The position numbers and the translations under genes are program-made. Positions 1-64,000 of a DNA stretch of 64,000 bases are shown piece by piece (positions within the stretch are counted from its first letter, which is position 1; each line of letters opens with the position of its first letter). The stretch is from an uncultured Holophagaceae bacterium. GTDB taxonomy: Bacteria; Acidobacteriota; Holophagae; Holophagales; Holophagaceae. The stretch spans positions 310,001 to 374,000 of the forward strand of contig CAIZZF010000008.1 in NCBI GenBank assembly GCA_903937385.1, written 5' to 3'. The notes under the pieces are model-generated. The model saw nothing but the letters and a program-made list of their open reading frames with translations. It had not been told where the DNA came from and made no database searches.

Positions 1-594
1 CCAGTCGGACTCCCAGAGGGCGAAGGTCTGCTGGTCGCTGGTCCGGTCATGGTCGCGCAGGAGGGTGTCGTTCTCGTACTCGTAGAACCAGGGACCCCGC
101 CCACTGAACTGCCACCAGCCGAAGGTGGCCTGGTGCCGGAGGACCACCTGCCCGAAGCGGACCTGAGGAGTGGCCTGGAGCAGCGTGCGCGCCCCGTTGG
201 CGCGCTCTTCCTGGCCCTTGCGGGCCTTGACGGCATCGTCCCCGAAGGGCGCCGAGGCCGTGGGAAAGGACAGCAGGCAGCCCGCTGTTCCGAAGAAGCG
301 CAGGGCCGACCGCTCGGCCCGGAGCACCAGGAAAGGCGCCGGCTGCGCCTCGATGAAAAGACCCCCGAAGCCGTAGGCCGGGGTCGTGGCTGCCACGGCG
401 CCCAGCTGGACATAGGCGAACGGCTCGGCCCGCGAGCCCGACAGCACCTTCCGAAGGCTGTAGGCGCCGTTGAGCTGCAGGCCGTCCGGTGCCTTGGTGA
501 CGAAGGTGTCGAGATCGAGTTCCTGAGACCAGGGGGACTGGGCCCCGAGGGGGGCGATTACGAGCAGCGCCAACAGGGATGTGAGGAGTCTCAT
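1..594 (-). CDS. Secreted, possibly outer-membrane protein (3' end outside window)
   Basis: The frame reads from an ATG at 594 down to base 1 without a stop, so at least 198 residues are present and the C-terminus lies outside the window. It begins MRLLTSLLALLVIAPLGAQ, a clear Sec signal peptide ending in an AQ cleavage site of the kind seen on other exported proteins here. The mature part alternates short hydrophobic and polar stretches rich in Tyr, Phe, Trp and Gly (for example FGWWQFSGRGPWFYEYEND), as in outer-membrane beta-barrels. I recognise no family. An SD-like sequence is not obvious, but a TATATT hexamer lies about 50 bp upstream. Export is well supported; the barrel fold is an inference from composition. 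Confidence 0.7.
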   Translation of the reverse strand, partial: MRLLTSLLALLVIAPLGAQSPWSQELDLDTFVTKAPDGLQLNGAYSLRKVLSGSRAEPFAYVQLGAVAATTPAYGFGGLFIEAQPAPFLVLRAERSALRFFGTAGCLLSFPTASAPFGDDAVKARKGQEERANGARTLLQATPQVRFGQVVLRHQATFGWWQFSGRGPWFYEYENDTLLRDHDRTSDQQTFALWESDW

Positions 595-642
595 GCGCGA
601 TCCGTCCTAGAAAGCTCCCGGGCTGGTCGGGGGTCACTCATG

Positions 643-648
643 AATATA
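643..648 (-). promoter_or_regulatory. Candidate -10 box for the gene starting at 594
   Basis: On the minus strand the sequence reads TATATT in a short AT-rich stretch inside GC-rich DNA, 49 bp upstream of the ATG at 594. No good -35 hexamer stands at 16-18 bp, so this is a weak promoter call. Confidence 0.25.
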
Positions 649-734
649 GGACAAAAGGGTTGCCAAAGGCGCAGGCGGTCCCACAACGACAGCGGGTTCT
701 TGGAGCTTGCGCCGACGGCCTTGATGACCTTGTC

Positions 735-1322
735 TCAGTTGGCGGTCAGGGCGCCGACACTGATCACGATGGCCGTGGTGGGTTGTGAGCTGGCCGGGGC
801 GTTGAGGATCACAGCCTTCCCCCCCGGGGCAGCCAGGGTGACGTTGGAGCTGACGGGAATGCCGCTCTTCAGGTCCAGCGCCACGCTGGCCAGCACGGTG
901 CTGCTGGTGGCGATGACCGCAGCGGTGGTGCCCTTCTGGTAGATCGCCGCCTGCAGGGTGTCACCACTGACCTTGCTCGTGACGATGGTGCTGGCGAAGG
1001 CGGCGCTCTTCACCTTTTCGGCGTCCCCCGCATCCACAGGGGCCCAGGTCACCTTGGTCTGGTCGGCGGTGAGGTAGAAGCCCACCCCGCTGACGCTTCC
1101 GGCGGGACCCACCAGGTCGAGGACCAGGTGGCCGGCCGTGGACTTGGTGGCGTTCTTCACCAGCGTGTAGGTGCCGGAGATCGGCGCCGCGTAGGTAAGC
1201 GTGTCCGCGAGGGTCTTGGTGGGTGCGGGGGTCGTGCTGCTACTGCCACCGCCGCAGGCAAGGAGAGCTCCAAGCCCAAGGGCCGCGAGGAGTGACTGGG
1301 TGGTTTTGAATGGGCTGCTCAT
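735..1322 (-). CDS. Small lipoprotein of unknown function
   Basis: 195 residues. The N-terminus, MSSPFKTTQSLLAALGLGAL followed by LACGGGSSS, is a lipoprotein signal with lipobox LLAC and lipidation Cys at about residue 23, followed by a Gly/Ser/Thr linker. The rest is Thr/Ser/Val-rich and predicted beta; no named domain is evident. The start at 1322 is chosen because AGGAGG sits 5 bp upstream and because residues encoded further upstream do not look like a signal peptide. It begins 10 bp after the stop of the large BNR/dockerin protein and is probably co-transcribed with it, so it may be an accessory surface protein. That role is inference from position only. Confidence 0.75.
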   Translation of the reverse strand: MSSPFKTTQSLLAALGLGALLACGGGSSSTTPAPTKTLADTLTYAAPISGTYTLVKNATKSTAGHLVLDLVGPAGSVSGVGFYLTADQTKVTWAPVDAGDAEKVKSAAFASTIVTSKVSGDTLQAAIYQKGTTAAVIATSSTVLASVALDLKSGIPVSSNVTLAAPGGKAVILNAPASSQPTTAIVISVGALTAN

Positions 1323-1332
1323 GGGTGCCTCC

Positions 1333-4300
1333 TTACATGCCGGCCAGGAACAGGGCCAAGTCCAGATCATCGACGACACCATCACCTGTCAGGTCTGCGG
1401 CAGGGTTCCAGTGGGAGCTGGAGGACACCGCGCCGAAGGCCCGGACCAGGGTGGCCAGGTCCAGGACATCGATGATGCCGTCCCCATTGAGATCCCGGGC
1501 CTTGATGGTGTAGGCGGATGCGCTCGTTGCGGAGGCGACCGGCGTGGTCACGGTAAGGATGCCGCTGGTGGCGCCCGCAGGCACTGAGGTGCTGATTGCG
1601 GTGTCCGAGAGCACGGAGAAGGTCGCCGGGGTGCCGTTGAACTTCACGGCCGTGGTGCCTGTGAAGCCTGTGCCCGTGAGCGTCACCGCGGACCGCGCGA
1701 GTCCACTGGTCGGGTTGAAAGAGGTGATCGCGGGACCGACAAGGGCGACCGTGAAGGGCGAGGGGGTGGTGCCCGTGCCCGCCGGGCTGGTCACGGTGAT
1801 GTTCCCCGTGGTGGCGCCGGCGGGCACCACGGTGCTGATGACCGTATCCGAGCCCACGGTGAAGGTGGCCGCAGTGCCATTGAACTTCACGGTCGTGGCT
1901 CCGAGGAAGGCCGTGCCGATGAGCGTCACCGGGGTCCCCACAGCACCACTGATCGGGTTACAGGAGGTGATCGCGGGACCCGAAACGGTCACCGTGAAGA
2001 ACGAGGTACTGGTGCCCGTGCCAGCCGAAGTGGTCACCGTGATGTTCCCCGTGGTGGCGCCCGCGGGCACCACGGTGCTGATGGAGGTGTCCGAACTCAG
2101 GTTGAAGAGCGCCGGGGTACCGTTGAACCTCACCGCTGAGACCCCGGTGAAGGCTGTTCCGGTGAGCGTCACCGGAACTCCCGCGTCACCGAGGGTCGGA
2201 TTGAAGGAAGTGACGGTCGGCCCAGTGACGGGCGTTTGGAGCTCCCAGACGCCGCGCCCCCAGGTGCTGACGCGCACCACAGAGCTATCAGGAGCCACCC
2301 AGATATCGGTGACGCGACACTGGGGCAGGCCTGTGCCGAAGAGGGCCCAGGAGGAACCGCCGTTGGTCGTGCGGTAGACGCCCAGCCAGGTGGCAGCATA
2401 GACCGTGTTGCCCGTGGCATCACCAAGGTCCACGGCCAGCTTGGTCACGGGGACACGGGGAAGGCCCGAGTCCGCCTTGACCCAGGTGCCACCTCCGTTG
2501 GAGGACGATGCCACGCGGGTGGCTTGCGCCTCCGTCGATTCGGAACAGATGTAGAGCAGGTCGTTGTTGGCCCAGGCGATGTTGGCCGTGAAGCCCTTCC
2601 ATCCGGGGACGACCCCAGAGACATACTCGGACCCAAGGAGGGTGACCTTGATGTAACCGAGCTCAATCTCCTTCCAGGAGTTCCCTCCGTTTTCGGTCAG
2701 GAGCAGGCAGCCATCCTTCCCGGCGGCGGCAATGCGCCGGAGGTCGAGGGGGCTCACGCCAATGCCGTGACTGACGGCAGAGACAGCTCGGCCAGCCGTG
2801 ATCCCACCCTCACCCGGTGTCCCGATGGCCGTCCACTGCGTCTCATTGCAGGCGAAGATCTTGCCGGAGTTCGGGCCTGCATTCAGGCCGGTCTTGTCAT
2901 TCCCATAGGTAAAGAAGATTGATCCAGACTTGTCGGCGCCGGGTGGCGGCGTGATGATCGGCGTCACGAAATAGTAGCTCTTCCCGTTATCGCTGGTGGC
3001 GGCGGAATCGCCACTGCCAGTCAAGCCGAGCCCCATCACGAAGCCTGCCATATCAGACCCCTTGGTGATCGGACTGGTGGTGGAGCGATAGATTTCGTTA
3101 TAAATATAGGAGGCCATGGAAACCGCCTGCGAGCCGAGCACAGCCTGTGCCCAGCCGACACCGCAGCCATCACCTCCCGCGATCTGGTTGAAGGTGGAGG
3201 TGGTCCCGCTGCGGATGCGGGTGCCATTGTCCTGCAGGCCCACCAGGGCACTGCCAGCCACGCCGGGATTGGCGGCCAGGGTATAGATCAGGTGATTGAC
3301 CAGCCCCTCGTTCTTGCTGTCGTCCCAGTGGGCGCCGGCATCATCACTGATGAAGAGCCCGCCATCCGTCCCGAAGTAGATGCGAGGCTTCCCGTTGAAA
3401 TCTGAATAGGCCGCGCAGTGGAAGTCCGCATGCACATAGGGAAGCCCGTACTGGCCCAGCCACTGGCTGGTGAGAGTCCAGGATTTGCCGCCATCGACAG
3501 TCTTGGCCGAGTAGAGGCTGCCGCCCAGATAGACGGTATTGCCCTTGGCGTCCGAGGGGTCGACCAGGATCATCTGATTGAAGAAGGCCTGCTCATGCAT
3601 CAGGTTCATGTCTGACTGTTCCTTGCTCTCCAGGAGCGACGGTGTCGCGTTGGTCGCCTGCAGCTTGTTGATGTAGAGCGGATCCCAGTCCGTGCCCCCA
3701 GTCGTGGACCGGAAAAGGTCATTCTGCTTTTTGGGCTCGGTCCCTTCGACCGCCGCAAAGGCATAGACCGTGGAGTCTCCAGGTCTCCCGACAGCCAGGG
3801 TGGTGCGACCGGACCCTACAGGAAACTTCGTGGCTTCCCATTTGGCCCCCCCCTCCGTTCCAAGCCAGACAGACCCCTTTCCCTCTGCATCCACCATGCT
3901 GGCCAGCCAGCCCTTGTTGGTTTTGACGATGCTCCAGACCATGCCGCCCAAGGTGGAAACGGGATTGAAGCTGGCCCCACCATCGCCGGAGCGGAAGAGG
4001 CCCACGTCGGTTCCCACCAGGACCACCTCGGGGCTCTGGGAGGTGTCCACCTTGATATCCATCACCTTGGTGGCCTGCTTGCCCACAGGACTCAGCGGCT
4101 CAGGAGCCAACTGGAGGGGAATGGCCTTGGCCCAGGAACGACCGCCATCCGTGGACTTGATGATGAAGCCCCCGACGCCAGGGTCAAAGGGGTCGCCGGC
4201 CCCCACGTAGAGGGTGCTGGTGCTGGCGCCGAAGGCGACGCCGCCGGACATGCTGCTGCCCACGAAGTCGGTGAGGGCGCTCCAGCTGGGCTTGGCGCTC

Positions 4301-4839
4301 TGGAAGGTGGTGGTCTTCCAGAGCCCGCCCCCAGTGGCCAGGACATAGACCGTGTTGCCCGTGCCATCCGTCGTATCGGGCAGGATGACCCTGAGGCGCC
4401 CACTGTCCACCTTGGTGAGTCGGAGCTCGCCGTTCATGGTGAAGTCGGACCGGGTGGGCCCGAGGCTCACCCAGTTGGTGCCCGCTGCCGCCCGAGGCAA
4501 CTCCACTGCCCCGGGGGAGGGGAACTGGCCGGGGTAGGTGGCGCGTTCCCTGGCTGCCTGGTCCAACAGGCGGTGGGTGAACTCGGGCTTCAGGTCGCCG
4601 CCCATGCGCTTGCGAAACCACTCCAGGCGGCCCGCGGCCTCATCCTGGACAGGCTTTTCCCGCCCCCGGGTGAACCGCTTGTAGTTGACCTTGTATTGAT
4701 CAAGGGAAGCGTCGTTGGGACCTGGCTGGGCCTGAACCACAGGGGTCGCAGGAACCGGCTTCTGAACCCCCGGATCAGGCTGCTGCGCCTGGAGGAAGAG
4801 ATGAACGAGCGTCAGACCCAGGGCGGAAACGATGCGCAT
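1333..4839 (-). CDS. Secreted BNR-propeller protein with three IPT/TIG domains and a dockerin
   Basis: 1168 residues. Signal peptide MRIVSALGLTLVHLFLQAQ. Residues about 80-865 contain repeated propeller motifs of the sialidase/VPS10-like type (S-x-DGG-x-SW, for example STDGGRSW, TVDGGKSW, TTNGGSSW), as in GH74-like and BNR-repeat proteins. Three tandem IPT/TIG domains follow at about 872-951, 952-1032 and 1033-1110, each starting GP-(T/A)-(V/I)-TS-x-NP and containing F-(N)-GTPA. The last 57 residues are a type-I dockerin-like pair with calcium loops DLNGDGIIDVLDL and DLTGDGVVDDLDL. An in-frame GTG lies directly before the chosen ATG; AAAGG precedes both. No catalytic pair for xyloglucan hydrolysis was identified, so a binding or adhesive role is as likely as an enzymatic one. 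No cohesin gene is nearby. Confidence 0.85.
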   Translation of the reverse strand: MRIVSALGLTLVHLFLQAQQPDPGVQKPVPATPVVQAQPGPNDASLDQYKVNYKRFTRGREKPVQDEAAGRLEWFRKRMGGDLKPEFTHRLLDQAARERATYPGQFPSPGAVELPRAAAGTNWVSLGPTRSDFTMNGELRLTKVDSGRLRVILPDTTDGTGNTVYVLATGGGLWKTTTFQSAKPSWSALTDFVGSSMSGGVAFGASTSTLYVGAGDPFDPGVGGFIIKSTDGGRSWAKAIPLQLAPEPLSPVGKQATKVMDIKVDTSQSPEVVLVGTDVGLFRSGDGGASFNPVSTLGGMVWSIVKTNKGWLASMVDAEGKGSVWLGTEGGAKWEATKFPVGSGRTTLAVGRPGDSTVYAFAAVEGTEPKKQNDLFRSTTGGTDWDPLYINKLQATNATPSLLESKEQSDMNLMHEQAFFNQMILVDPSDAKGNTVYLGGSLYSAKTVDGGKSWTLTSQWLGQYGLPYVHADFHCAAYSDFNGKPRIYFGTDGGLFISDDAGAHWDDSKNEGLVNHLIYTLAANPGVAGSALVGLQDNGTRIRSGTTSTFNQIAGGDGCGVGWAQAVLGSQAVSMASYIYNEIYRSTTSPITKGSDMAGFVMGLGLTGSGDSAATSDNGKSYYFVTPIITPPPGADKSGSIFFTYGNDKTGLNAGPNSGKIFACNETQWTAIGTPGEGGITAGRAVSAVSHGIGVSPLDLRRIAAAGKDGCLLLTENGGNSWKEIELGYIKVTLLGSEYVSGVVPGWKGFTANIAWANNDLLYICSESTEAQATRVASSSNGGGTWVKADSGLPRVPVTKLAVDLGDATGNTVYAATWLGVYRTTNGGSSWALFGTGLPQCRVTDIWVAPDSSVVRVSTWGRGVWELQTPVTGPTVTSFNPTLGDAGVPVTLTGTAFTGVSAVRFNGTPALFNLSSDTSISTVVPAGATTGNITVTTSAGTGTSTSFFTVTVSGPAITSCNPISGAVGTPVTLIGTAFLGATTVKFNGTAATFTVGSDTVISTVVPAGATTGNITVTSPAGTGTTPSPFTVALVGPAITSFNPTSGLARSAVTLTGTGFTGTTAVKFNGTPATFSVLSDTAISTSVPAGATSGILTVTTPVASATSASAYTIKARDLNGDGIIDVLDLATLVRAFGAVSSSSHWNPAADLTGDGVVDDLDLALFLAGM

Positions 4840-5073
4840 CACCTAGCCTTTGATCAGGGGCCCCGGTTGGGGGGCGATGGTTGGCTGTTGGCTCGAAACG
4901 GGCCGCCAGGATTGAAGAGGTCCACCTCAACAATAAAGGCAGGATACGATCGTAGATCCAAGAATTTGAAGAACAATACGTTAAAGAACCTATGAAATCG
5001 GGCCCTCCGAAAACGGGATTCCCCCTGAACCTGGGCTCAGGACCTTCTCGCGATGACACCAGCCCGGCCTTGA
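4840..5073. other. Intergenic promoter region, AT-rich
   Basis: No gene is seen. Bases about 4925-4995 are distinctly AT-rich and probably hold the promoter for the minus-strand BNR protein. A perfect 10-bp palindrome TACGATCGTA lies at 4945-4954; its minus-strand half TACGAT could serve as a -10 box. No regulator can be assigned. Confidence 0.4.
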
Positions 5074-5079
5074 CGGAGC

Positions 5080-5427
5080 GTGCATGCCCCTCTGAGGCAG
5101 CGTCAGCAGGTCCGCTATCCCCTGATCGAGAGCGGGAACACCCTGAGGGTCACGGCAGGACAGGGCCTTCTCTATCAGATCACGACGACCAACCTGACCC
5201 AGTCCTTCGAAGCCAGCGGCCTTCCGGCCGGGATCACCGTCAATGCCCAGACGGGCGTCATCGGTGGCGTTCCACTCGAACCAGGCGCCTTCACCGTCGT
5301 GCTGAAAGCCTCCAACGCATCTGGGATGAACGTCGCCGAGCTGGCTCTGACAATCCTGGACAGCTCGGCCCGGGGCCCCCGTGGGGTTTCCTTGTCGGCT
5401 CCCCCTCCCGGGGTCAAAATGGAATGA
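5080..5427 (+). pseudogene. Orphan He_PIG/Ig-like domain fragment
   Basis: A 115-codon frame opening just after a TGA at 5071-5073. Residues about 12-92 match the He_PIG putative immunoglobulin-like domain of large bacterial surface proteins: LPAGITVNAQTGVIGGVP then PGAFTVVLKASNASG is the typical core. The only start candidate is GTG 5080 with no convincing ribosome binding site, and there is no signal peptide although this domain normally sits in exported multi-domain proteins. It is most likely the remnant of a larger gene whose 5' part is lost. A functional small protein cannot be excluded. It ends 51 bp before the GAPDH start. Confidence 0.45.
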
Positions 5428-5478
5428 GTGGATCGGATCACGGTTAAGTCATTGAATTCCATCAGGAGAGGGGCCCCC

Positions 5479-6921
5479 ATGAATCCATCGAAGCAGGATA
5501 CCTACCTCAAGGACTGGCAGGCACAGGAGGCCATGGCCGAGCAGATGCTGCCCGTCCTCGGCAGCCTCTACCGGGACAAGAACATCGTGATGACGGTGTA
5601 CGGCCGCTCCCTGATGCACTGCACGGCCATCGACATCCTCAAGGCCCACCGCTTCGCCCGGCAGATCCTCGACAACGAGCTGTCGGTGCTGGACTCCTGG
5701 CCCCTGTTGGACGCGATCAGCAAGCTGGAGCTGGCGCCGTCGCGCATCGACCTGGGCAAGCTGACCTTTCACTACTGCGCCGAGGGGGGCGGCCTATCCC
5801 CGGAGGCCTACGTGCTGCGCGAGCTGGCCAGCGTCCACACCGGCGTGAGCCCCATCCTGGACGAGCCCCAGGACATCGTGCTCTACGGCTTCGGCCGCAT
5901 CGGCCGCCTGCTGGCCCGCATTCTCATCGAGAAGGCCGGCAGCGGCGAGAAGTTCCGCCTCAAGGCCGCCGTCGTGCGCAAGGGCGCCGCCGATGACCTG
6001 CTCAAGCGCGCCAGCCTGCTGCGCCGCGACTCGGTCCACGGCCCCTTCAACGGCATCATCACCGTCGACGAGGAAGAGAACGCCATCATCGCCAACGGCA
6101 ACATGATCCGCATGATCTATGCGGACAGCCCCGAGAGCGTGGACTACACCCAGTACGGCATCCGGAACGCCATCCTGATCGACAACACCGGCAAGTGGCG
6201 CGACCGCGCCGGGCTGAGTCGGCACCTCCAGGCCAAGGGCATCGCCAAGGTCATCCTCACCGCACCGGGCAAGGGGGACATCCCCAACGTGGTGGCCGGG
6301 GTCAACGATGAGCTGATCACGGACCAGGAGCAGATCTTCTCCGCGGCCAGCTGCACCACCAACGCCATCGTGCCGGTGCTGAAGGCCCTCCATGACCGCT
6401 ACGGCATCTCCCATGGCCACATCGAGACCTGCCACTCCTACACCAACGACCAGAATTTGATCGACAACTACCACAAGGCCGCCCGGCGGGGCCGCAGTGC
6501 GCCGCTGAACATGGTCATCACCGAGACTGGCGCCGCCAAGGCCGTGGCCAAGGTCATCCCGGAGCTGGGTGGGAAGCTGACGGGCAACGCCATCCGGGTG
6601 CCGACCCCCAACGTGTCCCTGGCCATCCTCAACCTGGAGCTGAACCAGGCCGTGACCGTGGCGGACCTCAACAGCTACCTGCGCAGCATGTCCTTGGAGT
6701 CGCCCCTGCACAAGCAGATCGACTACACCAACTCCCCGGAAGTGGTCTCCAGCGACTTCGTCGGCTCCCGCCACGCGGGCGTGGTGGACTCCCTGGCCAC
6801 CATCGCCGAGGGCAACCGCATCGTCCTCTACGTCTGGTATGACAACGAGTTCGGCTACAGCTGCCAGGTGGTCCGCATGGTGCAGAGAATGGCCGGCATC
6901 GAGCTGCCGGCGCTACCCTAG
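5479..6921 (+). CDS. gap: Glyceraldehyde-3-phosphate dehydrogenase, long form
   Basis: 480 residues. Catalyses phosphorylating oxidation of glyceraldehyde-3-phosphate to 1,3-bisphosphoglycerate in glycolysis/gluconeogenesis. The NAD(P)-binding Rossmann motif YGFGRIGR is at 136-143, the catalytic motif SAASCTTNA places the nucleophile at Cys292, and the general-base His is His319 in CHSYTND. The C-terminal WYDNEFGYS motif is intact. The roughly 130-residue N-terminal extension before the Rossmann fold marks the long GAPDH class also found in Pseudomonas and Vibrio. Usual GAPDH has ASCTTNC; here the last Cys is Ala. The start at ATG 5479 follows AGGAGAGG; an in-frame GTG at 5428 would add 17 residues unlike the family. 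Cofactor preference and direction of use cannot be read from the sequence. Confidence 0.95.
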   Translation: MNPSKQDTYLKDWQAQEAMAEQMLPVLGSLYRDKNIVMTVYGRSLMHCTAIDILKAHRFARQILDNELSVLDSWPLLDAISKLELAPSRIDLGKLTFHYCAEGGGLSPEAYVLRELASVHTGVSPILDEPQDIVLYGFGRIGRLLARILIEKAGSGEKFRLKAAVVRKGAADDLLKRASLLRRDSVHGPFNGIITVDEEENAIIANGNMIRMIYADSPESVDYTQYGIRNAILIDNTGKWRDRAGLSRHLQAKGIAKVILTAPGKGDIPNVVAGVNDELITDQEQIFSAASCTTNAIVPVLKALHDRYGISHGHIETCHSYTNDQNLIDNYHKAARRGRSAPLNMVITETGAAKAVAKVIPELGGKLTGNAIRVPTPNVSLAILNLELNQAVTVADLNSYLRSMSLESPLHKQIDYTNSPEVVSSDFVGSRHAGVVDSLATIAEGNRIVLYVWYDNEFGYSCQVVRMVQRMAGIELPALP

Positions 6922-6931
6922 AGGCCCGTCG

Positions 6932-7219
6932 CTAGGCAAGCCGGCTGGAGACCTCGAAGGTGGTCTCCAGCGGTGGCGTTGGGAAACCGCCGACGATGCC
7001 CTGGTGCATCCGGGGCCTCAGGATCCCATCACGGAACTGCTCCCAGTTTTCCTTGGACTCGTGGATCACCATGATGGTCCAACCATCCGCAGACGCCCCG
7101 GCTGCGTGGAAGATCTGCCCCTTTGGAGGGGTGCTCCTGCTCGGGTGGAGCGCCGCAACACACGCCTCGTACTGCTCCTTGGTGCCGCCAGGAAAGTGAT
7201 GCACGATGCCGTAAGCCAT
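6932..7219 (-). CDS. Small ABM-like (dimeric alpha/beta barrel) protein
   Basis: 95 residues, beginning MAYGIVHHFPGGTKEQYEA. The pattern of an initial strand, a helix with EQYEA, a central DGWTIMVIHESKENWEQFRD block and a C-terminal FEVSSRLA strand is typical of small antibiotic-biosynthesis-monooxygenase-like or EthD-like ferredoxin-fold proteins. Many of these have no known function. A strong SD (AGGAGAGG) lies just upstream of ATG 7219. It converges on GAPDH with a 10-bp gap and is divergent from pyruvate kinase. No enzymatic role can be assigned. Confidence 0.7.
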   Translation of the reverse strand: MAYGIVHHFPGGTKEQYEACVAALHPSRSTPPKGQIFHAAGASADGWTIMVIHESKENWEQFRDGILRPRMHQGIVGGFPTPPLETTFEVSSRLA

Positions 7220-7628
7220 GAGCCTCTCCTCGTCACGGGGGCGTAGGACCGGTCAGCAGCTCGCTGGCCGCGCAACCGGTGCGCCTCTCGGGTCAGGTCA
7301 ATGTAGGTTTTTCTAATATTGAGTCAATATCTCAATTGATTTATTTTTCTAGCCAAGATCTAACATCTTCAACGCGAATACACCGTCACCTCTCGAGAAA
7401 GACATGATCGTGCTGCCAAGGGGAGCGCTCGCCCGGCGGCAACCTCTGCGCTGCGTGGCTCCGGCAGGCGGACAGGCGGAGGTCAATCCTTTGGGCGCCT
7501 CCCATTCTGTGGTTTTCTATACCGATGCGCGCCTCAGCCAAGCAGGTCTTGGCACCTGGGCCATCTGGAGCGGCGCCGCGGTGACACCCCCAGCCCTGCC
7601 CTCTGCTTTTCCCGTTTCTGGAGTCCCT
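7220..7628. other. Divergent intergenic region with AT-rich island
   Basis: 409 bp between the ABM-like gene (minus) and pyruvate kinase (plus). Bases about 7298-7372 form a marked AT-rich island that should carry promoters for one or both genes. The pyruvate kinase frame stays open back to an ATG at 7404, but the predicted residues there do not resemble the family and no SD precedes that ATG. I see no other gene. Confidence 0.5.
7316..7336. promoter_or_regulatory. Overlapping palindromes, candidate operator
   Basis: ATATTGA-G-TCAATAT (7316-7330) is a perfect 7-bp inverted repeat around one base. ATTGAG (7318-7323) and CTCAAT (7331-7336) form a second, overlapping inverted repeat. Both lie in the AT-rich island between two divergent genes, where a transcription factor would be expected to bind. 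The factor is unknown. Confidence 0.4.
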
Positions 7629-9050
7629 GTGCGCAAGACCAAGATCGTCATGACCATGGGCCCGGCCCTCATGCAGGAGGACCGGCTGCGCGCCGCGCTC
7701 AAGGAAGCCGATGCGGTGCGGCTGAATGCCAGCCACGGGGACCCGGAAGCCCGCCTCAAGACCCTGACCATGGTTCGCACCATCGCGGCGGAGCTGGGGC
7801 GGTCGATCCCCGTGTTCCTGGACCTGCAGGGCCCCAAGTGGCGGATCGGCGCGCTGGAGAGTCCCGTGACCCTGACCGAGCGCAGCGTGGGGGCCTTCTA
7901 CGCCCAGGGCGCCACCCTCACGCAGGGCCTCGCCTGGACGGCTCCCCTGCCCCATCCGGAGCTCTTCGAGGGCGCGGTGAGGGGCCAGCTGTGGCTCCTG
8001 GACGACGGCGCGATCACCGTGAAGGTCCTCTCCCGGAGCTCGGACGTCGTGATGGCCGAGGTGGTCGTGGGCGGGCCGCTGAAGTCGCGCAAGGGCGTCC
8101 ATCCCATCGGCTTGGACGTTCTCATGAGCCCCCTGACGGACAAGGACCACATCGACATCCGCTGGGGCGTGGAGCACCAGGTGGACCTCTTCGCCCAGAG
8201 CTTCGTGCGCCGGGCCTCGGACGTGCAGCAGCTGCAGGCCATCGTCCACCACCTGGGCGGGAACCAGCACGTCATCGCCAAGATCGAGCACCCCACGGCC
8301 CTCTCGCACCTGGAGGAGATCCTCGATGTCTCCTGGGGCATCATGGTGGCCCGTGGGGACCTGGGCCTGGAGCTGGGCGTGGAGCGGGTGCCGAGCCTGC
8401 AGAAGCAGATCATCCGGGCGGCCCGGCAGGCCCTCAAGCCGGTCATCACCGCCACCCAGATGCTGGAGAGCATGATCGAGCATCCCCAGCCCACCCGCGC
8501 CGAGGCCAGTGATGTGGCCAATGCCATCTGGGACGGCACCGATGCCGTGATGCTGAGCGCGGAGAGCGCCGTGGGCGCCTACCCCGTGGAGGCCCTGCAG
8601 TGGCTGGCCCGCATCGCCACGGAGGCCGACGCCAACGTGAAACAGCGGGTGACCACCCTGCCCGAGGACATGTCGGAGAAGGCCCTGGCCCGTACGGACA
8701 TCTCCGTGGCCTTCGCCGCCTGCCGGACCGCGGACGAGATCAACGCCCGCTGGATTGTCGCCTTCACCGAGGGCGGCGGCATGGCGCGCATGGTCAGCCG
8801 CCTGGCCGGGCGGACCCCGATTCTCGCGGCCACGGTGGATGAGCAGATCGCCAAGCTCATGGGCCTGCTACGGGGCGTGACCGCCCTGGTCATCCCCAAG
8901 GTGGCCAACACCGACGACATGGTGGAAGTGGTCCGGGAGCTGCTCGTCGCCGAGCATGGCGCCGTGAGCACGGACCGCATTGTGATGACGATGGGCCTGC
9001 CTCTCTGGAAGACCGGCACCACCAACACCATGAAGGTCATGACCTTCTAA
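7629..9050 (+). CDS. pyk: Pyruvate kinase
   Basis: 473 residues from GTG 7629, with GGAG 5 bp upstream. Transfers phosphate from PEP to ADP. The barrel core is complete: RLNASHGD (31-38), FLDLQGPK (63-70), KIEH with active-site Lys218, MVARGDLG (239-246), and ITATQMLESMI through PTRAEASDVANAI and DGTDAVMLS (about 273-310). The C-terminal regulatory domain follows. Differences from the usual family: TIGPAS near the N-terminus reads MTMGPA, NFSHG reads NASHG, and KIEN reads KIEH. These suggest a divergent clade, not loss of function, since the Arg, Asn, Ser, Asp and Lys expected in the active site remain. An upstream in-frame ATG (7404) would add 75 unrelated residues and is disfavoured. Confidence 0.92.
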   Translation: MRKTKIVMTMGPALMQEDRLRAALKEADAVRLNASHGDPEARLKTLTMVRTIAAELGRSIPVFLDLQGPKWRIGALESPVTLTERSVGAFYAQGATLTQGLAWTAPLPHPELFEGAVRGQLWLLDDGAITVKVLSRSSDVVMAEVVVGGPLKSRKGVHPIGLDVLMSPLTDKDHIDIRWGVEHQVDLFAQSFVRRASDVQQLQAIVHHLGGNQHVIAKIEHPTALSHLEEILDVSWGIMVARGDLGLELGVERVPSLQKQIIRAARQALKPVITATQMLESMIEHPQPTRAEASDVANAIWDGTDAVMLSAESAVGAYPVEALQWLARIATEADANVKQRVTTLPEDMSEKALARTDISVAFAACRTADEINARWIVAFTEGGGMARMVSRLAGRTPILAATVDEQIAKLMGLLRGVTALVIPKVANTDDMVEVVRELLVAEHGAVSTDRIVMTMGLPLWKTGTTNTMKVMTF

Positions 9051-9098
9051 CGGGCGCTGGCGGTGAGCCTCGAAAAAAAGCCTTTGCCGTTTGCCTTT

Positions 9099-11027
9099 TC
9101 AGGCCGTGACGGCGACGACCTCGGCGAGGGGGTCGGGGCCTTCCATGACCTGGCCTGCGGTGGCGAAGAGGGCAGCCACGCGGCCCGCGGCGGAGGTGCA
9201 GACTTCCATCTGCATCTTCATGGACTCCAGAATGAACAGGACCTGGCCCTCCTCCACGATGTCGTCCACCGCCACCCTGCACTCGAGGATCTTGCCGGCC
9301 ATGGGCGCGCAGAGGACGCCGGCGGACGAGGCGCCCTTCTTTACGGCGGGCTGTGAGAGGGGATCCTCCACCAGCAGGCTCTCGCCCTGGATGCGCAGGT
9401 CCAGGTGGTGGCCCCGGCGCAGGGCGTGGAAGCTGACTTCCGGTCCGTCCCACCGCAGGGTGAAGCGGGCCGGGCTGCCGGCGTGTTCGATGCGGAGGAA
9501 GGGCTTCTCGTCCCGGCTACCCACCTTGAGCTCCGGGTGGGCCTGGGCGGCGAAGCGCGCCGCCACCGGTGAGATGGGCGCCCCGAGGCCCTGCAGGGTC
9601 TCACTCAGCTGGGACCGGAAGGCCTCGCCCTCGACCAGCCGGGCCAGGCCCTCGGGCAGCAGTGGGCCATTCAGGGCGGGCAGGTTCGCCGCGATCCAGT
9701 CCGTGGATACCCGGCCATGCAGGAAGTCTGGATGGCGGCTCAGGGCCAGCAGGAAGGGCAGGTTGGTGACGCAGCCCAGGATGACGAACTCGGAGAGCGC
9801 CTGGGCGAGGCGGTCTACCGCCTCGCGCCGGTCCGGTCCCCAGACGATGAGCTTGGCGATCATGGAGTCGAAGCGGTCGTTGACGCGGCCGCCCTCGATC
9901 ACGCCGGAGTCCACGCGCACGCCTTGGCCGCCCGGCTCCCGGTAGCGGCTGAGGTTGCCCGGCGTCGGCAGGAAGCCGTGGCGCGGGTCCTCGGCCAGGA
10001 TGCGGGCCTCCAGGGACACGCCCTGGGGCTCGGGAACCCGGAAGGTGCCGGGATCCCCCAGGGCCTTGGGCCAGCGGCCCTCGGCCAGCTCCAGCTGGGC
10101 CTGGACCAGGTCCACGCCATAGACCGCCTCGGTGACCGGATGCTCCACCTGCAGGCGGGTGTTCACCTCCAGGAAGTGGAACTGGCCCTCGGCATCCATC
10201 AGGAACTCGACGGTGCCCGCCCCGCGGTAGCGGGTCTCCCGGACCAGGGCCATGGCGGCCCGCCCCAGGGCCTCGCGCAGCGCCACGTCCACCACGGCGC
10301 TGGGGGCCTCCTCGATGACCTTCTGGTGGCGCCGCTGCAGGCTGCACTCGCGCTCGCCGAGAAAGACGCCGCCGCCGTCGCCGTCGCCGAAGACCTGCAC
10401 CTCGATGTGTCGGGGCGCGGCCAGGTAGCGCTCCACGAAGACGGTGCCATCCCCGAAGCCCGCCAGAGCCTCGCTGGAGGCCTGCTTGATGGCCTCGGGC
10501 AGGCCGGCCAGGTCGGGCACGACGCGCATGCCCCGGCCGCCGCCGCCGCCGCTGGCTTTGACCAGGAAGGGCGCCTTCAGTCCGCGGGCCTCCAGCTCCG
10601 GGCCCCAGGCCGAGGATGGGACGGCGGCCAGCTCATGGGAGAGCAGGGCCGGCAGGGTGGGCACGCCGCACTGCTGGGCCAGCCGCTTGGCGGCCTCCTT
10701 GGCGCCCAGGGCGCGCATGGTCTCGGGCCGGGGGCCCAGGAAGGCGATCCCCGCAGCCTCCACGGCCTCGGCAAACTCGGCGTTCTCGGAGAGGAACCCG
10801 TAGCCCGGATGCACCAGGGTCGCGCCCCAGGCCACGGCTGCGGCGACGATCTCGGCCCCGGCGAGGAAGCTCGAGACCTCCAGCACCGCGTCCGCTTCCT
10901 TGCGGATGCAGGCGTCCGCGTCCTCCGGCGTGCTGATCACGGCCACGGCGAGGCCGCGCTCGCGGCCTGCGCGCAGCACGCGGCGAGCGATCTCGCCCCG
11001 GTTGGCGATGAGCAGGCGACCGGTCAT
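9099..11027 (-). CDS. Acyl-CoA carboxylase alpha subunit (biotin carboxylase + BCCP)
   Basis: 642 residues. Catalyses ATP-dependent carboxylation of biotin carried on its own C-terminal domain, for transfer by the partner carboxyltransferase. The N-terminal biotin carboxylase starts LLIANRGEIARR; the ATP-grasp glycine loop KASGGGGGRGMR is at 157-168; the C-terminal carrier domain has ESMKM with biotinyl Lys604. It is the last gene of the minus-strand operon with acyl-CoA dehydrogenase, carboxyltransferase and AtuA-like protein, as in liuABCD and atu clusters. It is therefore most likely the 3-methylcrotonyl-CoA carboxylase alpha subunit (liuD/mccA type) or the geranyl-CoA one (atuF). The start at ATG 11027 directly gives the family N-terminus, with GGAG 7 bp upstream. 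Confidence 0.93.
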   Translation of the reverse strand: MTGRLLIANRGEIARRVLRAGRERGLAVAVISTPEDADACIRKEADAVLEVSSFLAGAEIVAAAVAWGATLVHPGYGFLSENAEFAEAVEAAGIAFLGPRPETMRALGAKEAAKRLAQQCGVPTLPALLSHELAAVPSSAWGPELEARGLKAPFLVKASGGGGGRGMRVVPDLAGLPEAIKQASSEALAGFGDGTVFVERYLAAPRHIEVQVFGDGDGGGVFLGERECSLQRRHQKVIEEAPSAVVDVALREALGRAAMALVRETRYRGAGTVEFLMDAEGQFHFLEVNTRLQVEHPVTEAVYGVDLVQAQLELAEGRWPKALGDPGTFRVPEPQGVSLEARILAEDPRHGFLPTPGNLSRYREPGGQGVRVDSGVIEGGRVNDRFDSMIAKLIVWGPDRREAVDRLAQALSEFVILGCVTNLPFLLALSRHPDFLHGRVSTDWIAANLPALNGPLLPEGLARLVEGEAFRSQLSETLQGLGAPISPVAARFAAQAHPELKVGSRDEKPFLRIEHAGSPARFTLRWDGPEVSFHALRRGHHLDLRIQGESLLVEDPLSQPAVKKGASSAGVLCAPMAGKILECRVAVDDIVEEGQVLFILESMKMQMEVCTSAAGRVAALFATAGQVMEGPDPLAEVVAVTA

Positions 11028-11064
11028 CGCAGGGCTCCGCCGAAGGGATGCTTGGCCCGGGTCA

Positions 11065-12957
11065 TCACGCCTCCCCGCCGGGAACCAGCTCGCCGACACA
11101 GGGGGCGTTCTCGGCGCTGATGGTGGCCAGCAGGCCCGCCGGGACCTCCACCACGCAGCGGAGCAGCGCCTGGGACAGGGTCTTGCCCTGGGCGTCGATG
11201 AAGAGGCTCATGGTGCCGCCGCCGCCCAGCGTCTCTTCGAGCAGGAAGTTCAGGGCCCAGAGGTTGGGCACCTCGTGGCGCTCTACGTGGCCGAGGCAGG
11301 TGCCCTCGAACCACGCCTTCACCTGGGCCGCGGAGATGTGCTCGCGGAGCCAGGCGTAGCACTCGGGCGAGCGACCGATGAGGCCGATGTTGGCGGTGTC
11401 GCCCTTGTCACCGCTGCGGGCGTGGGCGATGCGCATGAGGGGCAGCCGCAGGCTCGCGCCGCCCGTTGGGATGGCGATGGCCGCGTCGCCCGAGATGGCA
11501 GGACCCACCTCCGGCGTGCCCTTGGTGACGGGCCAGGCCATGGGACCGGCTTCCAGCGCCAGCTCCAGCTTGCCGCTGCCCCGCTCCTCGAGGACCCGGA
11601 CCAGCGGCAGGGCGCAGTCCTGGGGGATCAGGGCGGGCCAGTAGCTGACCACATCCGAGATCATGGGCGCGCCGCCGGTGACGGCGACACCCGAAGGACC
11701 GGACAGGATCTGGGCGGGCAGCAGCTTCCGGAAGACTTCCAGGGAGCGCCGATCCGCGTGGTGCGCCGAGACCCGCAGCAGGATCTCCTTGGTCAGCACC
11801 GCGGGCGTCAGAGACCGGTGGGTGGAATCGTCCCCGATGTACTCGGTGCAGGTGTGGGTCAGGGCGGGCAGCCCCGCCAGGGCCAGCTCGCTGGTGCAGC
11901 GGGCCCAGAAGATCTCGGCGAACACCTCGGCCTTCGCCCGGGCATCAGGCCCCGAGATGATGAGGGTGCCGCTGGTCTTGAAGCCATCGGCGTAGGCGAT
12001 GCTCGCCTTCAGCAGGTCCGTGGGCGGGCGGCCCTGCACGCCGCTCACGTTCACGCGGTCGGGTCCGTCGGCGCGCAGCTGGATAGTGGAGAAATCTGCC
12101 ATGACGTCCGGCGTCAGGTAGCTGCGGGGGTGGCCCATCTCGTAGAGCAGCTGCTCGCGCACGGTCTGGCAGCTGACGAGGCCGCCGCTGCCCGGGTGCT
12201 TGGTGACGGTGAAGCTGCCGTCCGCGCGGCACTCCACGATGGGGTAGCCCATCTCCAGGTAGCTGGGCACCTTCTTCCAGTCTGTGAAGTTGCCGCCCGT
12301 GGCCTGGGCGCCGCACTCGATGATGTGACCCGCGACGATGCCCGCCGCCAGCCGGTCCCAGTCGTCCGCCGCCCAGCCGAAGGCGTGGATCATGGCGGCC
12401 AGCGTGATGCCCGTGTCCGTCACGCGGCCGCACAGGACGATGTCGGGATTGCCCTTCAGGGCCTCCACCACAGGCATGGCGCCGAAGTAGGCGTTGGCGG
12501 CCATCACCTTGTCCGCGTAGGGCGCGAAGTCCTCGCCGGTCTCCATGTTCTTGAAGGCCACGCCCTGGCTGCGCAGGGTGCTCATGGTCGGCGCGATGTC
12601 GTCGCCATCCACGATGGCCACCCGGAGCTTCAGGCCCTGCTTGCGGGCCACGGCGGCGAGGGCCTCGGCGCAGGCCTGGGGGTTCACGCCGCCGGCGTTG
12701 GTGATGATGCGGATGCCGCGGCGCAGGATGTCGCCCAGCAGGGGCTCCACCTGGGTGACGAAGTCCCGGGCATAGCCGGCGCTGGGATCCCGCAGCTTCT
12801 GCTTCTGCAGGATGCTCATGGTGATCTCGGCCAGGAAGTCGATGGACACGACATCCACGGCCAGGGGGCCCTGGACCTGGCGCCGCAGGGCATAGGGGTC
12901 ATCGCCCCAGTAGCCACCGGCGTTGGCGATGCGAAGGATGCGCGACTCAGGGGACAT
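11065..12957 (-). CDS. AtuA-family protein (DUF1446 plus C-terminal AtuA-like domain)
   Basis: 630 residues. Residues about 5-450 match the DUF1446/AtuA family, with IANAGGYWGDD at the start, RGIRIITNAGGVNP and VDGDD. The C-terminal about 110 residues, beginning LMRIAHARSGDKGDTANIGL, are the small AtuA-like domain, here fused as in many members. AtuA was named from acyclic terpene utilisation in Pseudomonas; its chemical step is not established. Here it sits between the two carboxylase subunits, 34 bp after the carboxyltransferase and 37 bp before the biotin carboxylase, so it must serve the same pathway. No enoyl-CoA hydratase gene is present in the operon, so AtuA may act on the 3-methylglutaconyl-type product. 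That role is inference. Confidence 0.88.
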   Translation of the reverse strand: MSPESRILRIANAGGYWGDDPYALRRQVQGPLAVDVVSIDFLAEITMSILQKQKLRDPSAGYARDFVTQVEPLLGDILRRGIRIITNAGGVNPQACAEALAAVARKQGLKLRVAIVDGDDIAPTMSTLRSQGVAFKNMETGEDFAPYADKVMAANAYFGAMPVVEALKGNPDIVLCGRVTDTGITLAAMIHAFGWAADDWDRLAAGIVAGHIIECGAQATGGNFTDWKKVPSYLEMGYPIVECRADGSFTVTKHPGSGGLVSCQTVREQLLYEMGHPRSYLTPDVMADFSTIQLRADGPDRVNVSGVQGRPPTDLLKASIAYADGFKTSGTLIISGPDARAKAEVFAEIFWARCTSELALAGLPALTHTCTEYIGDDSTHRSLTPAVLTKEILLRVSAHHADRRSLEVFRKLLPAQILSGPSGVAVTGGAPMISDVVSYWPALIPQDCALPLVRVLEERGSGKLELALEAGPMAWPVTKGTPEVGPAISGDAAIAIPTGGASLRLPLMRIAHARSGDKGDTANIGLIGRSPECYAWLREHISAAQVKAWFEGTCLGHVERHEVPNLWALNFLLEETLGGGGTMSLFIDAQGKTLSQALLRCVVEVPAGLLATISAENAPCVGELVPGGEA

Positions 12958-12991
12958 GGTGGGACTCCAGAGAGGGTGCTGTGGCCGGGCG

Positions 12992-14599
<1,608 letters not shown>

Positions 14600-14608
14600 G
14601 CTCAGACC

Positions 14609-15766
14609 TCAGTATTCCGCGAGCAGGTAGCGGGCGATGACGGTGCGCTGGATCTCGCTGGTGCCTTCGCCGATGGTGCAGAGCTTCACGTCCCGGTAGT
14701 ACTTCTCCACAGGGTAGTCCTTGATGTAGCCGTAGCCACCCAGGATCTGCACGGCCTCGTCCGCCACCCGGCAGGCCACCTCGGAGCTGAAGAGCTTGGC
14801 CATGCTGGCGGCCTTGGCGTAGGGCAGGCCCGCGTCCTTGAGGCCTGCCGCGCGATAGATGAGCAGGCGGGCGGCCTCGATCTCGGTGCCCATGTCCGCC
14901 AGCTTGAACTGGATCCCCTGGTGGCCTGAGAGAGGCTTGCCGAAGGTCTGCCGGATCTTGCTGTAGCGCACGGCCTCCTCGAAAGCGCCCTGGGCCATGC
15001 CCAACCCAAGGGCCGCGATGCTGATGCGCCCGCCGTCCAGGGTCTTCATGGCCTGCTTGAAGCCCACGCCGTCCTCGCCCAGCAGGTTGGCCTCGGGCAC
15101 CCGCACGTCCTCGAGGATCAGCTCGGAAGTGTCGCTGGCGCGCAGGCCCAGCTTGTTCTCCTGCTTGCCGGCGCGGAAGCCGTTCATGCCCTTCTCCAGC
15201 ACGAAGGCACTGATGCCGTCCGCGCTGCTGTGGCCGGGCTGGGGCGCCCGGGTGCGGGCCATCACCACGAAGATGTCGCCCACGGTGGCGTGCGTGATGA
15301 AGGTCTTGTTGCCGTTCAGGATGTAGTGGGAGCCTTCCTTCTTGGCGACGGTGCGCAGGGACCCCGCATCGCTGCCGGAACCGGGCTCGGTGAGGCCCCA
15401 GGCGCCGATGGCCTTGCCGCTGGCGAGGGGCTTCAGGTAGGCCTGCTTCTGGCGCTCGTCACCCATGCTGTAGATGTGGTTGGAGCAGAGGCTGTTGTGG
15501 GCGGCCACGGTGATGCCGACGGAGCCATCCACCCGGGAGAGCTCCTCCACCACCACGGCGTATTCCTGGTAGCCCATGCCCGCCCCACCGTACTGCTCGG
15601 GGAAGATGACGCCCATCATGCCCATCTCGCCCAGCTGCTTCACCACAGCCGTGGGGAAGGTCTTGGCCTCGTCCCACTCCATGACGTGGGGGCGGATCTC
15701 CTTCTCGGCGAACTTGCGCACTTCCTGGCGCAGGGCTTCAACGTGATCGGGCAGCGTGACGTCCAT
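14609..15766 (-). CDS. Acyl-CoA dehydrogenase (isovaleryl-/short-branched-chain type)
   Basis: 385 residues, the usual length. FAD flavoenzyme that puts a 2,3-double bond into an acyl-CoA and passes electrons to electron-transfer flavoprotein. It shows the family motifs [25 protein letters not shown], the C-terminal [19 protein letters not shown] and [10 protein letters not shown], with Glu367 as expected catalytic base in the short-chain arrangement. It is first in the operon and divergent from a MerR regulator. By context it should oxidise isovaleryl-CoA (liuA) or citronellyl-CoA (atuD). In isovaleryl-CoA dehydrogenases the base is usually elsewhere in the chain, so a butyryl/2-methylbutyryl-type active site acting in this pathway is possible. 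SD AGGAG precedes ATG 15766. Confidence 0.92.
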
Positions 15767-15842
15767 GGGGCACTCCTGAGGAGAAAAGGGGCGACGAGGG
15801 ACTGCGGGCAGGGAGGGAAGGAATGTTCCAAGATTGGTTTCC

Positions 15843-15860
15843 CTTTACGTAAACGTCAAG
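15843..15860. promoter_or_regulatory. Candidate MerR-family operator
   Basis: CTTTACGT-AA-ACGTCAAG is an 8-bp inverted repeat with one mismatch and a 2-bp spacer. It lies 77 bp upstream of the acyl-CoA dehydrogenase and 58 bp upstream of the divergent MerR gene. Read on the minus strand it begins CTTGACG and so overlaps a TTGACG -35-like hexamer pointing into the acyl-CoA operon. From memory it resembles proteobacterial LiuR sites built from TTGACGT and ACGTAAA half-sites; I could not check this. Confidence 0.65.
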
Positions 15861-15917
15861 CAAATTTGTGCAAGAATCTTTTACCGCCATCTGGCGACCA
15901 AGGCCTCAGGAGAGCCC

Positions 15918-16319
15918 ATGTCCGACATCGAGCGCACCTGGACCATCGCCGAGATCGCCCTGGAGTTCGGCGTAACCCACCGAACCATCCGGTTTTACGA
16001 GGACCAGGGGCTGATCACGCCGGAGCGCCGGGGCACCCAGCGCATCTTCCACCCCCGGGACCGGGTCCGCCTGGAGCTGGTGCTGCGGGGCAAGCGGCTG
16101 GGCTTCGACCTCGGCCAGATCCGCCGGATCGTGGACATGTATGACCAGCCCCCCGGCGAGGCCGGCCAGCTGCGCTACCTGCTGGAGCGCATCGCCGCCC
16201 GGCGGTTGGAGCTGGAGCAGCGCCGCCACGACCTCGAGCTCACCCTCGCCGAGCTGGACGAGGTGGAGCGGCGCTGCCGAGCGGATGCTGCCGGCGCCCC
16301 GAAGAGCCGCCGGAGCTAG
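15918..16319 (+). CDS. MerR-family regulator, LiuR-like
   Basis: 133 residues. The N-terminal MerR helix-turn-helix reads WTIAEIALEFGVTHRTIRFYEDQGLITPERRGTQ in two adjacent segments, followed by a wing with HPRDRVRLELVLRGKRLGF and a long coiled-coil dimerisation helix (about residues 70-120). No Cys cluster for metal binding is seen, so it is not a metal-type MerR; ligand sensing, perhaps of an acyl-CoA intermediate, is inferred. It is divergent from the acyl-CoA operon and the inverted repeat at 15843-15860 lies between them, the arrangement of LiuR, which controls leucine/isovalerate degradation in proteobacteria. The start at 15918 has AGGAGAG upstream and gives the normal family N-terminus. 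Confidence 0.85.
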   Translation: MSDIERTWTIAEIALEFGVTHRTIRFYEDQGLITPERRGTQRIFHPRDRVRLELVLRGKRLGFDLGQIRRIVDMYDQPPGEAGQLRYLLERIAARRLELEQRRHDLELTLAELDEVERRCRADAAGAPKSRRS

Positions 16320-16337
16320 TGCGGCCTGCCTGGGACG

Positions 16338-16775
16338 CTACTTGCTGATGGCGAGGTGATCCCGCAGCCCCCGCAGGGCCAGGGCGTAACCCGCGACACC
16401 GAACCCCGCGATGACACCGAGGCTGACGGCGGAGGTCTGGCTGGCGGGGCCGCGGCGGAGCGGGTTCGAGATGTGGACCTCGAGGGTGGGGAAGGCCACC
16501 TGGGAGAGGGCGGCCACCAGCGCGGGGTAGCCCGTGGCGAACAGGGCGGGGTTGAAGATGGCGCCGTCGAAGCCCTGCTCGTGGGCCGCGTAGATCCGGT
16601 TGATCACCTCGCCTTCGACGTTCGAGTGGAAGATCTCCACCTCGACGCCCAGCTCCTGCGCGTACTCCCGGATCATCCGGTCGTAGTCCGGCAGCTGCAT
16701 GGGCCCGAAGAGGTCCACCTGGACCTTCCCCCGCATGTTCATGCCCGCGCCGTGGAGCACCAGAATCTTGGCCAT
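16338..16775 (-). CDS. Type II 3-dehydroquinase-like protein, active site incomplete
   Basis: 145 residues, the length of AroQ (type II 3-dehydroquinate dehydratase, shikimate pathway). The fold signatures are there: KILVLHGAGMN (normally GPNLN), FHSNVEGEVINRI, IFNPALF and the C-terminal EVHISN with His101, then GVIAGFGVAGYALAL. The mobile-loop Arg and Tyr that catalyse the reaction align with Val18 and Phe23. The NPGAYTHTS loop is changed to NPALFATGY. The Asn (75) and His (101) remain. I therefore doubt that it is the housekeeping dehydroquinase. It could be a paralogue acting on another substrate. SD GGGAGGATG lies just upstream of ATG 16775. Nearby genes give no pathway hint. Confidence 0.75.
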   Translation of the reverse strand: MAKILVLHGAGMNMRGKVQVDLFGPMQLPDYDRMIREYAQELGVEVEIFHSNVEGEVINRIYAAHEQGFDGAIFNPALFATGYPALVAALSQVAFPTLEVHISNPLRRGPASQTSAVSLGVIAGFGVAGYALALRGLRDHLAISK

Positions 16776-16914
16776 GGGGTCATCCTCCCGGAGGATGCGT
16801 TGGGGACGCACGGCTCAAGAATGCCCGAAAAGGGTTCTTCCGGGTTTCTGGGAATGGCATCCCTTCATGGACTCCCGACTCTCGAGGGAAGGGCAAAAAA
16901 CTCTCGCAGAGGCT

Positions 16915-18249
16915 TCAGCCCGGCTCCCCCGGCGTGTCCGAGCCCAGGGGCCCACCCTTCCCCTGGCGGCGCTTGCGGCGGGTGTAGGAGGCCGTGGGCT
17001 GGCACTCGGCCTCTTCGTTCAGGGAGGTGAGGCGATACCGGATGGCGGAGGACCCGAAGCGGAGCTCCTTGGTGGTGGTGTCCCGCTCGCCGCGCCGCAT
17101 CAGCTCCTCGAGGGAGGCCACGATCTCCAGGGTCCAGGGATTCTCCGCAGCCAGGGCCTTCATCTCGTCCAGCAGGCGGCGGACCTCGTCCCAGTCGTCG
17201 GCCAGGGCCGCCCGGTGGGCCTGCTCCTGCAGCTCGCCGACCCGGAGCTCCAGCAGCCGACTGGCCACCAGGGGATCCTCGGGCAAGGCCCGGAAGGCCT
17301 CATCACTCAGCACCGGCAGGCGGGCCGGCACCAGGCGGGGCCCCGAGCCCAGGCCCTTGGGGTCGTCCCACTGCAGGGTGAGGTTGGCCAGCAGCAGGGT
17401 GTCGCCGACATAGCCCTCAGGGATGGCGCCTTCGAGGTGGAAGAGGGCCCAGGCCTCGGCCTTCGCGGAGAGGTCCGGCAGCCGCCAGCAGCCCGGCGCG
17501 AGCTCCGGGTAGTGGTTCAGCTGGCTCACCGTCCAGCCCCGGGGGACATCCACCGCCACCTGGAGCCGCCGGGCCACGAGGCTGCTCAGAAGGTCGAACT
17601 CCTCCATGAAGGGATCCATCAGGTCCTCAGCGGTCTCTCCGTAATAGGAGCGGCCCGCCCCCTGCTGAGCCATGGCGGTCATGAGGTTCTCCTCGAAGCC
17701 CTCGCCGAGCCCATAGGTGGAGGTGCTGATGCCAACCTCCGCCGCGTTACGGGCTGCCGAGGCCAGCATGTCCGGATCCGTGATGCCCTGGTTGGCTTGG
17801 CCGTCGGAGAGCAGCAGCACCCGGCTCACCACCCCAGGCCGGTGGGCCCTGCGCAGGGCCTCGACCCCGGTGGCCCAGCCCGCATAGAGATCCGTGTAGC
17901 CGCCGGGCTCGATGGCGTTGACCAGGGACTGGAAGGCGACCAGATCCTGTACCGGGCGGCAGGGCTGGACCAGGGTGGCGCGGTGGTCATAGGCCACCAG
18001 GGCCAGCTGGTCCCCGCTGGCCAGGCGCGCGGCGATGGCCGCGGCGCAGCGCCGGGCCTCGGCCAGTGGCTGACCTGACATGGAGCCCGAGCGGTCCAGC
18101 ACCACGGCCAGATGCAGTGGCGCGCGCGGTGCCGCGGCCTCCGCAGGCAGCTCCGGCGCCTGCACCCGCAGCAGCAGGTCCACCGCCACCCGACCGGCTC
18201 GGGGGGCGCCCTGGCGAAGGGGGGTGAGGATCACGTTCAGTGGGTTCAT
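16915..18249 (-). CDS. VWA-domain protein with MIDAS motif
   Basis: 444 residues. A von Willebrand factor A domain occupies about 45-225, with the metal-ion-dependent adhesion site DRSGSMSG (Asp52, Ser54, Ser56), a Thr in GGYTDLYAGW, and the LLLSDGQANQGITD strand. This resembles stand-alone bacterial VWA proteins of the YfbK/inter-alpha-trypsin-like type. The remaining about 220 residues form a beta-rich region and a helical segment. A basic, low-complexity tail (YTRRKRRQGKGG) ends the protein. There is no signal peptide or transmembrane helix, so it is predicted cytoplasmic. GGAG lies 6 bp before ATG 18249. No MoxR ATPase, the frequent partner, is adjacent. Function unknown. Confidence 0.85.
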   Translation of the reverse strand: MNPLNVILTPLRQGAPRAGRVAVDLLLRVQAPELPAEAAAPRAPLHLAVVLDRSGSMSGQPLAEARRCAAAIAARLASGDQLALVAYDHRATLVQPCRPVQDLVAFQSLVNAIEPGGYTDLYAGWATGVEALRRAHRPGVVSRVLLLSDGQANQGITDPDMLASAARNAAEVGISTSTYGLGEGFEENLMTAMAQQGAGRSYYGETAEDLMDPFMEEFDLLSSLVARRLQVAVDVPRGWTVSQLNHYPELAPGCWRLPDLSAKAEAWALFHLEGAIPEGYVGDTLLLANLTLQWDDPKGLGSGPRLVPARLPVLSDEAFRALPEDPLVASRLLELRVGELQEQAHRAALADDWDEVRRLLDEMKALAAENPWTLEIVASLEELMRRGERDTTTKELRFGSSAIRYRLTSLNEEAECQPTASYTRRKRRQGKGGPLGSDTPGEPG

Positions 18250-18392
18250 CGGGACTCCAGCGTGAAGGGGTTCACCCTGTCACTATCCGTCTGGCTATCC
18301 GACAGTGAGTGTCCAATTCACCTTCTCAAAGCACTGGAAAAACAAAAGGTTATAAGCGAATTAAAAACGAAATACCCACTCAATTCAAGGTG

Positions 18393-18428
18393 CATGAATT
18401 CATGAACTTGCCTGACAATGGACAGGCA
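18393..18428. promoter_or_regulatory. Palindrome and hairpin upstream of unknown basic protein
   Basis: CATGAATTCATG (18393-18404) is a perfect 12-bp palindrome, and TGCCTG (18409-18414) pairs with CAGGCA (18423-18428) over an 8-base loop. Both lie in an AT-rich patch (about 18318-18415) just before the SD of the gene at 18451. They could be an operator and a 5' leader hairpin; the regulator is unknown. Confidence 0.35.
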
Positions 18429-18450
18429 TCCGGCTCCTCGGGAGGAAACC

Positions 18451-19023
18451 ATGGCGAGAGCACCCTTCACCGCGAAGTGGGTCCAAGCCGGGGCCAACAT
18501 CTTCCAGTGGGGCAGGAAGGCCGCCTACTGGAAGGGCAAGAAGGGCTGGTGGGCCTCCCGCCAGGACTTCGAAGGCATCAAGGGCCCCTTCCGCACCCCG
18601 GGGTCGGCCCAGAAGTGGGCGGAGGAGCCCTTCCGGGAGAAGCACCGCGAGACCCAGCAGAAGCTGCGCGAGGAGGCCCAACAGGCGCTGGAGGACCGCC
18701 GGGCCAAGCATGCGGCCAAGAAGGTCCATGCCGCGGAGCTGGCCCAGGCCCGGGAGCTCAAGGACCTCGCCACCTGGCAGGGCCTCCCTGCCGAGGCGCG
18801 CATCATCCAGGCCGGGCAGGTCTGGGTATTGAAGGACACCCGCTTCGAGCACCACGAGATCCTGGTGCTGGAGGTAAAGAAGAAGATCGCCGTGGTCCAC
18901 GCCCGCAGTGCCAAGAGCATCCCCTGGAAGGGCCTGAACCGCGAGCCCCGCACCCTCAGCCACCTGCCCCGCCTCTACCGCCTGCTGGGCCACGCCAACG
19001 TGCCCGTCAGCTCCCTGCGCTGA
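18451..19023 (+). CDS. Basic coiled-coil protein of unknown function
   Basis: 190 residues, start ATG 18451 behind GGAGGAAACC. The N-terminal third is Lys/Trp/Arg-rich (VQAGANIFQWGRKAAYWKGK). Residues about 55-115 are a charged helix rich in Glu, Lys, Ala and Gln, probably a coiled coil. The C-terminal about 75 residues look like a small beta domain (AGQVWVLKDTRFEHHEILVL, KKKIAVVHARSAKSIPWKGL). No signal peptide, membrane helix or known motif is seen. The net charge is strongly positive, so nucleic-acid binding is possible but not shown. It has its own AT-rich upstream region. Confidence 0.75.
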   Translation: MARAPFTAKWVQAGANIFQWGRKAAYWKGKKGWWASRQDFEGIKGPFRTPGSAQKWAEEPFREKHRETQQKLREEAQQALEDRRAKHAAKKVHAAELAQARELKDLATWQGLPAEARIIQAGQVWVLKDTRFEHHEILVLEVKKKIAVVHARSAKSIPWKGLNREPRTLSHLPRLYRLLGHANVPVSSLR

Positions 19024-19029
19024 GTTCGT

Positions 19030-19254
19030 TCAGGGCCCCAGCCGCCGAAGCTGGGCGCCGCGGTGCTCATCGTCGCAGGTGAGGACGAAGTCGCCGTGGA
19101 TGCCTGCGGGGGTGACGAAGGCCTTCAGCATCGAGGCGGGGAACCGCACGGTCTCGCCGCTGGTGCTGCGCACGAGGGCCTGCTGGACCATGCCGCGGTA
19201 GTAGTCCAGGTACCGCTCTGCGGAGATGTCGAGGTGGAATTCGTATCGCTTCAT
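19030..19254 (-). CDS. DUF2835-family small protein
   Basis: 74 residues: MKRYEFHLDISAERYLDYYR continues into GMVQQALVRSTSGETVRFPA and VTPAGIHGDFVLTCDDEH. This matches the DUF2835 family known from Pseudomonas and relatives, in which ISAE-YL-YYRG and the FPA-x-L-x-FVT segments are conserved, as I recall it. The family has no established function; a small nucleic-acid-binding or regulatory role is only a guess. It converges with the unknown basic protein (stop codons 6 bp apart). A long reading frame continues far upstream but only this 3' portion is protein-like; the start at 19254 gives the expected family N-terminus. Confidence 0.75.
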   Translation of the reverse strand: MKRYEFHLDISAERYLDYYRGMVQQALVRSTSGETVRFPASMLKAFVTPAGIHGDFVLTCDDEHRGAQLRRLGP

Positions 19255-19407
19255 GGGTTCAGGAGCTTCCTTGCGGATGGATCGCGGCCGGGGGCCAACG
19301 ATGGCAATGGTTATTCCGTTCCAGCTCCTTAGTATTGGCCCTTCCGGCTCCGGCCCCATAATCAGCCTGGTCCGATTCCCCGCATTCCCTTCCTCAGGAG
19401 CCTCTCC

Positions 19408-20799
19408 ATGGGTGCCAGCTTTCACCTGGTGAGTCCAGCCACGCCGCCCCCCCTGGACCCCGGGTTTCGGCCGCCGGTGCTGGCGAACCGGGCCTTCGTG
19501 GCCGAGGCGGTGGCCGCCGGGGGCGTGCCGCTGGTACTGGCCCTGGAGCGCCCAGATGGCGCCCTGTCGCGCTTCGAGACCGTGGTCTTTCCCGAGGGCC
19601 ATCCCCGCTTCGCCGCCAACCTGCCTTACGCCGAGCGGATCTTCAAGTTCCTGCTGTGGCAGCGGGGCGGCTGCCGGACTTACGTGGGAGGTCCCGCCGC
19701 CCTGGCCGACCACCTGCGCTCGGTCTACTCGCCCACCGGGGCCCGGGCCTTCGACTGCCAGTTCATGGGCGAGGACGTCTACGGCCAGCCCTTCGAGGTC
19801 CTGGCCTGCACGCCCGCAGAGGTGCCCCCGGCGCGGGAGCTCGGCCAACCCCTGGGCCGCCACCTGGAGGGCTGCCGCATCGGCTTCGACCTGGGCGCCT
19901 CGGACCGCAAGGTCAGCGCCGTCATCGACGGTGAGGCCGTCTTCAGCGAGGAGGTGGTCTGGTCGCCCCGCCTGCATTCGGACCCCGCCTACCACTACGG
20001 CGAGATCATGCAGGCCCTGCGCACCGCCGCCAGCCACCTGCCCCGGGTGGACGCCATCGGCGGCAGCTCTGCGGGCATCCTGGTGAACAACCAGGTCCGC
20101 ATCGCCAGCCTCTTCCGGGGCATTCCCAAGGAACGCTACGGCGAGATCCGCGACGTCTTCCTGCGCATCCGGGCCGAGCTGGGCGTGCCCCTGGAAGTGG
20201 CCAACGACGGGGATGTCACGGCCCTCGCTGGGGCCATGAGCCTGGGCGAGAACGGCGTCCTCGGCATCGCCCTGGGCTCCAGCGAGGCCGCGGGCTACGT
20301 GAACACCGAAGGCAACCTGCTGGGCTGGCTCAACGAGCTGGCCTTCGCCCCCGTGGACTACAGCCCCGACGCCCCCGTGGACGAGTGGAGCGGCGACCGC
20401 GGCGCCGGGGCCCTCTACTTCAGCCAGCAGTGCGTGTTCCGGCTGTCCCCGGCTGCGGGCATCGAGCTGCCCGTCGGGGTACCCGACGCCGAGCGCCTGA
20501 AGGCCGTCCAGGACCTGCTGGAGGCCGGGCATCCCGGGGCCCAGCAGATCTGGGAGACCATGGGCGTCTACCTGGGCTACGCCATCGCCCACTACGCGGA
20601 CTTCTACGAGATCCGCCACCTGCTGCTCCTTGGGCGCTGCACCAGCGGCCGGGGCGGGGGGCTGCTCCTGGGCGGCGCCCTGGGCCTGCTGCGGCGCGAG
20701 TTCCCGGAGCTGGCGCACCTGCAGATCCAGCTGCCGGACGAGCGCAGCCGCCGGGTCGGCCAGAGCATCGCGGCGGCCAGCCTGCCGCCTCTGCCTTGA
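19408..20799 (+). CDS. ROK-family sugar-kinase-like protein with N-terminal extension
   Basis: 463 residues, longer than the usual about 300-residue ROK kinase. An N-terminal block of about 150 residues of unknown fold comes first. Then IGFDLGASDRKVSAVI (158-173) forms the ATP-binding phosphate loop of ROK/actin-like kinases, IGGSSAGILVNNQV follows, and VANDGDVTALAG supplies Asp267 as probable catalytic base. GRCTSGRGGGLLLGGA near the C-terminus resembles the adenosine motif. The zinc-binding CxCG motif of many ROK proteins is absent. The gene is followed after 8 bp by a PIG-L-type deacetylase, so an N-acetylated sugar such as GlcNAc is a sensible substrate guess. SD AGGAG precedes ATG 19408. 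Confidence 0.78.
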   Translation: MGASFHLVSPATPPPLDPGFRPPVLANRAFVAEAVAAGGVPLVLALERPDGALSRFETVVFPEGHPRFAANLPYAERIFKFLLWQRGGCRTYVGGPAALADHLRSVYSPTGARAFDCQFMGEDVYGQPFEVLACTPAEVPPARELGQPLGRHLEGCRIGFDLGASDRKVSAVIDGEAVFSEEVVWSPRLHSDPAYHYGEIMQALRTAASHLPRVDAIGGSSAGILVNNQVRIASLFRGIPKERYGEIRDVFLRIRAELGVPLEVANDGDVTALAGAMSLGENGVLGIALGSSEAAGYVNTEGNLLGWLNELAFAPVDYSPDAPVDEWSGDRGAGALYFSQQCVFRLSPAAGIELPVGVPDAERLKAVQDLLEAGHPGAQQIWETMGVYLGYAIAHYADFYEIRHLLLLGRCTSGRGGGLLLGGALGLLRREFPELAHLQIQLPDERSRRVGQSIAAASLPPLP

Positions 20800-20807
20800 G
20801 GGACCCC

Positions 20808-21656
20808 ATGCGCTTCCAGCTCCCCACCGCAGACCTCTTCGTGCCCGATGGCGCGGACCCCAGCACGGCCCTGGCGCGCACGACGCACCTGGCCGTCGGC
20901 GCCCACCAGGACGACCTGGAGATCATGGCCTTCCACGGCATCGAGGCCTGCTACCAGCGCGACGATGCCTGGTTCCTGGGCACGGTGGTGACCGATGGCG
21001 GCGGCTCGGCCCGGGACGGCCGCTACCGGGACTGCACCGACGAGCAGATGAAGGGCATCCGGCGCGAGGAGCAGCGGGCCGCGGCCCGGCTCGGGCAGTT
21101 CGGCGCCTGCGTCCAGCTGGACTACCCCAGCGCCGCCGTGAAGGGCGCGGACCCCCGGCCTGCGGCCGATCTCACGGCCCTGCTGGCGGAAGCACGGCCC
21201 CAAGTGGTCTACACCCACAACCTGGCCGACAAGCACGACACCCACGTGGCCGTGGCCCTGCGGGTGATCGCCGCCCTCCGCAGCCTGCCCCCTGCCCAGC
21301 GGCCGGCGCGCCTGCTCGGCTGCGAGGTCTGGCGCGACCTGGACTGGCTGCCGGACGGCGACAAGGTGGCCCTGGACGTCAGCGCCCGAGAGGATCTGCA
21401 GGCGGCCCTGCTCGCCGTGTTCGACAGCCAGATCGCGGGAGGCAAGCGCTACGATCTGGCCACCCTCGGCCGCCGCAAGGCTCACGCCACCTACCACGCC
21501 AGCCATGGCCTGGATGCCACCACAGGCCTGACCTTCGCCATGGACCTGACGCCGCTGCTGCAGGACGACACCCTGGATCCGGTGGCCTTCGGTCTGGCCT
21601 TCCTGGCGCGGTTTCACGAGGAGGTCGCAGACCGGCTGGGGCGCCTGAGGCCTTGA
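20808..21656 (+). CDS. PIG-L/LmbE-family deacetylase
   Basis: 282 residues. The metal-binding motif AHQDDLEIM (32-40) corresponds to AHPDDE of PIG-L/LmbE/BshB N-acetyl-sugar deacetylases; the third ligand is in THNLADKHDTHVAV. The usual Pro is Gln here, but the two Asp residues and the His ligands are kept. These zinc hydrolases remove acetyl groups from N-acetylglucosaminyl compounds. The gene begins 8 bp after the ROK-like kinase and is surely co-transcribed, suggesting a two-step amino-sugar salvage route. The ATG at 20808 follows TTGAGGGACCCC, where GAGGG is a reasonable SD. It is cytoplasmic; no signal peptide is seen. Confidence 0.85.
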   Translation: MRFQLPTADLFVPDGADPSTALARTTHLAVGAHQDDLEIMAFHGIEACYQRDDAWFLGTVVTDGGGSARDGRYRDCTDEQMKGIRREEQRAAARLGQFGACVQLDYPSAAVKGADPRPAADLTALLAEARPQVVYTHNLADKHDTHVAVALRVIAALRSLPPAQRPARLLGCEVWRDLDWLPDGDKVALDVSAREDLQAALLAVFDSQIAGGKRYDLATLGRRKAHATYHASHGLDATTGLTFAMDLTPLLQDDTLDPVAFGLAFLARFHEEVADRLGRLRP

Positions 21657-21899
21657 CAGTCTGTAAATGCCATTCTGAAGTTTTGGCAGGAATGCCGGAA
21701 ATTTAGTGCTTCAGGTCACCTATTGAGTGTCTGACCGTGCCCGGGCGGGCCGCTGGAGCTAGAGTCATGTCGTCCTGTTTTCGGCCCTTGAAGCATACCG
21801 CCGCAGCCTTGGGACGGGCTCCCCGGCGACCCCCTCTCGACCTCCGTTGCCATCCGGGCTTCCGCCCCTCTTTCTCAAACCCCATCCCCTGGAGAACCC

Positions 21900-23249
21900 A
21901 TGAGCCAGTACGTCAATGAAGTCCTTGAAGGCCTGAAGAAGAAGGCCCCCTGGGAGACCCTCTTCATCCAGGCCGCCACCGAGATCCTGCACTCCCTGGA
22001 CCCGGTCCTCGAGAAGGAACCCAAGTACAAGAAGCACGCCATCCTGGAGCGGGTGGTGGAGCCCGAGCGCGTCATCGGCTTCCGCGTGCCCTGGGTGGAC
22101 GACAAGGGCATGATCCGCATCAATCCAGGCTGGCGCGTGCAGTTCAACAGCGCCATCGGCCCCTACAAGGGCGGCATCCGCTTCCACCCCAACGTCACCC
22201 TCGACACCCTGAAGTTCCTGGGCTTCGAGCAGATCTTCAAGAACAGCCTGACCGGCCTGCCCATGGGCGGCGGCAAGGGTGGCTCCAACTTTGATCCCAA
22301 CGGCAAGTCCGACGCGGAAGTCATGCGCTTCTGCCAATCCTTCATGATGGAACTGTTCCGCCACATCGGCCCCAACACCGACGTGCCCGCGGGCGACATC
22401 GGCGTGGGCGGCCGTGAGGTCGGCTACCTGTTCGGGATGTACAAGAAGCTGGCCAACGAGTTCACGGGCGTGCTCACGGGCAAGGGCCAGTACTGGGGCG
22501 GCAGCCTCGTGCGGCCGGAAGCCACGGGCTTCGGCGTGGTCTACTTCGCCGAGGAGATGCTGAAGCTCAAGGGCGACAGCTTCCAGGGCAAGAAGGTCGC
22601 CGTCTCCGGCTTCGGCAACGTGGCCTGGGGCGCGGTCACCAAGGCCACCCAACTGGGCGCCAAGGTGGTCACCATCTCCGGCCCCGACGGCTACATCTAC
22701 GACGCCGACGGCATCTCCGGCGAGAAGATCGCCTACATGGAGGAGATGCTCCGCACTGACCGCATGTCCGTGGCCCCCTTCGCCCAGAAGTTCAAGACCG
22801 CCCAGTTCCTCGCGGGCAAGCGCCCCTGGGAGCAGGTGGTGGACGTGGCCCTGCCCTGCGCCATCCAGAACGAGCTCAACCTGGACGAGGCCAAGGCCCT
22901 GCTGGCCTGCGGCTGCAAGGCCGTGGTCGAGGGCGCCAACATGCCCAGCACCCTGGACGCCGTGGAGTTCTTCCAGGCCAACACAGACAAGATCCTCTAC
23001 GCGCCCGGCAAGGCCTCCAACGCCGGCGGCGTGGCCACCTCGGGCCTCGAGATGTCCCAGAACTCCATGCGCCTGGGCTGGACTGCCCAGGAAGTGGACG
23101 CCCGCCTGCACCAGATCATGATCAACATCCACCAGTCCTGCGTGTCTGCCGCCGACCGCTTCGGCACCCCCGGCAACTACGTGAATGGCGCGAACATCGC
23201 CGGCTTCCTCAAGGTCGCCGACTCCATGATCGACCAGGGGCTGGTGTAA
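21900..23249 (+). CDS. gdhA: Glutamate dehydrogenase, NADP-specific type
   Basis: 449 residues, typical of hexameric small GDH. Interconverts glutamate with 2-oxoglutarate and ammonia. The glutamate-binding and catalytic segments are intact: GPYKGGIRFHP, LPMGGGKGGSNFDP with catalytic Lys126, and VPAGDIGVGGRE with Asp166. The Rossmann domain begins KKVAVSGFGNVAWGA. Overall sequence resembles the NADP-dependent assimilatory enzymes of enterobacteria. Cofactor choice is inferred from overall similarity, not from a tested residue. GGAG lies 6 bp before ATG 21900. A 243-bp leader without a gene precedes it, and a perfect long inverted repeat follows the stop, so it is probably a monocistronic unit. 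Confidence 0.95.
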   Translation: MSQYVNEVLEGLKKKAPWETLFIQAATEILHSLDPVLEKEPKYKKHAILERVVEPERVIGFRVPWVDDKGMIRINPGWRVQFNSAIGPYKGGIRFHPNVTLDTLKFLGFEQIFKNSLTGLPMGGGKGGSNFDPNGKSDAEVMRFCQSFMMELFRHIGPNTDVPAGDIGVGGREVGYLFGMYKKLANEFTGVLTGKGQYWGGSLVRPEATGFGVVYFAEEMLKLKGDSFQGKKVAVSGFGNVAWGAVTKATQLGAKVVTISGPDGYIYDADGISGEKIAYMEEMLRTDRMSVAPFAQKFKTAQFLAGKRPWEQVVDVALPCAIQNELNLDEAKALLACGCKAVVEGANMPSTLDAVEFFQANTDKILYAPGKASNAGGVATSGLEMSQNSMRLGWTAQEVDARLHQIMINIHQSCVSAADRFGTPGNYVNGANIAGFLKVADSMIDQGLV

Positions 23250-23268
23250 TCGCTTCAGCTTTTCCCAA

Positions 23269-23310
23269 GGCATGAAATGAGGGGCCGCACGCGGCCCCTC
23301 ATTTCATGCC
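23269..23310. terminator. Long perfect palindrome, probable terminator after gdhA
   Basis: A 20-bp arm (23269-23288, GGCATGAAATGAGGGGCCGC) is followed after AC by its exact complement (23291-23310). It starts 20 bp after the gdhA stop. There is no clear T-tract, so it could act as a terminator, an mRNA-stabilising 3' hairpin, or a protein-binding palindrome. The next gene starts only 36 bp later. Confidence 0.65.
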
Positions 23311-23345
23311 CGGGGAAGTAAACTTCGTAAGAGCCGAGGCCCCCT

Positions 23346-26300
23346 GTGATCAACCGCGAGTTCAACGAGATCTTCCGGAAGTACGCCTCGGACAAGGAGG
23401 TCTTCCACGACCTCATGCCCCTCCGCACCCGCGAGATCCTGCTGGTGGCGCCGCCCTTCGACGCCTTCACACTGGAGCAGGACGGGCTGCTGACAGAGAT
23501 CCTCTTCGACGGCTACTACCAGCTCAACATGAGCAACCCGCCCCGAGTGACCAACGTCTCCACGGTGGAAGAGGCCCTGAAGAAGTGCGCCGCCCGCCAC
23601 TTCGACATGATCATCGTCATGAGCCGCCTGGGCCAAGGCGGGCATGTGGAGCTGTCCAAGGCCCTGCGGAAGTCCGGGCCCCAGGTGCCGATCTACCTGC
23701 TGCTCAACGACAACGTGGAGGTGGGCTCCCTGGACCGGCGCCGGGTGGAGCTGCTGCGGCACTACGACCAGATCTTCGTGTGGAACGGCAACCCCGAGAT
23801 CTTCATGGCCATGGTCAAGTTCATGGAGGACCGGGCCAACGTCGAGAACGACACGGCCGTGGGCCTCACCCGGGTGATCCTCCTGGTGGAGGACAGCATC
23901 CGTTACTACTCGCGGTACCTGCCCATCCTCTACGCCGAGATCCTGAAGCAGACCACCCGGCAGGCCAAGGAGCAGAGCGTCGATGGCATGACGCGCACCC
24001 TCTCCATGCGGGTCCGACCCAAGGTGATCCTCGCCACCACCTACGAGGAGGCCATCGCCTTCAGTGACCGCTACCAGGACTTCCTGCTCTGCGTCATCTC
24101 GGACCGCAAGTTCCCGAAGGACGGCGTCATGGACCGGGAGGCGGGCATCAAGCTCCTGAAGGCCGTGAAGGACCGCAACCCCTACCTGCCCACCCTGCTG
24201 CAGTCCTCGGATCCCTTCAAGGAGTCCTGGGCCACGGCCATCCAGAGCGGCTTCCTGAACAAGAACTCCTACACCCTGGGCGCGGAGCTCTCCAACTTCT
24301 TCCACGTGAACCTGGGCTTCGGCGACTTCATCTTCCGGGACGAGGCGGGCATGGAGATCGACCGCGCCTCCAACATGGTGGACCTCCAGGCCAAGCTCCG
24401 GACGGTCCCTGCCGAGTCGCTGGTCTACCACGCCTCCCGCAACCACTTCTCCGCCTGGATCATGGCCCGCGGTGAGGTCCAGGTGGCCAAGGTGCTGTCG
24501 AAGTTCCGCATCACGGACTACCAGGATCCGGAGGATCTGCGCGCGTTTCTGATCGACGTGGGCGAGTACGTGCAGCGCATGAAGACCCTGGGCAAGGTGC
24601 TGCCCCTCACGGAATCCACGCCCCGGGACGAGCCCAACATCCTGCGCCTGGCCCCGGGCTCCATGGGCGGCAAGGGACGCGGCGTCGCCTTCATCCACTC
24701 CCTGCTCTCCCGCATGGATCTGGAAAACCTGGTGCCCGAGGCGAACATCCGCATCCCCCGCTCCGCGATCATCGGCACGGAGGAGTTCAACTCCTTCATC
24801 ACCCGCCACGGCCTGCGGGCGATGCTCCAAAACGATGTGGACGACGACGCCATCAAGCGGCGCTTCCTCATGGGCTCGCTGTCGCCGGAGCTCACGGCCA
24901 AGCTGCGCCTCTTCCTGGCCAAGCACGCGAAGGTGCCCCTGGCCGTGCGCTCCTCGGGCCTGCTGGAGGACGCCCTCTCGCACCCCTTCGCGGGCCTCTA
25001 CAGCACCTTCTTCCTGCCCAACAACGATCCTGATCCCGGCGTCCGCGAGGCCCAGCTCACGGAGGCCATCAAGCTGGTCTATGCCTCGGTGTATTCGAAA
25101 GCCTCCCGCGCCTACTTCCAGGCCATCGACTACAAGATCGAGGAAGAGCAGATGGCCATCCTCATCCAGGACGTCTCCGGGCGGCGCTTCGGCGATCACT
25201 TCTATCCGCACATCTCGGGCGTCGCCCAGTCCTTCAACTACTACCCCGTGGCCTACACCCAGCCCCAGGACGGGATCGCGAACATCGCCGTGGGCCTCGG
25301 GAAGTACGTGGTCGAGGGCGGCAAGGCCTTCCGCTTCGCGCCGCCCTACCCCGAGATGGACATCCTCACGCCCAAGGAGCAGCTGCGCACCACCCAGAAG
25401 CAGTTCTACGCCCTGGACATGAGCCACTCCTCCGTGGACCTCTACGCCGGCGAGGACACCACCCTGGTGAGCCTGGACATTGCCCGGGCCGAGAAGGACG
25501 GCGCCCTCTGGCACTGCGCCTCGGTGTGGGACGCCAACGACGACCGCATCCGCGACGGCCTGGACCACCCGGGGCCGCGCATCGTGAACTTCCGCAACAT
25601 CCTCAAGTACGACCAGTTCCCCCTCGCCAAGGTGCTCCAGCACCTGCTCGAGCTGATCCGCGAGGCCATGGAGACCCCGGTGGAGATCGAGTTCGCCGTC
25701 AACCTCGACAAGGATCCCGAGAACGGCAAGCCCACCTTCAACCTGCTGCAGATCAAGCACCAGCTCATCGACAACGTCGAGGTGAACCTGGCCCCCGAGG
25801 ACCTCGATCCCGAGAACCTCTTCCTCTTCTCCGAGCGCTGTGTCGGCAACGGCGTGGTGGAAGGCCTGCGCGACATCGTCTGGGTGGACCCCGACGCCTT
25901 CGACAAGTTCGAGACCACGGCCCTCGCCGCGGAGCTGGAAAAGCTGAACGACACCTTCCGCACTGCGGGCGGGAAGTACGTGCTGCTGGGCCCGGGCCGC
26001 TGGGGCAGCACCGACCGGCACCTGGGCATCCCCATCGCCTGGTCCATGATCTCCTGCGCCCAGGTGATCGTGGAATACGCCATGGAGAACTTCCAGGCCG
26101 ATGCCTCCCTGGGCTCGCACTTCTTCCACAACGTGACCTCGCTGAACATCGGCTACTTCACCGTGCCCTACCCCCGGGGCACCGCCCGCCTGGACTGGGA
26201 CTGGCTCCGGCAGCAGCCCGAGGTCTGGCGCTCGGGCAGCCTGGTGCATACCCGGGTGGAGGCGCCGGTCCACATCGTCATGGACGGCCGACGCAGCGCC

Positions 26301-26360
26301 TCGGCCATCTTCAAGGAGACCCCGCCCCCGCCTCCGCCCGAGCCGGAGGAGTTTCAGTAG
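23346..26360 (+). CDS. PEP/pyruvate-binding-domain protein with tandem receiver-like N-terminus
   Basis: 1004 residues from GTG 23346. Residues about 28-160 form a receiver-like domain whose phospho-acceptor position is not Asp (MIIVMSRLG). Residues about 176-310 form a second receiver-like domain that keeps the acidic pocket (LLVEDS, Asp183) and an acceptor candidate Asp253 in ISDRKFP. From about 435 on is the nucleotide-binding half of PEP synthase/PPDK: GSMGGKGRGVAFI, then PLAVRSSGLLEDALSHPFAG and a C-terminal GPGRWGSTDRHLG. The swivelling phospho-His domain and the PEP-binding TIM barrel of true PEP synthase are missing. Proteins of this build occur in Bacteroidetes and relatives and lack a known function. 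A poly-Pro tail ends the chain. A regulated ATP-dependent phosphotransferase is my inference. Confidence 0.85.
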   Translation: MINREFNEIFRKYASDKEVFHDLMPLRTREILLVAPPFDAFTLEQDGLLTEILFDGYYQLNMSNPPRVTNVSTVEEALKKCAARHFDMIIVMSRLGQGGHVELSKALRKSGPQVPIYLLLNDNVEVGSLDRRRVELLRHYDQIFVWNGNPEIFMAMVKFMEDRANVENDTAVGLTRVILLVEDSIRYYSRYLPILYAEILKQTTRQAKEQSVDGMTRTLSMRVRPKVILATTYEEAIAFSDRYQDFLLCVISDRKFPKDGVMDREAGIKLLKAVKDRNPYLPTLLQSSDPFKESWATAIQSGFLNKNSYTLGAELSNFFHVNLGFGDFIFRDEAGMEIDRASNMVDLQAKLRTVPAESLVYHASRNHFSAWIMARGEVQVAKVLSKFRITDYQDPEDLRAFLIDVGEYVQRMKTLGKVLPLTESTPRDEPNILRLAPGSMGGKGRGVAFIHSLLSRMDLENLVPEANIRIPRSAIIGTEEFNSFITRHGLRAMLQNDVDDDAIKRRFLMGSLSPELTAKLRLFLAKHAKVPLAVRSSGLLEDALSHPFAGLYSTFFLPNNDPDPGVREAQLTEAIKLVYASVYSKASRAYFQAIDYKIEEEQMAILIQDVSGRRFGDHFYPHISGVAQSFNYYPVAYTQPQDGIANIAVGLGKYVVEGGKAFRFAPPYPEMDILTPKEQLRTTQKQFYALDMSHSSVDLYAGEDTTLVSLDIARAEKDGALWHCASVWDANDDRIRDGLDHPGPRIVNFRNILKYDQFPLAKVLQHLLELIREAMETPVEIEFAVNLDKDPENGKPTFNLLQIKHQLIDNVEVNLAPEDLDPENLFLFSERCVGNGVVEGLRDIVWVDPDAFDKFETTALAAELEKLNDTFRTAGGKYVLLGPGRWGSTDRHLGIPIAWSMISCAQVIVEYAMENFQADASLGSHFFHNVTSLNIGYFTVPYPRGTARLDWDWLRQQPEVWRSGSLVHTRVEAPVHIVMDGRRSASAIFKETPPPPPPEPEEFQ

Positions 26361-26426
26361 ACCGCTGGTCCGGCCGGGGCGCCCGGCCGCTTCCGGCTTC
26401 CGTTAAAGTGGGAGAGGGGGGGCACC

Positions 26427-27041
26427 TTGATCGACCATCCAGGGAACGTGTTCGTGGTCTCGGCGCCTTCGGGAGCCGGCAAGTCCACCCTCACCCAGCG
26501 GTTGGTGCGGACCGTGCCGGACCTGATCTTCTCGATCTCCTTCACCACCCGGAAGCCCCGCCCCGGCGAGGTGGACGGCCGGGACTACTTCTACATCGAC
26601 GATGCCCGCTTCGACGCCATGGTGCAGGAGGGCGGCTTCGTGGAGTGGGTGCAGGTCTACGGGCATCGCTACGGCACCGGCAAGGACTGGCTGAACGGCA
26701 TGCTGGCCACCGGGCGGGACGTGCTGCTCGACATCGAGACCACCGGCGCCCGGAACCTTCGGCAGGCCATCCCCGACGCCCGCATGATCTTCATCCTGCC
26801 CCCCTCGGCGGCCTCCCTGGAGGACCGCCTCCGCAGCCGCGGCAAGGACTCGGACGAGCAGATCCGCATCCGCATGGAGCACGCCCGCCACGAGATGGAG
26901 TGCTACCCGGCCTACGACTACCTTGTCATGAATGATGACCTGGAGAGCGCCTACCACCAGTTCGAGGCCATCATCCTCGCCACCCGGGCCACCCGGGAGC
27001 GCATGGCAACCGCCGCCCGGACCATCCTCGAGGGCTTTTAA
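26427..27041 (+). CDS. gmk: Guanylate kinase
   Basis: 204 residues, normal length. Phosphorylates GMP to GDP with ATP. The P-loop SAPSGAGKST is near residues 12-21, followed by ISFTTRKPRPGEVDGRDYFYI, the GMP-binding segment, and later RNLRQAIPDARMIFILPPS. The start is a TTG at 26427 preceded by a strong GGGAGAGGGGGG purine run; no ATG in frame fits. In many bacteria gmk lies beside rpoZ or priA, but neither is here. It is the second gene of a plus-strand set and lies 61 bp before the S41 protease. Confidence 0.95.
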   Translation: MIDHPGNVFVVSAPSGAGKSTLTQRLVRTVPDLIFSISFTTRKPRPGEVDGRDYFYIDDARFDAMVQEGGFVEWVQVYGHRYGTGKDWLNGMLATGRDVLLDIETTGARNLRQAIPDARMIFILPPSAASLEDRLRSRGKDSDEQIRIRMEHARHEMECYPAYDYLVMNDDLESAYHQFEAIILATRATRERMATAARTILEGF

Positions 27042-27102
27042 CAAGGAGGCGCCTCGCCCCGGGGGCACCCCCGGCGTATCCTTGTAGGACTCGAGGAGTC
27101 TC

Positions 27103-28680
27103 ATGGCCCGTTTCGTGAAGCGCAACTGGATGTGGATGGTGCTGCTGGCTACCGTGGCCGTGGCGGGACCCCTGCTGGCCCGGGCCGGCGATGGCGGCCG
27201 CCAGCGCAGCCTGGACACCCTGACCGAGGTCATGGACCTGGTCCAGAAGCAGACTCCGGAACCCCCGGCGCCCCGGCAGCTCACCCACGCCACCATCCAG
27301 GGCATGCTGCACACCCTCGACCCCCACTCGAACTACATGGACGAGAGCGAGTTCCGCCTGATGCGCGAGGAGCAGAAGGGCTCCTTCTTCGGCATCGGCG
27401 CCATCATCCAGCAGCACGACCAGGGCATCGCCATCATCAGCCCCATGAAGGGCGGCCCCGCCGAGCGTCTGGGCGTGCGCTCCGGCGACATCATCAAGGA
27501 GATCGACGGCACCAGCACCGATGGCATGACCAGCAACGGCGCCCTGCAGAAGCTGCGCGGCGAGAAGGGCACCCTGGTCGAGCTGGCCATCCAGCGGGCC
27601 GGCCTGACCGAGCTGCTGCGCTTCTCCATCGCCCGGGCCGAGGTGCCCACCAACAGCGTCTACTACAGCTTCATGCTGAACCCCACCACGGGGCTGATCC
27701 TGATCAAGGACTTCGGCGAGACCACCTCGGAGGAGTTCGAGAAGGCCGTCGCCAGCCTCAAGAAGCAGGGCATGCAGCAGCTCCTCCTGGACCTGCGCGG
27801 CAACGGCGGTGGCGTCCTCGACGCGGCCATCGGCATCTGCCGCCAGCTGCTGGGGCCGGACCAGCTCATCGTCAGCCAGAAGGGCCGGGACGGCCGCGAA
27901 GAGAACCAGACCCGCACCAACAAGGGCACCCAGCTCGATCCCTTCCCCCTGGTGGTCCTCATCAACCGCGGCTCCGCCAGCGCCAGCGAGATCGTCACCG
28001 GCGCCGTGCAGGACCACGACCGCGGCCTCGTCGTGGGCCAGACCAGCTGGGGCAAGGGCCTGGTCCAGAGCGTCCTCACCATCAACCGGTCCCGGGGCCT
28101 GGCCCTGACCACGGCCCGCTACTACACTCCTTCGGGCCGCAGCATCCAGCGCGACTATACCCACGGCCTCGACGACTACTACAACCCCGAGGACGACAAG
28201 GACGCCAAGCCCCAGGGTCCCGCCTTCAAGACCGACCTGGGCCGGACGGTGTTCGGCGGCGGCGGCATCAATCCCGACTACACCGTGCCCGTGCTGAGGC
28301 TCAGCGACTTCATGGCCAACCTGCAGTACCGCCAGACCGCCCTCTTCCGCTTCGCGGTCCACGAGAAGGAGCACTTCGGAATCAAGCCCGGCCAGCACGC
28401 AGATGAGGCGGTCCTCGCCCGGTTCCGCGCCTGGACCCTGGAGCAGAAGCTCACCATCTCCGACAAGGACTGGGAGGCCAACGCCACCACCATCCAGGAG
28501 CAGCTGTCCATCGAGATGCAGAACGTGGCCTTCGGCATCGAGGCTGGCTTCAAGGTGCGCTGCGAGAAGGATCCAGTGATCCTCAAGGCCCTGGACGTCA
28601 TGGCTGAAGCCGACACCCTACTCAAGAAGAAGCAGCTGCTGCCCCGCACGGCCCCCTCGGCCCTCGCTGCCGCCCGCTAG
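27103..28680 (+). CDS. S41 carboxy-terminal processing protease
   Basis: 525 residues. N-terminal membrane anchor or signal (WMWMVLLATVAVAGPLLA), then a PDZ domain around 95-175 (FFGIGAIIQ, AERLGVRSGDIIKEIDG) and the C-terminal processing protease domain. The catalytic dyad is intact: Ser293 in NRGSASASEI and Lys318 in TSWGKGLVQS, 25 residues apart as in E. coli Prc. LLLDLRGNGGG is the expected oxyanion-hole region. It should act in the periplasm on C-termini of exported proteins. The last about 100 residues are a helical extension beyond the minimal CtpA. A clear SD (AGGAG) stands before ATG 27103. The S9 peptidase follows after 18 bp, so the two are probably one operon. Confidence 0.93.
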   Translation: MARFVKRNWMWMVLLATVAVAGPLLARAGDGGRQRSLDTLTEVMDLVQKQTPEPPAPRQLTHATIQGMLHTLDPHSNYMDESEFRLMREEQKGSFFGIGAIIQQHDQGIAIISPMKGGPAERLGVRSGDIIKEIDGTSTDGMTSNGALQKLRGEKGTLVELAIQRAGLTELLRFSIARAEVPTNSVYYSFMLNPTTGLILIKDFGETTSEEFEKAVASLKKQGMQQLLLDLRGNGGGVLDAAIGICRQLLGPDQLIVSQKGRDGREENQTRTNKGTQLDPFPLVVLINRGSASASEIVTGAVQDHDRGLVVGQTSWGKGLVQSVLTINRSRGLALTTARYYTPSGRSIQRDYTHGLDDYYNPEDDKDAKPQGPAFKTDLGRTVFGGGGINPDYTVPVLRLSDFMANLQYRQTALFRFAVHEKEHFGIKPGQHADEAVLARFRAWTLEQKLTISDKDWEANATTIQEQLSIEMQNVAFGIEAGFKVRCEKDPVILKALDVMAEADTLLKKKQLLPRTAPSALAAAR

Positions 28681-28698
28681 GCGCCCCCGGAGTTCCCC

Positions 28699-30702
28699 AT
28701 GCGCATCGCCCTCCTCTTCATGGCCTCCGTGGCCCTGTTCGCCGCGCGTCCGCTGCAGGTGGAAGACCTCTTCCGGGTGAAGCGGGTGGCCGACCCCCAG
28801 CTGTCCCCGACGGGCGACCTGGCCTATCAGGTCGGCACCGTGGACTTCCAGGCCAACCGCACCGAAACCCGCATCTGGTTCAAGCCCTCGGGGAGCGTGG
28901 CCCGGGAGCTGGACCTGGGCGGCGGCAGCCAGTCCCGGCCCCGGTTCAGCCCCGACAGCAAGCGCCTCGCCTACCAGGCCGAGGGCCAGGTCTGGATCGT
29001 GGACCTGGCCACCAAGACCAAGCGGCAGCTCACCCACCTGAGCGGCGGCGCGGAAGGCCAGTCCTGGAGCCCGGACGGCAAGTGGGTCGCCTTCCTCTCC
29101 ACCACCGTGCCCAGCGGCAACGAGGCTGAGAACGTCGCCTACCTCAAGAGCCGGAAGGAGTCCAAGGTCTCCGGCCGCCTCTACACCAAGCTCATGTTCC
29201 GGCACTGGAACGCCTGGAAGGATTCCCGGCAGGTGAGCCACCTCTTCGTGGTGCCCGCCGACGGCGGCGCCCCCCGGGACCTCACCGCTGGCCTCACCAC
29301 CGATGTGCCCAACTTCGCCGATGTCTCCGCCGGGGACGGCTACGACTGGGCCCCGGACAGCCAGTCCCTGGCCTTCGACTCGCATCCCGATCAGACCAAG
29401 GCCACCAGCACCAATGGCGAGATCTACGAGGTGAGCCTGAAGGGCGGCGCCCCGAAGAAGGTCTCCGACAACCCCGCCATGGACAACACCCCGCGCTACT
29501 CGCCGGATGGCAAATACCTGGCCTGGCGGGCCCAGCGCCGCCCGGGCTTCGAGGCTGACGAGTGGGAGCTGTGGGTGATGGACCGGGCCAGCGGCAAGGT
29601 GGTGCGCACCACCGAGGCTGCTGACAAGAGCTTCGGCGCCTTCCAATGGAAGGGAGACGACCTCATCGCCACCAGCGAGCGGCAGGGCCACACAGAGCTC
29701 TACCGCTGGGAGGGCCAGGTCGTGAAGCGCCTCAGCACGGGCCTGCACGTGGAAGGCTTCACCCTTGGGCAGGCCCATGCCGTGGTGGTGTCTTCCAGCC
29801 TCACGACGCCCCCGGATCTCTACGCGGTGGACCTGACCTCGGGCCAGGCCATCCGGGCCACCTCCCACAACGAAGCCCAGGCCCGCGAGTGGGGGCTCAA
29901 CAAGGGCGAGGACCTCTGGCTGGACACGGTCCCGCTGGAGGGCAAGCCCACCAAGACCCACGCCTTCATCGTCAAGCCCGTGGGCTACGACCCCCTGAAG
30001 AAATACCCGGTGGCCTTCGTCATCCATGGCGGCCCCCAGGGCGCCTGGGCCGATGCCTGGCATCCCCGGTGGAACGCCCAGGCCTGGGCCGGGCGCGGGT
30101 TCATCACGGTGCTGCCCAACCCCCGGGGCTCCACGGGCTTCGGCCAGGCCTACACCGACGCCATCAGCGGTGACTGGAATGGCGCGGTCATGCAGGACCT
30201 CATGACCACCCTGGACGGAGTGCTCAAGGCCTTCCCCAACGCGGACCCCAAGCGGGTGATCGCCGCGGGTGGCAGCTACGGTGGCTACGCCGTGAACTGG
30301 ATCGCCGGCCACCACGCGGACCGCTTTGCCGCCTTCGTGAGCCACGCCAGTATCTACAACACCGAGAGCATGCAGCTCGGCAGCGAGGAGCTGTGGTTCC
30401 CACGCTGGGAGTTCAAGGGCTGGCCTTGGGAGAGCGCCGAGAACCTGGCCCGCTGGCGCGACCAGAGCCCCAGCAGCGGCGCGGCAAACCTCAAGAAGCC
30501 CCACCTCGTCATCCACGGCGAGCTGGACTTCCGCGTGCCTGTCACCGAGGCCTTCCAGCTCTACAACGTGCTGCAGGTGCGGGGCGTGCCCAGCCAGCTG
30601 CTCTACTTCCCCGACGAGACCCACTTCGTCGCCAAGCCCCAGAACAGCAAGCTCTGGTACGAGACCGTCCTCGACTGGTGCGAGCGCTGGACGCAGCCTT
30701 AA
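28699..30702 (+). CDS. S9 family prolyl-oligopeptidase-like peptidase
   Basis: 667 residues with signal peptide MRIALLFMASVALFAA. The N-terminal about 380 residues form a beta-propeller with TolB-like repeats (FSPDSKRLAY, WSPDGKWVAF, YSPDGKYLAW). The C-terminal alpha/beta hydrolase holds the triad Ser526 in GGSYGGY, Asp610 in GELDFRVP and His642 in DETHFV. This is the architecture of dipeptidyl-peptidase IV/acylaminoacyl peptidases, which trim short peptides. It is exported, presumably to the periplasm. It lies 18 bp after the S41 protease and, with the M2 peptidase further on, points to growth on peptides. GGAG precedes the ATG at 28699. Confidence 0.93.
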   Translation: MRIALLFMASVALFAARPLQVEDLFRVKRVADPQLSPTGDLAYQVGTVDFQANRTETRIWFKPSGSVARELDLGGGSQSRPRFSPDSKRLAYQAEGQVWIVDLATKTKRQLTHLSGGAEGQSWSPDGKWVAFLSTTVPSGNEAENVAYLKSRKESKVSGRLYTKLMFRHWNAWKDSRQVSHLFVVPADGGAPRDLTAGLTTDVPNFADVSAGDGYDWAPDSQSLAFDSHPDQTKATSTNGEIYEVSLKGGAPKKVSDNPAMDNTPRYSPDGKYLAWRAQRRPGFEADEWELWVMDRASGKVVRTTEAADKSFGAFQWKGDDLIATSERQGHTELYRWEGQVVKRLSTGLHVEGFTLGQAHAVVVSSSLTTPPDLYAVDLTSGQAIRATSHNEAQAREWGLNKGEDLWLDTVPLEGKPTKTHAFIVKPVGYDPLKKYPVAFVIHGGPQGAWADAWHPRWNAQAWAGRGFITVLPNPRGSTGFGQAYTDAISGDWNGAVMQDLMTTLDGVLKAFPNADPKRVIAAGGSYGGYAVNWIAGHHADRFAAFVSHASIYNTESMQLGSEELWFPRWEFKGWPWESAENLARWRDQSPSSGAANLKKPHLVIHGELDFRVPVTEAFQLYNVLQVRGVPSQLLYFPDETHFVAKPQNSKLWYETVLDWCERWTQP

Positions 30703-30751
30703 CAAGGATTTACGGTCCAACACTAGGACGCGAAGAAAAGCGTTAACCACC

Positions 30752-30805
30752 AAGACGGGAAGACCACGAAGAGAGCCTTGTCTTCCTTCGTGGTCCTCCT
30801 GTCTT
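30752..30805. repeat. Imperfect 20-bp inverted repeat in convergent spacer
   Basis: AAGACGGGAAGACCACGAAG (30752-30771) pairs with 30786-30805 at 18 of 20 positions over a 14-base loop. It sits between the convergent S9 peptidase and folK genes and may terminate both. Its ACCACGAAG/AAGAC wording matches a vocabulary seen in degenerate intergenic repeats of many bacteria. Confidence 0.6.
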
Positions 30806-30864
30806 CTCGGTATCGGCTACGCCAATACGCGAGGCGAACTGAAATATCGTGGTGAATTGGTTAT

Positions 30865-31335
30865 TCACTTTCCCGGAATGACGCCACCACACTCGCCGGG
30901 ATCTGACAGGGCGCGCCAGGGCTCGAGGACGAAGGGTCGGCGGAAGGCGCGGGGGTGAGGCAGCTCGAGGGTCAGCTCGGGGCCCAGGCATTGCAGGTCT
31001 TCGGGTGTTTCCCAGGTCCATGCGCCGCGGGTGCCGTCCGTGGTGATGAGGTCCAGGTCCAGGGTGCGGGGCGCGTTCTTCCCGGTGCCGCGGTCCCGGC
31101 CCGCGAGCAGTTCCAGGCGCAGCAACGCCTCCAGGAGCCGCCGGGGATCGGCCTCCCCGGTCACCAGGATGGCCACGGTGTTGAGGTAGGCGGGACCCGT
31201 GCCCGACTCGTCCGGGGTCTCCATGACCAACGGCGAGGGCACCACGGTGCCCAGCGTCTGCAGCGCCACCAGGCCGGCAGCCAGGTGCGCCCGGCGGTCG
31301 CCGAGGTTCGAGCCGAGGGCGACGACGGCCTTCAT
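30865..31335 (-). CDS. folK: HPPK, 6-hydroxymethyl-7,8-dihydropterin pyrophosphokinase
   Basis: 156 residues. Transfers pyrophosphate from ATP to 6-hydroxymethyl-7,8-dihydropterin in folate synthesis. The family signatures are AVVALGSNLGDRRAHL at the start, RTLDLDLI with the metal-binding Asp pair (about 91-96), and LPHPRAFRRPFVLEPW near the C-terminus. It begins 2 bp after the queF stop codon and must be translated from the same message. Both enzymes act in pathways that start at GTP cyclohydrolase I (folate and queuosine), giving a reason for the pairing. The C-terminal tail is short and unremarkable. Confidence 0.92.
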   Translation of the reverse strand: MKAVVALGSNLGDRRAHLAAGLVALQTLGTVVPSPLVMETPDESGTGPAYLNTVAILVTGEADPRRLLEALLRLELLAGRDRGTGKNAPRTLDLDLITTDGTRGAWTWETPEDLQCLGPELTLELPHPRAFRRPFVLEPWRALSDPGECGGVIPGK

Positions 31336-31337
31336 GG

Positions 31338-31760
31338 TCAGCCGACCTGATGCCGCTTCCCGTGTTCCGCATCCACGAGGGTGCGGATGCCACCGCGGAT
31401 GAGGAAGTCCCCCTCGATGCGGATCCAGCGGGGGCTGAGGGCCTTCACCAGGTCATCAAGGATCTGGTTGGTGACGTCCTCGTGGAAGGCGCCCCGGTCC
31501 CGGAAGGTCCACAGGTAGAGCTTCAGGGACTTGGACTCCACACAGAGCTGGTCCGGCTGATAGGTGATCCGCAGCTTGGCAAAGTCCGGCTGGCCCGTGA
31601 GCGGACAGAGGCAGGTGAACTCGTCGGACTCGAAGGTGACCGTGAAGGGCCGCCCCGGCCGGGGACTCTTGAACGTGTCGAGATGGCCCGTGGGCCGCGT
31701 CACCACAAAGGCGGGCAGCGGGTTCGGAAGAGAGGCCTTGGGAGATCGCTTGGTGGGCAT
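31338..31760 (-). CDS. queF: preQ1 synthase (NADPH-dependent 7-cyano-7-deazaguanine reductase)
   Basis: 140 residues, the single-domain (YkvM-type) form of QueF. Reduces the nitrile of preQ0 to the amine preQ1 in queuosine tRNA modification. The catalytic segment FTCLCPLTGQPDFA supplies Cys52 (thioimide nucleophile) and Asp59. The QueF motif ESKSLKLYLWTFRDRGAFHED (in two overlapping parts, about residues 75-95) binds NADPH and substrate. No preQ1 riboswitch is evident upstream; that spacer instead holds a degenerate inverted repeat. Its stop codon lies 2 bp from the folK start. Start ATG 31760 is preceded by TAGGTGTCCC, a modest SD. Confidence 0.95.
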   Translation of the reverse strand: MPTKRSPKASLPNPLPAFVVTRPTGHLDTFKSPRPGRPFTVTFESDEFTCLCPLTGQPDFAKLRITYQPDQLCVESKSLKLYLWTFRDRGAFHEDVTNQILDDLVKALSPRWIRIEGDFLIRGGIRTLVDAEHGKRHQVG

Positions 31761-31780
31761 GGGACACCTAAAAAAATGAA

Positions 31781-31941
31781 ACCGCAGAGGTCATCGGGCG
31801 CAGGGGTGGTGGGGCCTGTTCTTTGTACTCTTTGTGGTGAAAAAAAACCTTGGGTGTTATCAAGCCGAAGGGCTCGGCTGTTCTTCAGAAAAAGGGACCC
31901 CAAAGAACACAAAAATAGAAAAAGAGGAAAGCCACTGCGGT
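31781..31941. repeat. Degenerate inverted repeat between queF and the acyltransferase gene
   Basis: ACCGCAG (31781-31787) is mirrored by CTGCGGT (31935-31941), and TGTTCTTTG (31817-31825) by CAAAGAACA (31901-31909), all perfect. The spacer is AT-rich relative to its surroundings, with A-runs and CTTTGTGGTG words. It resembles the elements at about 30.8 and 52.3 kb. It lies upstream of queF, so it may carry the promoter or a leader structure. Confidence 0.5.
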
Positions 31942-31953
31942 AGATCTTTGCGC

Positions 31954-32670
31954 TCAGTCACGGCTCACCGACTGGGCCCAGGCTTCGAGGGTGTCCATCT
32001 TTTGCTGGAGGCGGAGGTTCTCGGCGGTGTCGTCGGCCTTGGGGCCGATCTGATAGGGGGTGCCGAACCGTACGATGCAGGTGGCGAAGGGGACGGGGAT
32101 CACCATGCGGTCCCAGGTTCTCAGCTCGAAGCAGCGGTCGAAGGCCAGGCTCACGGGCACGACCCAGGCGCCGGTCTTCCGGGCCAGGGCCACGGTGCCG
32201 GGCTTCATGACCATGAGCGGGCCCCGGGGGCCATCCGGCGTGATGCCGAAGTCCCAGCCCTTGCGCACGGCCTGGATCATGCGCACCAGCGCCTTGGCGC
32301 CGTCCTCGCTGGCGGTGCCGCGCACGGCGTGGATGCCGAACCAGCGCCAGGTGGCGGCGCTGCGCTCCCCGTCTTTGCTGTCGCTGGAGAGGATGGCTAC
32401 GCCCCGATCCTCGCCCTGGGCGTTGCGGCGCCGGAAGGGGTAGGCCAGGGGCATCATGAACAGGCGCCGGTGCCAGAAGGTGAGGATGAAGCGCTCGTCC
32501 CGGGCGGCAAGGGCTTCCACCGCCTCGAAGCCCTCGCGGCGCACCCGTAGCGTGTGGGCCCAGAGCTTCGACAGACCCGCCACCAGGAAGGGCACGAGGC
32601 GGTAGCTCAGCCAGACGGACAGGGGCGAGCCCAGGGGCCGACCGCGAACGGCGATGTCCACGCCGGCCAT
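31954..32670 (-). CDS. DUF374-family lysophospholipid acyltransferase
   Basis: 238 residues. The N-terminus has a hydrophobic segment (LSVWLSYRLVPFLVAGLSKL) that should anchor it to the inner membrane. FILTFWHRRLFMMPLAYPF takes the place of the acyltransferase H-x4-D motif; FGITPDGPRGP is the hallmark of the DUF374 subgroup. These proteins are related to PlsC and LpxL-type acyltransferases, and a role in lipid A or phospholipid acylation is suspected for the group. The start codon overlaps the hslO stop by one base (TGATG), so translation is coupled to hslO. The substrate cannot be deduced here. Confidence 0.85.
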   Translation of the reverse strand: MAGVDIAVRGRPLGSPLSVWLSYRLVPFLVAGLSKLWAHTLRVRREGFEAVEALAARDERFILTFWHRRLFMMPLAYPFRRRNAQGEDRGVAILSSDSKDGERSAATWRWFGIHAVRGTASEDGAKALVRMIQAVRKGWDFGITPDGPRGPLMVMKPGTVALARKTGAWVVPVSLAFDRCFELRTWDRMVIPVPFATCIVRFGTPYQIGPKADDTAENLRLQQKMDTLEAWAQSVSRD

Positions 32671-33506
32671 CAGGCGCCCCCCCGCTGCAGATCCTCAAGC
32701 GCGATGGGATAGCGCTGCCCGCAGTAGTCGCAGCGGACCTCCACGGGCCCGGGCTCCACGAACAGGCCCGCCTTCTGCTCCTCCGAGAAGCCGCGCAGGG
32801 TATCCAGCAGGGTGGCCCGAGAGCAGCGGCAGCGGTAGAAGATCTCGGTCACCGCCACTTCCTCGGAGCCCTGGCCCTGGGCGACCCAGGCGGCGAGGAA
32901 CTCCGGGGTGCGCTCCCAGAAGGGCACCACTTCCAGCCCGTCGATGGCCTGGATGAGCCGCGCCAGACGATCCGGGGGGCAGTCGGGCAGGGGCTCTACC
33001 AGCAGGCCGCCGGCCTCGCCCGTACTGGGATCACACCAGAGGGTGACGCTGGCCTGGACCTGCTCGGAGTTCTGGAGGTAGTGCTCCGTCTGCGCCTGGA
33101 TGCCGCCTTCCACCAGGGGCAGGTTGCCGACGTAGGGCTGGCCCGTGGCGTTGGAGCGCATCACCTGGAGCACGCCCGGCGCCTGGACCCAGTCCGAGGC
33201 CTCTGTCACACCGGGATCCAGCACACCCCGGATGGTGCCGTCGGGCCAGCTGTCGGCCACTACCGCGCGGGCCCTGCCCGCCCCCTTGAGGAGCATCTGC
33301 AGCCGTTCGGAGAAGAGGCTGCGGCTCTGCAGCAGCGCCGTGGCGCAGAGCAGCTCCGTGAGACAGGCGCAGGCGCCCGGGTCCAGGTGGGGATGGCTGC
33401 GCCGCACGCCGTCCCAGAGGGGGCTCGCGTTCAGAGCCGACAGGCGGATCTGGGCGTCCCGGGTGTGGGCGCGAAGGACGCGGACCGACTGGGGAGCCGT
33501 GGTCAT
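32670..33506 (-). CDS. hslO: Hsp33 redox-regulated chaperone
   Basis: 278 residues. Holdase chaperone activated by oxidation of its zinc-binding cysteines. All four ligands are visible: Cys226 and Cys228 (RCRCS), Cys259 and Cys262 (CDYCGQRY), a CxC-x30-CxxC spacing as in the family. The N-terminal part has TGQPYVGNLPLVEGGI and YLQNSEQVQA, both typical. The start at ATG 33506 is preferred over a frame opening at 33545 because the family begins near here, and AGGT lies 4 bp upstream. It heads a two-gene unit with the DUF374 acyltransferase. The upstream region contains an AT-rich hairpin. Confidence 0.93.
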   Translation of the reverse strand: MTTAPQSVRVLRAHTRDAQIRLSALNASPLWDGVRRSHPHLDPGACACLTELLCATALLQSRSLFSERLQMLLKGAGRARAVVADSWPDGTIRGVLDPGVTEASDWVQAPGVLQVMRSNATGQPYVGNLPLVEGGIQAQTEHYLQNSEQVQASVTLWCDPSTGEAGGLLVEPLPDCPPDRLARLIQAIDGLEVVPFWERTPEFLAAWVAQGQGSEEVAVTEIFYRCRCSRATLLDTLRGFSEEQKAGLFVEPGPVEVRCDYCGQRYPIALEDLQRGGA

Positions 33507-33969
33507 GCGCACCTGCCGCTGGCTCGCCCGCCAGGTCGTCCCCACCCCTCAGCGGCTGGGTGGCCGGGGGACACAGACAAGACAAGGGGCATCAGGACTC
33601 CGGCAGGGGACGAGAGGGGGGAAGGCCGGGCTCCGGCCCGACCCTCCATTGTGCCTCCCGCGGGGCCTCCCGTCAGCAGAGGCCGCTCCCGCCTGGAGGG
33701 GCCGTCCCCGCCGGCCCTCGGGGCCCACTCCCGTTCGTCAAAGAATCTTTTTTATATTCTTTCAATTCACCATTTCCAGCAGCAGGAGGGGGAGTTCTGG
33801 GGGCGAGAAGTAGTAGAACTCCCCATTCGCTTCGCGGGTAGCCATCCCTAGACTTTTCGATCTAGCCTCCCGCCTGTTTTCGATCCACTGGGCCAGACCA
33901 CAGTCCCCCAACGTATGCCCTTCCCAGCCCACCAGGCAGCCCCCTGATCCCCCAAACAGGAGCCCAACC
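33507..33969. other. Divergent intergenic region, hslO / multicopper oxidase 1
   Basis: 463 bp without a gene. Bases 33507-33730 are GC-rich and featureless. At 33740-33762 AAAGAAT and ATTCTTT form a perfect 7-bp inverted repeat around an AT-only-like core (CTTTTTTAT), a likely promoter or operator for one of the divergent genes. The oxidase SD (AGGAG) lies at about 33958-33962. Confidence 0.5.
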
Positions 33970-36192
33970 ATGACCCCTCACCGGCAGCATCCCCGCCCCG
34001 CCATCCGGCCCCTTAAGACCGGCCTCCCCTTCTTTGGCCTGGCCGCGTTCCTGCTGGCCTCGGGTCAGAGCCTCGTCGCGCAGGTGGCCTACGTGCCCCC
34101 TCCCCCGTCCACCTGGCAGTCCAGCCCCGTGCTCACCAAGTTCATGACGGAGCTGAGGGCTCCGGGCCAGATTCCCGTGGGCCTCCCGGATGGCATCCGG
34201 ACCTATCCAGGGAGCACGGTCGTCTCTGACCACTACACCATCGACATCAATCAATACATGGACAAGCTGCACCCGGCGCTCCCGGCCACCACGCTCTGGG
34301 GTTACCACCCCACGAAGACCCTGGGTGGCTTTCCGCAGGCGCATCTGGGCGGCATCCTCATTGCCCAACGGGGGAGGCCGACCCAGATCACCTTCCGCAA
34401 CAACCTGCCATCCAAGCACATCCTCCCGGTTGATAGCTCTATCCAGGGGGCCGACTCTACCGTGACCGAGAACCGCACCGCCACCCACCTGCATGGGGGC
34501 GCGGTGCCCTGGTTCAGTGATGGCGGCCCGTTCGGCTACTGGGATGCCAGTGGCCACAAGGGCATCAACTTCATCAACAATGAGGTACTCAATCCCGGCG
34601 CCGCCGGGCGCGAGGCCGAGTATTACTACCCGAACGACGCGAGCGCCCGCCTCATGTGGTACCACGACCACGCCATGGGCATCACACGGCTCAACGCCTA
34701 CGCCGGCATCGCCTCCGCCTACATCATCCGAGACCATTTCGAAGCCGGCCTGGTGAGGGATTTCGGCCTCCCCGGCTTCGTGGAGAACGGTGGCCGCGAG
34801 CTGCCCCTCGTCTTCCAGGACAAGATCTTCCAGAACGGCCGTGGGCCCAGCGACCCGAAGGCCCTCCCCTTCCCGGGGTCCGCCCAGGGCAAGGGGAACC
34901 TCTGGTATCCCTACGAGTACGACCTGGCCAGGTGGGACCGCGACCCCAGCGCGCCCAATCCCCTGCCTCCCACCTCCGTCGTGGCCGAGGCCTTCGGCGA
35001 CACCATGCTCGTCAACGGGAGTGCCTTCCCCAAGGCCACCGTGGATCCCCGGCGCTACCGCTTCCGGGTCCTCAACGCCTGCCAGGCCCGGGTCCTCAAC
35101 CTGCAGCTCTATGAGGACAATGGCCATGGTCAGCCGAACTTCAAGAAGCCTGGTCCGCATTGGACGGTGATCGGCACCGAGGGTGGGTTCCTCGCCAGAC
35201 CCGTGAACGTGCCCTCGGCGCCTCTGACAACCTTTGTGGATCCCTTGGCGGGTCGATATGTCGATCCGGCCGCCCCGGGCGGGAGCCTGATCGTGGCGAC
35301 CGGCGAGCGTTTCGACCTGGTGGTGGACTTCAACGGCAAGGCCGGCAAGAAGTACATCCTCTATAACGATGCCCCAGCCCCTTACCCCAACGGCGCCTTC
35401 ACCAACGACTATCCCAATGCCGCCGGCATCGGGGATACGTCGGTCCTCATGCGCTTCGAGGTCAAGGCGGACAGCAAGGCCATTCCCAAGGATGCTCCGT
35501 GGCTGCTCACGCCCTTCATGCCCATGGCTGGCAACCCTGATGCCAAGATCGATCCGCCCCTGGCAGGTCATCTGGCCGCCATGCCCACGCCGTTCCTGAG
35601 TTGGCTTACGGCCACCACCGCCCCCCTGCCCATTCCGACCCGCAAGGGGGTCACCGTGCGCCACCTGACGCTCAACGAGGGCTTCGACGCCAGCGGTCGC
35701 CTGATCCAGATGCTCGGGACCAACGTGGCGCCGAAGGCGGGAGACTTCTCCAGGCCCTACTTCGATCCTGCCGATCTCCCGCTCTCCGAGGCCACCGAGA
35801 CCCCTGCGGCGGGTGCGACTGAGGTCTGGGAGATTGCCAACCTGACGGGTGACACGCACCCAATCCATATCCATCTTGCCAATGCCCAGATCCTGTCCCG
35901 GCGGGTGTTTGATACCGTGGCCTATGCGAACACCACAGCTGGATCGCCCGCGGTTCCGACCTACTACCCGAACATTCCGGCCCGGGGTCCCGAGGCGACC
36001 GAACTCGGCTGGAAGGAGACCATCAAGATGCACCCCGGTGAGGTCACGACCGTGATCATGCAGTTCAACCTGCCCAAGGTGCCCTTCACCATCCCCGTCA
36101 GCCCCCGCACCGGCGGCCACGAGTATGTCTGGCACTGCCACATCCTCGAGCACGAAGAGCACGACATGATGCGCACCTTGGTGGTGAAGTAG
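33970..36192 (+). CDS. Multicopper oxidase 1 (CotA/bilirubin-oxidase type)
   Basis: 740 residues. Oxidises a substrate at a type-1 copper and reduces oxygen to water at a trinuclear cluster. All four copper motifs are present: THLHGG (His173, His175), WYHDHAMG (His232, His234), HPIHIH (His630, His633, His635) and WHCHILEHEEHDM (His722, Cys723, His724, His728, axial Met733). The N-terminus has a Sec-like signal (FFGLAAFLLASGQSLVAQ) without a twin-arginine motif, whereas many multicopper oxidases use Tat. The chain is about 200 residues longer than CotA, with insertions. Substrate unknown: metal ions, phenolics or pigments are all possible. A close paralogue lies at 38400. SD AGGAG precedes ATG 33970. 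Confidence 0.92.
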   Translation: MTPHRQHPRPAIRPLKTGLPFFGLAAFLLASGQSLVAQVAYVPPPPSTWQSSPVLTKFMTELRAPGQIPVGLPDGIRTYPGSTVVSDHYTIDINQYMDKLHPALPATTLWGYHPTKTLGGFPQAHLGGILIAQRGRPTQITFRNNLPSKHILPVDSSIQGADSTVTENRTATHLHGGAVPWFSDGGPFGYWDASGHKGINFINNEVLNPGAAGREAEYYYPNDASARLMWYHDHAMGITRLNAYAGIASAYIIRDHFEAGLVRDFGLPGFVENGGRELPLVFQDKIFQNGRGPSDPKALPFPGSAQGKGNLWYPYEYDLARWDRDPSAPNPLPPTSVVAEAFGDTMLVNGSAFPKATVDPRRYRFRVLNACQARVLNLQLYEDNGHGQPNFKKPGPHWTVIGTEGGFLARPVNVPSAPLTTFVDPLAGRYVDPAAPGGSLIVATGERFDLVVDFNGKAGKKYILYNDAPAPYPNGAFTNDYPNAAGIGDTSVLMRFEVKADSKAIPKDAPWLLTPFMPMAGNPDAKIDPPLAGHLAAMPTPFLSWLTATTAPLPIPTRKGVTVRHLTLNEGFDASGRLIQMLGTNVAPKAGDFSRPYFDPADLPLSEATETPAAGATEVWEIANLTGDTHPIHIHLANAQILSRRVFDTVAYANTTAGSPAVPTYYPNIPARGPEATELGWKETIKMHPGEVTTVIMQFNLPKVPFTIPVSPRTGGHEYVWHCHILEHEEHDMMRTLVVK

Positions 36193-36242
36193 CCCCAAGA
36201 GCCAGGCAAGCAGACAAAAAGAAGCGGGGGTGACCCCGCTTC
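36007..36242. repeat. Duplicated oxidase 3' end, copy 1
   Basis: These 236 bp align without gaps to 40455-40690, with about 14 differences by eye (about 94% identity). The segment covers the last about 60 codons of the oxidase, the stop codon and the 3' noncoding hairpin. Identity outside the coding part shows recent duplication or gene conversion. Confidence 0.85.
36212..36242 (-). terminator. Intrinsic terminator for the M2 peptidase gene
   Basis: GAAGCGGGG (36221-36229) pairs with CCCCGCTTC (36234-36242) over a 4-base loop. On the minus strand the stem is followed by TTTTTGTCT, a proper U-tract, so it terminates the M2 gene ending at 36261. For the plus-strand oxidase the hairpin lacks a T-tract. 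Confidence 0.75.
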
Positions 36243-36260
36243 CTGCGTTTCAGCGCCCGC

Positions 36261-38027
36261 TCACCAACCGATCTGGCGGCCCTTGTTCTGCGTCTCGAGC
36301 CAGGCCATGAGGGGCTTGAAGTAATCCATCATGGCGCGGGTGGAGAGGTCCTCGCCCGTGGCGCCCATGAGCACCGTGCGCCAGTCCTCGGTGGCCCCCT
36401 TGGCCAGGATCTGCTTCAGGAAGGCGCCCACTTCCTTGTGACCGGCGTAGTTGGTGCTGCGGGGATCCTGGTGGAGGATCTTCCGGGCGATGTGATCATG
36501 CACCTGGAACTTGAAGACCGTGGCCCAGCCGTAGCCGTAGTAGTAGGCGGGATTGTCGTTGATGTGGGTCTTGGTGGGGGCGTCGCAGAACTGCTCCCCG
36601 CGTGGGGCCGGGGGTTCCACGCCCTGCAGGTCCCGGACCTGCTGCCACCAGCGGGCGTTCATCTCCGCGGCGGGCATGCCCTTGGCGTAGAAGTCGGCCT
36701 CCCACTCGGGCATGGTGCCGCAGGCCCAGAACATGAAGGGGATCGCCACCTCCAGGGCGTCGTTCAGCAGCACCTGCATCTCATCCACCTTGTAGTCGGC
36801 AGGCAGCACGCCGGCAGACTTGAGATAGGGAATCTGACGGGTGGCCAGGGCGATGAGCTCGCCCACGCCCTCGTGGAAGCTGGGGTTGGCGCCGTCCCGG
36901 AGCAGGGGCGGCACGGCAGGGTTCGTGTAGCTCATGAAGTAGTAGCCGTGGCCCAGCTCGTGGTGGACCGTCTCGAACCACTGGGCATTGGGCTCGACGC
37001 TCATCAGTGAGCGGATGTCCGTGTCCAGGTCCAGGTGCCAGCAGGAGGCGTGGCTGTTCTTCTTGCGGGCCTCGCCGGGCTTCACCGGATAGAGGTCGGA
37101 CTTGGCCCAGAAGGAGGCTGGCAGGGGCGCAAAGCCGAGTCCCGTGTAGAAGGCCTCGGCAGTCTTGACAACGCGCTCAGGTTGCCAGCCCTTGAAGTAG
37201 GGGTCGAAGTCCACGGCCTGCACGAAGCCGGTCCAGTTCTGGCTCCAGCGGTTGTTGATCCAGTGCGCGGGGATGGCCTTGGGCACGGGCTGGCCGTAAT
37301 TCTTGGCCATCTCGTACTTCACCCAGGTGTGCAGCTGGAGGTAGAGGGGCTTCAGCTCCGCCAGGAACTTGCGGTTGAAGGCCATCATCTCGTCCGTGCT
37401 GAGGCCGTACTTGGCCACCTGCAGCGCGAAGTAGTCGGGGTAGCCCAGCTCCCGGGCACAACCGTTCCGCAGGTCGCGCAGCCGCAGCAGGCCTTCCTTC
37501 AGCACGGGGCCGCTCTCCTTAGAGACCTCCCACACCCGGCGCCGCTCGGCCAGGTCGGCGCTCTTGGCCAGAATCTCGTCGATGCGGTTCGCGGAGAGGG
37601 GCTGGCCATCCAGCTTCCAGACATAGCCGTTCATGCGGCTGGCCTGGGCAGTCTCCGCCGCGATGCGATCAGCCACCAGCCGGGGGTTGGTCATGGGACC
37701 TTCGGCGGCGTTGAGCAGCACCCGCTCCAGCTGCCGCACGGTGAGGTCCTTGAGCTCCTTCCGGTGCGCCAGCAGCTCCCGGGCCTCGGTGATGAGGGCC
37801 GGATTGCCGTTGAAGGCTGCGGCGGCCCGGCCCGCCCACTCGGCGGCGGCATCATTCTCCGGCTTCACATCCGTGGAGGCGGCCCAGGTGGCCTCGGAGG
37901 AAACAGTGTAGAGGGACTGGTAGCCGGCGTTCACGACCTTCAGGAAGCGGTCGGCGCGGTCCTGCAGGGGAGCTGTCATCTGTGCCAGGAGGGGCACACC
38001 GAGGATCAGGGCGGGAAGCAGGCGCAT
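36261..38027 (-). CDS. M2-family metallopeptidase (bacterial ACE-like peptidyl-dipeptidase)
   Basis: 588 residues with signal peptide MRLLPALILGVPLLAQ. Zinc dicarboxypeptidase related to angiotensin-converting enzyme, releasing C-terminal dipeptides. The zinc motif VHHELGHGYYF gives His356-Glu357-x-x-His360, and the third ligand Glu386 is in GANPSFHEGVGEL, the arrangement of M2 enzymes (two residues longer between motifs than in human ACE). YYYGYGWATVFKFQ near the C-terminus is also typical. It is exported, presumably periplasmic. It is convergent with multicopper oxidase 1 and divergent from multicopper oxidase 2. No strong SD is visible before ATG 38027; the signal peptide decides the start. 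Confidence 0.93.
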   Translation of the reverse strand: MRLLPALILGVPLLAQMTAPLQDRADRFLKVVNAGYQSLYTVSSEATWAASTDVKPENDAAAEWAGRAAAAFNGNPALITEARELLAHRKELKDLTVRQLERVLLNAAEGPMTNPRLVADRIAAETAQASRMNGYVWKLDGQPLSANRIDEILAKSADLAERRRVWEVSKESGPVLKEGLLRLRDLRNGCARELGYPDYFALQVAKYGLSTDEMMAFNRKFLAELKPLYLQLHTWVKYEMAKNYGQPVPKAIPAHWINNRWSQNWTGFVQAVDFDPYFKGWQPERVVKTAEAFYTGLGFAPLPASFWAKSDLYPVKPGEARKKNSHASCWHLDLDTDIRSLMSVEPNAQWFETVHHELGHGYYFMSYTNPAVPPLLRDGANPSFHEGVGELIALATRQIPYLKSAGVLPADYKVDEMQVLLNDALEVAIPFMFWACGTMPEWEADFYAKGMPAAEMNARWWQQVRDLQGVEPPAPRGEQFCDAPTKTHINDNPAYYYGYGWATVFKFQVHDHIARKILHQDPRSTNYAGHKEVGAFLKQILAKGATEDWRTVLMGATGEDLSTRAMMDYFKPLMAWLETQNKGRQIGW

Positions 38028-38399
38028 GGGAGCTCCGGGAACCCATCATTCTCCCGCCGGACGGGGGCCTGGCCCAGCTTCATTTGGCTGTTTGGCCACG
38101 AGAGAAGGGGGTTCTGGGAGTTCACCACCGGCTCGGCCCGCTGAGCCCGACTTCACATGGGCAGGTTCCCTGACCTCTGGGTCATTTTTCAAACAACTCT
38201 CATAAATAGACTTTATGAGCCCGTTGGATTCCAGAGCCCAGGACATCAATACAGACCCAACCATTCCAGCACGTAGTAATACCTATGGATTACTACTAAT
38301 TGTTGAAACACCTATTAATTCCTAGGCTTTTAGATGTACCTGGTTTGCCAACTGCGGGGTCCCCGCTGCTCAACGTTTGTCACCTTGGAGTTTCACCCC
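38028..38399. other. Divergent intergenic region, M2 peptidase / multicopper oxidase 2
   Basis: 372 bp without a gene. The half nearer the oxidase (about 38190-38340) is clearly AT-rich and should hold its promoter. It also contains the inverted repeat reported separately at 38273-38296. An in-frame ATG at 38334 precedes the chosen oxidase start but would add 22 residues before the signal peptide. Confidence 0.5.
38273..38296. promoter_or_regulatory. Candidate operator upstream of multicopper oxidase 2
   Basis: GTAGTAAT (38273-38280) and ATTACTAC (38289-38296) form a perfect 8-bp inverted repeat with an 8-bp spacer, 104 bp upstream of the oxidase start in an AT-rich patch. No such repeat stands upstream of oxidase 1, so the paralogues may be regulated differently. 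Confidence 0.45.
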
Positions 38400-40640
38400 A
38401 TGAATAACAACCTGTCTCAGCCTGCCCTCTTCTCCCGGTCCTTCCAGTCCGGTCTTCCCTTCCTCGGCCTGGCCGCCCTTCTGCTGGCCTCGGGTCACAG
38501 CCTCGAGGCGCAGGGAGCCTACGTGCCCCCGCCCCCGTCCACCTGGCAGTCCAGCCCGGTGCTGACCAAGTTCATGACCGAGCTCCGGGCTCCAGGGCTG
38601 ATCCCCGTGGCGCAACCGGACGGCACCCGCCGCTTCACGGGCAGCACCCTCACCGCCAATCACTACACCATTGAGATCAACCAGTTCAAGGACCAGCTGC
38701 ACCCCAGCCTGCCGCCAACCACCCTCTGGGGCTACAACCCAACCTTGGCCCTGGGCGTGGCGCCCAGTGCCATCGTGCCGCAGAAGCACCTGGGCGGCAT
38801 CATCATCGCCCAGAAGGGGGTCCCCACCCAGATCACCTTCCGCAACAACCTGCCCGACAAGCACATCCTCCCTGTGGACACCAGCATCCAGGGCTCGGAT
38901 CCCAGTGTGACCCAGAACCGCACCAGCACCCACCTCCACGGCGGGCTGGTGCCCTGGTTCAGCGACGGCGGCCCCTTCGCCTTCTTTGACCGCATCGGCA
39001 ACAAGGGGGTCAGCTTCGTGCAGAACGCGGTGCTGCGCCCCCTGGAGACTGCGGCGAAGACGGTGCCTGTGAACGAGGCCGAGTACTACTACCCCAACAA
39101 CCAGAGCGCCCGCCTGATGTGGTACCACGACCACGCCATGGGCATCACCCGCCTGAACGCCTACGCCGGCGTGGCCTCTGCCTACATCATCCGGGACTAC
39201 TACGAGTCCACCCTGGTGCGTGACTTCGGGCTGCCCGCCTTCGTGGAAAACGGTGGCCGCGAGCTGCCTCTCATCTTCCAGGACAAGATCTTCCAGAACG
39301 GCAGCGGACCCAGCGATCCGACCGCCCTCCCCTTCCCGGGCTCCGCCCAGGGCCGTGGCAACCTCTGGTACCCCTACGAGTATGATTCGAACCCCTGGAA
39401 CACCAGCACGGCTCCCTCCGTGTCCGTGGTGCCCGAGGCCTTCGGCGACACCCTGCTGGTCAACGGCGCTGCCTATCCCAAGGCCACCGTGGATCCCCGC
39501 CGCTACCGCCTGCGCGTCCTCAATGCCTGCAATGCCCGGGTGCTGAACCTGGCCCTCTTCGAAGACAACGGCGCCGGCCAGCCGGACTTCACCAAGCCCG
39601 GCCCCGCCTGGACGGTCATCGGCACCGAGGGCGGCTTCCTGGCCCGCCCGGTGAGCGTGCCCCAGGCCAATCTGATCACCCTGACGGATGCCGGTGGCGG
39701 CCGCTATGTGAACCCCGCGGCCCCAGGTGGCAGCCTGATCGTCGCCCCCGCCGAGCGCCTGGATCTGGTGCTCGACCTCAACGGCAAGGGCGGCAAGAAG
39801 TACATCCTCTACAACAATGCCCCCGGGCCCTACCCCAACGGCGCTCCCGAGAACGACTATCCCAACGCGCTTGGCATCGGTGACACCTCCATCCTCATGC
39901 GCTTCGAGGTCAAGCTGGACGCCAAGACCATGGCCAAGGACCTGCCCTCGAAGCTCGTCCCCGCCACCCCCCTGGCCGGGGACTCCAACTCTCTGATGGA
40001 CCTGCCCCTGGCTGGTTCGGTGGCCTCCACGGTCGTCAGCAAGCTGAGCTGGAACACCACCACCAGCGCCCCCCTGCCCATCCCCACCCGCAAGGGCATC
40101 GTGGTCCGCCAGCTGACCCTGAACGAAGCTGTCGACCTCAACAACCGCCTCATCCAGATGCTCGGCACCAACGTCGCAGGCCCCACCGGGGACTTCGGCC
40201 GCCCCTACTATGACCCCAAGGATCCGGCTGGTTCCCTCGCCACCGAGACGCCCATCAACGGCGGCACTGAGGTCTGGCAGATCGCCAACCTCACCGGGGA
40301 CACCCACCCGATCCACTTCCACCTAGCCAATGCCCAGATCCTCTCCCGCCAGGCATTCGACACCGTCGCCTACATGGCCACGCCCCTCGGCACGCCCGCG
40401 GTCCCGGTCTACAACCCCGCCTACCCCGCGCGCGGCCCCGAAGCCACCGAGGTGGGCTGGAAGGAGACCGTCAAGATGCATCCCGGTGAGGTCACGACCG
40501 TGATCATGCAGTTCAACCTGCCCCAGGTACCCTTCAAGATCCCCGTCAGCCCCCGCACCGGCGGCCACGAATACGTGTGGCACTGCCACATCCTCGAGCA
40601 TGAGGAGCACGACATGATGCGCACCTTGGTGGTGAAGTAG
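38400..40640 (+). CDS. Multicopper oxidase 2 (CotA/bilirubin-oxidase type)
   Basis: 746 residues, a close paralogue of the oxidase at 33970 across its whole length, with the same APG- and PPPPSTWQSSP-rich start of the mature protein. Copper ligands: THLHGG (His178, His180), WYHDHAMG (His243, His245), HPIHFH (His636, His639, His641) and WHCHILEHEEHDM (His728, Cys729, His730, His734, axial Met739). Sec-type signal LPFLGLAALLLASGHSLEAQ; no twin-arginine pair. The start at ATG 38400 follows TTGGAGTTTCACCCC. Compared with copy 1 it has extra residues before HDH (VLRPLETAAKTVPVNEAEYY). The substrate is unknown; the two may differ in expression more than in chemistry. Confidence 0.92.
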   Translation: MNNNLSQPALFSRSFQSGLPFLGLAALLLASGHSLEAQGAYVPPPPSTWQSSPVLTKFMTELRAPGLIPVAQPDGTRRFTGSTLTANHYTIEINQFKDQLHPSLPPTTLWGYNPTLALGVAPSAIVPQKHLGGIIIAQKGVPTQITFRNNLPDKHILPVDTSIQGSDPSVTQNRTSTHLHGGLVPWFSDGGPFAFFDRIGNKGVSFVQNAVLRPLETAAKTVPVNEAEYYYPNNQSARLMWYHDHAMGITRLNAYAGVASAYIIRDYYESTLVRDFGLPAFVENGGRELPLIFQDKIFQNGSGPSDPTALPFPGSAQGRGNLWYPYEYDSNPWNTSTAPSVSVVPEAFGDTLLVNGAAYPKATVDPRRYRLRVLNACNARVLNLALFEDNGAGQPDFTKPGPAWTVIGTEGGFLARPVSVPQANLITLTDAGGGRYVNPAAPGGSLIVAPAERLDLVLDLNGKGGKKYILYNNAPGPYPNGAPENDYPNALGIGDTSILMRFEVKLDAKTMAKDLPSKLVPATPLAGDSNSLMDLPLAGSVASTVVSKLSWNTTTSAPLPIPTRKGIVVRQLTLNEAVDLNNRLIQMLGTNVAGPTGDFGRPYYDPKDPAGSLATETPINGGTEVWQIANLTGDTHPIHFHLANAQILSRQAFDTVAYMATPLGTPAVPVYNPAYPARGPEATEVGWKETVKMHPGEVTTVIMQFNLPQVPFKIPVSPRTGGHEYVWHCHILEHEEHDMMRTLVVK

Positions 40641-40690
40641 CCCCAAAAGCCAGGCAAGCAGACAAAAAGAAGCGGGGGCAACCCCGCTTC
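40455..40690. repeat. Duplicated oxidase 3' end, copy 2
   Basis: Gap-free match, about 94% identical, to 36007-36242, running from the last part of the coding region through the stop codon into the terminator stem. See copy 1. Confidence 0.85.
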
Positions 40691-40699
40691 TTTTTGTCT
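40660..40699. terminator. Bidirectional intrinsic terminator
   Basis: An 18-bp perfect inverted repeat (AGACAAAAAGAAGCGGGG at 40660-40677, complement at 40682-40699) with loop GCAA. The GC core is flanked by A5 and T5, so it can terminate both multicopper oxidase 2 and the convergent gcvPB transcript. Confidence 0.9.
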
Positions 40700-40716
40700 G
40701 GATTGAAAGAGACAGG

Positions 40717-42246
40717 CTAGGGCTTCGTCCAGCGCAGGACGGGTTTGCGGGCGGCGGTGGTCTCGTCGAGGCGGCGCAGGGGCGCCAGCACCGGCGCCTG
40801 ATGCAGCAGGTCCGGGTCCTCCTCGGCCTCCTTGGCGATCTGCAGCATGGTGTCGCAGAAGGCGTCCAGCTCGTCCTTCCCTTCGCTCTCGGTGGGCTCG
40901 ATCATGAGCGCGCCGGGCACGATGAGGGGGAAGTAGATCGTGGGCGGGTGGTAGCCGTGGTCGATGAGGCGCTTGGCGATGTCCAGGGTGTGCACGTCGT
41001 GCTTGGCCTGCAGCGTGTCGCTGAAGACCACCTCGTGCAGGCTGGGGGAGTCGATGTGCAGCGAGTATGCGCCCTTCAGCCGGACGCGGATGTAGTTGGC
41101 GTTCACGATGGCGCGCAGCGTCGCAGCCTTGAGTCCGTCCGAGCCGTGGCTCAGGCAGTAGGTCATGGCCCGCACCAGGATCCCGAAGTTGCCGTAGAAG
41201 GTGTGCACCTTGCCGATGCTCTGGGGGCGGTCCCAGTCCCAGCGGTAGGTGTGCCGGGGCACTTCGCCCTCGCCCACCTTCACGGTGTCGCGGACCACCA
41301 CGGGCACCGGCAGGAAGGGCATGAGGCGTTCCGCGCAGCAAACTGGGCCTGCGCCGGGACCACCGCCGCCGTGAGGCGTCGAGAAGGTCTTGTGCAGGTT
41401 CAGGTGCATGACGTCCACGCCGAAGTCGCCGGGCCGGGCCACGCCCACCAGGGCGTTCATGTTGGCGCCGTCCATGTAGACCAGCGCATCGACGCTGTGC
41501 AGGAGGTCGCTGACTTCCTTGAAGCGGTACTCGAAGACACCCACGGTGTTGGGGTTGGTGATCATGGCCCCCGCGATCTCGGGACCCAGCTCCGCCACCA
41601 GCGTCCGCAGACCCTTGCGGGTCTTGCCGCTGGCGGGATCCGTGACATCGTCGAATGCGATGGTGCCGTCCGGCAGCGAGGGCAGCTCGACGACCTCATA
41701 GCCCGCCATGGCGGCCGTGGCGGGGTTGGTGCCGTGGCCGCTGTCGGGGATGAGGATGACGCGGCGTTTGGCGCCCCGGCTGACATGGTAGGCGCGGATG
41801 AGCATCACGCCCGTGAGCTCGCCGGCAGCGCCGGCGCTGGGCTGGAGGGTGACGCCGGGCAGGCCCGTGATCTCCTGCAGCCACGCCTGCAGCGTGTGGA
41901 CCAGCTCCAGGTTGCCCTGCACCAGGGCGTCGGGCGCCATGGGGTGGCTGTCCGTGAAGCCGGGCAGGCCTGCCACTTTTTCGTTGAGCCGGGGGTTGTG
42001 CTTCATGGTGCAGGAGCCCAGCGGATAGATGCCATCGTCCACGCCGTAGTTCCACTTGGAGAGGCGCGTGAAGTGGCGGATGACTTCCACTTCGCTCAGC
42101 TCGGGCAGGGCGGCGAAGCCGCTGCGCTTCAGGTGGGCGGGGCGGGTGTCGCGGGCGGCGGGCACGTCCGCTTTCGGCAGATCCATGCCCCGCTTGCCGG
42201 GGACCGAGCGCTCGAAGGAGAGGGGTTCACGCTGGCGCAGGAACAT
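40717..42246 (-). CDS. gcvPB: Glycine dehydrogenase (decarboxylating) subunit 2
   Basis: 509 residues. Forms the P-protein of the glycine cleavage system with subunit 1 (gcvPA); this subunit carries pyridoxal phosphate. The PLP lysine is Lys286 in LNLHKTFSTPHGGGGPG, the conserved site of the family, and YPLGSCTMKHNPRLNE (about 74-89) and SGHGTNPATAAMAG are also present. P-protein releases CO2 from glycine and passes the aminomethyl group to the lipoyl H-protein. The start is ATG 42246 with GAGGAGG upstream, which overlaps the end of gcvPA; the two are 2 bp apart. gcvT and gcvH are not in this window. Confidence 0.95.
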   Translation of the reverse strand: MFLRQREPLSFERSVPGKRGMDLPKADVPAARDTRPAHLKRSGFAALPELSEVEVIRHFTRLSKWNYGVDDGIYPLGSCTMKHNPRLNEKVAGLPGFTDSHPMAPDALVQGNLELVHTLQAWLQEITGLPGVTLQPSAGAAGELTGVMLIRAYHVSRGAKRRVILIPDSGHGTNPATAAMAGYEVVELPSLPDGTIAFDDVTDPASGKTRKGLRTLVAELGPEIAGAMITNPNTVGVFEYRFKEVSDLLHSVDALVYMDGANMNALVGVARPGDFGVDVMHLNLHKTFSTPHGGGGPGAGPVCCAERLMPFLPVPVVVRDTVKVGEGEVPRHTYRWDWDRPQSIGKVHTFYGNFGILVRAMTYCLSHGSDGLKAATLRAIVNANYIRVRLKGAYSLHIDSPSLHEVVFSDTLQAKHDVHTLDIAKRLIDHGYHPPTIYFPLIVPGALMIEPTESEGKDELDAFCDTMLQIAKEAEEDPDLLHQAPVLAPLRRLDETTAARKPVLRWTKP

Positions 42247-42248
42247 GG

Positions 42249-43610
42249 TCACACCTCCTCGGCAAGGACAGGCACGCGGGCGAGGATCTCGACGAGGCTC
42301 TCGATCATCTGGCGGGTGTGCAGCTCTGTGGCGCACCACAGGATGCAGCCCTGGTACTCGGGATAGAAGCGGCCCAGGTCCAGCCCCGGCAGCAGGCTCT
42401 CCTTCAGGCAGGCGGCCTCCAGCGCCGCATAGTCACCCTGGTAGCGCAGCACGAACTCGTTGAAGAAGGGCTGCTCGAAGACCGGCTCCAGATCCGGCAA
42501 CTCCAGCAGCCGCTCCCGCAGGTACTGGGCCTTGGCGGCATTCAGCTCTGCCAGTCCCGTCAGGCCCGCGGGCCCGGCCAGGTGCATGAAGATGTTGGCG
42601 CGCAGGGCCACCAGGCCCTGGTTCGAGCAGATGTTGCTGGTGGCCTTGTCGCGGCGGATGTGCTGCTCGCGGGCCGTGAGGGTCAGCACGTAACCCGTGC
42701 GTCCCTCCAGGTCCTTCGTCTGGCCCACCACGCGGCCGGGGATCTCGCGCTTGTGGGCATCCTTCACGGCGAGGAAGCCCAGGAAGGGTCCGCCGAAGTT
42801 GGGCTTGTTGCCTAAGGACATCGCCTCGCCGCAGGCCATGTCCGCGCCCGCCTTGCCGGGTGACTCGAACCAGCCGAAGGCGAAGGCCTCCTGGGTGACG
42901 CTCACCAGCAGGGCGCCCGCGGCATGGATGGGGGCGGCCAGGGCCGTGAGGTCCTCCACGGCGCCCAGGAAGTTGGGATAGCCCACCAGCACCGCAGCCA
43001 CGTCGCCATTGAGCTTGGCGGCGAGGTCAGCCAGGTCCGTGACGCCATCCTTCAGGCCCACTTCCACCAGGTGCAGGTCGTCGTGGGGCGCGAAGTTGGT
43101 CTTGAGCACCTCGCGATACATCGGGTGCAGGCCCCGGCTCACCAGCACGGTGCTGCGCTTCTTGGCCACGCGCACGGCCATGAGCGCCGCTTCCACGCAG
43201 GCGGTGCCACCGTCATAGAGGCTGGCGTTGGTGACCTCCAGGCCCGTGAGATCGCAGATCAGCGTCTGGTATTCGAAGATGTGCTGCAGGGTGCCCTGGC
43301 TGATCTCGGGCTGGTAGGGCGTGTAGGCCGTGAACCACTCCTGGCGGCTGATCAGTGCGTCGATGGCCGAGGGCACGAAGTGGTCGTAGGCGCCGGCGCC
43401 GAGGAACTGGGCGCAGAAGCGCATGTTCCGGTTGGCTTGCCCCATCATCTGCCAGGCCACCTCCTGCTCGGAGCCTCCCTCGGGCAGGTCCAGCTCGCGA
43501 CCGAGCCGGAGGGCTTCGGGAATGCCCGCCAGCAATGACTCCGCGGCCGGAACGCCGATGGCGTCCAGGAGGGCTTGATCCTCAACAGGGGAAGAGGGCA
43601 GGTAGCGCAT
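42249..43610 (-). CDS. gcvPA: Glycine dehydrogenase (decarboxylating) subunit 1
   Basis: 453 residues. Non-PLP-binding half of the split P-protein. Recognisable by MRYLPSS at the start, PYQPEISQGTLQHIFEYQTL, YDGGTACVEAALMA and the C-terminal NKPNFGGPFLGFLAVKDAHK to TLTAREQHIRRDKATSNICS. The split gcvPA/gcvPB arrangement is common in Firmicutes, Thermotogae and Acidobacteria, in contrast to the fused P-protein of enterobacteria. The start at ATG 43610 follows GAGG 6 bp upstream; a TTG at 43625 would add five residues. No glycine riboswitch precedes it, as only 44 bp separate it from the patatin gene. Confidence 0.95.
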   Translation of the reverse strand: MRYLPSSPVEDQALLDAIGVPAAESLLAGIPEALRLGRELDLPEGGSEQEVAWQMMGQANRNMRFCAQFLGAGAYDHFVPSAIDALISRQEWFTAYTPYQPEISQGTLQHIFEYQTLICDLTGLEVTNASLYDGGTACVEAALMAVRVAKKRSTVLVSRGLHPMYREVLKTNFAPHDDLHLVEVGLKDGVTDLADLAAKLNGDVAAVLVGYPNFLGAVEDLTALAAPIHAAGALLVSVTQEAFAFGWFESPGKAGADMACGEAMSLGNKPNFGGPFLGFLAVKDAHKREIPGRVVGQTKDLEGRTGYVLTLTAREQHIRRDKATSNICSNQGLVALRANIFMHLAGPAGLTGLAELNAAKAQYLRERLLELPDLEPVFEQPFFNEFVLRYQGDYAALEAACLKESLLPGLDLGRFYPEYQGCILWCATELHTRQMIESLVEILARVPVLAEEV

Positions 43611-43654
43611 GGCAGCCTCGGGCAAAGAGCGATGGAAAACAGACCTTCAGGGTA

Positions 43655-46390
43655 TCAGTGACGCTTCCAGAGGTCGAAGGGCTGCGTTCCGATCAGGAAG
43701 TTGAAGGTGCCGACGGTCCGGCCACTCTCCTGGGGGGTGTGCAGCTTGAGGAAGCCATAGGCCAGCTCTACGTAGAAATTGGAGAGCGCCGTACGCAGCA
43801 TGAGACCCGCCCCCTGGCCCCGGGGCGAGACGCTACCGTCCCACAGGGTGGACCTACTCTGGGACACCCAGGCCAGGTCGAAGCGGGGGGCCAGCTCCAC
43901 CGTGAGGCCCAGCCCCAGGTAGAAGCGGAAGGGGATGCCGAAGCGGAGCGCCGCGAAGTTCGGGACCATGAAGCCCATGGACCGGGAGCCGATGACGAAG
44001 GAAGGCCCCCCCACCACCCACCAGCGGTCCAGGGGCAGGTTCCGGCCCTGACCCCACTCCACGTCCAGGTCGGCCCCCACGAGGTCGCCGAAGGTCGTAA
44101 GGCCTCGGACCCGGAAGTAGCTCTGCAGGAAGTCTGCGGCCGGCAGCGGCCCCTCGTAAGCATGGCCCGCCCCGAAGCGGGCGCGGACCAGCAGCCCCTC
44201 TCGGGGGAGGGTGCGCCGGTCGAAGTTGTCCCACTCGCCCGACAGGAAGAACGCGTCCTGGGTCTGGGTGGCGCGCTGGCCGTCCTCCCGATAGGCCGCG
44301 TTGCGACGACTCAGGTCCAGACTTACCTTGCCGGTGCCCAGGTTGCTGAACCGGAAGTAGGTCTTCACCATCAAGTCGGAGGCGCTGATGCGGGCATCCA
44401 GGCCGTTGCCCGGCAGCTCCGGCGTCCGCCAGTAGAGCGGCACATCCAGGCGCTGCTGCCAGTAGGCCGCGTCGAACTCGATGCCGGTGCCCGGTGAGAA
44501 GCCGAAGGGGCTCTGCAGACTCAGCGAGGCCTGCTCCTGCAGGCGGTTCCGGTCCCCGCTCAGCACCAGCTCCGTGCCCTTGAAGCCCAGGTCCACGGCC
44601 CGGTAGGCCAGGCCCAGGGTGCCCCCCAAGGTGGACTCGTAGCCCAGGGAGAGGTCGAGGCGCTCCCGCTGCTGGAGTACGGGCACCAGCGTGAGGGCCA
44701 GGCCGTCAGTCCCCTCGGGCCGGATCTGGTAGCGCAGCTCCGCGAGGTGCAGGCGGTGCTCGGCCAGGGCGATGCGACTCTGGAGCAGGGTGGGCCGGAA
44801 GGGGCGACCCTTCAGGGGTCCGAGCAGTTCCAGGAGCTGGGCCTCATCCTGCGCCATGCCCGGGGCTCTTCGCACCTCAACCTTAGCTACCAGCGGCTCC
44901 CGGAGAACGATGTGGACCTTCCCGGTGGCGGGGTCGAAGCGGGAGCCCCGCGCGTCCATGAGCGGCTGGCCCTCCATGACGCACTGGAAGACCAGCTGCG
45001 CCATGAGGCGGCCGAAGGACTCGGGGTTGAAGGGCTCTCCCACCGGGATTGCGGTCTCCGCCAGCTCCAGGATGTAGGCGCGCCAGAGCTCGGGCACCGA
45101 GGTCTCCACGGCCGCGATGGCCGGGAAGGGCCGCAGGTGGACCGTGAGCACCCGGTCGGGGTCCACCGTGATCCAGGCTTCCCGGGCCTGGCCATGGACC
45201 AGGATCTGCTGCAGGAGGATCTGGGCGTCCTGCACACGGATGCCGTCCTTGCCGGACTGCAGCGCCTCCGCCAGGATCAACGCCACCGGAGAGCTCAAGC
45301 CGCCGGGCACCTCCACGGCCACCCGGGCGATGTCCAGCCGCTCCTGGTCCAGGCGGGTTCGGAGCAGGCTGTCCAGGGCATCCCGCCGGGCTTCGAAGGC
45401 CTCCCGCCCCTGCCGCACCAGCTTGGAGCCATGGGTTCCATATTCCAGGAAGGGGACATCCTTGATTTCGGGGCGGATCAGGAAGTCCGCCGCAGCGCGA
45501 CTCTCCCACTGGCGCCGCTCCACCACCAGGTCCAGGCTGCGCGCCGCCACCGAAAAGATGTTCAAGGAGGGACGCCGCTCCAGCGGCGCGCTGGTGTCGA
45601 TGCCGATGACCAGGTCCGGGTGGAAGGCCTCCTTGGCCGTGGTCACGGGCAGGTTCTCCACCAGGGCGCCGTCCACATACTGCTGGCCCTCGATGACCAC
45701 GGGCCGGAAGCCGCCGGGAATGGACATGGAGGCGCGCACCGCCTCCACCAGGTCGCCGCGGTCGAAGACCCGCCCCTGGCCCGTCTCCAGGTTGGTGGCC
45801 AGCACCCGCAGGGGGCGCTGAAGCCGGTTGAAGTCCCCGCCGGAGAAGTAGGCGCCGCGGGCCAGCAGCCCCTGCAGGGTGTGCTGCATCTCCACCCCGC
45901 TGCGCAGGGCCTGGGCCAGGCTCAAGCGACCCGAGTGGCGCTCGATGGAGAGGAAGGGGGCGCTGCGGTCCTCCTGCTCCTCGAGCGTCTCGCCGGGGTT
46001 CCGCAAGAGGGGCTCGAGAAAGGCGCGGGTGAGGTCCAGGCGGCTGAACAGATCTTCCACCTCGCGCCCAGAGAACCCGCTGGCGTAGAGGGCGCCCACC
46101 AGGGCCCCGGCGCTGGTGCCCGTGAGGCTGTCCAGGGGATAGCCCACTTCCTCCAGGCGCTGGAGGACCCCGATGTGCGCCAGGCCCCGGGCGCCACCGC
46201 CGCTCAGGGCCACTGCCACCCGGGGCATGCCCGGGATGACCACCCGGGGCATAAACCGGAACACCATGTCCGGCGCCTGCAGGGTCACCTCGATGCGCCG
46301 GGGCGTCGCAGCCTTGTCCGGTGCTGCCGTCGGCATGCCCTGGCCCGCCAACAGGGCAGGCAGGGCCGCTGCCAGCAGCAGGGCTCTCAT
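43655..46390 (-). CDS. Patatin-like phospholipase with POTRA/barrel C-terminus (type Vd-like)
   Basis: 911 residues with signal peptide MRALLLAAALPALLAGQ. The patatin domain (about 57-330) has the oxyanion loop GGGARG (64-69), nucleophile Ser93 in GTSAG and Asp240 in VDGALVENLP, a complete Ser-Asp dyad. It is followed by a POTRA-like region and, from about residue 560, a bacterial surface antigen (Omp85/TamA-like) beta-barrel ending in a Phe/Trp-rich strand. This matches type Vd autotransporters such as PlpD of Pseudomonas, in which the lipase is exported through its own barrel. It is longer than PlpD (728 residues, from memory). The start overlaps the rph stop (ATGA). Confidence 0.88.
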   Translation of the reverse strand: MRALLLAAALPALLAGQGMPTAAPDKAATPRRIEVTLQAPDMVFRFMPRVVIPGMPRVAVALSGGGARGLAHIGVLQRLEEVGYPLDSLTGTSAGALVGALYASGFSGREVEDLFSRLDLTRAFLEPLLRNPGETLEEQEDRSAPFLSIERHSGRLSLAQALRSGVEMQHTLQGLLARGAYFSGGDFNRLQRPLRVLATNLETGQGRVFDRGDLVEAVRASMSIPGGFRPVVIEGQQYVDGALVENLPVTTAKEAFHPDLVIGIDTSAPLERRPSLNIFSVAARSLDLVVERRQWESRAAADFLIRPEIKDVPFLEYGTHGSKLVRQGREAFEARRDALDSLLRTRLDQERLDIARVAVEVPGGLSSPVALILAEALQSGKDGIRVQDAQILLQQILVHGQAREAWITVDPDRVLTVHLRPFPAIAAVETSVPELWRAYILELAETAIPVGEPFNPESFGRLMAQLVFQCVMEGQPLMDARGSRFDPATGKVHIVLREPLVAKVEVRRAPGMAQDEAQLLELLGPLKGRPFRPTLLQSRIALAEHRLHLAELRYQIRPEGTDGLALTLVPVLQQRERLDLSLGYESTLGGTLGLAYRAVDLGFKGTELVLSGDRNRLQEQASLSLQSPFGFSPGTGIEFDAAYWQQRLDVPLYWRTPELPGNGLDARISASDLMVKTYFRFSNLGTGKVSLDLSRRNAAYREDGQRATQTQDAFFLSGEWDNFDRRTLPREGLLVRARFGAGHAYEGPLPAADFLQSYFRVRGLTTFGDLVGADLDVEWGQGRNLPLDRWWVVGGPSFVIGSRSMGFMVPNFAALRFGIPFRFYLGLGLTVELAPRFDLAWVSQSRSTLWDGSVSPRGQGAGLMLRTALSNFYVELAYGFLKLHTPQESGRTVGTFNFLIGTQPFDLWKRH

Positions 46391-47103
46391 GCGAGGGCGA
46401 TCCGCTGCGCCTCCATGAGCGCTGCGCAGCCCGCCAGGCCCAGGTCCATGAGCCCCGCCGCCTCGGCGCGGGTGAAGGACCGGCCTTCGCCGGTGCCCTG
46501 GAGCTCCACCAGCTCCAGCTGGCCACCCCCCAGGAGGCGGGCCGCCACCAGGTTGCAGTCCACGGCGGCTAGGTGGTCCTCCTCGTATTCCAGGTCCAGC
46601 ACGAGCCCGCGCCGACCCTCGCCAGCCTCCACGATCCCGGCGCTCACGGCGGCCACCTGGCGCACCAGGGCGCCCTCCAGCCCCTGGCTCCGCAGCGCCA
46701 GCGCCACGGCCACCCAGGCGCCGGTGATGGCCGCGCAGCGGGTGCCACCATCGGCATTGAGCACATCGCAGTCCACGGTGAGGGTGCGCTCACCCAGGGC
46801 ACCCAGATCCACCGCCTGGCGCAGGCTGCGGCCGATGAGCCGCTGGATCTCCACGGTGCGGCCCTGCTGTTTGCCCCGGGCCGCCTCGCGGTCCGTGCGC
46901 GTGTTGGTGGCGGCGGGCAGCATCCCGTACTCGGCGGTGAGCCAGCCCTGGCCCCGCCCCTTCATCCAGCCCGGCACTTTCCCCTCCAGGCTGGCGGCGC
47001 AGAGGACGTGGGTCCGGCCGAGCTTCACCAGGCAGGAGCCGGAGGCGTGCAATTGCACGCTCTTTTCCAGGGTCAGGGGACGCAATTCCTCGGTTCCACG
47101 CAT
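46387..47103 (-). CDS. rph: Ribonuclease PH
   Basis: 238 residues. Phosphorolytic 3'-to-5' exoribonuclease that finishes tRNA 3' ends. Core motifs are KGRGQGWLTAEYGMLP, GKQQGRTVEIQRLIGRSLRQ and VDCDVLNADGGTRCAAITGA. The N-terminus is short: it starts MRGTEELRP, lacking the usual RPxGR leader, and the phosphate-binding region (ARGKQQGR) is intact. Its ATG overlaps the rpiB stop by one base (TGATG), and its stop overlaps the patatin start (ATGA), so all three genes are translationally coupled. Confidence 0.93.
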   Translation of the reverse strand: MRGTEELRPLTLEKSVQLHASGSCLVKLGRTHVLCAASLEGKVPGWMKGRGQGWLTAEYGMLPAATNTRTDREAARGKQQGRTVEIQRLIGRSLRQAVDLGALGERTLTVDCDVLNADGGTRCAAITGAWVAVALALRSQGLEGALVRQVAAVSAGIVEAGEGRRGLVLDLEYEEDHLAAVDCNLVAARLLGGGQLELVELQGTGEGRSFTRAEAAGLMDLGLAGCAALMEAQRIALA

Positions 47104-47537
47104 CAGCAGCAGCCTTTCAGCTCGATCTTGTCCACTCGCCCCTGGTGCCTGCCACCTTCAAAAGGTGTATCCAGGAAGATTTTCAGGTAGGATTCTGCAT
47201 TGAGCGGATCCGTTAGCCGCTGGCCGAAAGCGATGGCGTTTGCGTCATTGTGCTGCCGGGCCAGTGCCGCGTGCTCGGGGGAGGTCACCAGCGCGCAGCG
47301 GATGCCAGCATGGCGGTTGGCCGCGATGCTGATGCCGATGCCAGATCCGCAGACCAACACCAGACGCTCCCATTGATTCATGCCCTCCGCCGCGCGGTGC
47401 GCGAAATCCGGATAGTCCACCGAGGCCGAGCCATCCGTGCCGAAGTCCACCACCTCATGACCGTGTTCCCGCGCCCAGCCCTTGAGCCGCTCCTTCAGGT
47501 CGAATCCAGCATGATCGCTCGCAAATCCAAGTCGCAT
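47103..47537 (-). CDS. rpiB: Ribose-5-phosphate isomerase B
   Basis: 144 residues, typical for RpiB. Interconverts ribose-5-phosphate and ribulose-5-phosphate in the pentose phosphate pathway. Starts LGFASDHAGFDLKERL; the catalytic Cys63 is in VCGSGIGISIAANR, and EHAALARQHNDANAIAFG follows, all as in the family. The C-terminal GGRHQGRVDKI replaces the usual RHxRRV phosphate-binding residues only slightly. First gene of the rpiB-rph-patatin operon and divergent from the SNF2 helicase with 44 bp between start codons. It ends ELKGCC, two Cys in a row at the C-terminus, which is unusual but not obviously functional. Confidence 0.94.
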   Translation of the reverse strand: MRLGFASDHAGFDLKERLKGWAREHGHEVVDFGTDGSASVDYPDFAHRAAEGMNQWERLVLVCGSGIGISIAANRHAGIRCALVTSPEHAALARQHNDANAIAFGQRLTDPLNAESYLKIFLDTPFEGGRHQGRVDKIELKGCC

Positions 47538-47581
47538 CGCTCCGCCCCCTGGCTCTCAGCCTACCGCCGCAGCGGGGCGCC

Positions 47582-50500
47582 ATGCTGAATCCCTTCCTCC
47601 AGTATCGGCCCCAGGACCGGGGCTTCCTGCTCTGCATGCCCGAGGCGGTGGAACCTGCCGAGTGGCTCCGGGCCCTGCGGACGATCCCCGGCGAGCTCCA
47701 GGGCCGGGAGCGGCTCACCCCCGCCAAGGCGCAGATCTTCGTGGCGGACGGCTCCCTGGTGGAGATGCACACCCTGCCCCTCCGCTGGCAGCGGGCCTAC
47801 CCCTGGCTGTCCTCCCTGGCCCTGCGGCCCGGCAACGCCGGCCCGACCCTGCGCTACTGGGCCACGGCCCTGCGCCTGCTCCAGTCCCTGGTGGTCCGCG
47901 GCGCCCTGCTGCCCCAGCTGGATACCACCGGCACCCCCTGGAAGGCCCGCTGGGGCGTGAGCCTCACCAGCCCCTCGGACCGCGCCATCCTGCGCGAGCT
48001 GGCGGAAGCCATGCCGCCGGCGGCCCTGGCCTTCCCCGAGGCGGACCTCTGGGCCTTCACCAAGACCGTCCCCCTGGGCGAGCTGGACGCCTTCGACATC
48101 GAGGATGACCTGGCCATGCCTCCGGCTGCGGACCAGGTGCTGACCGCCTTCCTGGAAGATGGCGCAGACTTCATCATGCGCTTCGTGGCCGGGGGCCTCC
48201 GGGCCGGGGACGACCCGCGCCTGGGCCTCATCCACCGCCTGCGCGGCCACAAGCGGGACCGGCTGCCCTGGGACGAGCGCATCATGGTGGCCCTCTCCCA
48301 CCAGCTGCCGGAGTTCCCCACCACCGGCATCACCGAGCGCACCCTGGGCGAGCAGCTGGACCAGTGGAGCGAGGGCGCGCGGCCCCAGTGGCTGCGGCCG
48401 AGCCTGCGCCTGGAGGCGCCGCCGGTGCCCGCCCTCAGCCAGACCGTCCAAGACGCCGACCGCCTCGCCGAGGTGGGCTGGATCCTCAAGGTGGGCCTGG
48501 AGACCGAGGCCGGCGCCGACATCGGCGTGGCCAAGCTCTGGGAGCCCTCCACGGAGCCCGACGTCCTGCAAGCCCGCCAGTCCCTGCTGCGGGGCCTGGC
48601 CCGGGCCGTGCCCTTCTTCCCGGCCCTGGAGCGAGCCCTCTCCGGCCAGAAGCCCGAGGACCTGGTCCTGCGACCCACGGAGGCCTGGGGCTTCCTGACC
48701 CGGGGTGCGGCCCAGCTGAAGGAAGCCGGCTTCCTGGTCCACATCCCCGAGGCCCTCGCGGACTTCGGCGGGGCGAAGCGGCTCCGCGCCAAGGTGCGCC
48801 TGGGCGCCCGGGACGTGGCCGAGGCGACCCCCCTGGCCCAGGCGGGCCTCGAAGGCAGCGTCAGTGCCGACTGGTCGCTCATGCTTGGCGACGACGCCCT
48901 GAGCGTGGAGGACTTCGCCCAGATGGCCAGCCTCAAGCACCCGCTGGTGGCCTGGAAGGGCAAGTGGGTGGCCCTGGATCCCGAGACCCTCAAGCAGATC
49001 AGCTCCGTGATCCAGGCCAGCCGCGGCGCGGGCTTCGGCAGCATGAGCAAGGGCGAGGCCCTGGCCGCCGCCCTGACGGGCACCGCCAGCATCCCCGGCG
49101 TCAGCGAAGCCATCGAAGTGGAGGTCGCGGGGGACTTCGGCGCGGCCCTGGAAGACCTGAAGATCCTGCCGGACAAGCCCATCACCCAGCCCGCCAGCTT
49201 CCAGGGCCAGCTGCGCCCCTACCAGCTGCGCGGCCTGGCCTGGCTGGAGGGCCTCTGCCGCCTGGGCCTCGGCGGCATCCTCGCCGACGACATGGGACTG
49301 GGCAAGACCATCGAGGTGCTGGCCCTGCTGCTGCACCGACAGACCCAGAAGCCCAAGGACGGCCCCGCCACGCTGCTGGTCTGCCCCACATCGCTGCTCG
49401 GCAACTGGGAGCGCGAGCTGGCCAAGTTCGCCCCCAGCCTGCCGGTCTTCGTGCACCACGGCAACAACCGGGACCGGCTGCCCGCCACCTTCAAGCCCCA
49501 CACCCTGGTGCTCACCACCTACGGCGTGGTGCGCCGCGAGGAGGAGACTTTCGCCAAGCGGCACTGGGGCATGGTCGTCGTGGACGAGGCCCAGGCCATC
49601 AAGAACGCGGGCTCAGCCCAGGCCAAGGCCATCCGCAAGCTGCGCGGCAGCTTCCGGCTCGCCCTCACGGGCACACCCATCGAGAACCGCCTGACCGAGC
49701 TGTGGGCCATCATGAGCGCCGGGCTGCCGGGCTACCTGGGCAGTGAGTCCCAGTTCAAGGAGCAGTTCGCCACGCCCATCGAGAAGTACCGGGATCCCGA
49801 CGCCGCCAACCTGCTGCGCCAGCGCATCGGCCCCTTCATCCTGCGCCGCCTCAAGAGCGACCGGACCATCATCCAGGACCTGCCTGAGAAGCACGAGATG
49901 AAGGTGTTCACCACCCTCAGCCGCGAACAGGCCGAGCTCTACCAGTACCGCGTCGAGAAGATGGACGAGGAGCTGGACGCGGCTACGGGCATCGAGCGCC
50001 GCGGCCGCATCCTGGCCCTGCTCACGCACCTCAAGCAGATCTGCAACCACCCGAGCCAGTTCCTCAAGCAGCAGGGCCCCTACCGTGGCCGCAGCGGCAA
50101 GCTGGACCGCCTCACCGAGATGCTTGAGGAAGTCGTGGAGGCCGGCGAGCGCGCCCTGGTCTTCACCCAGTTCAAGGAGATGGGCGACCGGCTGCAGGTG
50201 CACCTCCAGGAGGCCCTGGGCTTCGAGCCGCCCTTCCTGCACGGCGGCACCACCCGCGAGGGCCGCGACGAGATGGTGCGCACCTTCCAGGAGGACGCGG
50301 ACGCGGCCCCGGTGCTGCTGCTCAGCCTCAAGGCGGGCGGCGTCGGCCTGAACCTCACGGCCGCCACCCACGTCTTCCACTTCGACCGCTGGTGGAACCC
50401 CGCCGTGGAGGACCAGGCCACGGACCGCACCTACCGCATTGGCCAGACCAAGAACGTGCAGGTCCACAAGCTGGTCACCATCGGCACCCTGGAAGAGAAG

Positions 50501-50707
50501 ATCGACGCGCTGCTCGAGTCCAAGCGCGACCTCGCGGACCGCGTGGTCGGCTCCGGCGAAGGCTGGCTCACCGAGCTGGACGACGATGCCCTGCGCCAGC
50601 TGGTGGCGCTGGATCCCGACGCCGAGCTGCTGGACCCGGATGAAGGCAACGGCGAGGAAGCCGCTCCCAAACCCGTGCGACGCAGCGCGAAGGAGGTGGC
50701 GCCATGA
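47582..50707 (+). CDS. SNF2-family helicase (YwqA-like)
   Basis: 1041 residues. The N-terminal about 530 residues are a bacterial SNF2-associated region (DUF3670-like). The ATPase then shows motif I DDMGLGKT (Lys575), motif II DEAQ (668-671), motif III LALTGTPIENR, and in the C-terminal lobe LVFTQFKEMGDRL, SLKAGGVGLNLTAA and ATDRTYRIGQTKNV. These are ATP-dependent double-stranded DNA translocases of the Swi2/Snf2 class. The gene overlaps the start of a SWIM-finger protein by 4 bp, the arrangement of ywqA-ywqB in Bacillus subtilis. No methylase, nuclease or other defence gene is adjacent. Confidence 0.93.
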   Translation: MLNPFLQYRPQDRGFLLCMPEAVEPAEWLRALRTIPGELQGRERLTPAKAQIFVADGSLVEMHTLPLRWQRAYPWLSSLALRPGNAGPTLRYWATALRLLQSLVVRGALLPQLDTTGTPWKARWGVSLTSPSDRAILRELAEAMPPAALAFPEADLWAFTKTVPLGELDAFDIEDDLAMPPAADQVLTAFLEDGADFIMRFVAGGLRAGDDPRLGLIHRLRGHKRDRLPWDERIMVALSHQLPEFPTTGITERTLGEQLDQWSEGARPQWLRPSLRLEAPPVPALSQTVQDADRLAEVGWILKVGLETEAGADIGVAKLWEPSTEPDVLQARQSLLRGLARAVPFFPALERALSGQKPEDLVLRPTEAWGFLTRGAAQLKEAGFLVHIPEALADFGGAKRLRAKVRLGARDVAEATPLAQAGLEGSVSADWSLMLGDDALSVEDFAQMASLKHPLVAWKGKWVALDPETLKQISSVIQASRGAGFGSMSKGEALAAALTGTASIPGVSEAIEVEVAGDFGAALEDLKILPDKPITQPASFQGQLRPYQLRGLAWLEGLCRLGLGGILADDMGLGKTIEVLALLLHRQTQKPKDGPATLLVCPTSLLGNWERELAKFAPSLPVFVHHGNNRDRLPATFKPHTLVLTTYGVVRREEETFAKRHWGMVVVDEAQAIKNAGSAQAKAIRKLRGSFRLALTGTPIENRLTELWAIMSAGLPGYLGSESQFKEQFATPIEKYRDPDAANLLRQRIGPFILRRLKSDRTIIQDLPEKHEMKVFTTLSREQAELYQYRVEKMDEELDAATGIERRGRILALLTHLKQICNHPSQFLKQQGPYRGRSGKLDRLTEMLEEVVEAGERALVFTQFKEMGDRLQVHLQEALGFEPPFLHGGTTREGRDEMVRTFQEDADAAPVLLLSLKAGGVGLNLTAATHVFHFDRWWNPAVEDQATDRTYRIGQTKNVQVHKLVTIGTLEEKIDALLESKRDLADRVVGSGEGWLTELDDDALRQLVALDPDAELLDPDEGNGEEAAPKPVRRSAKEVAP

Positions 50708-51678
50708 TGAGCCACGCCGACCGCTTTGGCGCCACCTGGTGGGGCCGCCTCTGGATCCAGGGCCTCGAGAAGCTCGGGGACGACTACGAGAACCGCCTGC
50801 CCCGCGGAAAGAAATATGCCGAGGACGGCCACGTCTCCCACTTCGGCGTGCAGCCGGGCGAGATCCAGGCCCGCGTCCACGGCCGCAAGACCTACAACGT
50901 GACCCTGGGCCTGCCCGCCCTGACTCCCGCCCAGTGGGAGAAGGCCCTCGACCGCATCGCCCTGGAGAGCCGCTTCGTGGCCTCGCTGCTGGCGGGCGAG
51001 ATGCCCCAGGGCCTGGACGAGACCTTCCGGGAAGCGGGTGCCAGCCTCTATCCCCGTGTGCCCAAGGAGCTGCAGACCCACTGCGACTGCCCGGACTGGG
51101 CCAACCCCTGCAAGCACGTGGCCGCCGTGTGCTACGTCATGGCCGAGGCCCTGGACCGCGACCCCTGGCTGCTCTTCGACCTGCGCGGCAAGAGCCGCGG
51201 CGAGGTCCTCAAGGCCCTCCAGACCGCCCTGGACGCCGCCGCCGTGGCCGCCCCCAAGAAGCGGGGGCGACCCCCCAAGAAGCGCCTGACTGTGGCGGAT
51301 CTGCTCAAGCAGGAGCAGGCCCAGCCCGAACCCTGGCGCCACCTGCCGGAGGAGGCCTACGACGCGCTGCCCATGCCTCTGCCTGAGGTGGTCATCCCGC
51401 GCGTGATCCCGCCGGATCCCTCGGTGTTCACCCAGCTCGGCCCCCTGCCCTACGCCCGCATCGAGACCAGCCTCTGCCTCGCTGCACTCATGCACCGCAC
51501 CGCCCAGTGGGTGCAGCAGCAGATCGAGGAAGGCCCCCGGCGCATGGACGACGGCGACGGTGACGGCGAGCCCGAGCTGGAACAGCCCGCCTCGCCCTTC
51601 GACGCACCCCTGCAACCCGCCCCCAAGCCCGGCCGCAACTGGCGCCACAAGAAGCGCCGCTGGGGCAAGAAGCACTGA
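50704..51678 (+). CDS. SWIM zinc-finger protein (YwqB-like)
   Basis: 324 residues. The SWIM finger is CDCPDWANPCKHVAAV with Cys127, Cys129, Cys136 and His138 (CxCx6CxH). Right after it is a basic AT-hook-like segment KKRGRPPKKR (185-194), followed by a Pro-rich linker and a basic C-terminus NWRHKKRRWGKKH. These point to DNA binding. The start overlaps the helicase stop (ATGA), so the two are made together and probably form a complex; this pairing recurs in many bacteria. A second ATG at 50707 is an equally good start. The function of such pairs is not well established; DNA repair or recombination is the usual guess. Confidence 0.9.
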   Translation: MMSHADRFGATWWGRLWIQGLEKLGDDYENRLPRGKKYAEDGHVSHFGVQPGEIQARVHGRKTYNVTLGLPALTPAQWEKALDRIALESRFVASLLAGEMPQGLDETFREAGASLYPRVPKELQTHCDCPDWANPCKHVAAVCYVMAEALDRDPWLLFDLRGKSRGEVLKALQTALDAAAVAAPKKRGRPPKKRLTVADLLKQEQAQPEPWRHLPEEAYDALPMPLPEVVIPRVIPPDPSVFTQLGPLPYARIETSLCLAALMHRTAQWVQQQIEEGPRRMDDGDGDGEPELEQPASPFDAPLQPAPKPGRNWRHKKRRWGKKH

Positions 51679-51752
51679 ACCATCACCGGTCAGATCCCCA
51701 ACCCTGGCTTTATGGGGTATGGTTATTCGCTTGCCGTTTTCTGGAGTTTTCT

Positions 51753-52127
51753 ATGCGCACGATCTCAACCCCCGCCGCCCCTGCCGCCATCGGCCCCTAC
51801 AGCCAGGCCAAGATCTCGGGCAACCACCTCTTCACCGCTGGCCAGATCCCCCTGGTCCCCGAGACCATGGAGATGGTGACGGGTTCCATCGAAGCCCAGA
51901 CCGAGCAGGTGCTGAAGAACCTCAGCGCCGTCCTCGCCGCCGCCAGCACCAGCTGGGACCGCGTGGTGAAGACCACCGTGTTCCTCACGGACCTGGGTGA
52001 CTTCGCCGCCTTCAACGCCGTCTACGAAAACGCCCTCGGCACCGCCAAGCCCGCCCGCAGCACCGTCCAGGTGGCAGCCCTCCCCCGCGGCGCCAAAGTC
52101 GAGATCGAGCTCATCGCCGAAGTGTAG
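51753..52127 (+). CDS. ridA: RidA-family enamine/imine deaminase
   Basis: 124 residues. Hydrolyses reactive enamine/imine intermediates made by PLP enzymes, protecting those enzymes. The family residues are present: Tyr16 in IGPYSQA, Arg102 in ARSTVQVAALPRGAKVEIE, and Glu119 in that last segment, matching the Tyr17/Arg105/Glu120 set of enteric RidA. FTAGQIPL is typical. Start ATG 51753 follows TGGAG 9 bp upstream. It is probably monocistronic; the spacer downstream holds an inverted repeat. Confidence 0.93.
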   Translation: MRTISTPAAPAAIGPYSQAKISGNHLFTAGQIPLVPETMEMVTGSIEAQTEQVLKNLSAVLAAASTSWDRVVKTTVFLTDLGDFAAFNAVYENALGTAKPARSTVQVAALPRGAKVEIELIAEV

Positions 52128-52176
52128 AAACCTCGAGGGCCTTGGCCACAGAGAATGGACTTGCCGAGCCAGGCAG

Positions 52177-52407
52177 GCCATCGATGAGTACGGATAAATG
52201 CTGATGAAAACGGATGAAAGAGTGACCAGGACGACCTCATTACGAGCGCCCTGTCCCCTGGGTTCAGAGGAAAAGAACACCACCATGACACCAAGGGCAC
52301 CCAGGGGCGCCGTCGCACCCTGCCGTTGCTCTTTCTGTTCCCTTTGTGATTAGTTGCTCTTTCCCTTTTTCGGTGTTTATCAGCTTTTATCGGTGCTCAT
52401 CGGTGGC
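52177..52407. repeat. Long degenerate inverted repeat after ridA
   Basis: Bases 52177-52214 pair with 52370-52407 at 31 of 38 positions by eye; arm words are GATGAG-ACGGATAAA and GCTGAT-AAA. The 155-bp interior holds ACACCAAGGGCACC and TTCCCTTTGTGATT. The spacer lies between convergent ridA and the LytTR gene (52128-52430) and holds no gene. It may act as a terminator and resembles the elements at 30.8 and 31.9 kb. Confidence 0.65.
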
Positions 52408-52430
52408 TCGCTTGTTCCTCCCAATCTGCA

Positions 52431-53147
52431 CTACGCCAGCCCCAGCCTCGCCTTGAAGGCGGGCGCGGCGCCTCGGCTCACTTCGAGCTCGACGTTGCCG
52501 GTGAGACGCACGAGGAGGCGGCCGGACTCGCCGGCACGCAGACCCACCACGGCCTCGGGGCGGATCAGCAGGTGGCGGTGCCCGCGCACGACGCGGTCGC
52601 CCAGGGCCTGCTCGGCCTCGGCCAGGGTCTTCCAGGTGGTACGCAGGGGCTCGCCCAAGAAGGCCCACACGGCGCCGTCCTCGAAGCTGAAGTGGGTGAT
52701 CTTCGCCAGGTCCGCCAGCACCAGGCCCTCGCCCGCCTTCACGGGAACACGGAAGGGACCCGCGGGCCGGGCCGGGTCGCGCTGGGCCGGGGCGCGCAGG
52801 CGTTGCAGGGTGGCGGCCAGCCGCTCGGCGGTGACGGGCTTCAACAGGTAGTCCGTGGCGGCCTGCTCGAAGGCCCGCACGGCGTGCTCGGCATAGGCCG
52901 TCACGAACACCACGGGAATCTCATGGGCCAGCTCCGCCGCCAGGTCCAGGCCCGTGAGCCCGGGCATCTGGATGTCGAGGAACAGCGCGTCCACGGGCTC
53001 GCCCTGGGCCAGCCACGCCAGCACCGAAGGGCCGTCCTCCAGCTCCGCCACAACCTCGCAGCCTGCCTCCCGCAGCAGCCGCGTCAGGCGACGGAGGTTG
53101 AAGGGCTCATCCTCGGCCACCAGCACGCGCAGGACCTGGCCGCTCAT
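52431..53147 (-). CDS. LytTR-family response regulator
   Basis: 238 residues. Receiver domain about 6-120 with AEDEPFNLRR, phospho-acceptor Asp58 in LFLDIQMPG, and KP at ATDYLLKPVTAE. The C-terminal LytTR DNA-binding domain (about 135-232) has FEDGAVWAFLGEPLRTTWKTL and LIRPEAVVGLRAGESGRLLV. Transcription factor of the LytR/AlgR class, controlled by the adjacent kinase. The start overlaps the kinase stop by 4 bp (ATGA). Its targets are unknown; the Spy-like gene at the head of the same operon is a natural candidate. Confidence 0.92.
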   Translation of the reverse strand: MSGQVLRVLVAEDEPFNLRRLTRLLREAGCEVVAELEDGPSVLAWLAQGEPVDALFLDIQMPGLTGLDLAAELAHEIPVVFVTAYAEHAVRAFEQAATDYLLKPVTAERLAATLQRLRAPAQRDPARPAGPFRVPVKAGEGLVLADLAKITHFSFEDGAVWAFLGEPLRTTWKTLAEAEQALGDRVVRGHRHLLIRPEAVVGLRAGESGRLLVRLTGNVELEVSRGAAPAFKARLGLA

Positions 53148-54280
53148 GCGGGCACCTCGAGCCTCAGCTCGGCGATGGTCCAGTCGCCCTCGCGGGTGAG
53201 CTGCAGCGCGTCCGCCGGAGCGCCCTGCAGGCGGAGCCGCTCGCGCAGGTTCTTCAGGCCGATGCCCGTGCCCTCGCCCGCCGCCGGGGCCGGCCCGGTG
53301 TTGGCGACACGCACCCGGAGCAGGTTGGCCTCCCGGGAGATGCGCACGTCCAGGCTGCCGCCACCCACGGCCACAGAGACGCCGTGCTTGAGGGCGTTCT
53401 CCACCAGGGGCTGCACCATCAAAGGCGGGATCTCCAGCGCGTCGAGGGCCTCGGGCCAGTCCCAGGTTTCCCGGAGGCGGTGCCCCAAACGGAGCCGCTC
53501 CAAAGCCAGATGGTGTTCCACCAGGCGGCGCTCATCGCCCAGGGGCGCCCGCAATCGGGAGCCGTGCTCCAGCAGGGCGCGCAGCAGGTCCGACAGGCTG
53601 ACCAGGGCGCGCTCTGCCGCCACGGGGTCCTCGCGCACCAGCTCCGTGAGGGCGCTGATGGCGTTGAACAGCACGTGGGGATTCATCTGGCCCTGCAGGG
53701 CCCGGGCCTTGGCCTCGTCCGCCGCCTGCTGCGCGGCCGTTGCCTGCAGTTCGGCCCGCTCGCGTCCCGCCAGAATCCAGCCCAGCAGCAGCCCGAAGGA
53801 GAAGTGCGCCAGGCCCAGCAGCCAGAGCCGGGGGTGGATCGCCAGCCAGCGAGCCTCCTCCGGGGGCGGGCGCAGGCCGCGGTGCATAGGGCCGCGCTCC
53901 ATCATGCTCATGCCTGGGCCCATGCCTGGCCCCATGCCGGGCACCATGCCCCGGCCGGGCAGCGCCTGGGGGGCGACCGCGCCCAGGAGCAGCAGAATGC
54001 CCAGGGTCAGCGCGGCCATCCAGGGCAGGGCCTGGGCGGCCCCGCGCAGCACGCCGGCCATGGGCGCTTCATCGCCGGTCCACTGCCAGGGCAGCGGCAC
54101 CAGCACCATGAAAAGCGCCACCCAGAGGACTGGCACCAGGGCCTCGACCAGGCCCGGCTCTGGGCCGCCCAGGAGCATCCGGGCGCCATTCCAGACCAGG
54201 CCGAACAGCAGTGCGGCGCCCCAGGTTCGGGGGCGCCGCAGCTGCTGGAAGGTGGTGTGCAGGACCGCAGAAGCGCGCAT
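53144..54280 (-). CDS. LytS/YehU-type sensor histidine kinase with periplasmic Met-rich loop
   Basis: 378 residues. Four transmembrane helices (about 21-38, 46-64, 84-104, 151-171) precede a His_kinase domain with phospho-acceptor His202 in QMNPHVLFNAI and an ATPase region (VQPLVENALKHGV, GTGIGLKNLRERL). By topology the loop between helices 3 and 4 (about 105-150) is periplasmic. Its part 111-132 has Met every few residues (GMVPGMGPGMGPGMSMMERG), a pattern seen in copper- and silver-binding proteins. The Spy-like protein next door has a similar Met/Gly/His tail, so the kinase may sense metal or metal-loaded Spy. That is inference. Start ATG 54280; SD weak. Confidence 0.9.
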   Translation of the reverse strand: MRASAVLHTTFQQLRRPRTWGAALLFGLVWNGARMLLGGPEPGLVEALVPVLWVALFMVLVPLPWQWTGDEAPMAGVLRGAAQALPWMAALTLGILLLLGAVAPQALPGRGMVPGMGPGMGPGMSMMERGPMHRGLRPPPEEARWLAIHPRLWLLGLAHFSFGLLLGWILAGRERAELQATAAQQAADEAKARALQGQMNPHVLFNAISALTELVREDPVAAERALVSLSDLLRALLEHGSRLRAPLGDERRLVEHHLALERLRLGHRLRETWDWPEALDALEIPPLMVQPLVENALKHGVSVAVGGGSLDVRISREANLLRVRVANTGPAPAAGEGTGIGLKNLRERLRLQGAPADALQLTREGDWTIAELRLEVPA

Positions 54281-54303
54281 GGACTGTCAGGATACCGGGC
54301 TCG

Positions 54304-54840
54304 TCAGGGCTTCGCGGGGGGGCAGTCGTGGCCCATCATGCCGGGGCCACCGGGGCCGCGCCCCATGCCCATGCCGCCCTTGCCATGACGGCCCATGCCA
54401 CGCTCGCCGCCAGGGCCCATGCCCCTGGGGCCCTTCTGGAACTTGGCCTTCTGCTCTGCGGTCAGGAGGGGCAGGATCTCCTGCTGCACGGCCCGGTGCT
54501 CGAGCATCATCTCGAACTGCGCTGCGGAGGCCTTGTCGTGCAGGGTCCGCAGAGCCTGGGCATCGGTGGCGGCATCCGCCATGGCGGTGCGCATGGCTTC
54601 GTGGGCGGCCTGGGCGGCCTCGCCCTTGGCCTTGATGGCGGCCTGGTGGCGCTCATGGATGGCCTTCACCTTGGTCTGCTGGTCCTCGGTGAGGTTCAGT
54701 CCCCGGAGACCGGGGCCCTGCTGGGCGCCGGGGCCACGGCCAGGAGCACAGCCAGGGCCACGGCCTTGGGCTGAAAGGGATGCGCCGATGGCCAGCATGG
54801 CCACGGTGAGGGCGGCAAAGCGAAGGGGGTGGGTGCTCAT
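54304..54840 (-). CDS. Spy/CpxP-like periplasmic protein with Met/Gly-rich tail
   Basis: 178 residues, signal peptide MSTHPLRFAALTVAMLAIGA ending near residue 24 (SLSAQ). Two LTxxQ-type motifs, LTEDQ (50-54) and LTAEQ (126-130), and the intervening helices match the Spy/CpxP family of periplasmic chaperone or stress proteins. The C-terminus (139-171) is Gly/Met/His-rich (GMGRHGKGGMGMGRGPGG) with single Cys at 31 and 173, resembling metal-binding tails such as those of CusF- or ZraP-like proteins. It begins the operon with the kinase 23 bp downstream. Start ATG 54840 has AGGAG upstream. Metal binding is inferred from composition. Confidence 0.87.
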   Translation of the reverse strand: MSTHPLRFAALTVAMLAIGASLSAQGRGPGCAPGRGPGAQQGPGLRGLNLTEDQQTKVKAIHERHQAAIKAKGEAAQAAHEAMRTAMADAATDAQALRTLHDKASAAQFEMMLEHRAVQQEILPLLTAEQKAKFQKGPRGMGPGGERGMGRHGKGGMGMGRGPGGPGMMGHDCPPAKP

Positions 54841-54997
54841 GGGTGACTCCTGGGTGGGGGGCGGGCTGTCCGTCCACACCAGGAGATACCCCTTCGCAGG
54901 GTTTGGTGCACCCGGCTCGATGGATGACACCTGCGGGGCATCGAATGACAGCCGCGGGGGGACGAATGGCGGCCCTTCCCGGGGGTTTCCGGGCCGG

Positions 54998-55978
54998 TCA
55001 GTTGCTCCGGAGGCGGCGGCGGCCGAGGGCGGCAATCTCAGCGGGCAGCGGATAGAGGGAGGCTTGGGTCACGGCGGTCTGCCCCTGCTGGGAGAGCACG
55101 TACTGCAGGAACTCCGAGATCTGCGGCGGCAGCGCCTTGCCGGGTTCCCGGTTGAGATAGAAGTAGTAGGTCCGGGAGAGGGGGTACTTGCCCGTGACCA
55201 CGTTCTCCTGGTTTGGGGGAACCGGCTCCTTGGCCTGCAGGGGCGTCACGGCCAGGATCTTGTTCCGGGACAGCCAGCTGGAGAGGGTGGAGATCCCGAT
55301 CCCGGAAGCATCCGTCATCACCGCCTCCGCGATGCCCGGCCAGTCCACCCGGTCAATGATGCTGGTCTTGTACTTGCCCTTCAGCATGACGACATCTCGG
55401 ATGAGGGGCCTGGCAGCGGTGCCTTCTGCCCGCATGTAGGCCCGGATGGGCCGCTTGGTGAAGTCGCCCCGCACGCCCAGGTCGCCCCAGGTATCCACGG
55501 GAATGTCCGTCCGGTAGCCAGCATTGTGCGTGGTGGAATAGACGGCGTCCAGCTGGTCCATGCCAATGTCCCGGATGGGATTGGCCGGGTTCACGAACAC
55601 GATGAAGGCGTCGTAGCAGACGACGAGTTTGGTGGCGGGGTAGCCATACTTCTTCTCGAAGGCCTGATACTCCTCCACCGTCATCTCACGGGGCAGGTGG
55701 ATCAGGGACACGGTGCCGTCCATGAGGGCCTTGAGGGAGACGGAAGTCAGGGTCTGGGTCACCTTGAACTTGGCCTGAGGCTGCTGGGTCAGGAACCCGA
55801 GCTTCCACTCATCCCAGACATCCGTCAGGGCATCGGAACCCACGCACTCGATGACAGTGTCCACGGCCTGGGCAGGCGTATACGAAGGCAGGCCAGAGTC
55901 TACCTTGGCGGCGTACTGGACGACCCCCTGGCCAAGGAGCAGGGTGCTGATCGCTAGCGCAAAGAGGAAGGGACGCAT
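54998..55978 (-). CDS. PstS-like phosphate/anion-binding protein
   Basis: 326 residues with signal peptide MRPFLFALAISTLLLGQG. The mature part follows the PBP-like (PstS/PF12849) family: ECVGSDALTDVWDEW, SLKALMDGTVSLIHLPREMT and ASGIGISTLSSW, with a closing lobe near YFYLNREPGKALPPQISEFL. The family binds phosphate or related anions in the periplasm for an ABC importer. No pstC, pstA or pstB gene lies nearby, so it may work with a distant system or act as a solo binding protein. SD GGGAG lies before ATG 55978. It is probably monocistronic. Confidence 0.82.
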   Translation of the reverse strand: MRPFLFALAISTLLLGQGVVQYAAKVDSGLPSYTPAQAVDTVIECVGSDALTDVWDEWKLGFLTQQPQAKFKVTQTLTSVSLKALMDGTVSLIHLPREMTVEEYQAFEKKYGYPATKLVVCYDAFIVFVNPANPIRDIGMDQLDAVYSTTHNAGYRTDIPVDTWGDLGVRGDFTKRPIRAYMRAEGTAARPLIRDVVMLKGKYKTSIIDRVDWPGIAEAVMTDASGIGISTLSSWLSRNKILAVTPLQAKEPVPPNQENVVTGKYPLSRTYYFYLNREPGKALPPQISEFLQYVLSQQGQTAVTQASLYPLPAEIAALGRRRLRSN

Positions 55979-56130
55979 GGGGACTCCCGATCGAGGCTTA
56001 CCTGGGGGGACTCAACGAGAAGCGGATAGGTGGTTTCCCATACTAACCTTCCGTCCAGGCCACGCGCATTTCAAGGAGCCTTGGGCTCACGAAACAAACT
56101 AGTCCGAAACGTCTAGAAAAAAGCCCGTGA

Positions 56131-56604
56131 CTACTCTTCCTCCGTCTCGCCGATGTCTTCGGGGATCCCCTCCCAGCGCTGGTGGGCCTGGAATCCCGGC
56201 TCTTCCAGCCGGGCCAGGAAGGCCGTCATGCGCGGTCCCCAGGAGGACCCCGCCACGGCGCCCTCGGGCACATGGGGCAGCAGCTCGGCGGGCGCGTCCT
56301 CAAGGCAGAGCTGGGTGAGCACCAGGCTCTGCCGGTAGCTCTCGCCCACGGGAGTGAGGTTGGCGGACAGGGTCTCGAGGATCTCTTCGAGGGGGGCTTC
56401 CTCGGAAAGACCTTCCGTGGCCGCCCCCAGCACCTCGACGGTCTTGAGCCGCGCCGTCAGGAGCTTCAGGTGCAGGCGTTCCAGGTCCCGCCGGGCCGCC
56501 CCGGAGGCCAGGGCATGGGCCGCATCTTCAAGGTGCGGGTGCAGTTTCCGGAACAGGAGGGAGAGGGCTGTCTCGGCGGGGGTCATCGGGTGGGTCGCGT
56601 CCAT
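56131..56604 (-). CDS. Hypothetical protein
   Basis: 157 residues, Leu/Ala/Glu-rich and predicted largely helical. It begins MDATHPMTPAETALSLLFRK. No motif, signal or membrane segment is recognised; the C-terminus is acidic (GIPEDIGETEEE). It is divergent from the Hpt protein at 56675, sharing a 70-bp upstream region, so the two may be co-regulated. Homologues would be needed to say more. Confidence 0.65.
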   Translation of the reverse strand: MDATHPMTPAETALSLLFRKLHPHLEDAAHALASGAARRDLERLHLKLLTARLKTVEVLGAATEGLSEEAPLEEILETLSANLTPVGESYRQSLVLTQLCLEDAPAELLPHVPEGAVAGSSWGPRMTAFLARLEEPGFQAHQRWEGIPEDIGETEEE

Positions 56605-56674
56605 GATCCCAGCCTACTGCATCCTGTTGGACGAATGGACCCGCCTGCCTCAGCATGGGGGGCAGGAGTCTCCC

Positions 56675-57055
56675 ATGTCGCCCTCGGATCTGCTGGACCT
56701 CACCACCCTCCAGAACCTGGTGGAATTGGATGACGGCGGCCACACACTCCTCGAAGAGATGCTGGAGATCTTCCGGGATGACACCCCGCGCCGCATCCAG
56801 GACATCCTCACCGCCGCCGCCAAGGGCGACGCCGAGGAGCTCTCCCGCGCCGCCCACGCCCTGAAGGGCGGTGCCGGAGCCCTCGGCGCGAAGGCCTTGC
56901 GCTACCTGGCCGCGGACCTCGAGGCCCTGGGCCGGGATGGCTCCGCCGATGCGGGCCCGGACCTGGATGCCCGGCTGGAGGCCTGCTTCCAGGCCTCCCA
57001 GGAAGCCCTCCAGGCCTATCTCACCGTCCTCAAGCAGAAACCCGCCGAGAGCTGA
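56675..57055 (+). CDS. Hpt-domain phosphotransfer protein
   Basis: 126 residues, one complete histidine-phosphotransfer domain. The phospho-His is His61 in AAHALKGGAGALGA, the standard H-x-L-K-G site. It lacks any kinase or receiver part, so it should shuttle phosphate between a kinase and regulator located elsewhere; no partner gene is adjacent. SD GGCAGGAG lies 7 bp upstream of ATG 56675. Its stop is one base from the convergent lytic transglycosylase stop. Confidence 0.88.
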   Translation: MSPSDLLDLTTLQNLVELDDGGHTLLEEMLEIFRDDTPRRIQDILTAAAKGDAEELSRAAHALKGGAGALGAKALRYLAADLEALGRDGSADAGPDLDARLEACFQASQEALQAYLTVLKQKPAES

Positions 57056-57056
57056 C

Positions 57057-57896
57057 TCAGGGCGCCCCGTAGGGCTTCACGCCGGGGGTGCCCTTGGGTG
57101 GGGGCTGGTCGCTGATCTGGATGCGGCCGTTGGCGTCCGTCCACTGGTAGATCCGGCTGGCGGCCTGCTGCTGGGGGGTCGGCTCGGGCACGGCCTTCTC
57201 GTCATCCACCTTGAAGCCGCCCCGGCCCTTCTGCAGGAGGGCCATGCTGCCCGCCAGCTTGGGATCCGGCTGCACGGCCTTGCGGCGGTAGAGGTCCAGC
57301 ACCCGGGGCACGTAGGCCTGGGTCTCGCGGAAAGGGGGGATGCCCTTGTGCCGGTTCACGGCGCCCTCCCCCGCGTTGTAGGCCGCCACGACCTTCGTGA
57401 GGTCGCCCTCGTAGTAGGTGTGGAGCCACTTCAGGTACTTCACTCCGCCGTTGATGTTCTGGCGGGGATCGAAGGGATCCAGGACCCCGAAGCGCTGCGC
57501 TGTGGAAGGCATGAGCTGCATGAGGCCCAGGGCCCCGGCCCGGGAGCGGGCCCGGTAGTTGAAGGCACTCTCGGCCTGGATGATGGCCCGGGCCAGGTGG
57601 GTGTCCACGCCTTCCACCGACGAGATTTCGTCCACCAGGGCGATGAGCTCTGGGCTGCGGAGGGCCTTGGCCATTTCGGCCGGCGTCACCGCGAGGCGGA
57701 CCTTGCCGACCCCGACACTCTTGAGCACCAGACCCTGGCCCTTCATGTAGCTGGGCGGCAGGTTGTTGATGATCAGCCCGCCCTGCTTGTCGTAGTAGGT
57801 ATAGAGGTAGGTGTTGCCAGGCTTCGCGGCAGACCTCGGCGACCCGGCGAGGAGCGTCAGGGCGGCCAAGGGAAGGATCAGGGCGAGGCGAAACAT
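57057..57896 (-). CDS. Lytic transglycosylase with DUF4124-like segments at both ends
   Basis: 279 residues with signal peptide MFRLALILPLAALTLLAGSP. The SLT domain (about 95-205) contains the catalytic Glu109 in AIIQAESAFNYRARS, then GALGLMQLMPSTAQRFGV and AAYNAGEGAV, all typical of peptidoglycan-cleaving transglycosylases. A short DUF4124-like segment (YLYTYYDKQGGLIINNLPP) precedes the domain and another (RIYQWTDANGRIQISDQPPP) ends the protein, an uncommon doubling. The start at 57896 gives the signal peptide; upstream residues in frame do not. Acts in the periplasm on murein strands. Confidence 0.9.
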   Translation of the reverse strand: MFRLALILPLAALTLLAGSPRSAAKPGNTYLYTYYDKQGGLIINNLPPSYMKGQGLVLKSVGVGKVRLAVTPAEMAKALRSPELIALVDEISSVEGVDTHLARAIIQAESAFNYRARSRAGALGLMQLMPSTAQRFGVLDPFDPRQNINGGVKYLKWLHTYYEGDLTKVVAAYNAGEGAVNRHKGIPPFRETQAYVPRVLDLYRRKAVQPDPKLAGSMALLQKGRGGFKVDDEKAVPEPTPQQQAASRIYQWTDANGRIQISDQPPPKGTPGVKPYGAP

Positions 57897-57966
57897 GCGG
57901 AGTACATGATACGCCGGGGAGGGTTGAGGTTCACCGAGCGGCGTGCGTGGCATAGGTCCACGTGGC

Positions 57967-60900
57967 TTACATGTTTCTCCGGTACTGCCCGCCCACCTCG
58001 TAGAGGGCCTGGCTGATCTGGCCCAGGCTGCAGACCTTGGCGGCGTTCAGCAGCTCCTCGAAGAGGTTGCCACCGGCGCGGGCCACTTCCTTGAGGCGCA
58101 GGAGGGCCGCCGGGGCCACATCGGCATTCCGGGCGTGGAAGGCCGCCAGGTTGTCGATCTGCTGCTGCTTCTCGGCCTCGGTGCTGCGGATCAGCTCCGG
58201 AGCGCCCAGCTCGGGGGGCTGGGGATTCAGGAAGGTGTTCACGCCGACGATGGGCAGCTCCCCGCTGTGCTTGAGGTGCTCGTAGTGCATGGACTCTTCC
58301 TGGATCTTGCCGCGCTGATACATGGTCTCCATGGCGCCCAGCACGCCGCCGCGGTCGCTGATGCGACGGAACTCGGCCAGCACAGCCTCCTCCACCAGCT
58401 CCGTGAGCTGCTCGATGAGGAAGGCGCCCTGCTGCGGGTTCTCGTTCTTCGCCTGGCCCAGCTCGCGGTTGATGATGAGCTGGATGGCGATGGCCCGGCG
58501 CACGCTCTCTTCGGTCGGCGTCGTGATGGCCTCGTCGTAGGCGTTGGTGTGCAGGCTGTTGCAGTTGTCATAGATGGCGTAGAGGGCCTGCAGGGTCGTG
58601 CGGATGTCGTTGAAGTCGATCTCCTGGGCGTGCAGGGAGCGGCCGCTGGTCTGGATGTGGTACTTGAGCTTCTGGCTGCGGTCGTTGGCGCCGTACTTCT
58701 CCTTCATGGCGATCGCCCAGATGCGGCGTGCCACGCGGCCGATGACACTATATTCCGCGTCGAGGCCGTTGCTGAAGAAGAAGCTGAGGTTCGGCGCAAA
58801 GTCGTCGATGTGCATGCCCCGGGAGAGGTAGTACTCGACGAAGGTGAAGCCGTTGGCCAGTGTGAAGGCCAGCTGGCTGATGGGGTTCGCGCCGGCCTCG
58901 GCGATGTGGTAGCCGCTGATGCTCACGGAGTAGAAGTTGCGAATCTTCTCCTCGATGAAGGTGGACTGGATGTCGCCCATGACCTTGAGGCTGAACTCCG
59001 TGCTGAAGATGCAGGTGTTCTGGGCCTGGTCTTCCTTGAGGATGTCGGCCTGCACCGTGCCGCGCACGGTCTGGAGGGCCTCCATGCGCAGCTTGGCGTA
59101 GACCTCCGGCGGCAGCACCTCGTCGGCGGTGGCGCCCAGCAGGGCGAGACCAAGGCCGAGGTTCCCCTCGGGCATCGTCTCCCCGTAGCGCGGGCGGGCC
59201 ATGCCCTTGGCCTTGTACTTGGCGTCGATCTTGGCCTGGGCGGCCTCCAGCTGGCCGTGCTCCGCCAGCCAGGCCTCGGCGCGCTGGTCGATGGCCGCGT
59301 TCAGGAAGAAGGCCAGCACCGTGGGGGCGGGGCCGTTCACGGTCATGCTCACGCTGGAGGAGGGGCAGAGCAGGTCGAAGCCCGAGTAGAGCTTCTTCGC
59401 GTCGTCCACGGTGCACACCGAGACGCCGCTGTTGCCGATTTTGCCGTAGATGTCGGGGCGGACATGGGGGTCCTCACCATAGAGGGTCACGCTGTCGAAG
59501 GCGGTGCTGAGCCGCACGGCGGGCTGGCCCTTGCTCACGAAGTGGAACCGCTTGTTGGTCCGCTCGGGTGTGCCCTCGCCCGCGAACATGCGGGTCGGAT
59601 CCTCGCCCACCCGCTTGTACTCGAAGACGCCGGAGACGTAGGGGAAGAAGCCGGGCAGGTTCTCCAGCAGCTGCCAGCGCAGCAGCTCACCCCAGCCCGA
59701 GTAGGACGGCAGGGCCACCTTGGGGATCATGGAGCCACTGAGGGACGCCGTGTAGTTGGCGGTGCGGATCTCGCGGCCACGCACCACGTAGACATTCTCG
59801 GGCTCGGTGTAGCTGCGCTTGACCTCGGCCCAGTCGTGGATGAGGCGGCGGCTCTCGCCGTGCAGCTCGCCCAGGTGCTCCTGGTAGCGCTGTCGGAGCA
59901 GGAGCACGGCGGCCCCCTGGTCGCCCTCGCCGGGTTCCACCAGGTGGATGGCGTCGTAGAAGGCGCCGGCGGCCGGCACCTTGTCGCCCAGGGCGCGGAG
60001 GCTGGCCCAGAGGGCGTGGCAGAGCTCTGCGGTCTCGGCCTGCCGGCGGGCCCAGGCCTTGTAGCCCTGAACGGTGTCGGCGATCTCGGCCAGGTAGCGC
60101 ACGCGCTCCGGGGGGATGATGGCCGAGCGGCGGGGGTTGCCGGGTGCGGCCTCGAGCCGGGGCACCCAGTCCACGCTGGTCTTGGTGGCGATGGCCTTCA
60201 CCAGGTTCACGAAGAGCCAGTTGGTGGCGGGATCGTTGAACTGGCTGGCGCAGGTGGCATAGACGGGCATGTCATCGGCGGGCTCGGAGAAGCGCTTGTG
60301 GGCCCGCTGGTACTGCTTGCGCACGTCGCGCAGGGCATCCTCGGCGCCGCGCTTGTCGGCCTTGTTCAGCACCACCACATCGGCGAAGTCCAGCATGTCG
60401 ATCTTCTCGAGCTGGCTGGCGGCGCCGTATTCCGGCGTCATCACATACATGGCCAGATCCACCAGGTCCGCGATCTCGCTGTCGCTCTGGCCGATGCCCG
60501 CGGTCTCCACGATCACCAGGTCGTAGCCCGCGTCCTTGGCGGCCAGGATGCTGGCGGCCAGGGCCTCGCTGGTCGCCCGGTGGGCGGCGCTGCGGGTGGC
60601 AAGGCTGCGCATGAACACGCGGTCTCGCAGCTCCGGATGGTAGAGCGTGTTCATGCGGATGCGGTCACCCAGCAGGGCGCCGCCGGTCTTGCGCTTGGAG
60701 GGGTCCACGCTGAGCACCGCCACCTGCATGTCTGGGAAGTCCACCAGGAAGCGGCGCAGCAGCTCATCGATGAGCGAGGACTTGCCGGCGCCGCCCGTGC
60801 CGGTGATGCCGAGGACCGGGATGGTCCGGGTGGGCTGACTCGGGGGCGTGGCCACGGCCTCGCCGAGCTCGATCTGGGTGATCCGCCGGGCCAGGGTGTG

Positions 60901-61389
60901 GAACTCGGGCGTGGTCCGGGGATCCACGTCGCAGCGCTGCACCATGTCGTCGATCATGCCCTGGAGGCCCATGTGGCGGCCGTCCTCGGGGCTGTAGATC
61001 CGCGCGACGCCGTAGGCCTGCAGCTCCTGGATCTCCTCCGGGGAGATGACGCCGCCGCCGCCGCCGAAGATCTGGATGTGGCCAGCGCCGCGCTCGCGCA
61101 GCAGGTCCACCATGTACTTGAAGTACTCCACGTGGCCGCCCTGGTAGCTGGAGAGGGCGATGCCCTGGGCATCTTCCTGGATGGCGGTGTCGACGATGTC
61201 CTGCACGGCGCGGTTGTGGCCCAGGTGGATGACCTCGCAGCCGGTGGCCTGCAGGATGCGTCGCATGATGTTGATGCTGGCGTCGTGGCCGTCGAAGAGG
61301 CTGGCGGCAGTGACGAAGCGCACCTTGTGCTTCGGGACATAGCCCTCCCGGGGGAGAGACTCGAGCTCGGGTACGGCAGGCGTGGGCAT
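57967..61389 (-). CDS. icmF: Fused isobutyryl-CoA mutase
   Basis: 1140 residues. Adenosylcobalamin enzyme that interconverts isobutyryl-CoA and n-butyryl-CoA; some IcmF also act on isovaleryl/pivalyl-CoA. Domain order: B12-binding domain (about 22-150) with DGHDASIN (His35 as cobalt ligand) and [11 protein letters not shown]-protein chaperone with P-loop GTGGAGKSS (Lys203) and [12 protein letters not shown]; linker; and large mutase domain (about 560-1130) with [18 protein letters not shown]. The order matches IcmF, not methylmalonyl-CoA mutase. The substrate-deciding residues were not aligned, so isobutyryl specificity rests on architecture. AAGGGGGG precedes ATG 61389. No cobalamin riboswitch is evident. 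With the acyl-CoA operon it supports branched-chain acyl-CoA catabolism. Confidence 0.93.
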
Positions 61390-61490
61390 GGATTCCCCCC
61401 TTATCGGACGAACCCCTAGTCTAACGGCCATCGGCTCCAGTATGAGCTTCTGTTCATTGGAGTTTCAGAGCGTCTGACAGTGCCCTGAAG

Positions 61491-63044
61491 TCAGTTCTCC
61501 TCCAGCAGACCCACCGGGAAGCGGTCCTCCATGAGGCTCTGCCGCTCCCGCAGGTGCTGGATCAGGGCGTGCCACTTCGGCAGCCCCCGCAGCGGCTCCA
61601 GCATGGGGCTGCGCTCGTACCACTCCGTGCAGCCGAACCCGCGCGCGAAGGCCCGGGTGGCCATCTCCATGGCACTGGCCCGATCCCCGATCAGGGCATA
61701 GGCCTCCGCGAGCCGGATGGTGAACTCGCCGTCGGGCTCGCGCATGCCGATGCGCTCCTGGTCATACTCCCGGAGCTTCTTCCAGGCCTCCTCCTTCCGG
61801 CCCTCGAGGATGAGGTCATAGATCTCGCTCAGGCGCAGGATGTTCGGGTAGCCGTGGGCCAGGGTCGAAGCCATCCGGAACTCCTGATGGGCCAGCTCCC
61901 GGTCGCCCCGCACCAGGGCCAGGTAGCCCCGATAGAAAGGCAGCACCCCGGAGGTGCTGCGCAGATGGCCCGGCTGCTCCTGGAGGCTGGCCTCGAAGCG
62001 CGCGACCTCCCCGGTGTAGAGGCAGGTGATGTCCACGGCCTGGGGGGCAAGCCGGGCAAAGGCCAGCTCATCGCGCAAGTCCATGGCCCGGCGGGCCAGG
62101 GGCAGCAGGCCCGCGCCTCGCGCCGCATAGGCGATGCCCGTCAGCAGGGTCGGATTGTAGGGTTGCTTGCGGCGCGCCTGGAGCAGCAGGTCCAGGGCCT
62201 CCCGCTGGTTGCCGCTGTCCGATCGGAGCAGGGAGAGCAGGAAGGCCGCCCGGGGATGTCCAGGCGCCAGGACCAGCCCCCGCTGCAGCAGGGCTTCTGT
62301 TTCAGACTGCTCGGCGCGGAAGCTCCCGGGTCGGTCGAGCGTCCACCGGTAGCGGAGGTTGCCCAGCAGGATCCAGGTGCCGGCACAGGCGGGTTCCTGA
62401 CGGGTCCCCCGCTCGGCGAGGGCCATGGCCTGTTCCAGGTTCTGGTTTCGCAGCCGCCAGGCCGCCGCCTGGACCATGTCCCAGAACACGCCCGGAGCGC
62501 GGGGAGCCAGGAGGGTTGGCGTGACCTTGACGACCCGGGGGAACTCCCGAAGCAGGGTCTCGAAGGCCTCGGCAGGCGGGAGCGCCGTGGCCTGGTGGAC
62601 CACCCAGCCCGGCGCCTTCCCCTTCTCAAGCTGCCGACCCCACACATGCCGGTAGGAGAGCTCAAGGTTCTGCCCCTGGCGCCGGGGCTCGAGCTGAAGG
62701 AGCAGGGTGTGCCGCTGCCCCCGCAGGAGCTCCAGGTCGGCGGGTACCTCCGTCACGCTGGTCACCGCGAAGCCCCCGTAGTATTCCAGGTGCTCCTGGA
62801 CCAGGGCGCCGATGGCCCGCGCCTGCCCGGTCTCCAAGGTGGGTACCGTGGCGGCAGCGGAGGAGGTGACCAGCACCACCCTGAGGGGAGACCGGACCCC
62901 CTGACGGGCCAGCATCCAGGCCAGCCCGATCCCCCCCACCAGCAGGAGCAGGAAGGCGGCTCCGAGGAGGAGGGCCGTACGCGAGGGGCGGGGAAGCGAC
63001 CGGGACATCGCCTCCCAGGATAGATCATCCCCCCGTGGCACCAT
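61491..63044 (-). CDS. Membrane-anchored TPR protein
   Basis: 517 residues from ATG 63044, which has AGGA 5 bp upstream; ATG 63008 is the alternative, with GGGAGG only 2 bp before it. One transmembrane helix near residues 24-45 (TALLLGAAFLLLLVGGIGLA), then a domain of mixed alpha/beta character and, from about residue 200, repeated helical pairs of the tetratricopeptide type (ACAGTWILLGNLRYRW, PGHPRAAFLLSLL, NPTLLTGIAYAARGAG, GDRASAMEMATRAF). No kinase domain is seen, although such proteins often follow one. It is divergent from the DegP/HtrA gene with start codons about 20 bp apart. A scaffold or TolB-like sensory role is possible but not shown. Confidence 0.8.
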   Translation of the reverse strand: MVPRGDDLSWEAMSRSLPRPSRTALLLGAAFLLLLVGGIGLAWMLARQGVRSPLRVVLVTSSAAATVPTLETGQARAIGALVQEHLEYYGGFAVTSVTEVPADLELLRGQRHTLLLQLEPRRQGQNLELSYRHVWGRQLEKGKAPGWVVHQATALPPAEAFETLLREFPRVVKVTPTLLAPRAPGVFWDMVQAAAWRLRNQNLEQAMALAERGTRQEPACAGTWILLGNLRYRWTLDRPGSFRAEQSETEALLQRGLVLAPGHPRAAFLLSLLRSDSGNQREALDLLLQARRKQPYNPTLLTGIAYAARGAGLLPLARRAMDLRDELAFARLAPQAVDITCLYTGEVARFEASLQEQPGHLRSTSGVLPFYRGYLALVRGDRELAHQEFRMASTLAHGYPNILRLSEIYDLILEGRKEEAWKKLREYDQERIGMREPDGEFTIRLAEAYALIGDRASAMEMATRAFARGFGCTEWYERSPMLEPLRGLPKWHALIQHLRERQSLMEDRFPVGLLEEN

Positions 63045-63063
63045 AATCATCCTGGGAGCTCCC

Positions 63064-64000
63064 ATGATCCGCGCCACCCTGCTCGCCGTGACCGTCCTCG
63101 CCCTGTCCGCCCAGACCCTGCCCAAGCCCCCGGTCCCCACCGAGGACGCCACCATCGAGCGCTTCCGGGCCCACGCCAAGCCGCGCAAGGTCGCGCCGGC
63201 GGCGGCGCTCAGTGCCGAGGAACGGAACACCATCCGGCGCTTCAAGGAGGCCAAACCCAGCGTGGTGTTCGTCTCGGCGGTCGCCCCGGTCCGGGACCTG
63301 AGGACCATGGATGAGACCAAGATCCCCACCGCCCGGGGCACTGGCTTTGTCTGGGACGAGTGGGGCCACGTGGTCACCAACCACCACATCATCACCGTGG
63401 AGGACGGCGGCAAGCGGCTTGGCGATGTGTCGGAGGTGGAGGTCACGCTCTCCGACGGCAAGACCTACAAAGGCCGGGTCATCGGCACCAGCTTCGCCTA
63501 TGACATTGCCGTGCTCCAGGTCTTCGCGCCCCTGGATGCCATGCCACCCATCCCCCTCGGACGCAGCAAGACGCTCCAGGTGGGCCAGACTGTACTCGCC
63601 ATCGGCAACCCCTTCGGCCTGGACCACTCCCTGAGCCGGGGCGTCGTCTCGGGGGTCAAGGACCGCGGGATCGACACGGGCTACAACACTCACATCCTGA
63701 ACGCCATCCAGACGGATGCCGCGGTGAATCCGGGCAACTCCGGGGGCCCCCTCTTGGACAGCGGCGGTCGCCTCGTTGGCATGAACACGGCCATCATGGC
63801 CACGAAGGGAGAGGGTTCGGTCGGCGTCGGGTTCGCGATCCCCGTGGATACCCTCAACCAGATCGTGCCCCAACTCATCGCCCGGGAGCGCCTGGTGTCT
63901 CGCCGCATGGGTTTCGACGTCCTGGGGGCCGCTGCGGCCCTGCAGAAGTTCGGCCTCACCCGGGGCCTGCTGGTCATCAAGGTGGATCCCGACACACCCG
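63064..64000 (+). CDS. DegP/HtrA-family serine protease (3' end outside window)
   Basis: The frame is open from ATG 63064 to the right edge, 312 codons so far. Signal peptide MIRATLLAVTVLALSAQ. The trypsin-like triad is His108 (GHVVTNHHII), Asp147 (YDIAVLQV) and Ser226 in AVNPGNSGGPL. The final residues (RGLLVIKVDPDTP) look like the start of a PDZ domain. This is the periplasmic HtrA/DegP/DegS architecture; quality-control proteolysis is the usual role. The catalytic part is complete; the number of PDZ domains is unknown. SD GGGAG precedes the ATG. Confidence 0.92.
   Translation, partial: MIRATLLAVTVLALSAQTLPKPPVPTEDATIERFRAHAKPRKVAPAAALSAEERNTIRRFKEAKPSVVFVSAVAPVRDLRTMDETKIPTARGTGFVWDEWGHVVTNHHIITVEDGGKRLGDVSEVEVTLSDGKTYKGRVIGTSFAYDIAVLQVFAPLDAMPPIPLGRSKTLQVGQTVLAIGNPFGLDHSLSRGVVSGVKDRGIDTGYNTHILNAIQTDAAVNPGNSGGPLLDSGGRLVGMNTAIMATKGEGSVGVGFAIPVDTLNQIVPQLIARERLVSRRMGFDVLGAAAALQKFGLTRGLLVIKVDPDTP

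Follow-up and report, generated by a model that had tools for sequence, protein, structure and literature searches.

A LiuR-type MerR regulator with a predicted single operator, apparently gained by an existing acyl-CoA operon outside Proteobacteria

An 18-bp inverted repeat between two divergent genes, in the 64-kb stretch of DNA analysed here (the window), is very probably the operator of the adjacent LiuR-type MerR regulator, forming a single-operon repression switch that an existing operon would have gained together with that regulator. Judging from the comparisons below, gene and site are almost certainly a LiuR-type regulator and its operator in a genome outside Proteobacteria. An earlier sequence-only reading had pointed to this regulator and site; its interpretation is partly supported, being right on the kind of regulator and site and too broad on the regulon and its conservation. 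The features are:

9099..11027, minus strand: biotin carboxylase / biotin carrier alpha subunit, LiuD-like (domain match; start codon picked by eye)
11065..12957, minus strand: AtuA-family protein with a C-terminal AtuA_ferredoxin domain (domain match)
12992..14599, minus strand: 3-methylcrotonyl-CoA carboxylase beta subunit, LiuB-like (best solved relative 3u9r)
14609..15766, minus strand: acyl-CoA dehydrogenase, the operon's first gene (GEGTSE at the catalytic place)
15837..15854, no strand: candidate degenerate second site GTTTCCCTTTACGTAAAC, shifted by 6 bp and overlapping the first site (20.7 bits)
15843..15860, no strand: predicted LiuR-type operator, 18 bp, CTTTACGT-AA-ACGTCAAG (conservation, co-occurrence, matrix score)
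15918..16319, plus strand: LiuR-type MerR-family regulator, 133 aa (Pfam MerR_1 and MerR-DNA-bind; tree with LiuR-like proteins)
16338-16769, minus strand: type II dehydroquinase-like gene adjoining the MerR gene (below NCBIfam cut-offs)

The arms CTTTACGT and ACGTCAAG enclose a 2-bp spacer, AA, and one of their eight positions breaks the inverted symmetry, as the earlier reading had it; the sequence stands exactly at 15843-15860. The flanking start codons are divergent (the acyl-CoA dehydrogenase ATG ends at 15766 on the minus strand and the MerR ATG is at 15918 on the plus strand), and with its centre ~9 bp off their midpoint the site does lie, as described, midway between them. We found no second copy of the 18-mer in the window when up to 3 mismatches were allowed (0.05 expected; the second row of the search is the same place on the opposite strand). 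On a matrix of 29 distinct sites from proteobacterial LiuR-like loci, which is not the published LiuR logo, the site scores 31.2 bits of a possible 34.6, versus 3.2 bits for the runner-up in the 64 kb that does not overlap it. The window's own site, that of the congener G038 and those of earlier-collected loci had shaped the pattern used for collecting sites, and the reversed pattern and shuffles served as controls. The window MerR gene has a predicted operator of the TTKACGTWWACGTMAA type upstream, and the earlier statement that LiuR uses the same half-sites is borne out by that score and by their presence upstream of proteobacterial LiuR-like genes. Taken without comparison, an 18-bp match would be a thin basis for an operator, and the repeat could be a chance palindrome or a terminator or other structural element unrelated to the MerR. 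Its conservation, its co-occurrence with MerR and a matrix drawn from other taxa reduce this to a vanishingly small probability, and we rejected it on the uniqueness of the site in the window, a scan that found no terminator at the site, and 31.2 versus 3.2 bits.

The regulator matches Pfam MerR_1 (3.7e-14) and MerR-DNA-bind (1.6e-12), and these domains, its position in a tree of LiuR-like proteins and its carboxylase neighbours agree with the description of it as LiuR-like. Among solved structures, CueR and other MerR-family proteins come closest to the regulator. The usual mode of CueR, SoxR and MerR is activation by untwisting a promoter with an over-long spacer, and both this behaviour and the structural relatives would favour a classical activator here, with the dyad lying between -35 and -10 elements set too far apart and the ligand-bound regulator untwisting the promoter. 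We consider this unlikely, as the TTGACG hexamer, whose overlap with the repeat had been correctly noticed, lies on the minus strand within the dyad arm and not beside it; a scan of 15700-16000 supported no sigma-70-type promoter, leaving TTGACG unconfirmed as a -35 box; and LiuR is termed a repressor in print, in an excerpt of one paper (PMC3223726). In the repression switch that we prefer, a regulator dimer would bind the 18-bp dyad in the control region common to the two divergent genes, and because this region is shared, one site could shut off the regulator's own gene (autoregulation) as well as the operon for 3-methylcrotonyl-CoA / leucine-isovalerate breakdown. As an acyl-CoA intermediate built up, the regulator would release or change the DNA, and the operon would be transcribed. 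Binding, repression, the direction of control and the acyl-CoA ligand are what we infer from the comparisons, and the repression geometry is a guess because the scan gave no sigma-70-type promoter.

The pairing of the regulator with its operator is conserved, while the regulation of the operon is not. A MerR match at E <= 1e-15 was found in 9 of the 150 relatives searched, all within the genus, for which the sample is 47 genomes (9 MerR carriers and 38 non-carriers). The 18-mer is identical in all eight close MerR loci (the window and 7 close congeners), where it sits in a conserved island and the DNA on the operon side is less conserved. In the ninth carrier, G038, whose MerR is 55% identical, CTTTACGTTTACGTAAACGTAAAC stands between the MerR gene and a full liu operon (isovaleryl-type dehydrogenase, carboxylase beta, alpha and an HMG-CoA-lyase-like gene). 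A site with up to 1 mismatch is present in 9/9 carriers of the genus and in 0/11 tested non-carriers (of 38). The carboxylase beta gene (E <= 1e-100) was found in 8 of the 47 genomes, all of them MerR carriers; in G027, the one carrier that lacks it, the MerR gene is on a 3.5-kb contig. Across a phylum sample of 396 genomes, MerR (E <= 1e-20) was found in 6, the exact site in 7 and both in 5, an association whose Fisher p of 1.6e-9 is inflated by treating genomes as independent when 4 of the 5 are from one genus. In G382, which carries the sixth MerR, the site has 1 mismatch; G382 and G375 belong to another family of the same phylum. Two further genomes (G365 and G441) have the exact site and no MerR match, and we took these sites as chance occurrences rather than real operators, given that the reversed control pattern reaches 3 genomes among the matches listed.

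Two genomes of the sister genus (code g5 for both), G050 and G059, also carry the orthologous operon, with identities to the window of 74-75% for the dehydrogenase, 78-81% for carboxylase beta, 66-69% for AtuA and 62% for alpha. We found neither a MerR gene nor a site at up to 2 mismatches in the 16-17 kb around these operons, and neither a MerR match nor the exact site anywhere in the two genomes. The regulator and site are therefore paired with each other and do not belong to the operon as a fixed component. The supposition that the site is conserved upstream of orthologous operons thus stands for the eight close loci, with their identical 18-mers, and fails for the sister genus; the wider claim of a conserved regulon logic does not survive these two operons and the phylum counts (MerR in 6/396, exact site in 7/396). 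The word regulon also has to be given up. In the whole genome the site at up to 1 mismatch occurs at one place only, 15843-15860, so that the proposed scan for copies at other branched-chain genes gave none at this threshold; two further places, with 2 mismatches, lie on C13 and C21 of the genome, and near the other genes of the window the matrix found no second site, with nothing else above 3.2 bits bar the overlapping 15837. This single site argues for a local one-site switch, and not a multi-operon regulon.

The 16S sequence of the window's genome is 77-78% identical to Actinomycetota and to Proteobacteria, compared with 84-91% in proteobacterial pairs, which places the genome outside both phyla and agrees with the earlier placement outside proteobacteria. 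The genus may be Geothrix or one close to it (Acidobacteriota). A quick tree built from 93 MerR rows puts the window MerR beside Actinomycetota (support 97), within the LiuR-like tree, and the G038 MerR beside Betaproteobacteria (support 96); the tree has 130 columns, poorly resolved deep forks and no experimentally characterised LiuR row knowingly in it. Forcing the genus's MerR rows together was disfavoured at p-AU 0.018, a weak result in that the group was picked after seeing the tree. Horizontal gain would fit better than vertical conservation. The regulator seems to have come together with its operator, and this joint gain probably happened twice: the window MerR groups with Actinomycetota and that of its congener G038 with Betaproteobacteria. 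Alternatively, MerR and site may have been lost in the sister genus g5, instead of gained in the window's clade. It is conceivable, though doubtful, that a LiuR-type MerR gene and its 18-24-bp operator form a small cassette that moves between phyla and was captured at least twice in this genus, once by an uncontrolled existing operon and without the original enzyme genes. Having one operon both with and without its regulator and site amounts to a clean natural experiment, which makes it possible to study directly how transcriptional control is gained by gene transfer.

For LiuR-like loci in other phyla, the named loci are the best 80 of 541 confirmed relatives, and the counts that follow refer to these 80. 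Within 250 bp upstream of the MerR gene, a site at up to 1 mismatch is present in 55 loci and one at up to 2 mismatches in 71, with the reversed pattern giving 0 and shuffles averaging 0 and 0.05, respectively; 16 of the 25 loci without a site at up to 1 mismatch have a 2-mismatch one. Across whole loci the site was found in 61/80. The closest MerR proteins outside the genus, 62-78% identical to the window's, are from Actinomycetota (L045-L048, L051, L052 and L072, from Intrasporangiaceae and one Kineosporiaceae MAG). In all 7 of these loci an acyl-CoA dehydrogenase gene diverges from the MerR gene with the operator between the two, as in the window, and the dehydrogenase carries GEGTSE in the 6 of 7 for which the motif was read. 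They are unlike the window in that their enzymes are only ~38-44% identical to the window's and that 6/7 have a 24-bp double operator.

Azospirillum ramasamyi has the identical 18-mer upstream of its MerR gene, there with a thiolase operon. A MerR related to the window's adjoins a thiolase/fatty-acid operon in Azospirillum L042, Alloyangia L044, G382 (where a thiolase gene directly follows the MerR gene) and, by eye, G375. The operator type is the same in 3/4 of these loci, none being found in L044, and they differ from the window in their targets, which are thiolase and beta-oxidation genes. Related MerR genes beside thiolase/beta-oxidation genes were thus observed at L172, L173/L175 (G382, G375), L042 and L044.

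Reading leftwards, the window's operon encodes the acyl-CoA dehydrogenase, a carboxyltransferase, the AtuA-family protein and a biotin carboxylase with a biotin domain. The AtuA-family gene (11065-12957, minus strand) lies inside what is otherwise a leucine-type carboxylase operon. AtuR, the regulator of the atu system, belongs to the TetR family. The presence of AtuA could mean that acyclic terpene use (an atu operon) is controlled here, not leucine breakdown. We regard this as quite improbable and rejected it on the carboxylase beta subunit scores, which are 749 bits to 3u9r (3-methylcrotonyl-CoA type) versus 464 bits to geranyl-CoA carboxylase beta and so do not indicate the geranyl-CoA carboxylase of the atu system. 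The neighbouring regulator is of the MerR type and thus from another family than AtuR, and AtuR binds, as worded in a cited title, two 13-bp inverted repeats.

The identity of the first enzyme is a separate matter. The window dehydrogenase has GEGTSE, where the isovaleryl-type enzyme of G038 and the proteobacterial enzymes compared have GAGTSE, and among solved structures it scores highest against other acyl-CoA dehydrogenases (best 405 bits), with isovaleryl-CoA dehydrogenase reaching at best 312 bits; by motif and structure scores, the operon's first gene in the window is thus not an isovaleryl-CoA dehydrogenase (LiuA). Which type of enzyme comes first characterises the target and not the regulator. 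The window's operon lacks hydratase and LiuE-type lyase genes, and this, together with a catalytic residue that is not of the isovaleryl type, means that the operon's substrate could differ. An enoyl-CoA hydratase gene was observed between AtuA and alpha in G036, G050 and G059 and is absent from the window's 11028-11064; G036 retains the hydratase of the G050/G059 operon type, and the window's genome has no close copy of the G036 operon hydratase, only 34-40% paralogues. Among 20 genomes searched, HMG-CoA lyase homologues 35-40% identical occur in MerR carriers and non-carriers alike, which leaves the pathway unsettled, and a 53% homologue occurs only in G038, inside its operon. AtuA has been annotated elsewhere as an HMG-type lyase (PMC4847356) and, with no LiuE-like gene in the operon, may stand in for LiuE.

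The original LiuR analysis is reportedly that of Kazakov 2009. In an excerpt of one paper, LiuR is a member of the MerR family that represses the use of branched-chain amino acids across diverse proteobacteria (PMC3223726). It has been reconstructed for 103-104 proteobacterial genomes, with 13.7 target genes per genome on average, as the table row reads (PMC5343134, in extract). Extracts of other papers use the term 'ILV box' in Rhodospirillum (PMC7238569) and describe, in Streptomyces, a liu cluster whose putative regulator is not assigned to a family in the extract (PMC9636800). The window shares with proteobacterial LiuR systems the MerR family, the operator type and 3-methylcrotonyl-CoA carboxylase genes adjoining the regulator. 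It differs in having one site per genome, and so no sign of control over several operons at up to 1 mismatch, against the 13.7 target genes given in that table row (PMC5343134), in a MerR gene that is divergent from the operon, where proteobacterial LiuR leads it, and in the type of its first enzyme, the presence of AtuA and the phylum. We found no report of LiuR-operator pairs outside Proteobacteria in the open-access literature, so a pair reported there for Proteobacteria only is now extended to two other phyla.

Pairs of sites offset by exactly 6 bp were found in 17 of the 80 named loci (best 80 of 541), and no other shift up to 40 bp between paired sites was found in them. The pattern can overlap itself at a 6-bp shift, which favours that shift, and the outer 6 bp must match too. 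These 24-bp double operators are at L046-L053, L057, L061, L064, L066, L072, L076, L080, L086 and L088. Within the doubtful cassette reading above, the double sites would suggest an operator in two grades, with one or two dimers on the two DNA faces, and the grade could decide how strictly control is exerted on a captured operon. The window has the double form only in the degenerate state (GTTTCCCTTTACGTAAAC, 20.7 bits), with its TTTCCC flank retained in 8/8 close loci.

Follow-up and report, generated by a model that had tools for sequence, protein, structure and literature searches.

What a Spy/CpxP-like exported protein does beside a LytS-type sensor kinase and a LytTR response regulator, and what such a combination would sense, is the question raised by three genes at 52431-54840 of the window, a 64,000-nucleotide stretch of DNA from an uncultured Holophagaceae bacterium. 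A preliminary description of this DNA had read them as three minus-strand genes with a 23-bp and an overlapping junction, and this layout is confirmed, as both the coordinates and the Pfam domains agree with it (Table 1): a gap of 23 bp separates the Spy-like gene from the kinase gene, which overlaps the regulator gene by 4 bp (ATGA). No metal transporter was found among the neighbouring genes that we examined.

Table 1. Features of the Spy-kinase-regulator cassette and of the region upstream of it, in window coordinates.
Feature	Position	Strand	Remarks
Spy/CpxP-like exported protein gene	54304..54840	-	178 aa; Pfam LTXXQ 9.4e-11 and Metal_resist 1.1e-10, both above cut-off
LytS-type sensor histidine kinase gene	53144..54280	-	378 aa; PF06580 (His_kinase) 3.8e-16
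LytTR response regulator gene	52431..53147	-	238 aa, BtsR-like; Response_reg 1.2e-23, LytTR 2.7e-8
Met/Gly-rich disordered tail of the Spy-like protein	54307..54432	-	residues 137-178; 6 Met; Cys 173 in a DCP motif
Met/Gly/Pro-rich kinase loop between helices 3 and 4	53837..53971	-	residues 104-148; predicted periplasmic and disordered
Operator box 1, CGCCATTCG	54963..54971	-	putative, from conservation
Operator box 2, TGTCATTCG	54942..54950	-	putative, from conservation
Operator box 3, TGTCATCCA	54921..54929	-	putative, from conservation
Conserved element, TATCTCCTGGTGTGGACGGA...CCGCC	54860..54888	-	near-invariant in orthologues; probable -10 region and transcript start

Two LTxxQ-type motifs (LNLTEDQ and LLTAEQ), the LTXXQ domain and a Spy fold place the exported protein in the Spy/CpxP family, with scores below the NCBIfam equivalog cut-offs for Spy (45.7 bits vs 174) and CpxP (26.9 vs 160). 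In its structure model the core is helical and confidently predicted, and the tail is disordered (pLDDT below 50). CpxP, Spy and CnrX were the top Foldseek matches, with weak E-values (7e-3 at best) at a probability of 1.0, and a profile search against solved structures again found Spy and CpxP to be the closest. Histidines 62, 65, 101 and 115 of the core are retained in 83-90% of the aligned sequences. The pairing of a PF06580 kinase with a REC-LytTR regulator assigns the other two proteins to the LytS/LytTR class of two-component systems. In the kinase, PWQW, H202 and ENAxKHG are invariant alignment columns and the HATPase_c match lies just under the Pfam cut-off; no Pfam match to the 5TMR-LYT sensor domain of LytS/BtsS-type kinases was obtained, four membrane helices being present instead. 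The best NCBIfam match of the regulator is BtsR, at a score below the BtsR cut-off; it is a LytTR protein and not the OmpR- or NtrC-type regulator of the CpxAR, ZraSR or CusRS systems. The AlphaFold model of the kinase presents the four membrane helices followed by a long helix into the kinase domain, with a disordered loop (residues 102-147, pLDDT below 50) between helices 3 and 4. Hydropathy agrees with this arrangement; the periplasmic location that the preliminary description had given the loop is itself a prediction.

The same arrangement recurs in the family. Counting its own, 27 genomes encode a full-length relative of the kinase at an identity of about 50% or more, and the locus has named relatives in Geothrix campi, G. 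limicola, G. paludis, G. oryzisoli, G. terrae, G. fuzhouensis and G. fermentans. Inspection of 30 further Holophagaceae loci found the Spy-kinase-regulator order in each, with the 4-bp overlap of kinase and regulator in 30/30 and a gap of 11-40 bp after the Spy-like gene. Members from genus g16 carry the Spy-like gene either upstream (L245-L248) or downstream of kinase and regulator (L251, L253, L254), and Spy adjacency to the kinase extends to two further genera, with a different gene order in some loci. For the phylum as a whole, we took 80 loci from the matches of a Spy-profile search of Acidobacteriota and sought LytTR neighbours by tblastn, a search that could miss very diverged LytTR proteins. 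Such neighbours accompany three of the 80 Spy-like loci (L139, L142 and L143), which belong to other Holophagaceae genera, whereas no LytTR match was obtained for the 67 loci outside the family, in line with the earlier view that LytS/LytTR partners are unusual for Spy-like genes. One locus from another family (L174) does have a kinase of LytS type, at the edge of the stretch and about 2.6 kb from its Spy-like gene, and a second, orphan Spy-like gene in the source genome (L131) is without LytS/LytTR neighbours. The Spy-LytS-LytTR module is therefore real and conserved and, as far as sampled within Acidobacteriota, confined to Holophagaceae; no description of the arrangement was found in the papers searched. 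The version of the cassette on a contig labelled Methylococcales (L060, QVQF01000139.1) is clearly a Holophagaceae one; the contig is probably misbinned.

The upstream region suggests how the module would be controlled. A search upstream of 54840 for direct repeats, as expected for a LytTR regulator acting on its own operon, had been suggested, and orthologues indeed carry three of them (TGYCATTCG type, consensus TGCCATTCG) at exact 21-bp steps before the Spy gene. An anchored alignment of 26 orthologues contains three conserved boxes, its column autocorrelation has a sole peak at lag 21 (0.115 vs at most 0.017 elsewhere), and the triple-repeat score lies above that of 200/200 shuffles. Published LytTR sites consist of two repeats of 9-11 nt with spacers of 11-13 nt (PMC4847170); the 9-mers and 12-nt spacers found here match these dimensions, in three copies and not two. 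The box before the Spy gene is similar to GGCATTTCAT, the motif to which YpdB binds (PMC4847170). The cassette thus shares kinase and regulator classes and a direct-repeat operator with BtsS-BtsR and YpdA-YpdB, but differs from them in its third repeat, in having no 5TMR-LYT domain, in its exported Spy partner and in that the target found is its own operon. In the orthologues, box 3 stands at a fixed distance before a near-invariant element whose only perfect match in the source genome is this one, and which is the probable promoter -10 region and start of the transcript; the fixed distance is consistent with an activator site. When the regulon was sought by pattern searches, the three-box pattern gave 39 sites in 46 genomes of the genus, and the reversed-pattern control one match in all. 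Each of the 13 sites with 0-1 mismatch is a Spy promoter, and sites with two mismatches include other places; in the source genome the Spy promoter is the only three-box site. Since all of the closest sites are Spy promoters, the module most likely regulates itself, with weaker targets possible elsewhere. Conservation thus upholds the operator, at which the regulator would bind and activate its own operon.

At 33970-40640, an ACE-like M2 peptidase gene of the minus strand lies between two plus-strand multicopper oxidase genes, which had been put forward as further targets at a distance of about 15 kb. Both oxidase genes are present, some 12 and 16 kb away from the cassette, but the operator is absent from both: within 300 bp upstream of either there is neither a triple nor a close double repeat, and we rejected them as targets of the cassette. 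Elsewhere in the window we noted a patatin-like phospholipase with an Omp85-like C-terminal part (43655-46390, type Vd-like) and a protein fusing B12-binding, MeaB-like and mutase parts, as in IcmF (57967-61431).

The signal itself has to be approached through the kinase loop and the tail of the Spy-like protein, whose richness in methionine exceeds chance. Of the 24 kinase residues 109-132, 7 are Met (binomial P 5.7e-7 for one window, against a Met background of 2.2%), and the 33 residues 139-171 of the Spy-like protein hold 6 Met, 16 Gly and 2 His, with 5 Met in the best 24-residue window (P 1.5e-4). Both segments had been singled out in the preliminary description and both stand out among the 20 genes checked in the window, none of the others having more than 4 Met in 24 residues. 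Across orthologues, the lengths and Met numbers of loop and tail differ widely. Kinase Met 126 and Met 127 are common to 18/27 and 21/27 orthologues, and tail Met 141 and Met 169 to 23/27 and 22/27; the other Met of the window's loop and tail are not widely shared. The idea of a conserved Met spacing in the loop consequently fails, in number as well as in spacing, and the orthologue alignment lacks the regularity expected of a Met-motif copper-binding protein.

What the two segments do share is composition. Using independent contrasts on the kinase tree, the Met fraction of the loop correlates with that of the tail (r about 0.52, p=0.004, first set; r=0.55, p=3e-4, extended set of 38), and the same method found no covariation of loop Met with the Gly-rich N-terminal linker of the Spy-like protein. 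Met make up 0.154 of the loop residues where the tail has a Cys and 0.054 where it has none; contrasts of tail Cys against loop Met, with six changes on the tree, give r=0.69 (p=1.6e-6), and r=0.78 within the main clade. This test was post hoc, made after data inspection, and contrasts are approximate for a yes/no trait. Among the several residues tested, Pro and Arg show weak covariation, and His weak or none. Met of the loop follows Met of the Spy-like core as well (r=0.58) and, to a weak degree, Met of the remaining kinase sequence (r=0.26-0.42), such that part of the covariation may be general. Taken as a whole, the pattern suggests a coupling between tail and loop by way of soft sulfur ligands; given the matching Met amounts and the tail Cys, a common soft ligand or direct contact between the two is probable. 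A His-based signal (Zn, Ni or Co) is less favoured, as His covaries weakly or not at all. The ZraP-ZraS-ZraR and CnrX-CnrY-CnrH systems are similar in that a Spy/CnrX-fold protein feeds a metal-linked signalling system, but the present cassette has no NtrC-type regulator or sigma factor, and it is sulfur ligands, not His, that covary.

The reading that we prefer, tentatively and with rather less than even confidence, is that of a self-regulated three-gene envelope-sensing operon of Holophagaceae, in which the kinase would monitor the periplasm through its short disordered loop, the Spy-like protein would be its periplasmic partner, and a soft metal is the most likely signal. In this model, the kinase would be held inactive by free Spy, in the way that CpxP acts on CpxA, and set free once Spy is loaded with metal or occupied by a client; the coupling of tail and loop is supported statistically, and the two may touch. 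The likeliest trigger would be Cu(I), Ag(I) or a similar soft metal ion, or else the damage that such an ion causes. Two points make a soft metal our first choice among single signals: the residues that covary are sulfur ligands, and Geothrix is able to dominate cultures amended with Cu, as a relative of Geothrix fermentans did in a Cu(II)-amended enrichment (PMC10946571). Sensing of copper or silver by the kinase, as the preliminary description had proposed, is possible. A stricter version, in which the Met/Cys tail and the Met loop would bind the metal jointly as a split sensor and drive a LytTR regulator that acts mainly on its own operon, seems to us unlikely. The closest parallel is CpxP-CpxA-CpxR, which likewise joins a Spy-fold periplasmic partner to a sensor kinase and a regulator in a self-regulated envelope response, but the present cassette has a four-helix kinase of PF06580 type and a LytTR regulator in place of an OmpR-type one.

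That parallel also underlies an alternative that we consider somewhat improbable, in which Spy would bind unfolded periplasmic proteins and so leave the kinase, the Met-rich stretches being low-complexity spacers that drift. The nearness of the Spy-like fold and sequence to CpxP and Spy fits such a misfolding sensor, as do the varying length and composition of the loops, the occurrence of Met-free versions and of paralogues with proline-rich loops, and the extension of some covariation to the Spy-like core. Spacer drift, however, predicts no covariation with a Cys in another protein, nor does it predict that covariation should be absent from the N-terminal linker. Among the Met-free versions, a Spy-linked kinase (L241) has no Met in either loop or tail, and another such kinase (L067) none in the loop; where the tail is Met-free, Met is likewise absent or almost absent from the loops of L241 and L254, but the L248 loop bears Met despite its Met-free tail.

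The sulfur residues could alternatively report their own oxidation, with reactive oxygen or chlorine species oxidising tail and loop Met and thereby triggering the kinase, and Spy acting as chaperone and sacrificial antioxidant. The Met of E. coli Spy are oxidised under chlorite and repaired by MsrPQ (PMC12503329), tail Cys covaries with loop Met, and the source genome encodes a fused MsrB-MsrA (L260, 1333-2391) whose N-terminus carries a hydrophobic, export-like segment. On the other hand, an MsrP-type enzyme (PF00174) was not found in that genome, and G. fermentans has been characterised as strictly anaerobic (PMC10946571). Locus L139 (G160, reverse strand 1696-5585) speaks both ways: a di-haem cytochrome c peroxidase gene (CCP_MauG) leads the Spy-like, kinase and regulator genes and is preceded by the triple-repeat operator, yet this peroxidase-linked version is Met-free in loop and tail. 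We judge a methionine-oxidation sensor to be doubtful.

Kinases with the PWQW membrane region form a paralogous family whose members, some with proline-rich loops, adjoin different exported proteins: an EF-hand protein (L069), a PKD/Lcl_C protein (L066, in the source genome), a protein with PKD and, by eye, a phosphoesterase-like part (L068), a YaiO-like barrel (L063; L064 is similar) and the Spy-like proteins. In L066 (G000:C8:239552-240988) the kinase has a long Pro/Arg/Glu-rich loop, and its gene lies immediately after the exported PKD/Lcl_C gene and before a LytTR regulator gene. In L069 (reverse strand 4151-5840) the EF-hand gene is directly upstream of the kinase gene, and the pair is a candidate calcium-linked sensor. 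These unrelated partners (EF-hand, PKD/Lcl_C, YaiO-like barrel), and an operator that drives Spy first, would suit a kinase that senses a membrane or small-molecule signal, as other LytS-type kinases do, with Spy as simply a target gene. We think this decidedly unlikely, as it is at odds with the loop-tail covariation and with Spy adjacency in two further genera, where some loci have another gene order. From the Met-free versions and the related kinases with other exported partners it does follow that the architecture does not require a metal signal.

If our preferred reading of a self-regulated envelope-sensing operon is true, the cassette would join the accessory-protein principle of Spy and CpxP to the LytS/LytTR class, in which the signal is known for a minority of members, and it provides both a concrete candidate operator and two disordered, sulfur-rich segments. 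With a common membrane region and differing loops and exported partners, the Holophagaceae kinases furthermore constitute a natural series for the acquisition of signals.
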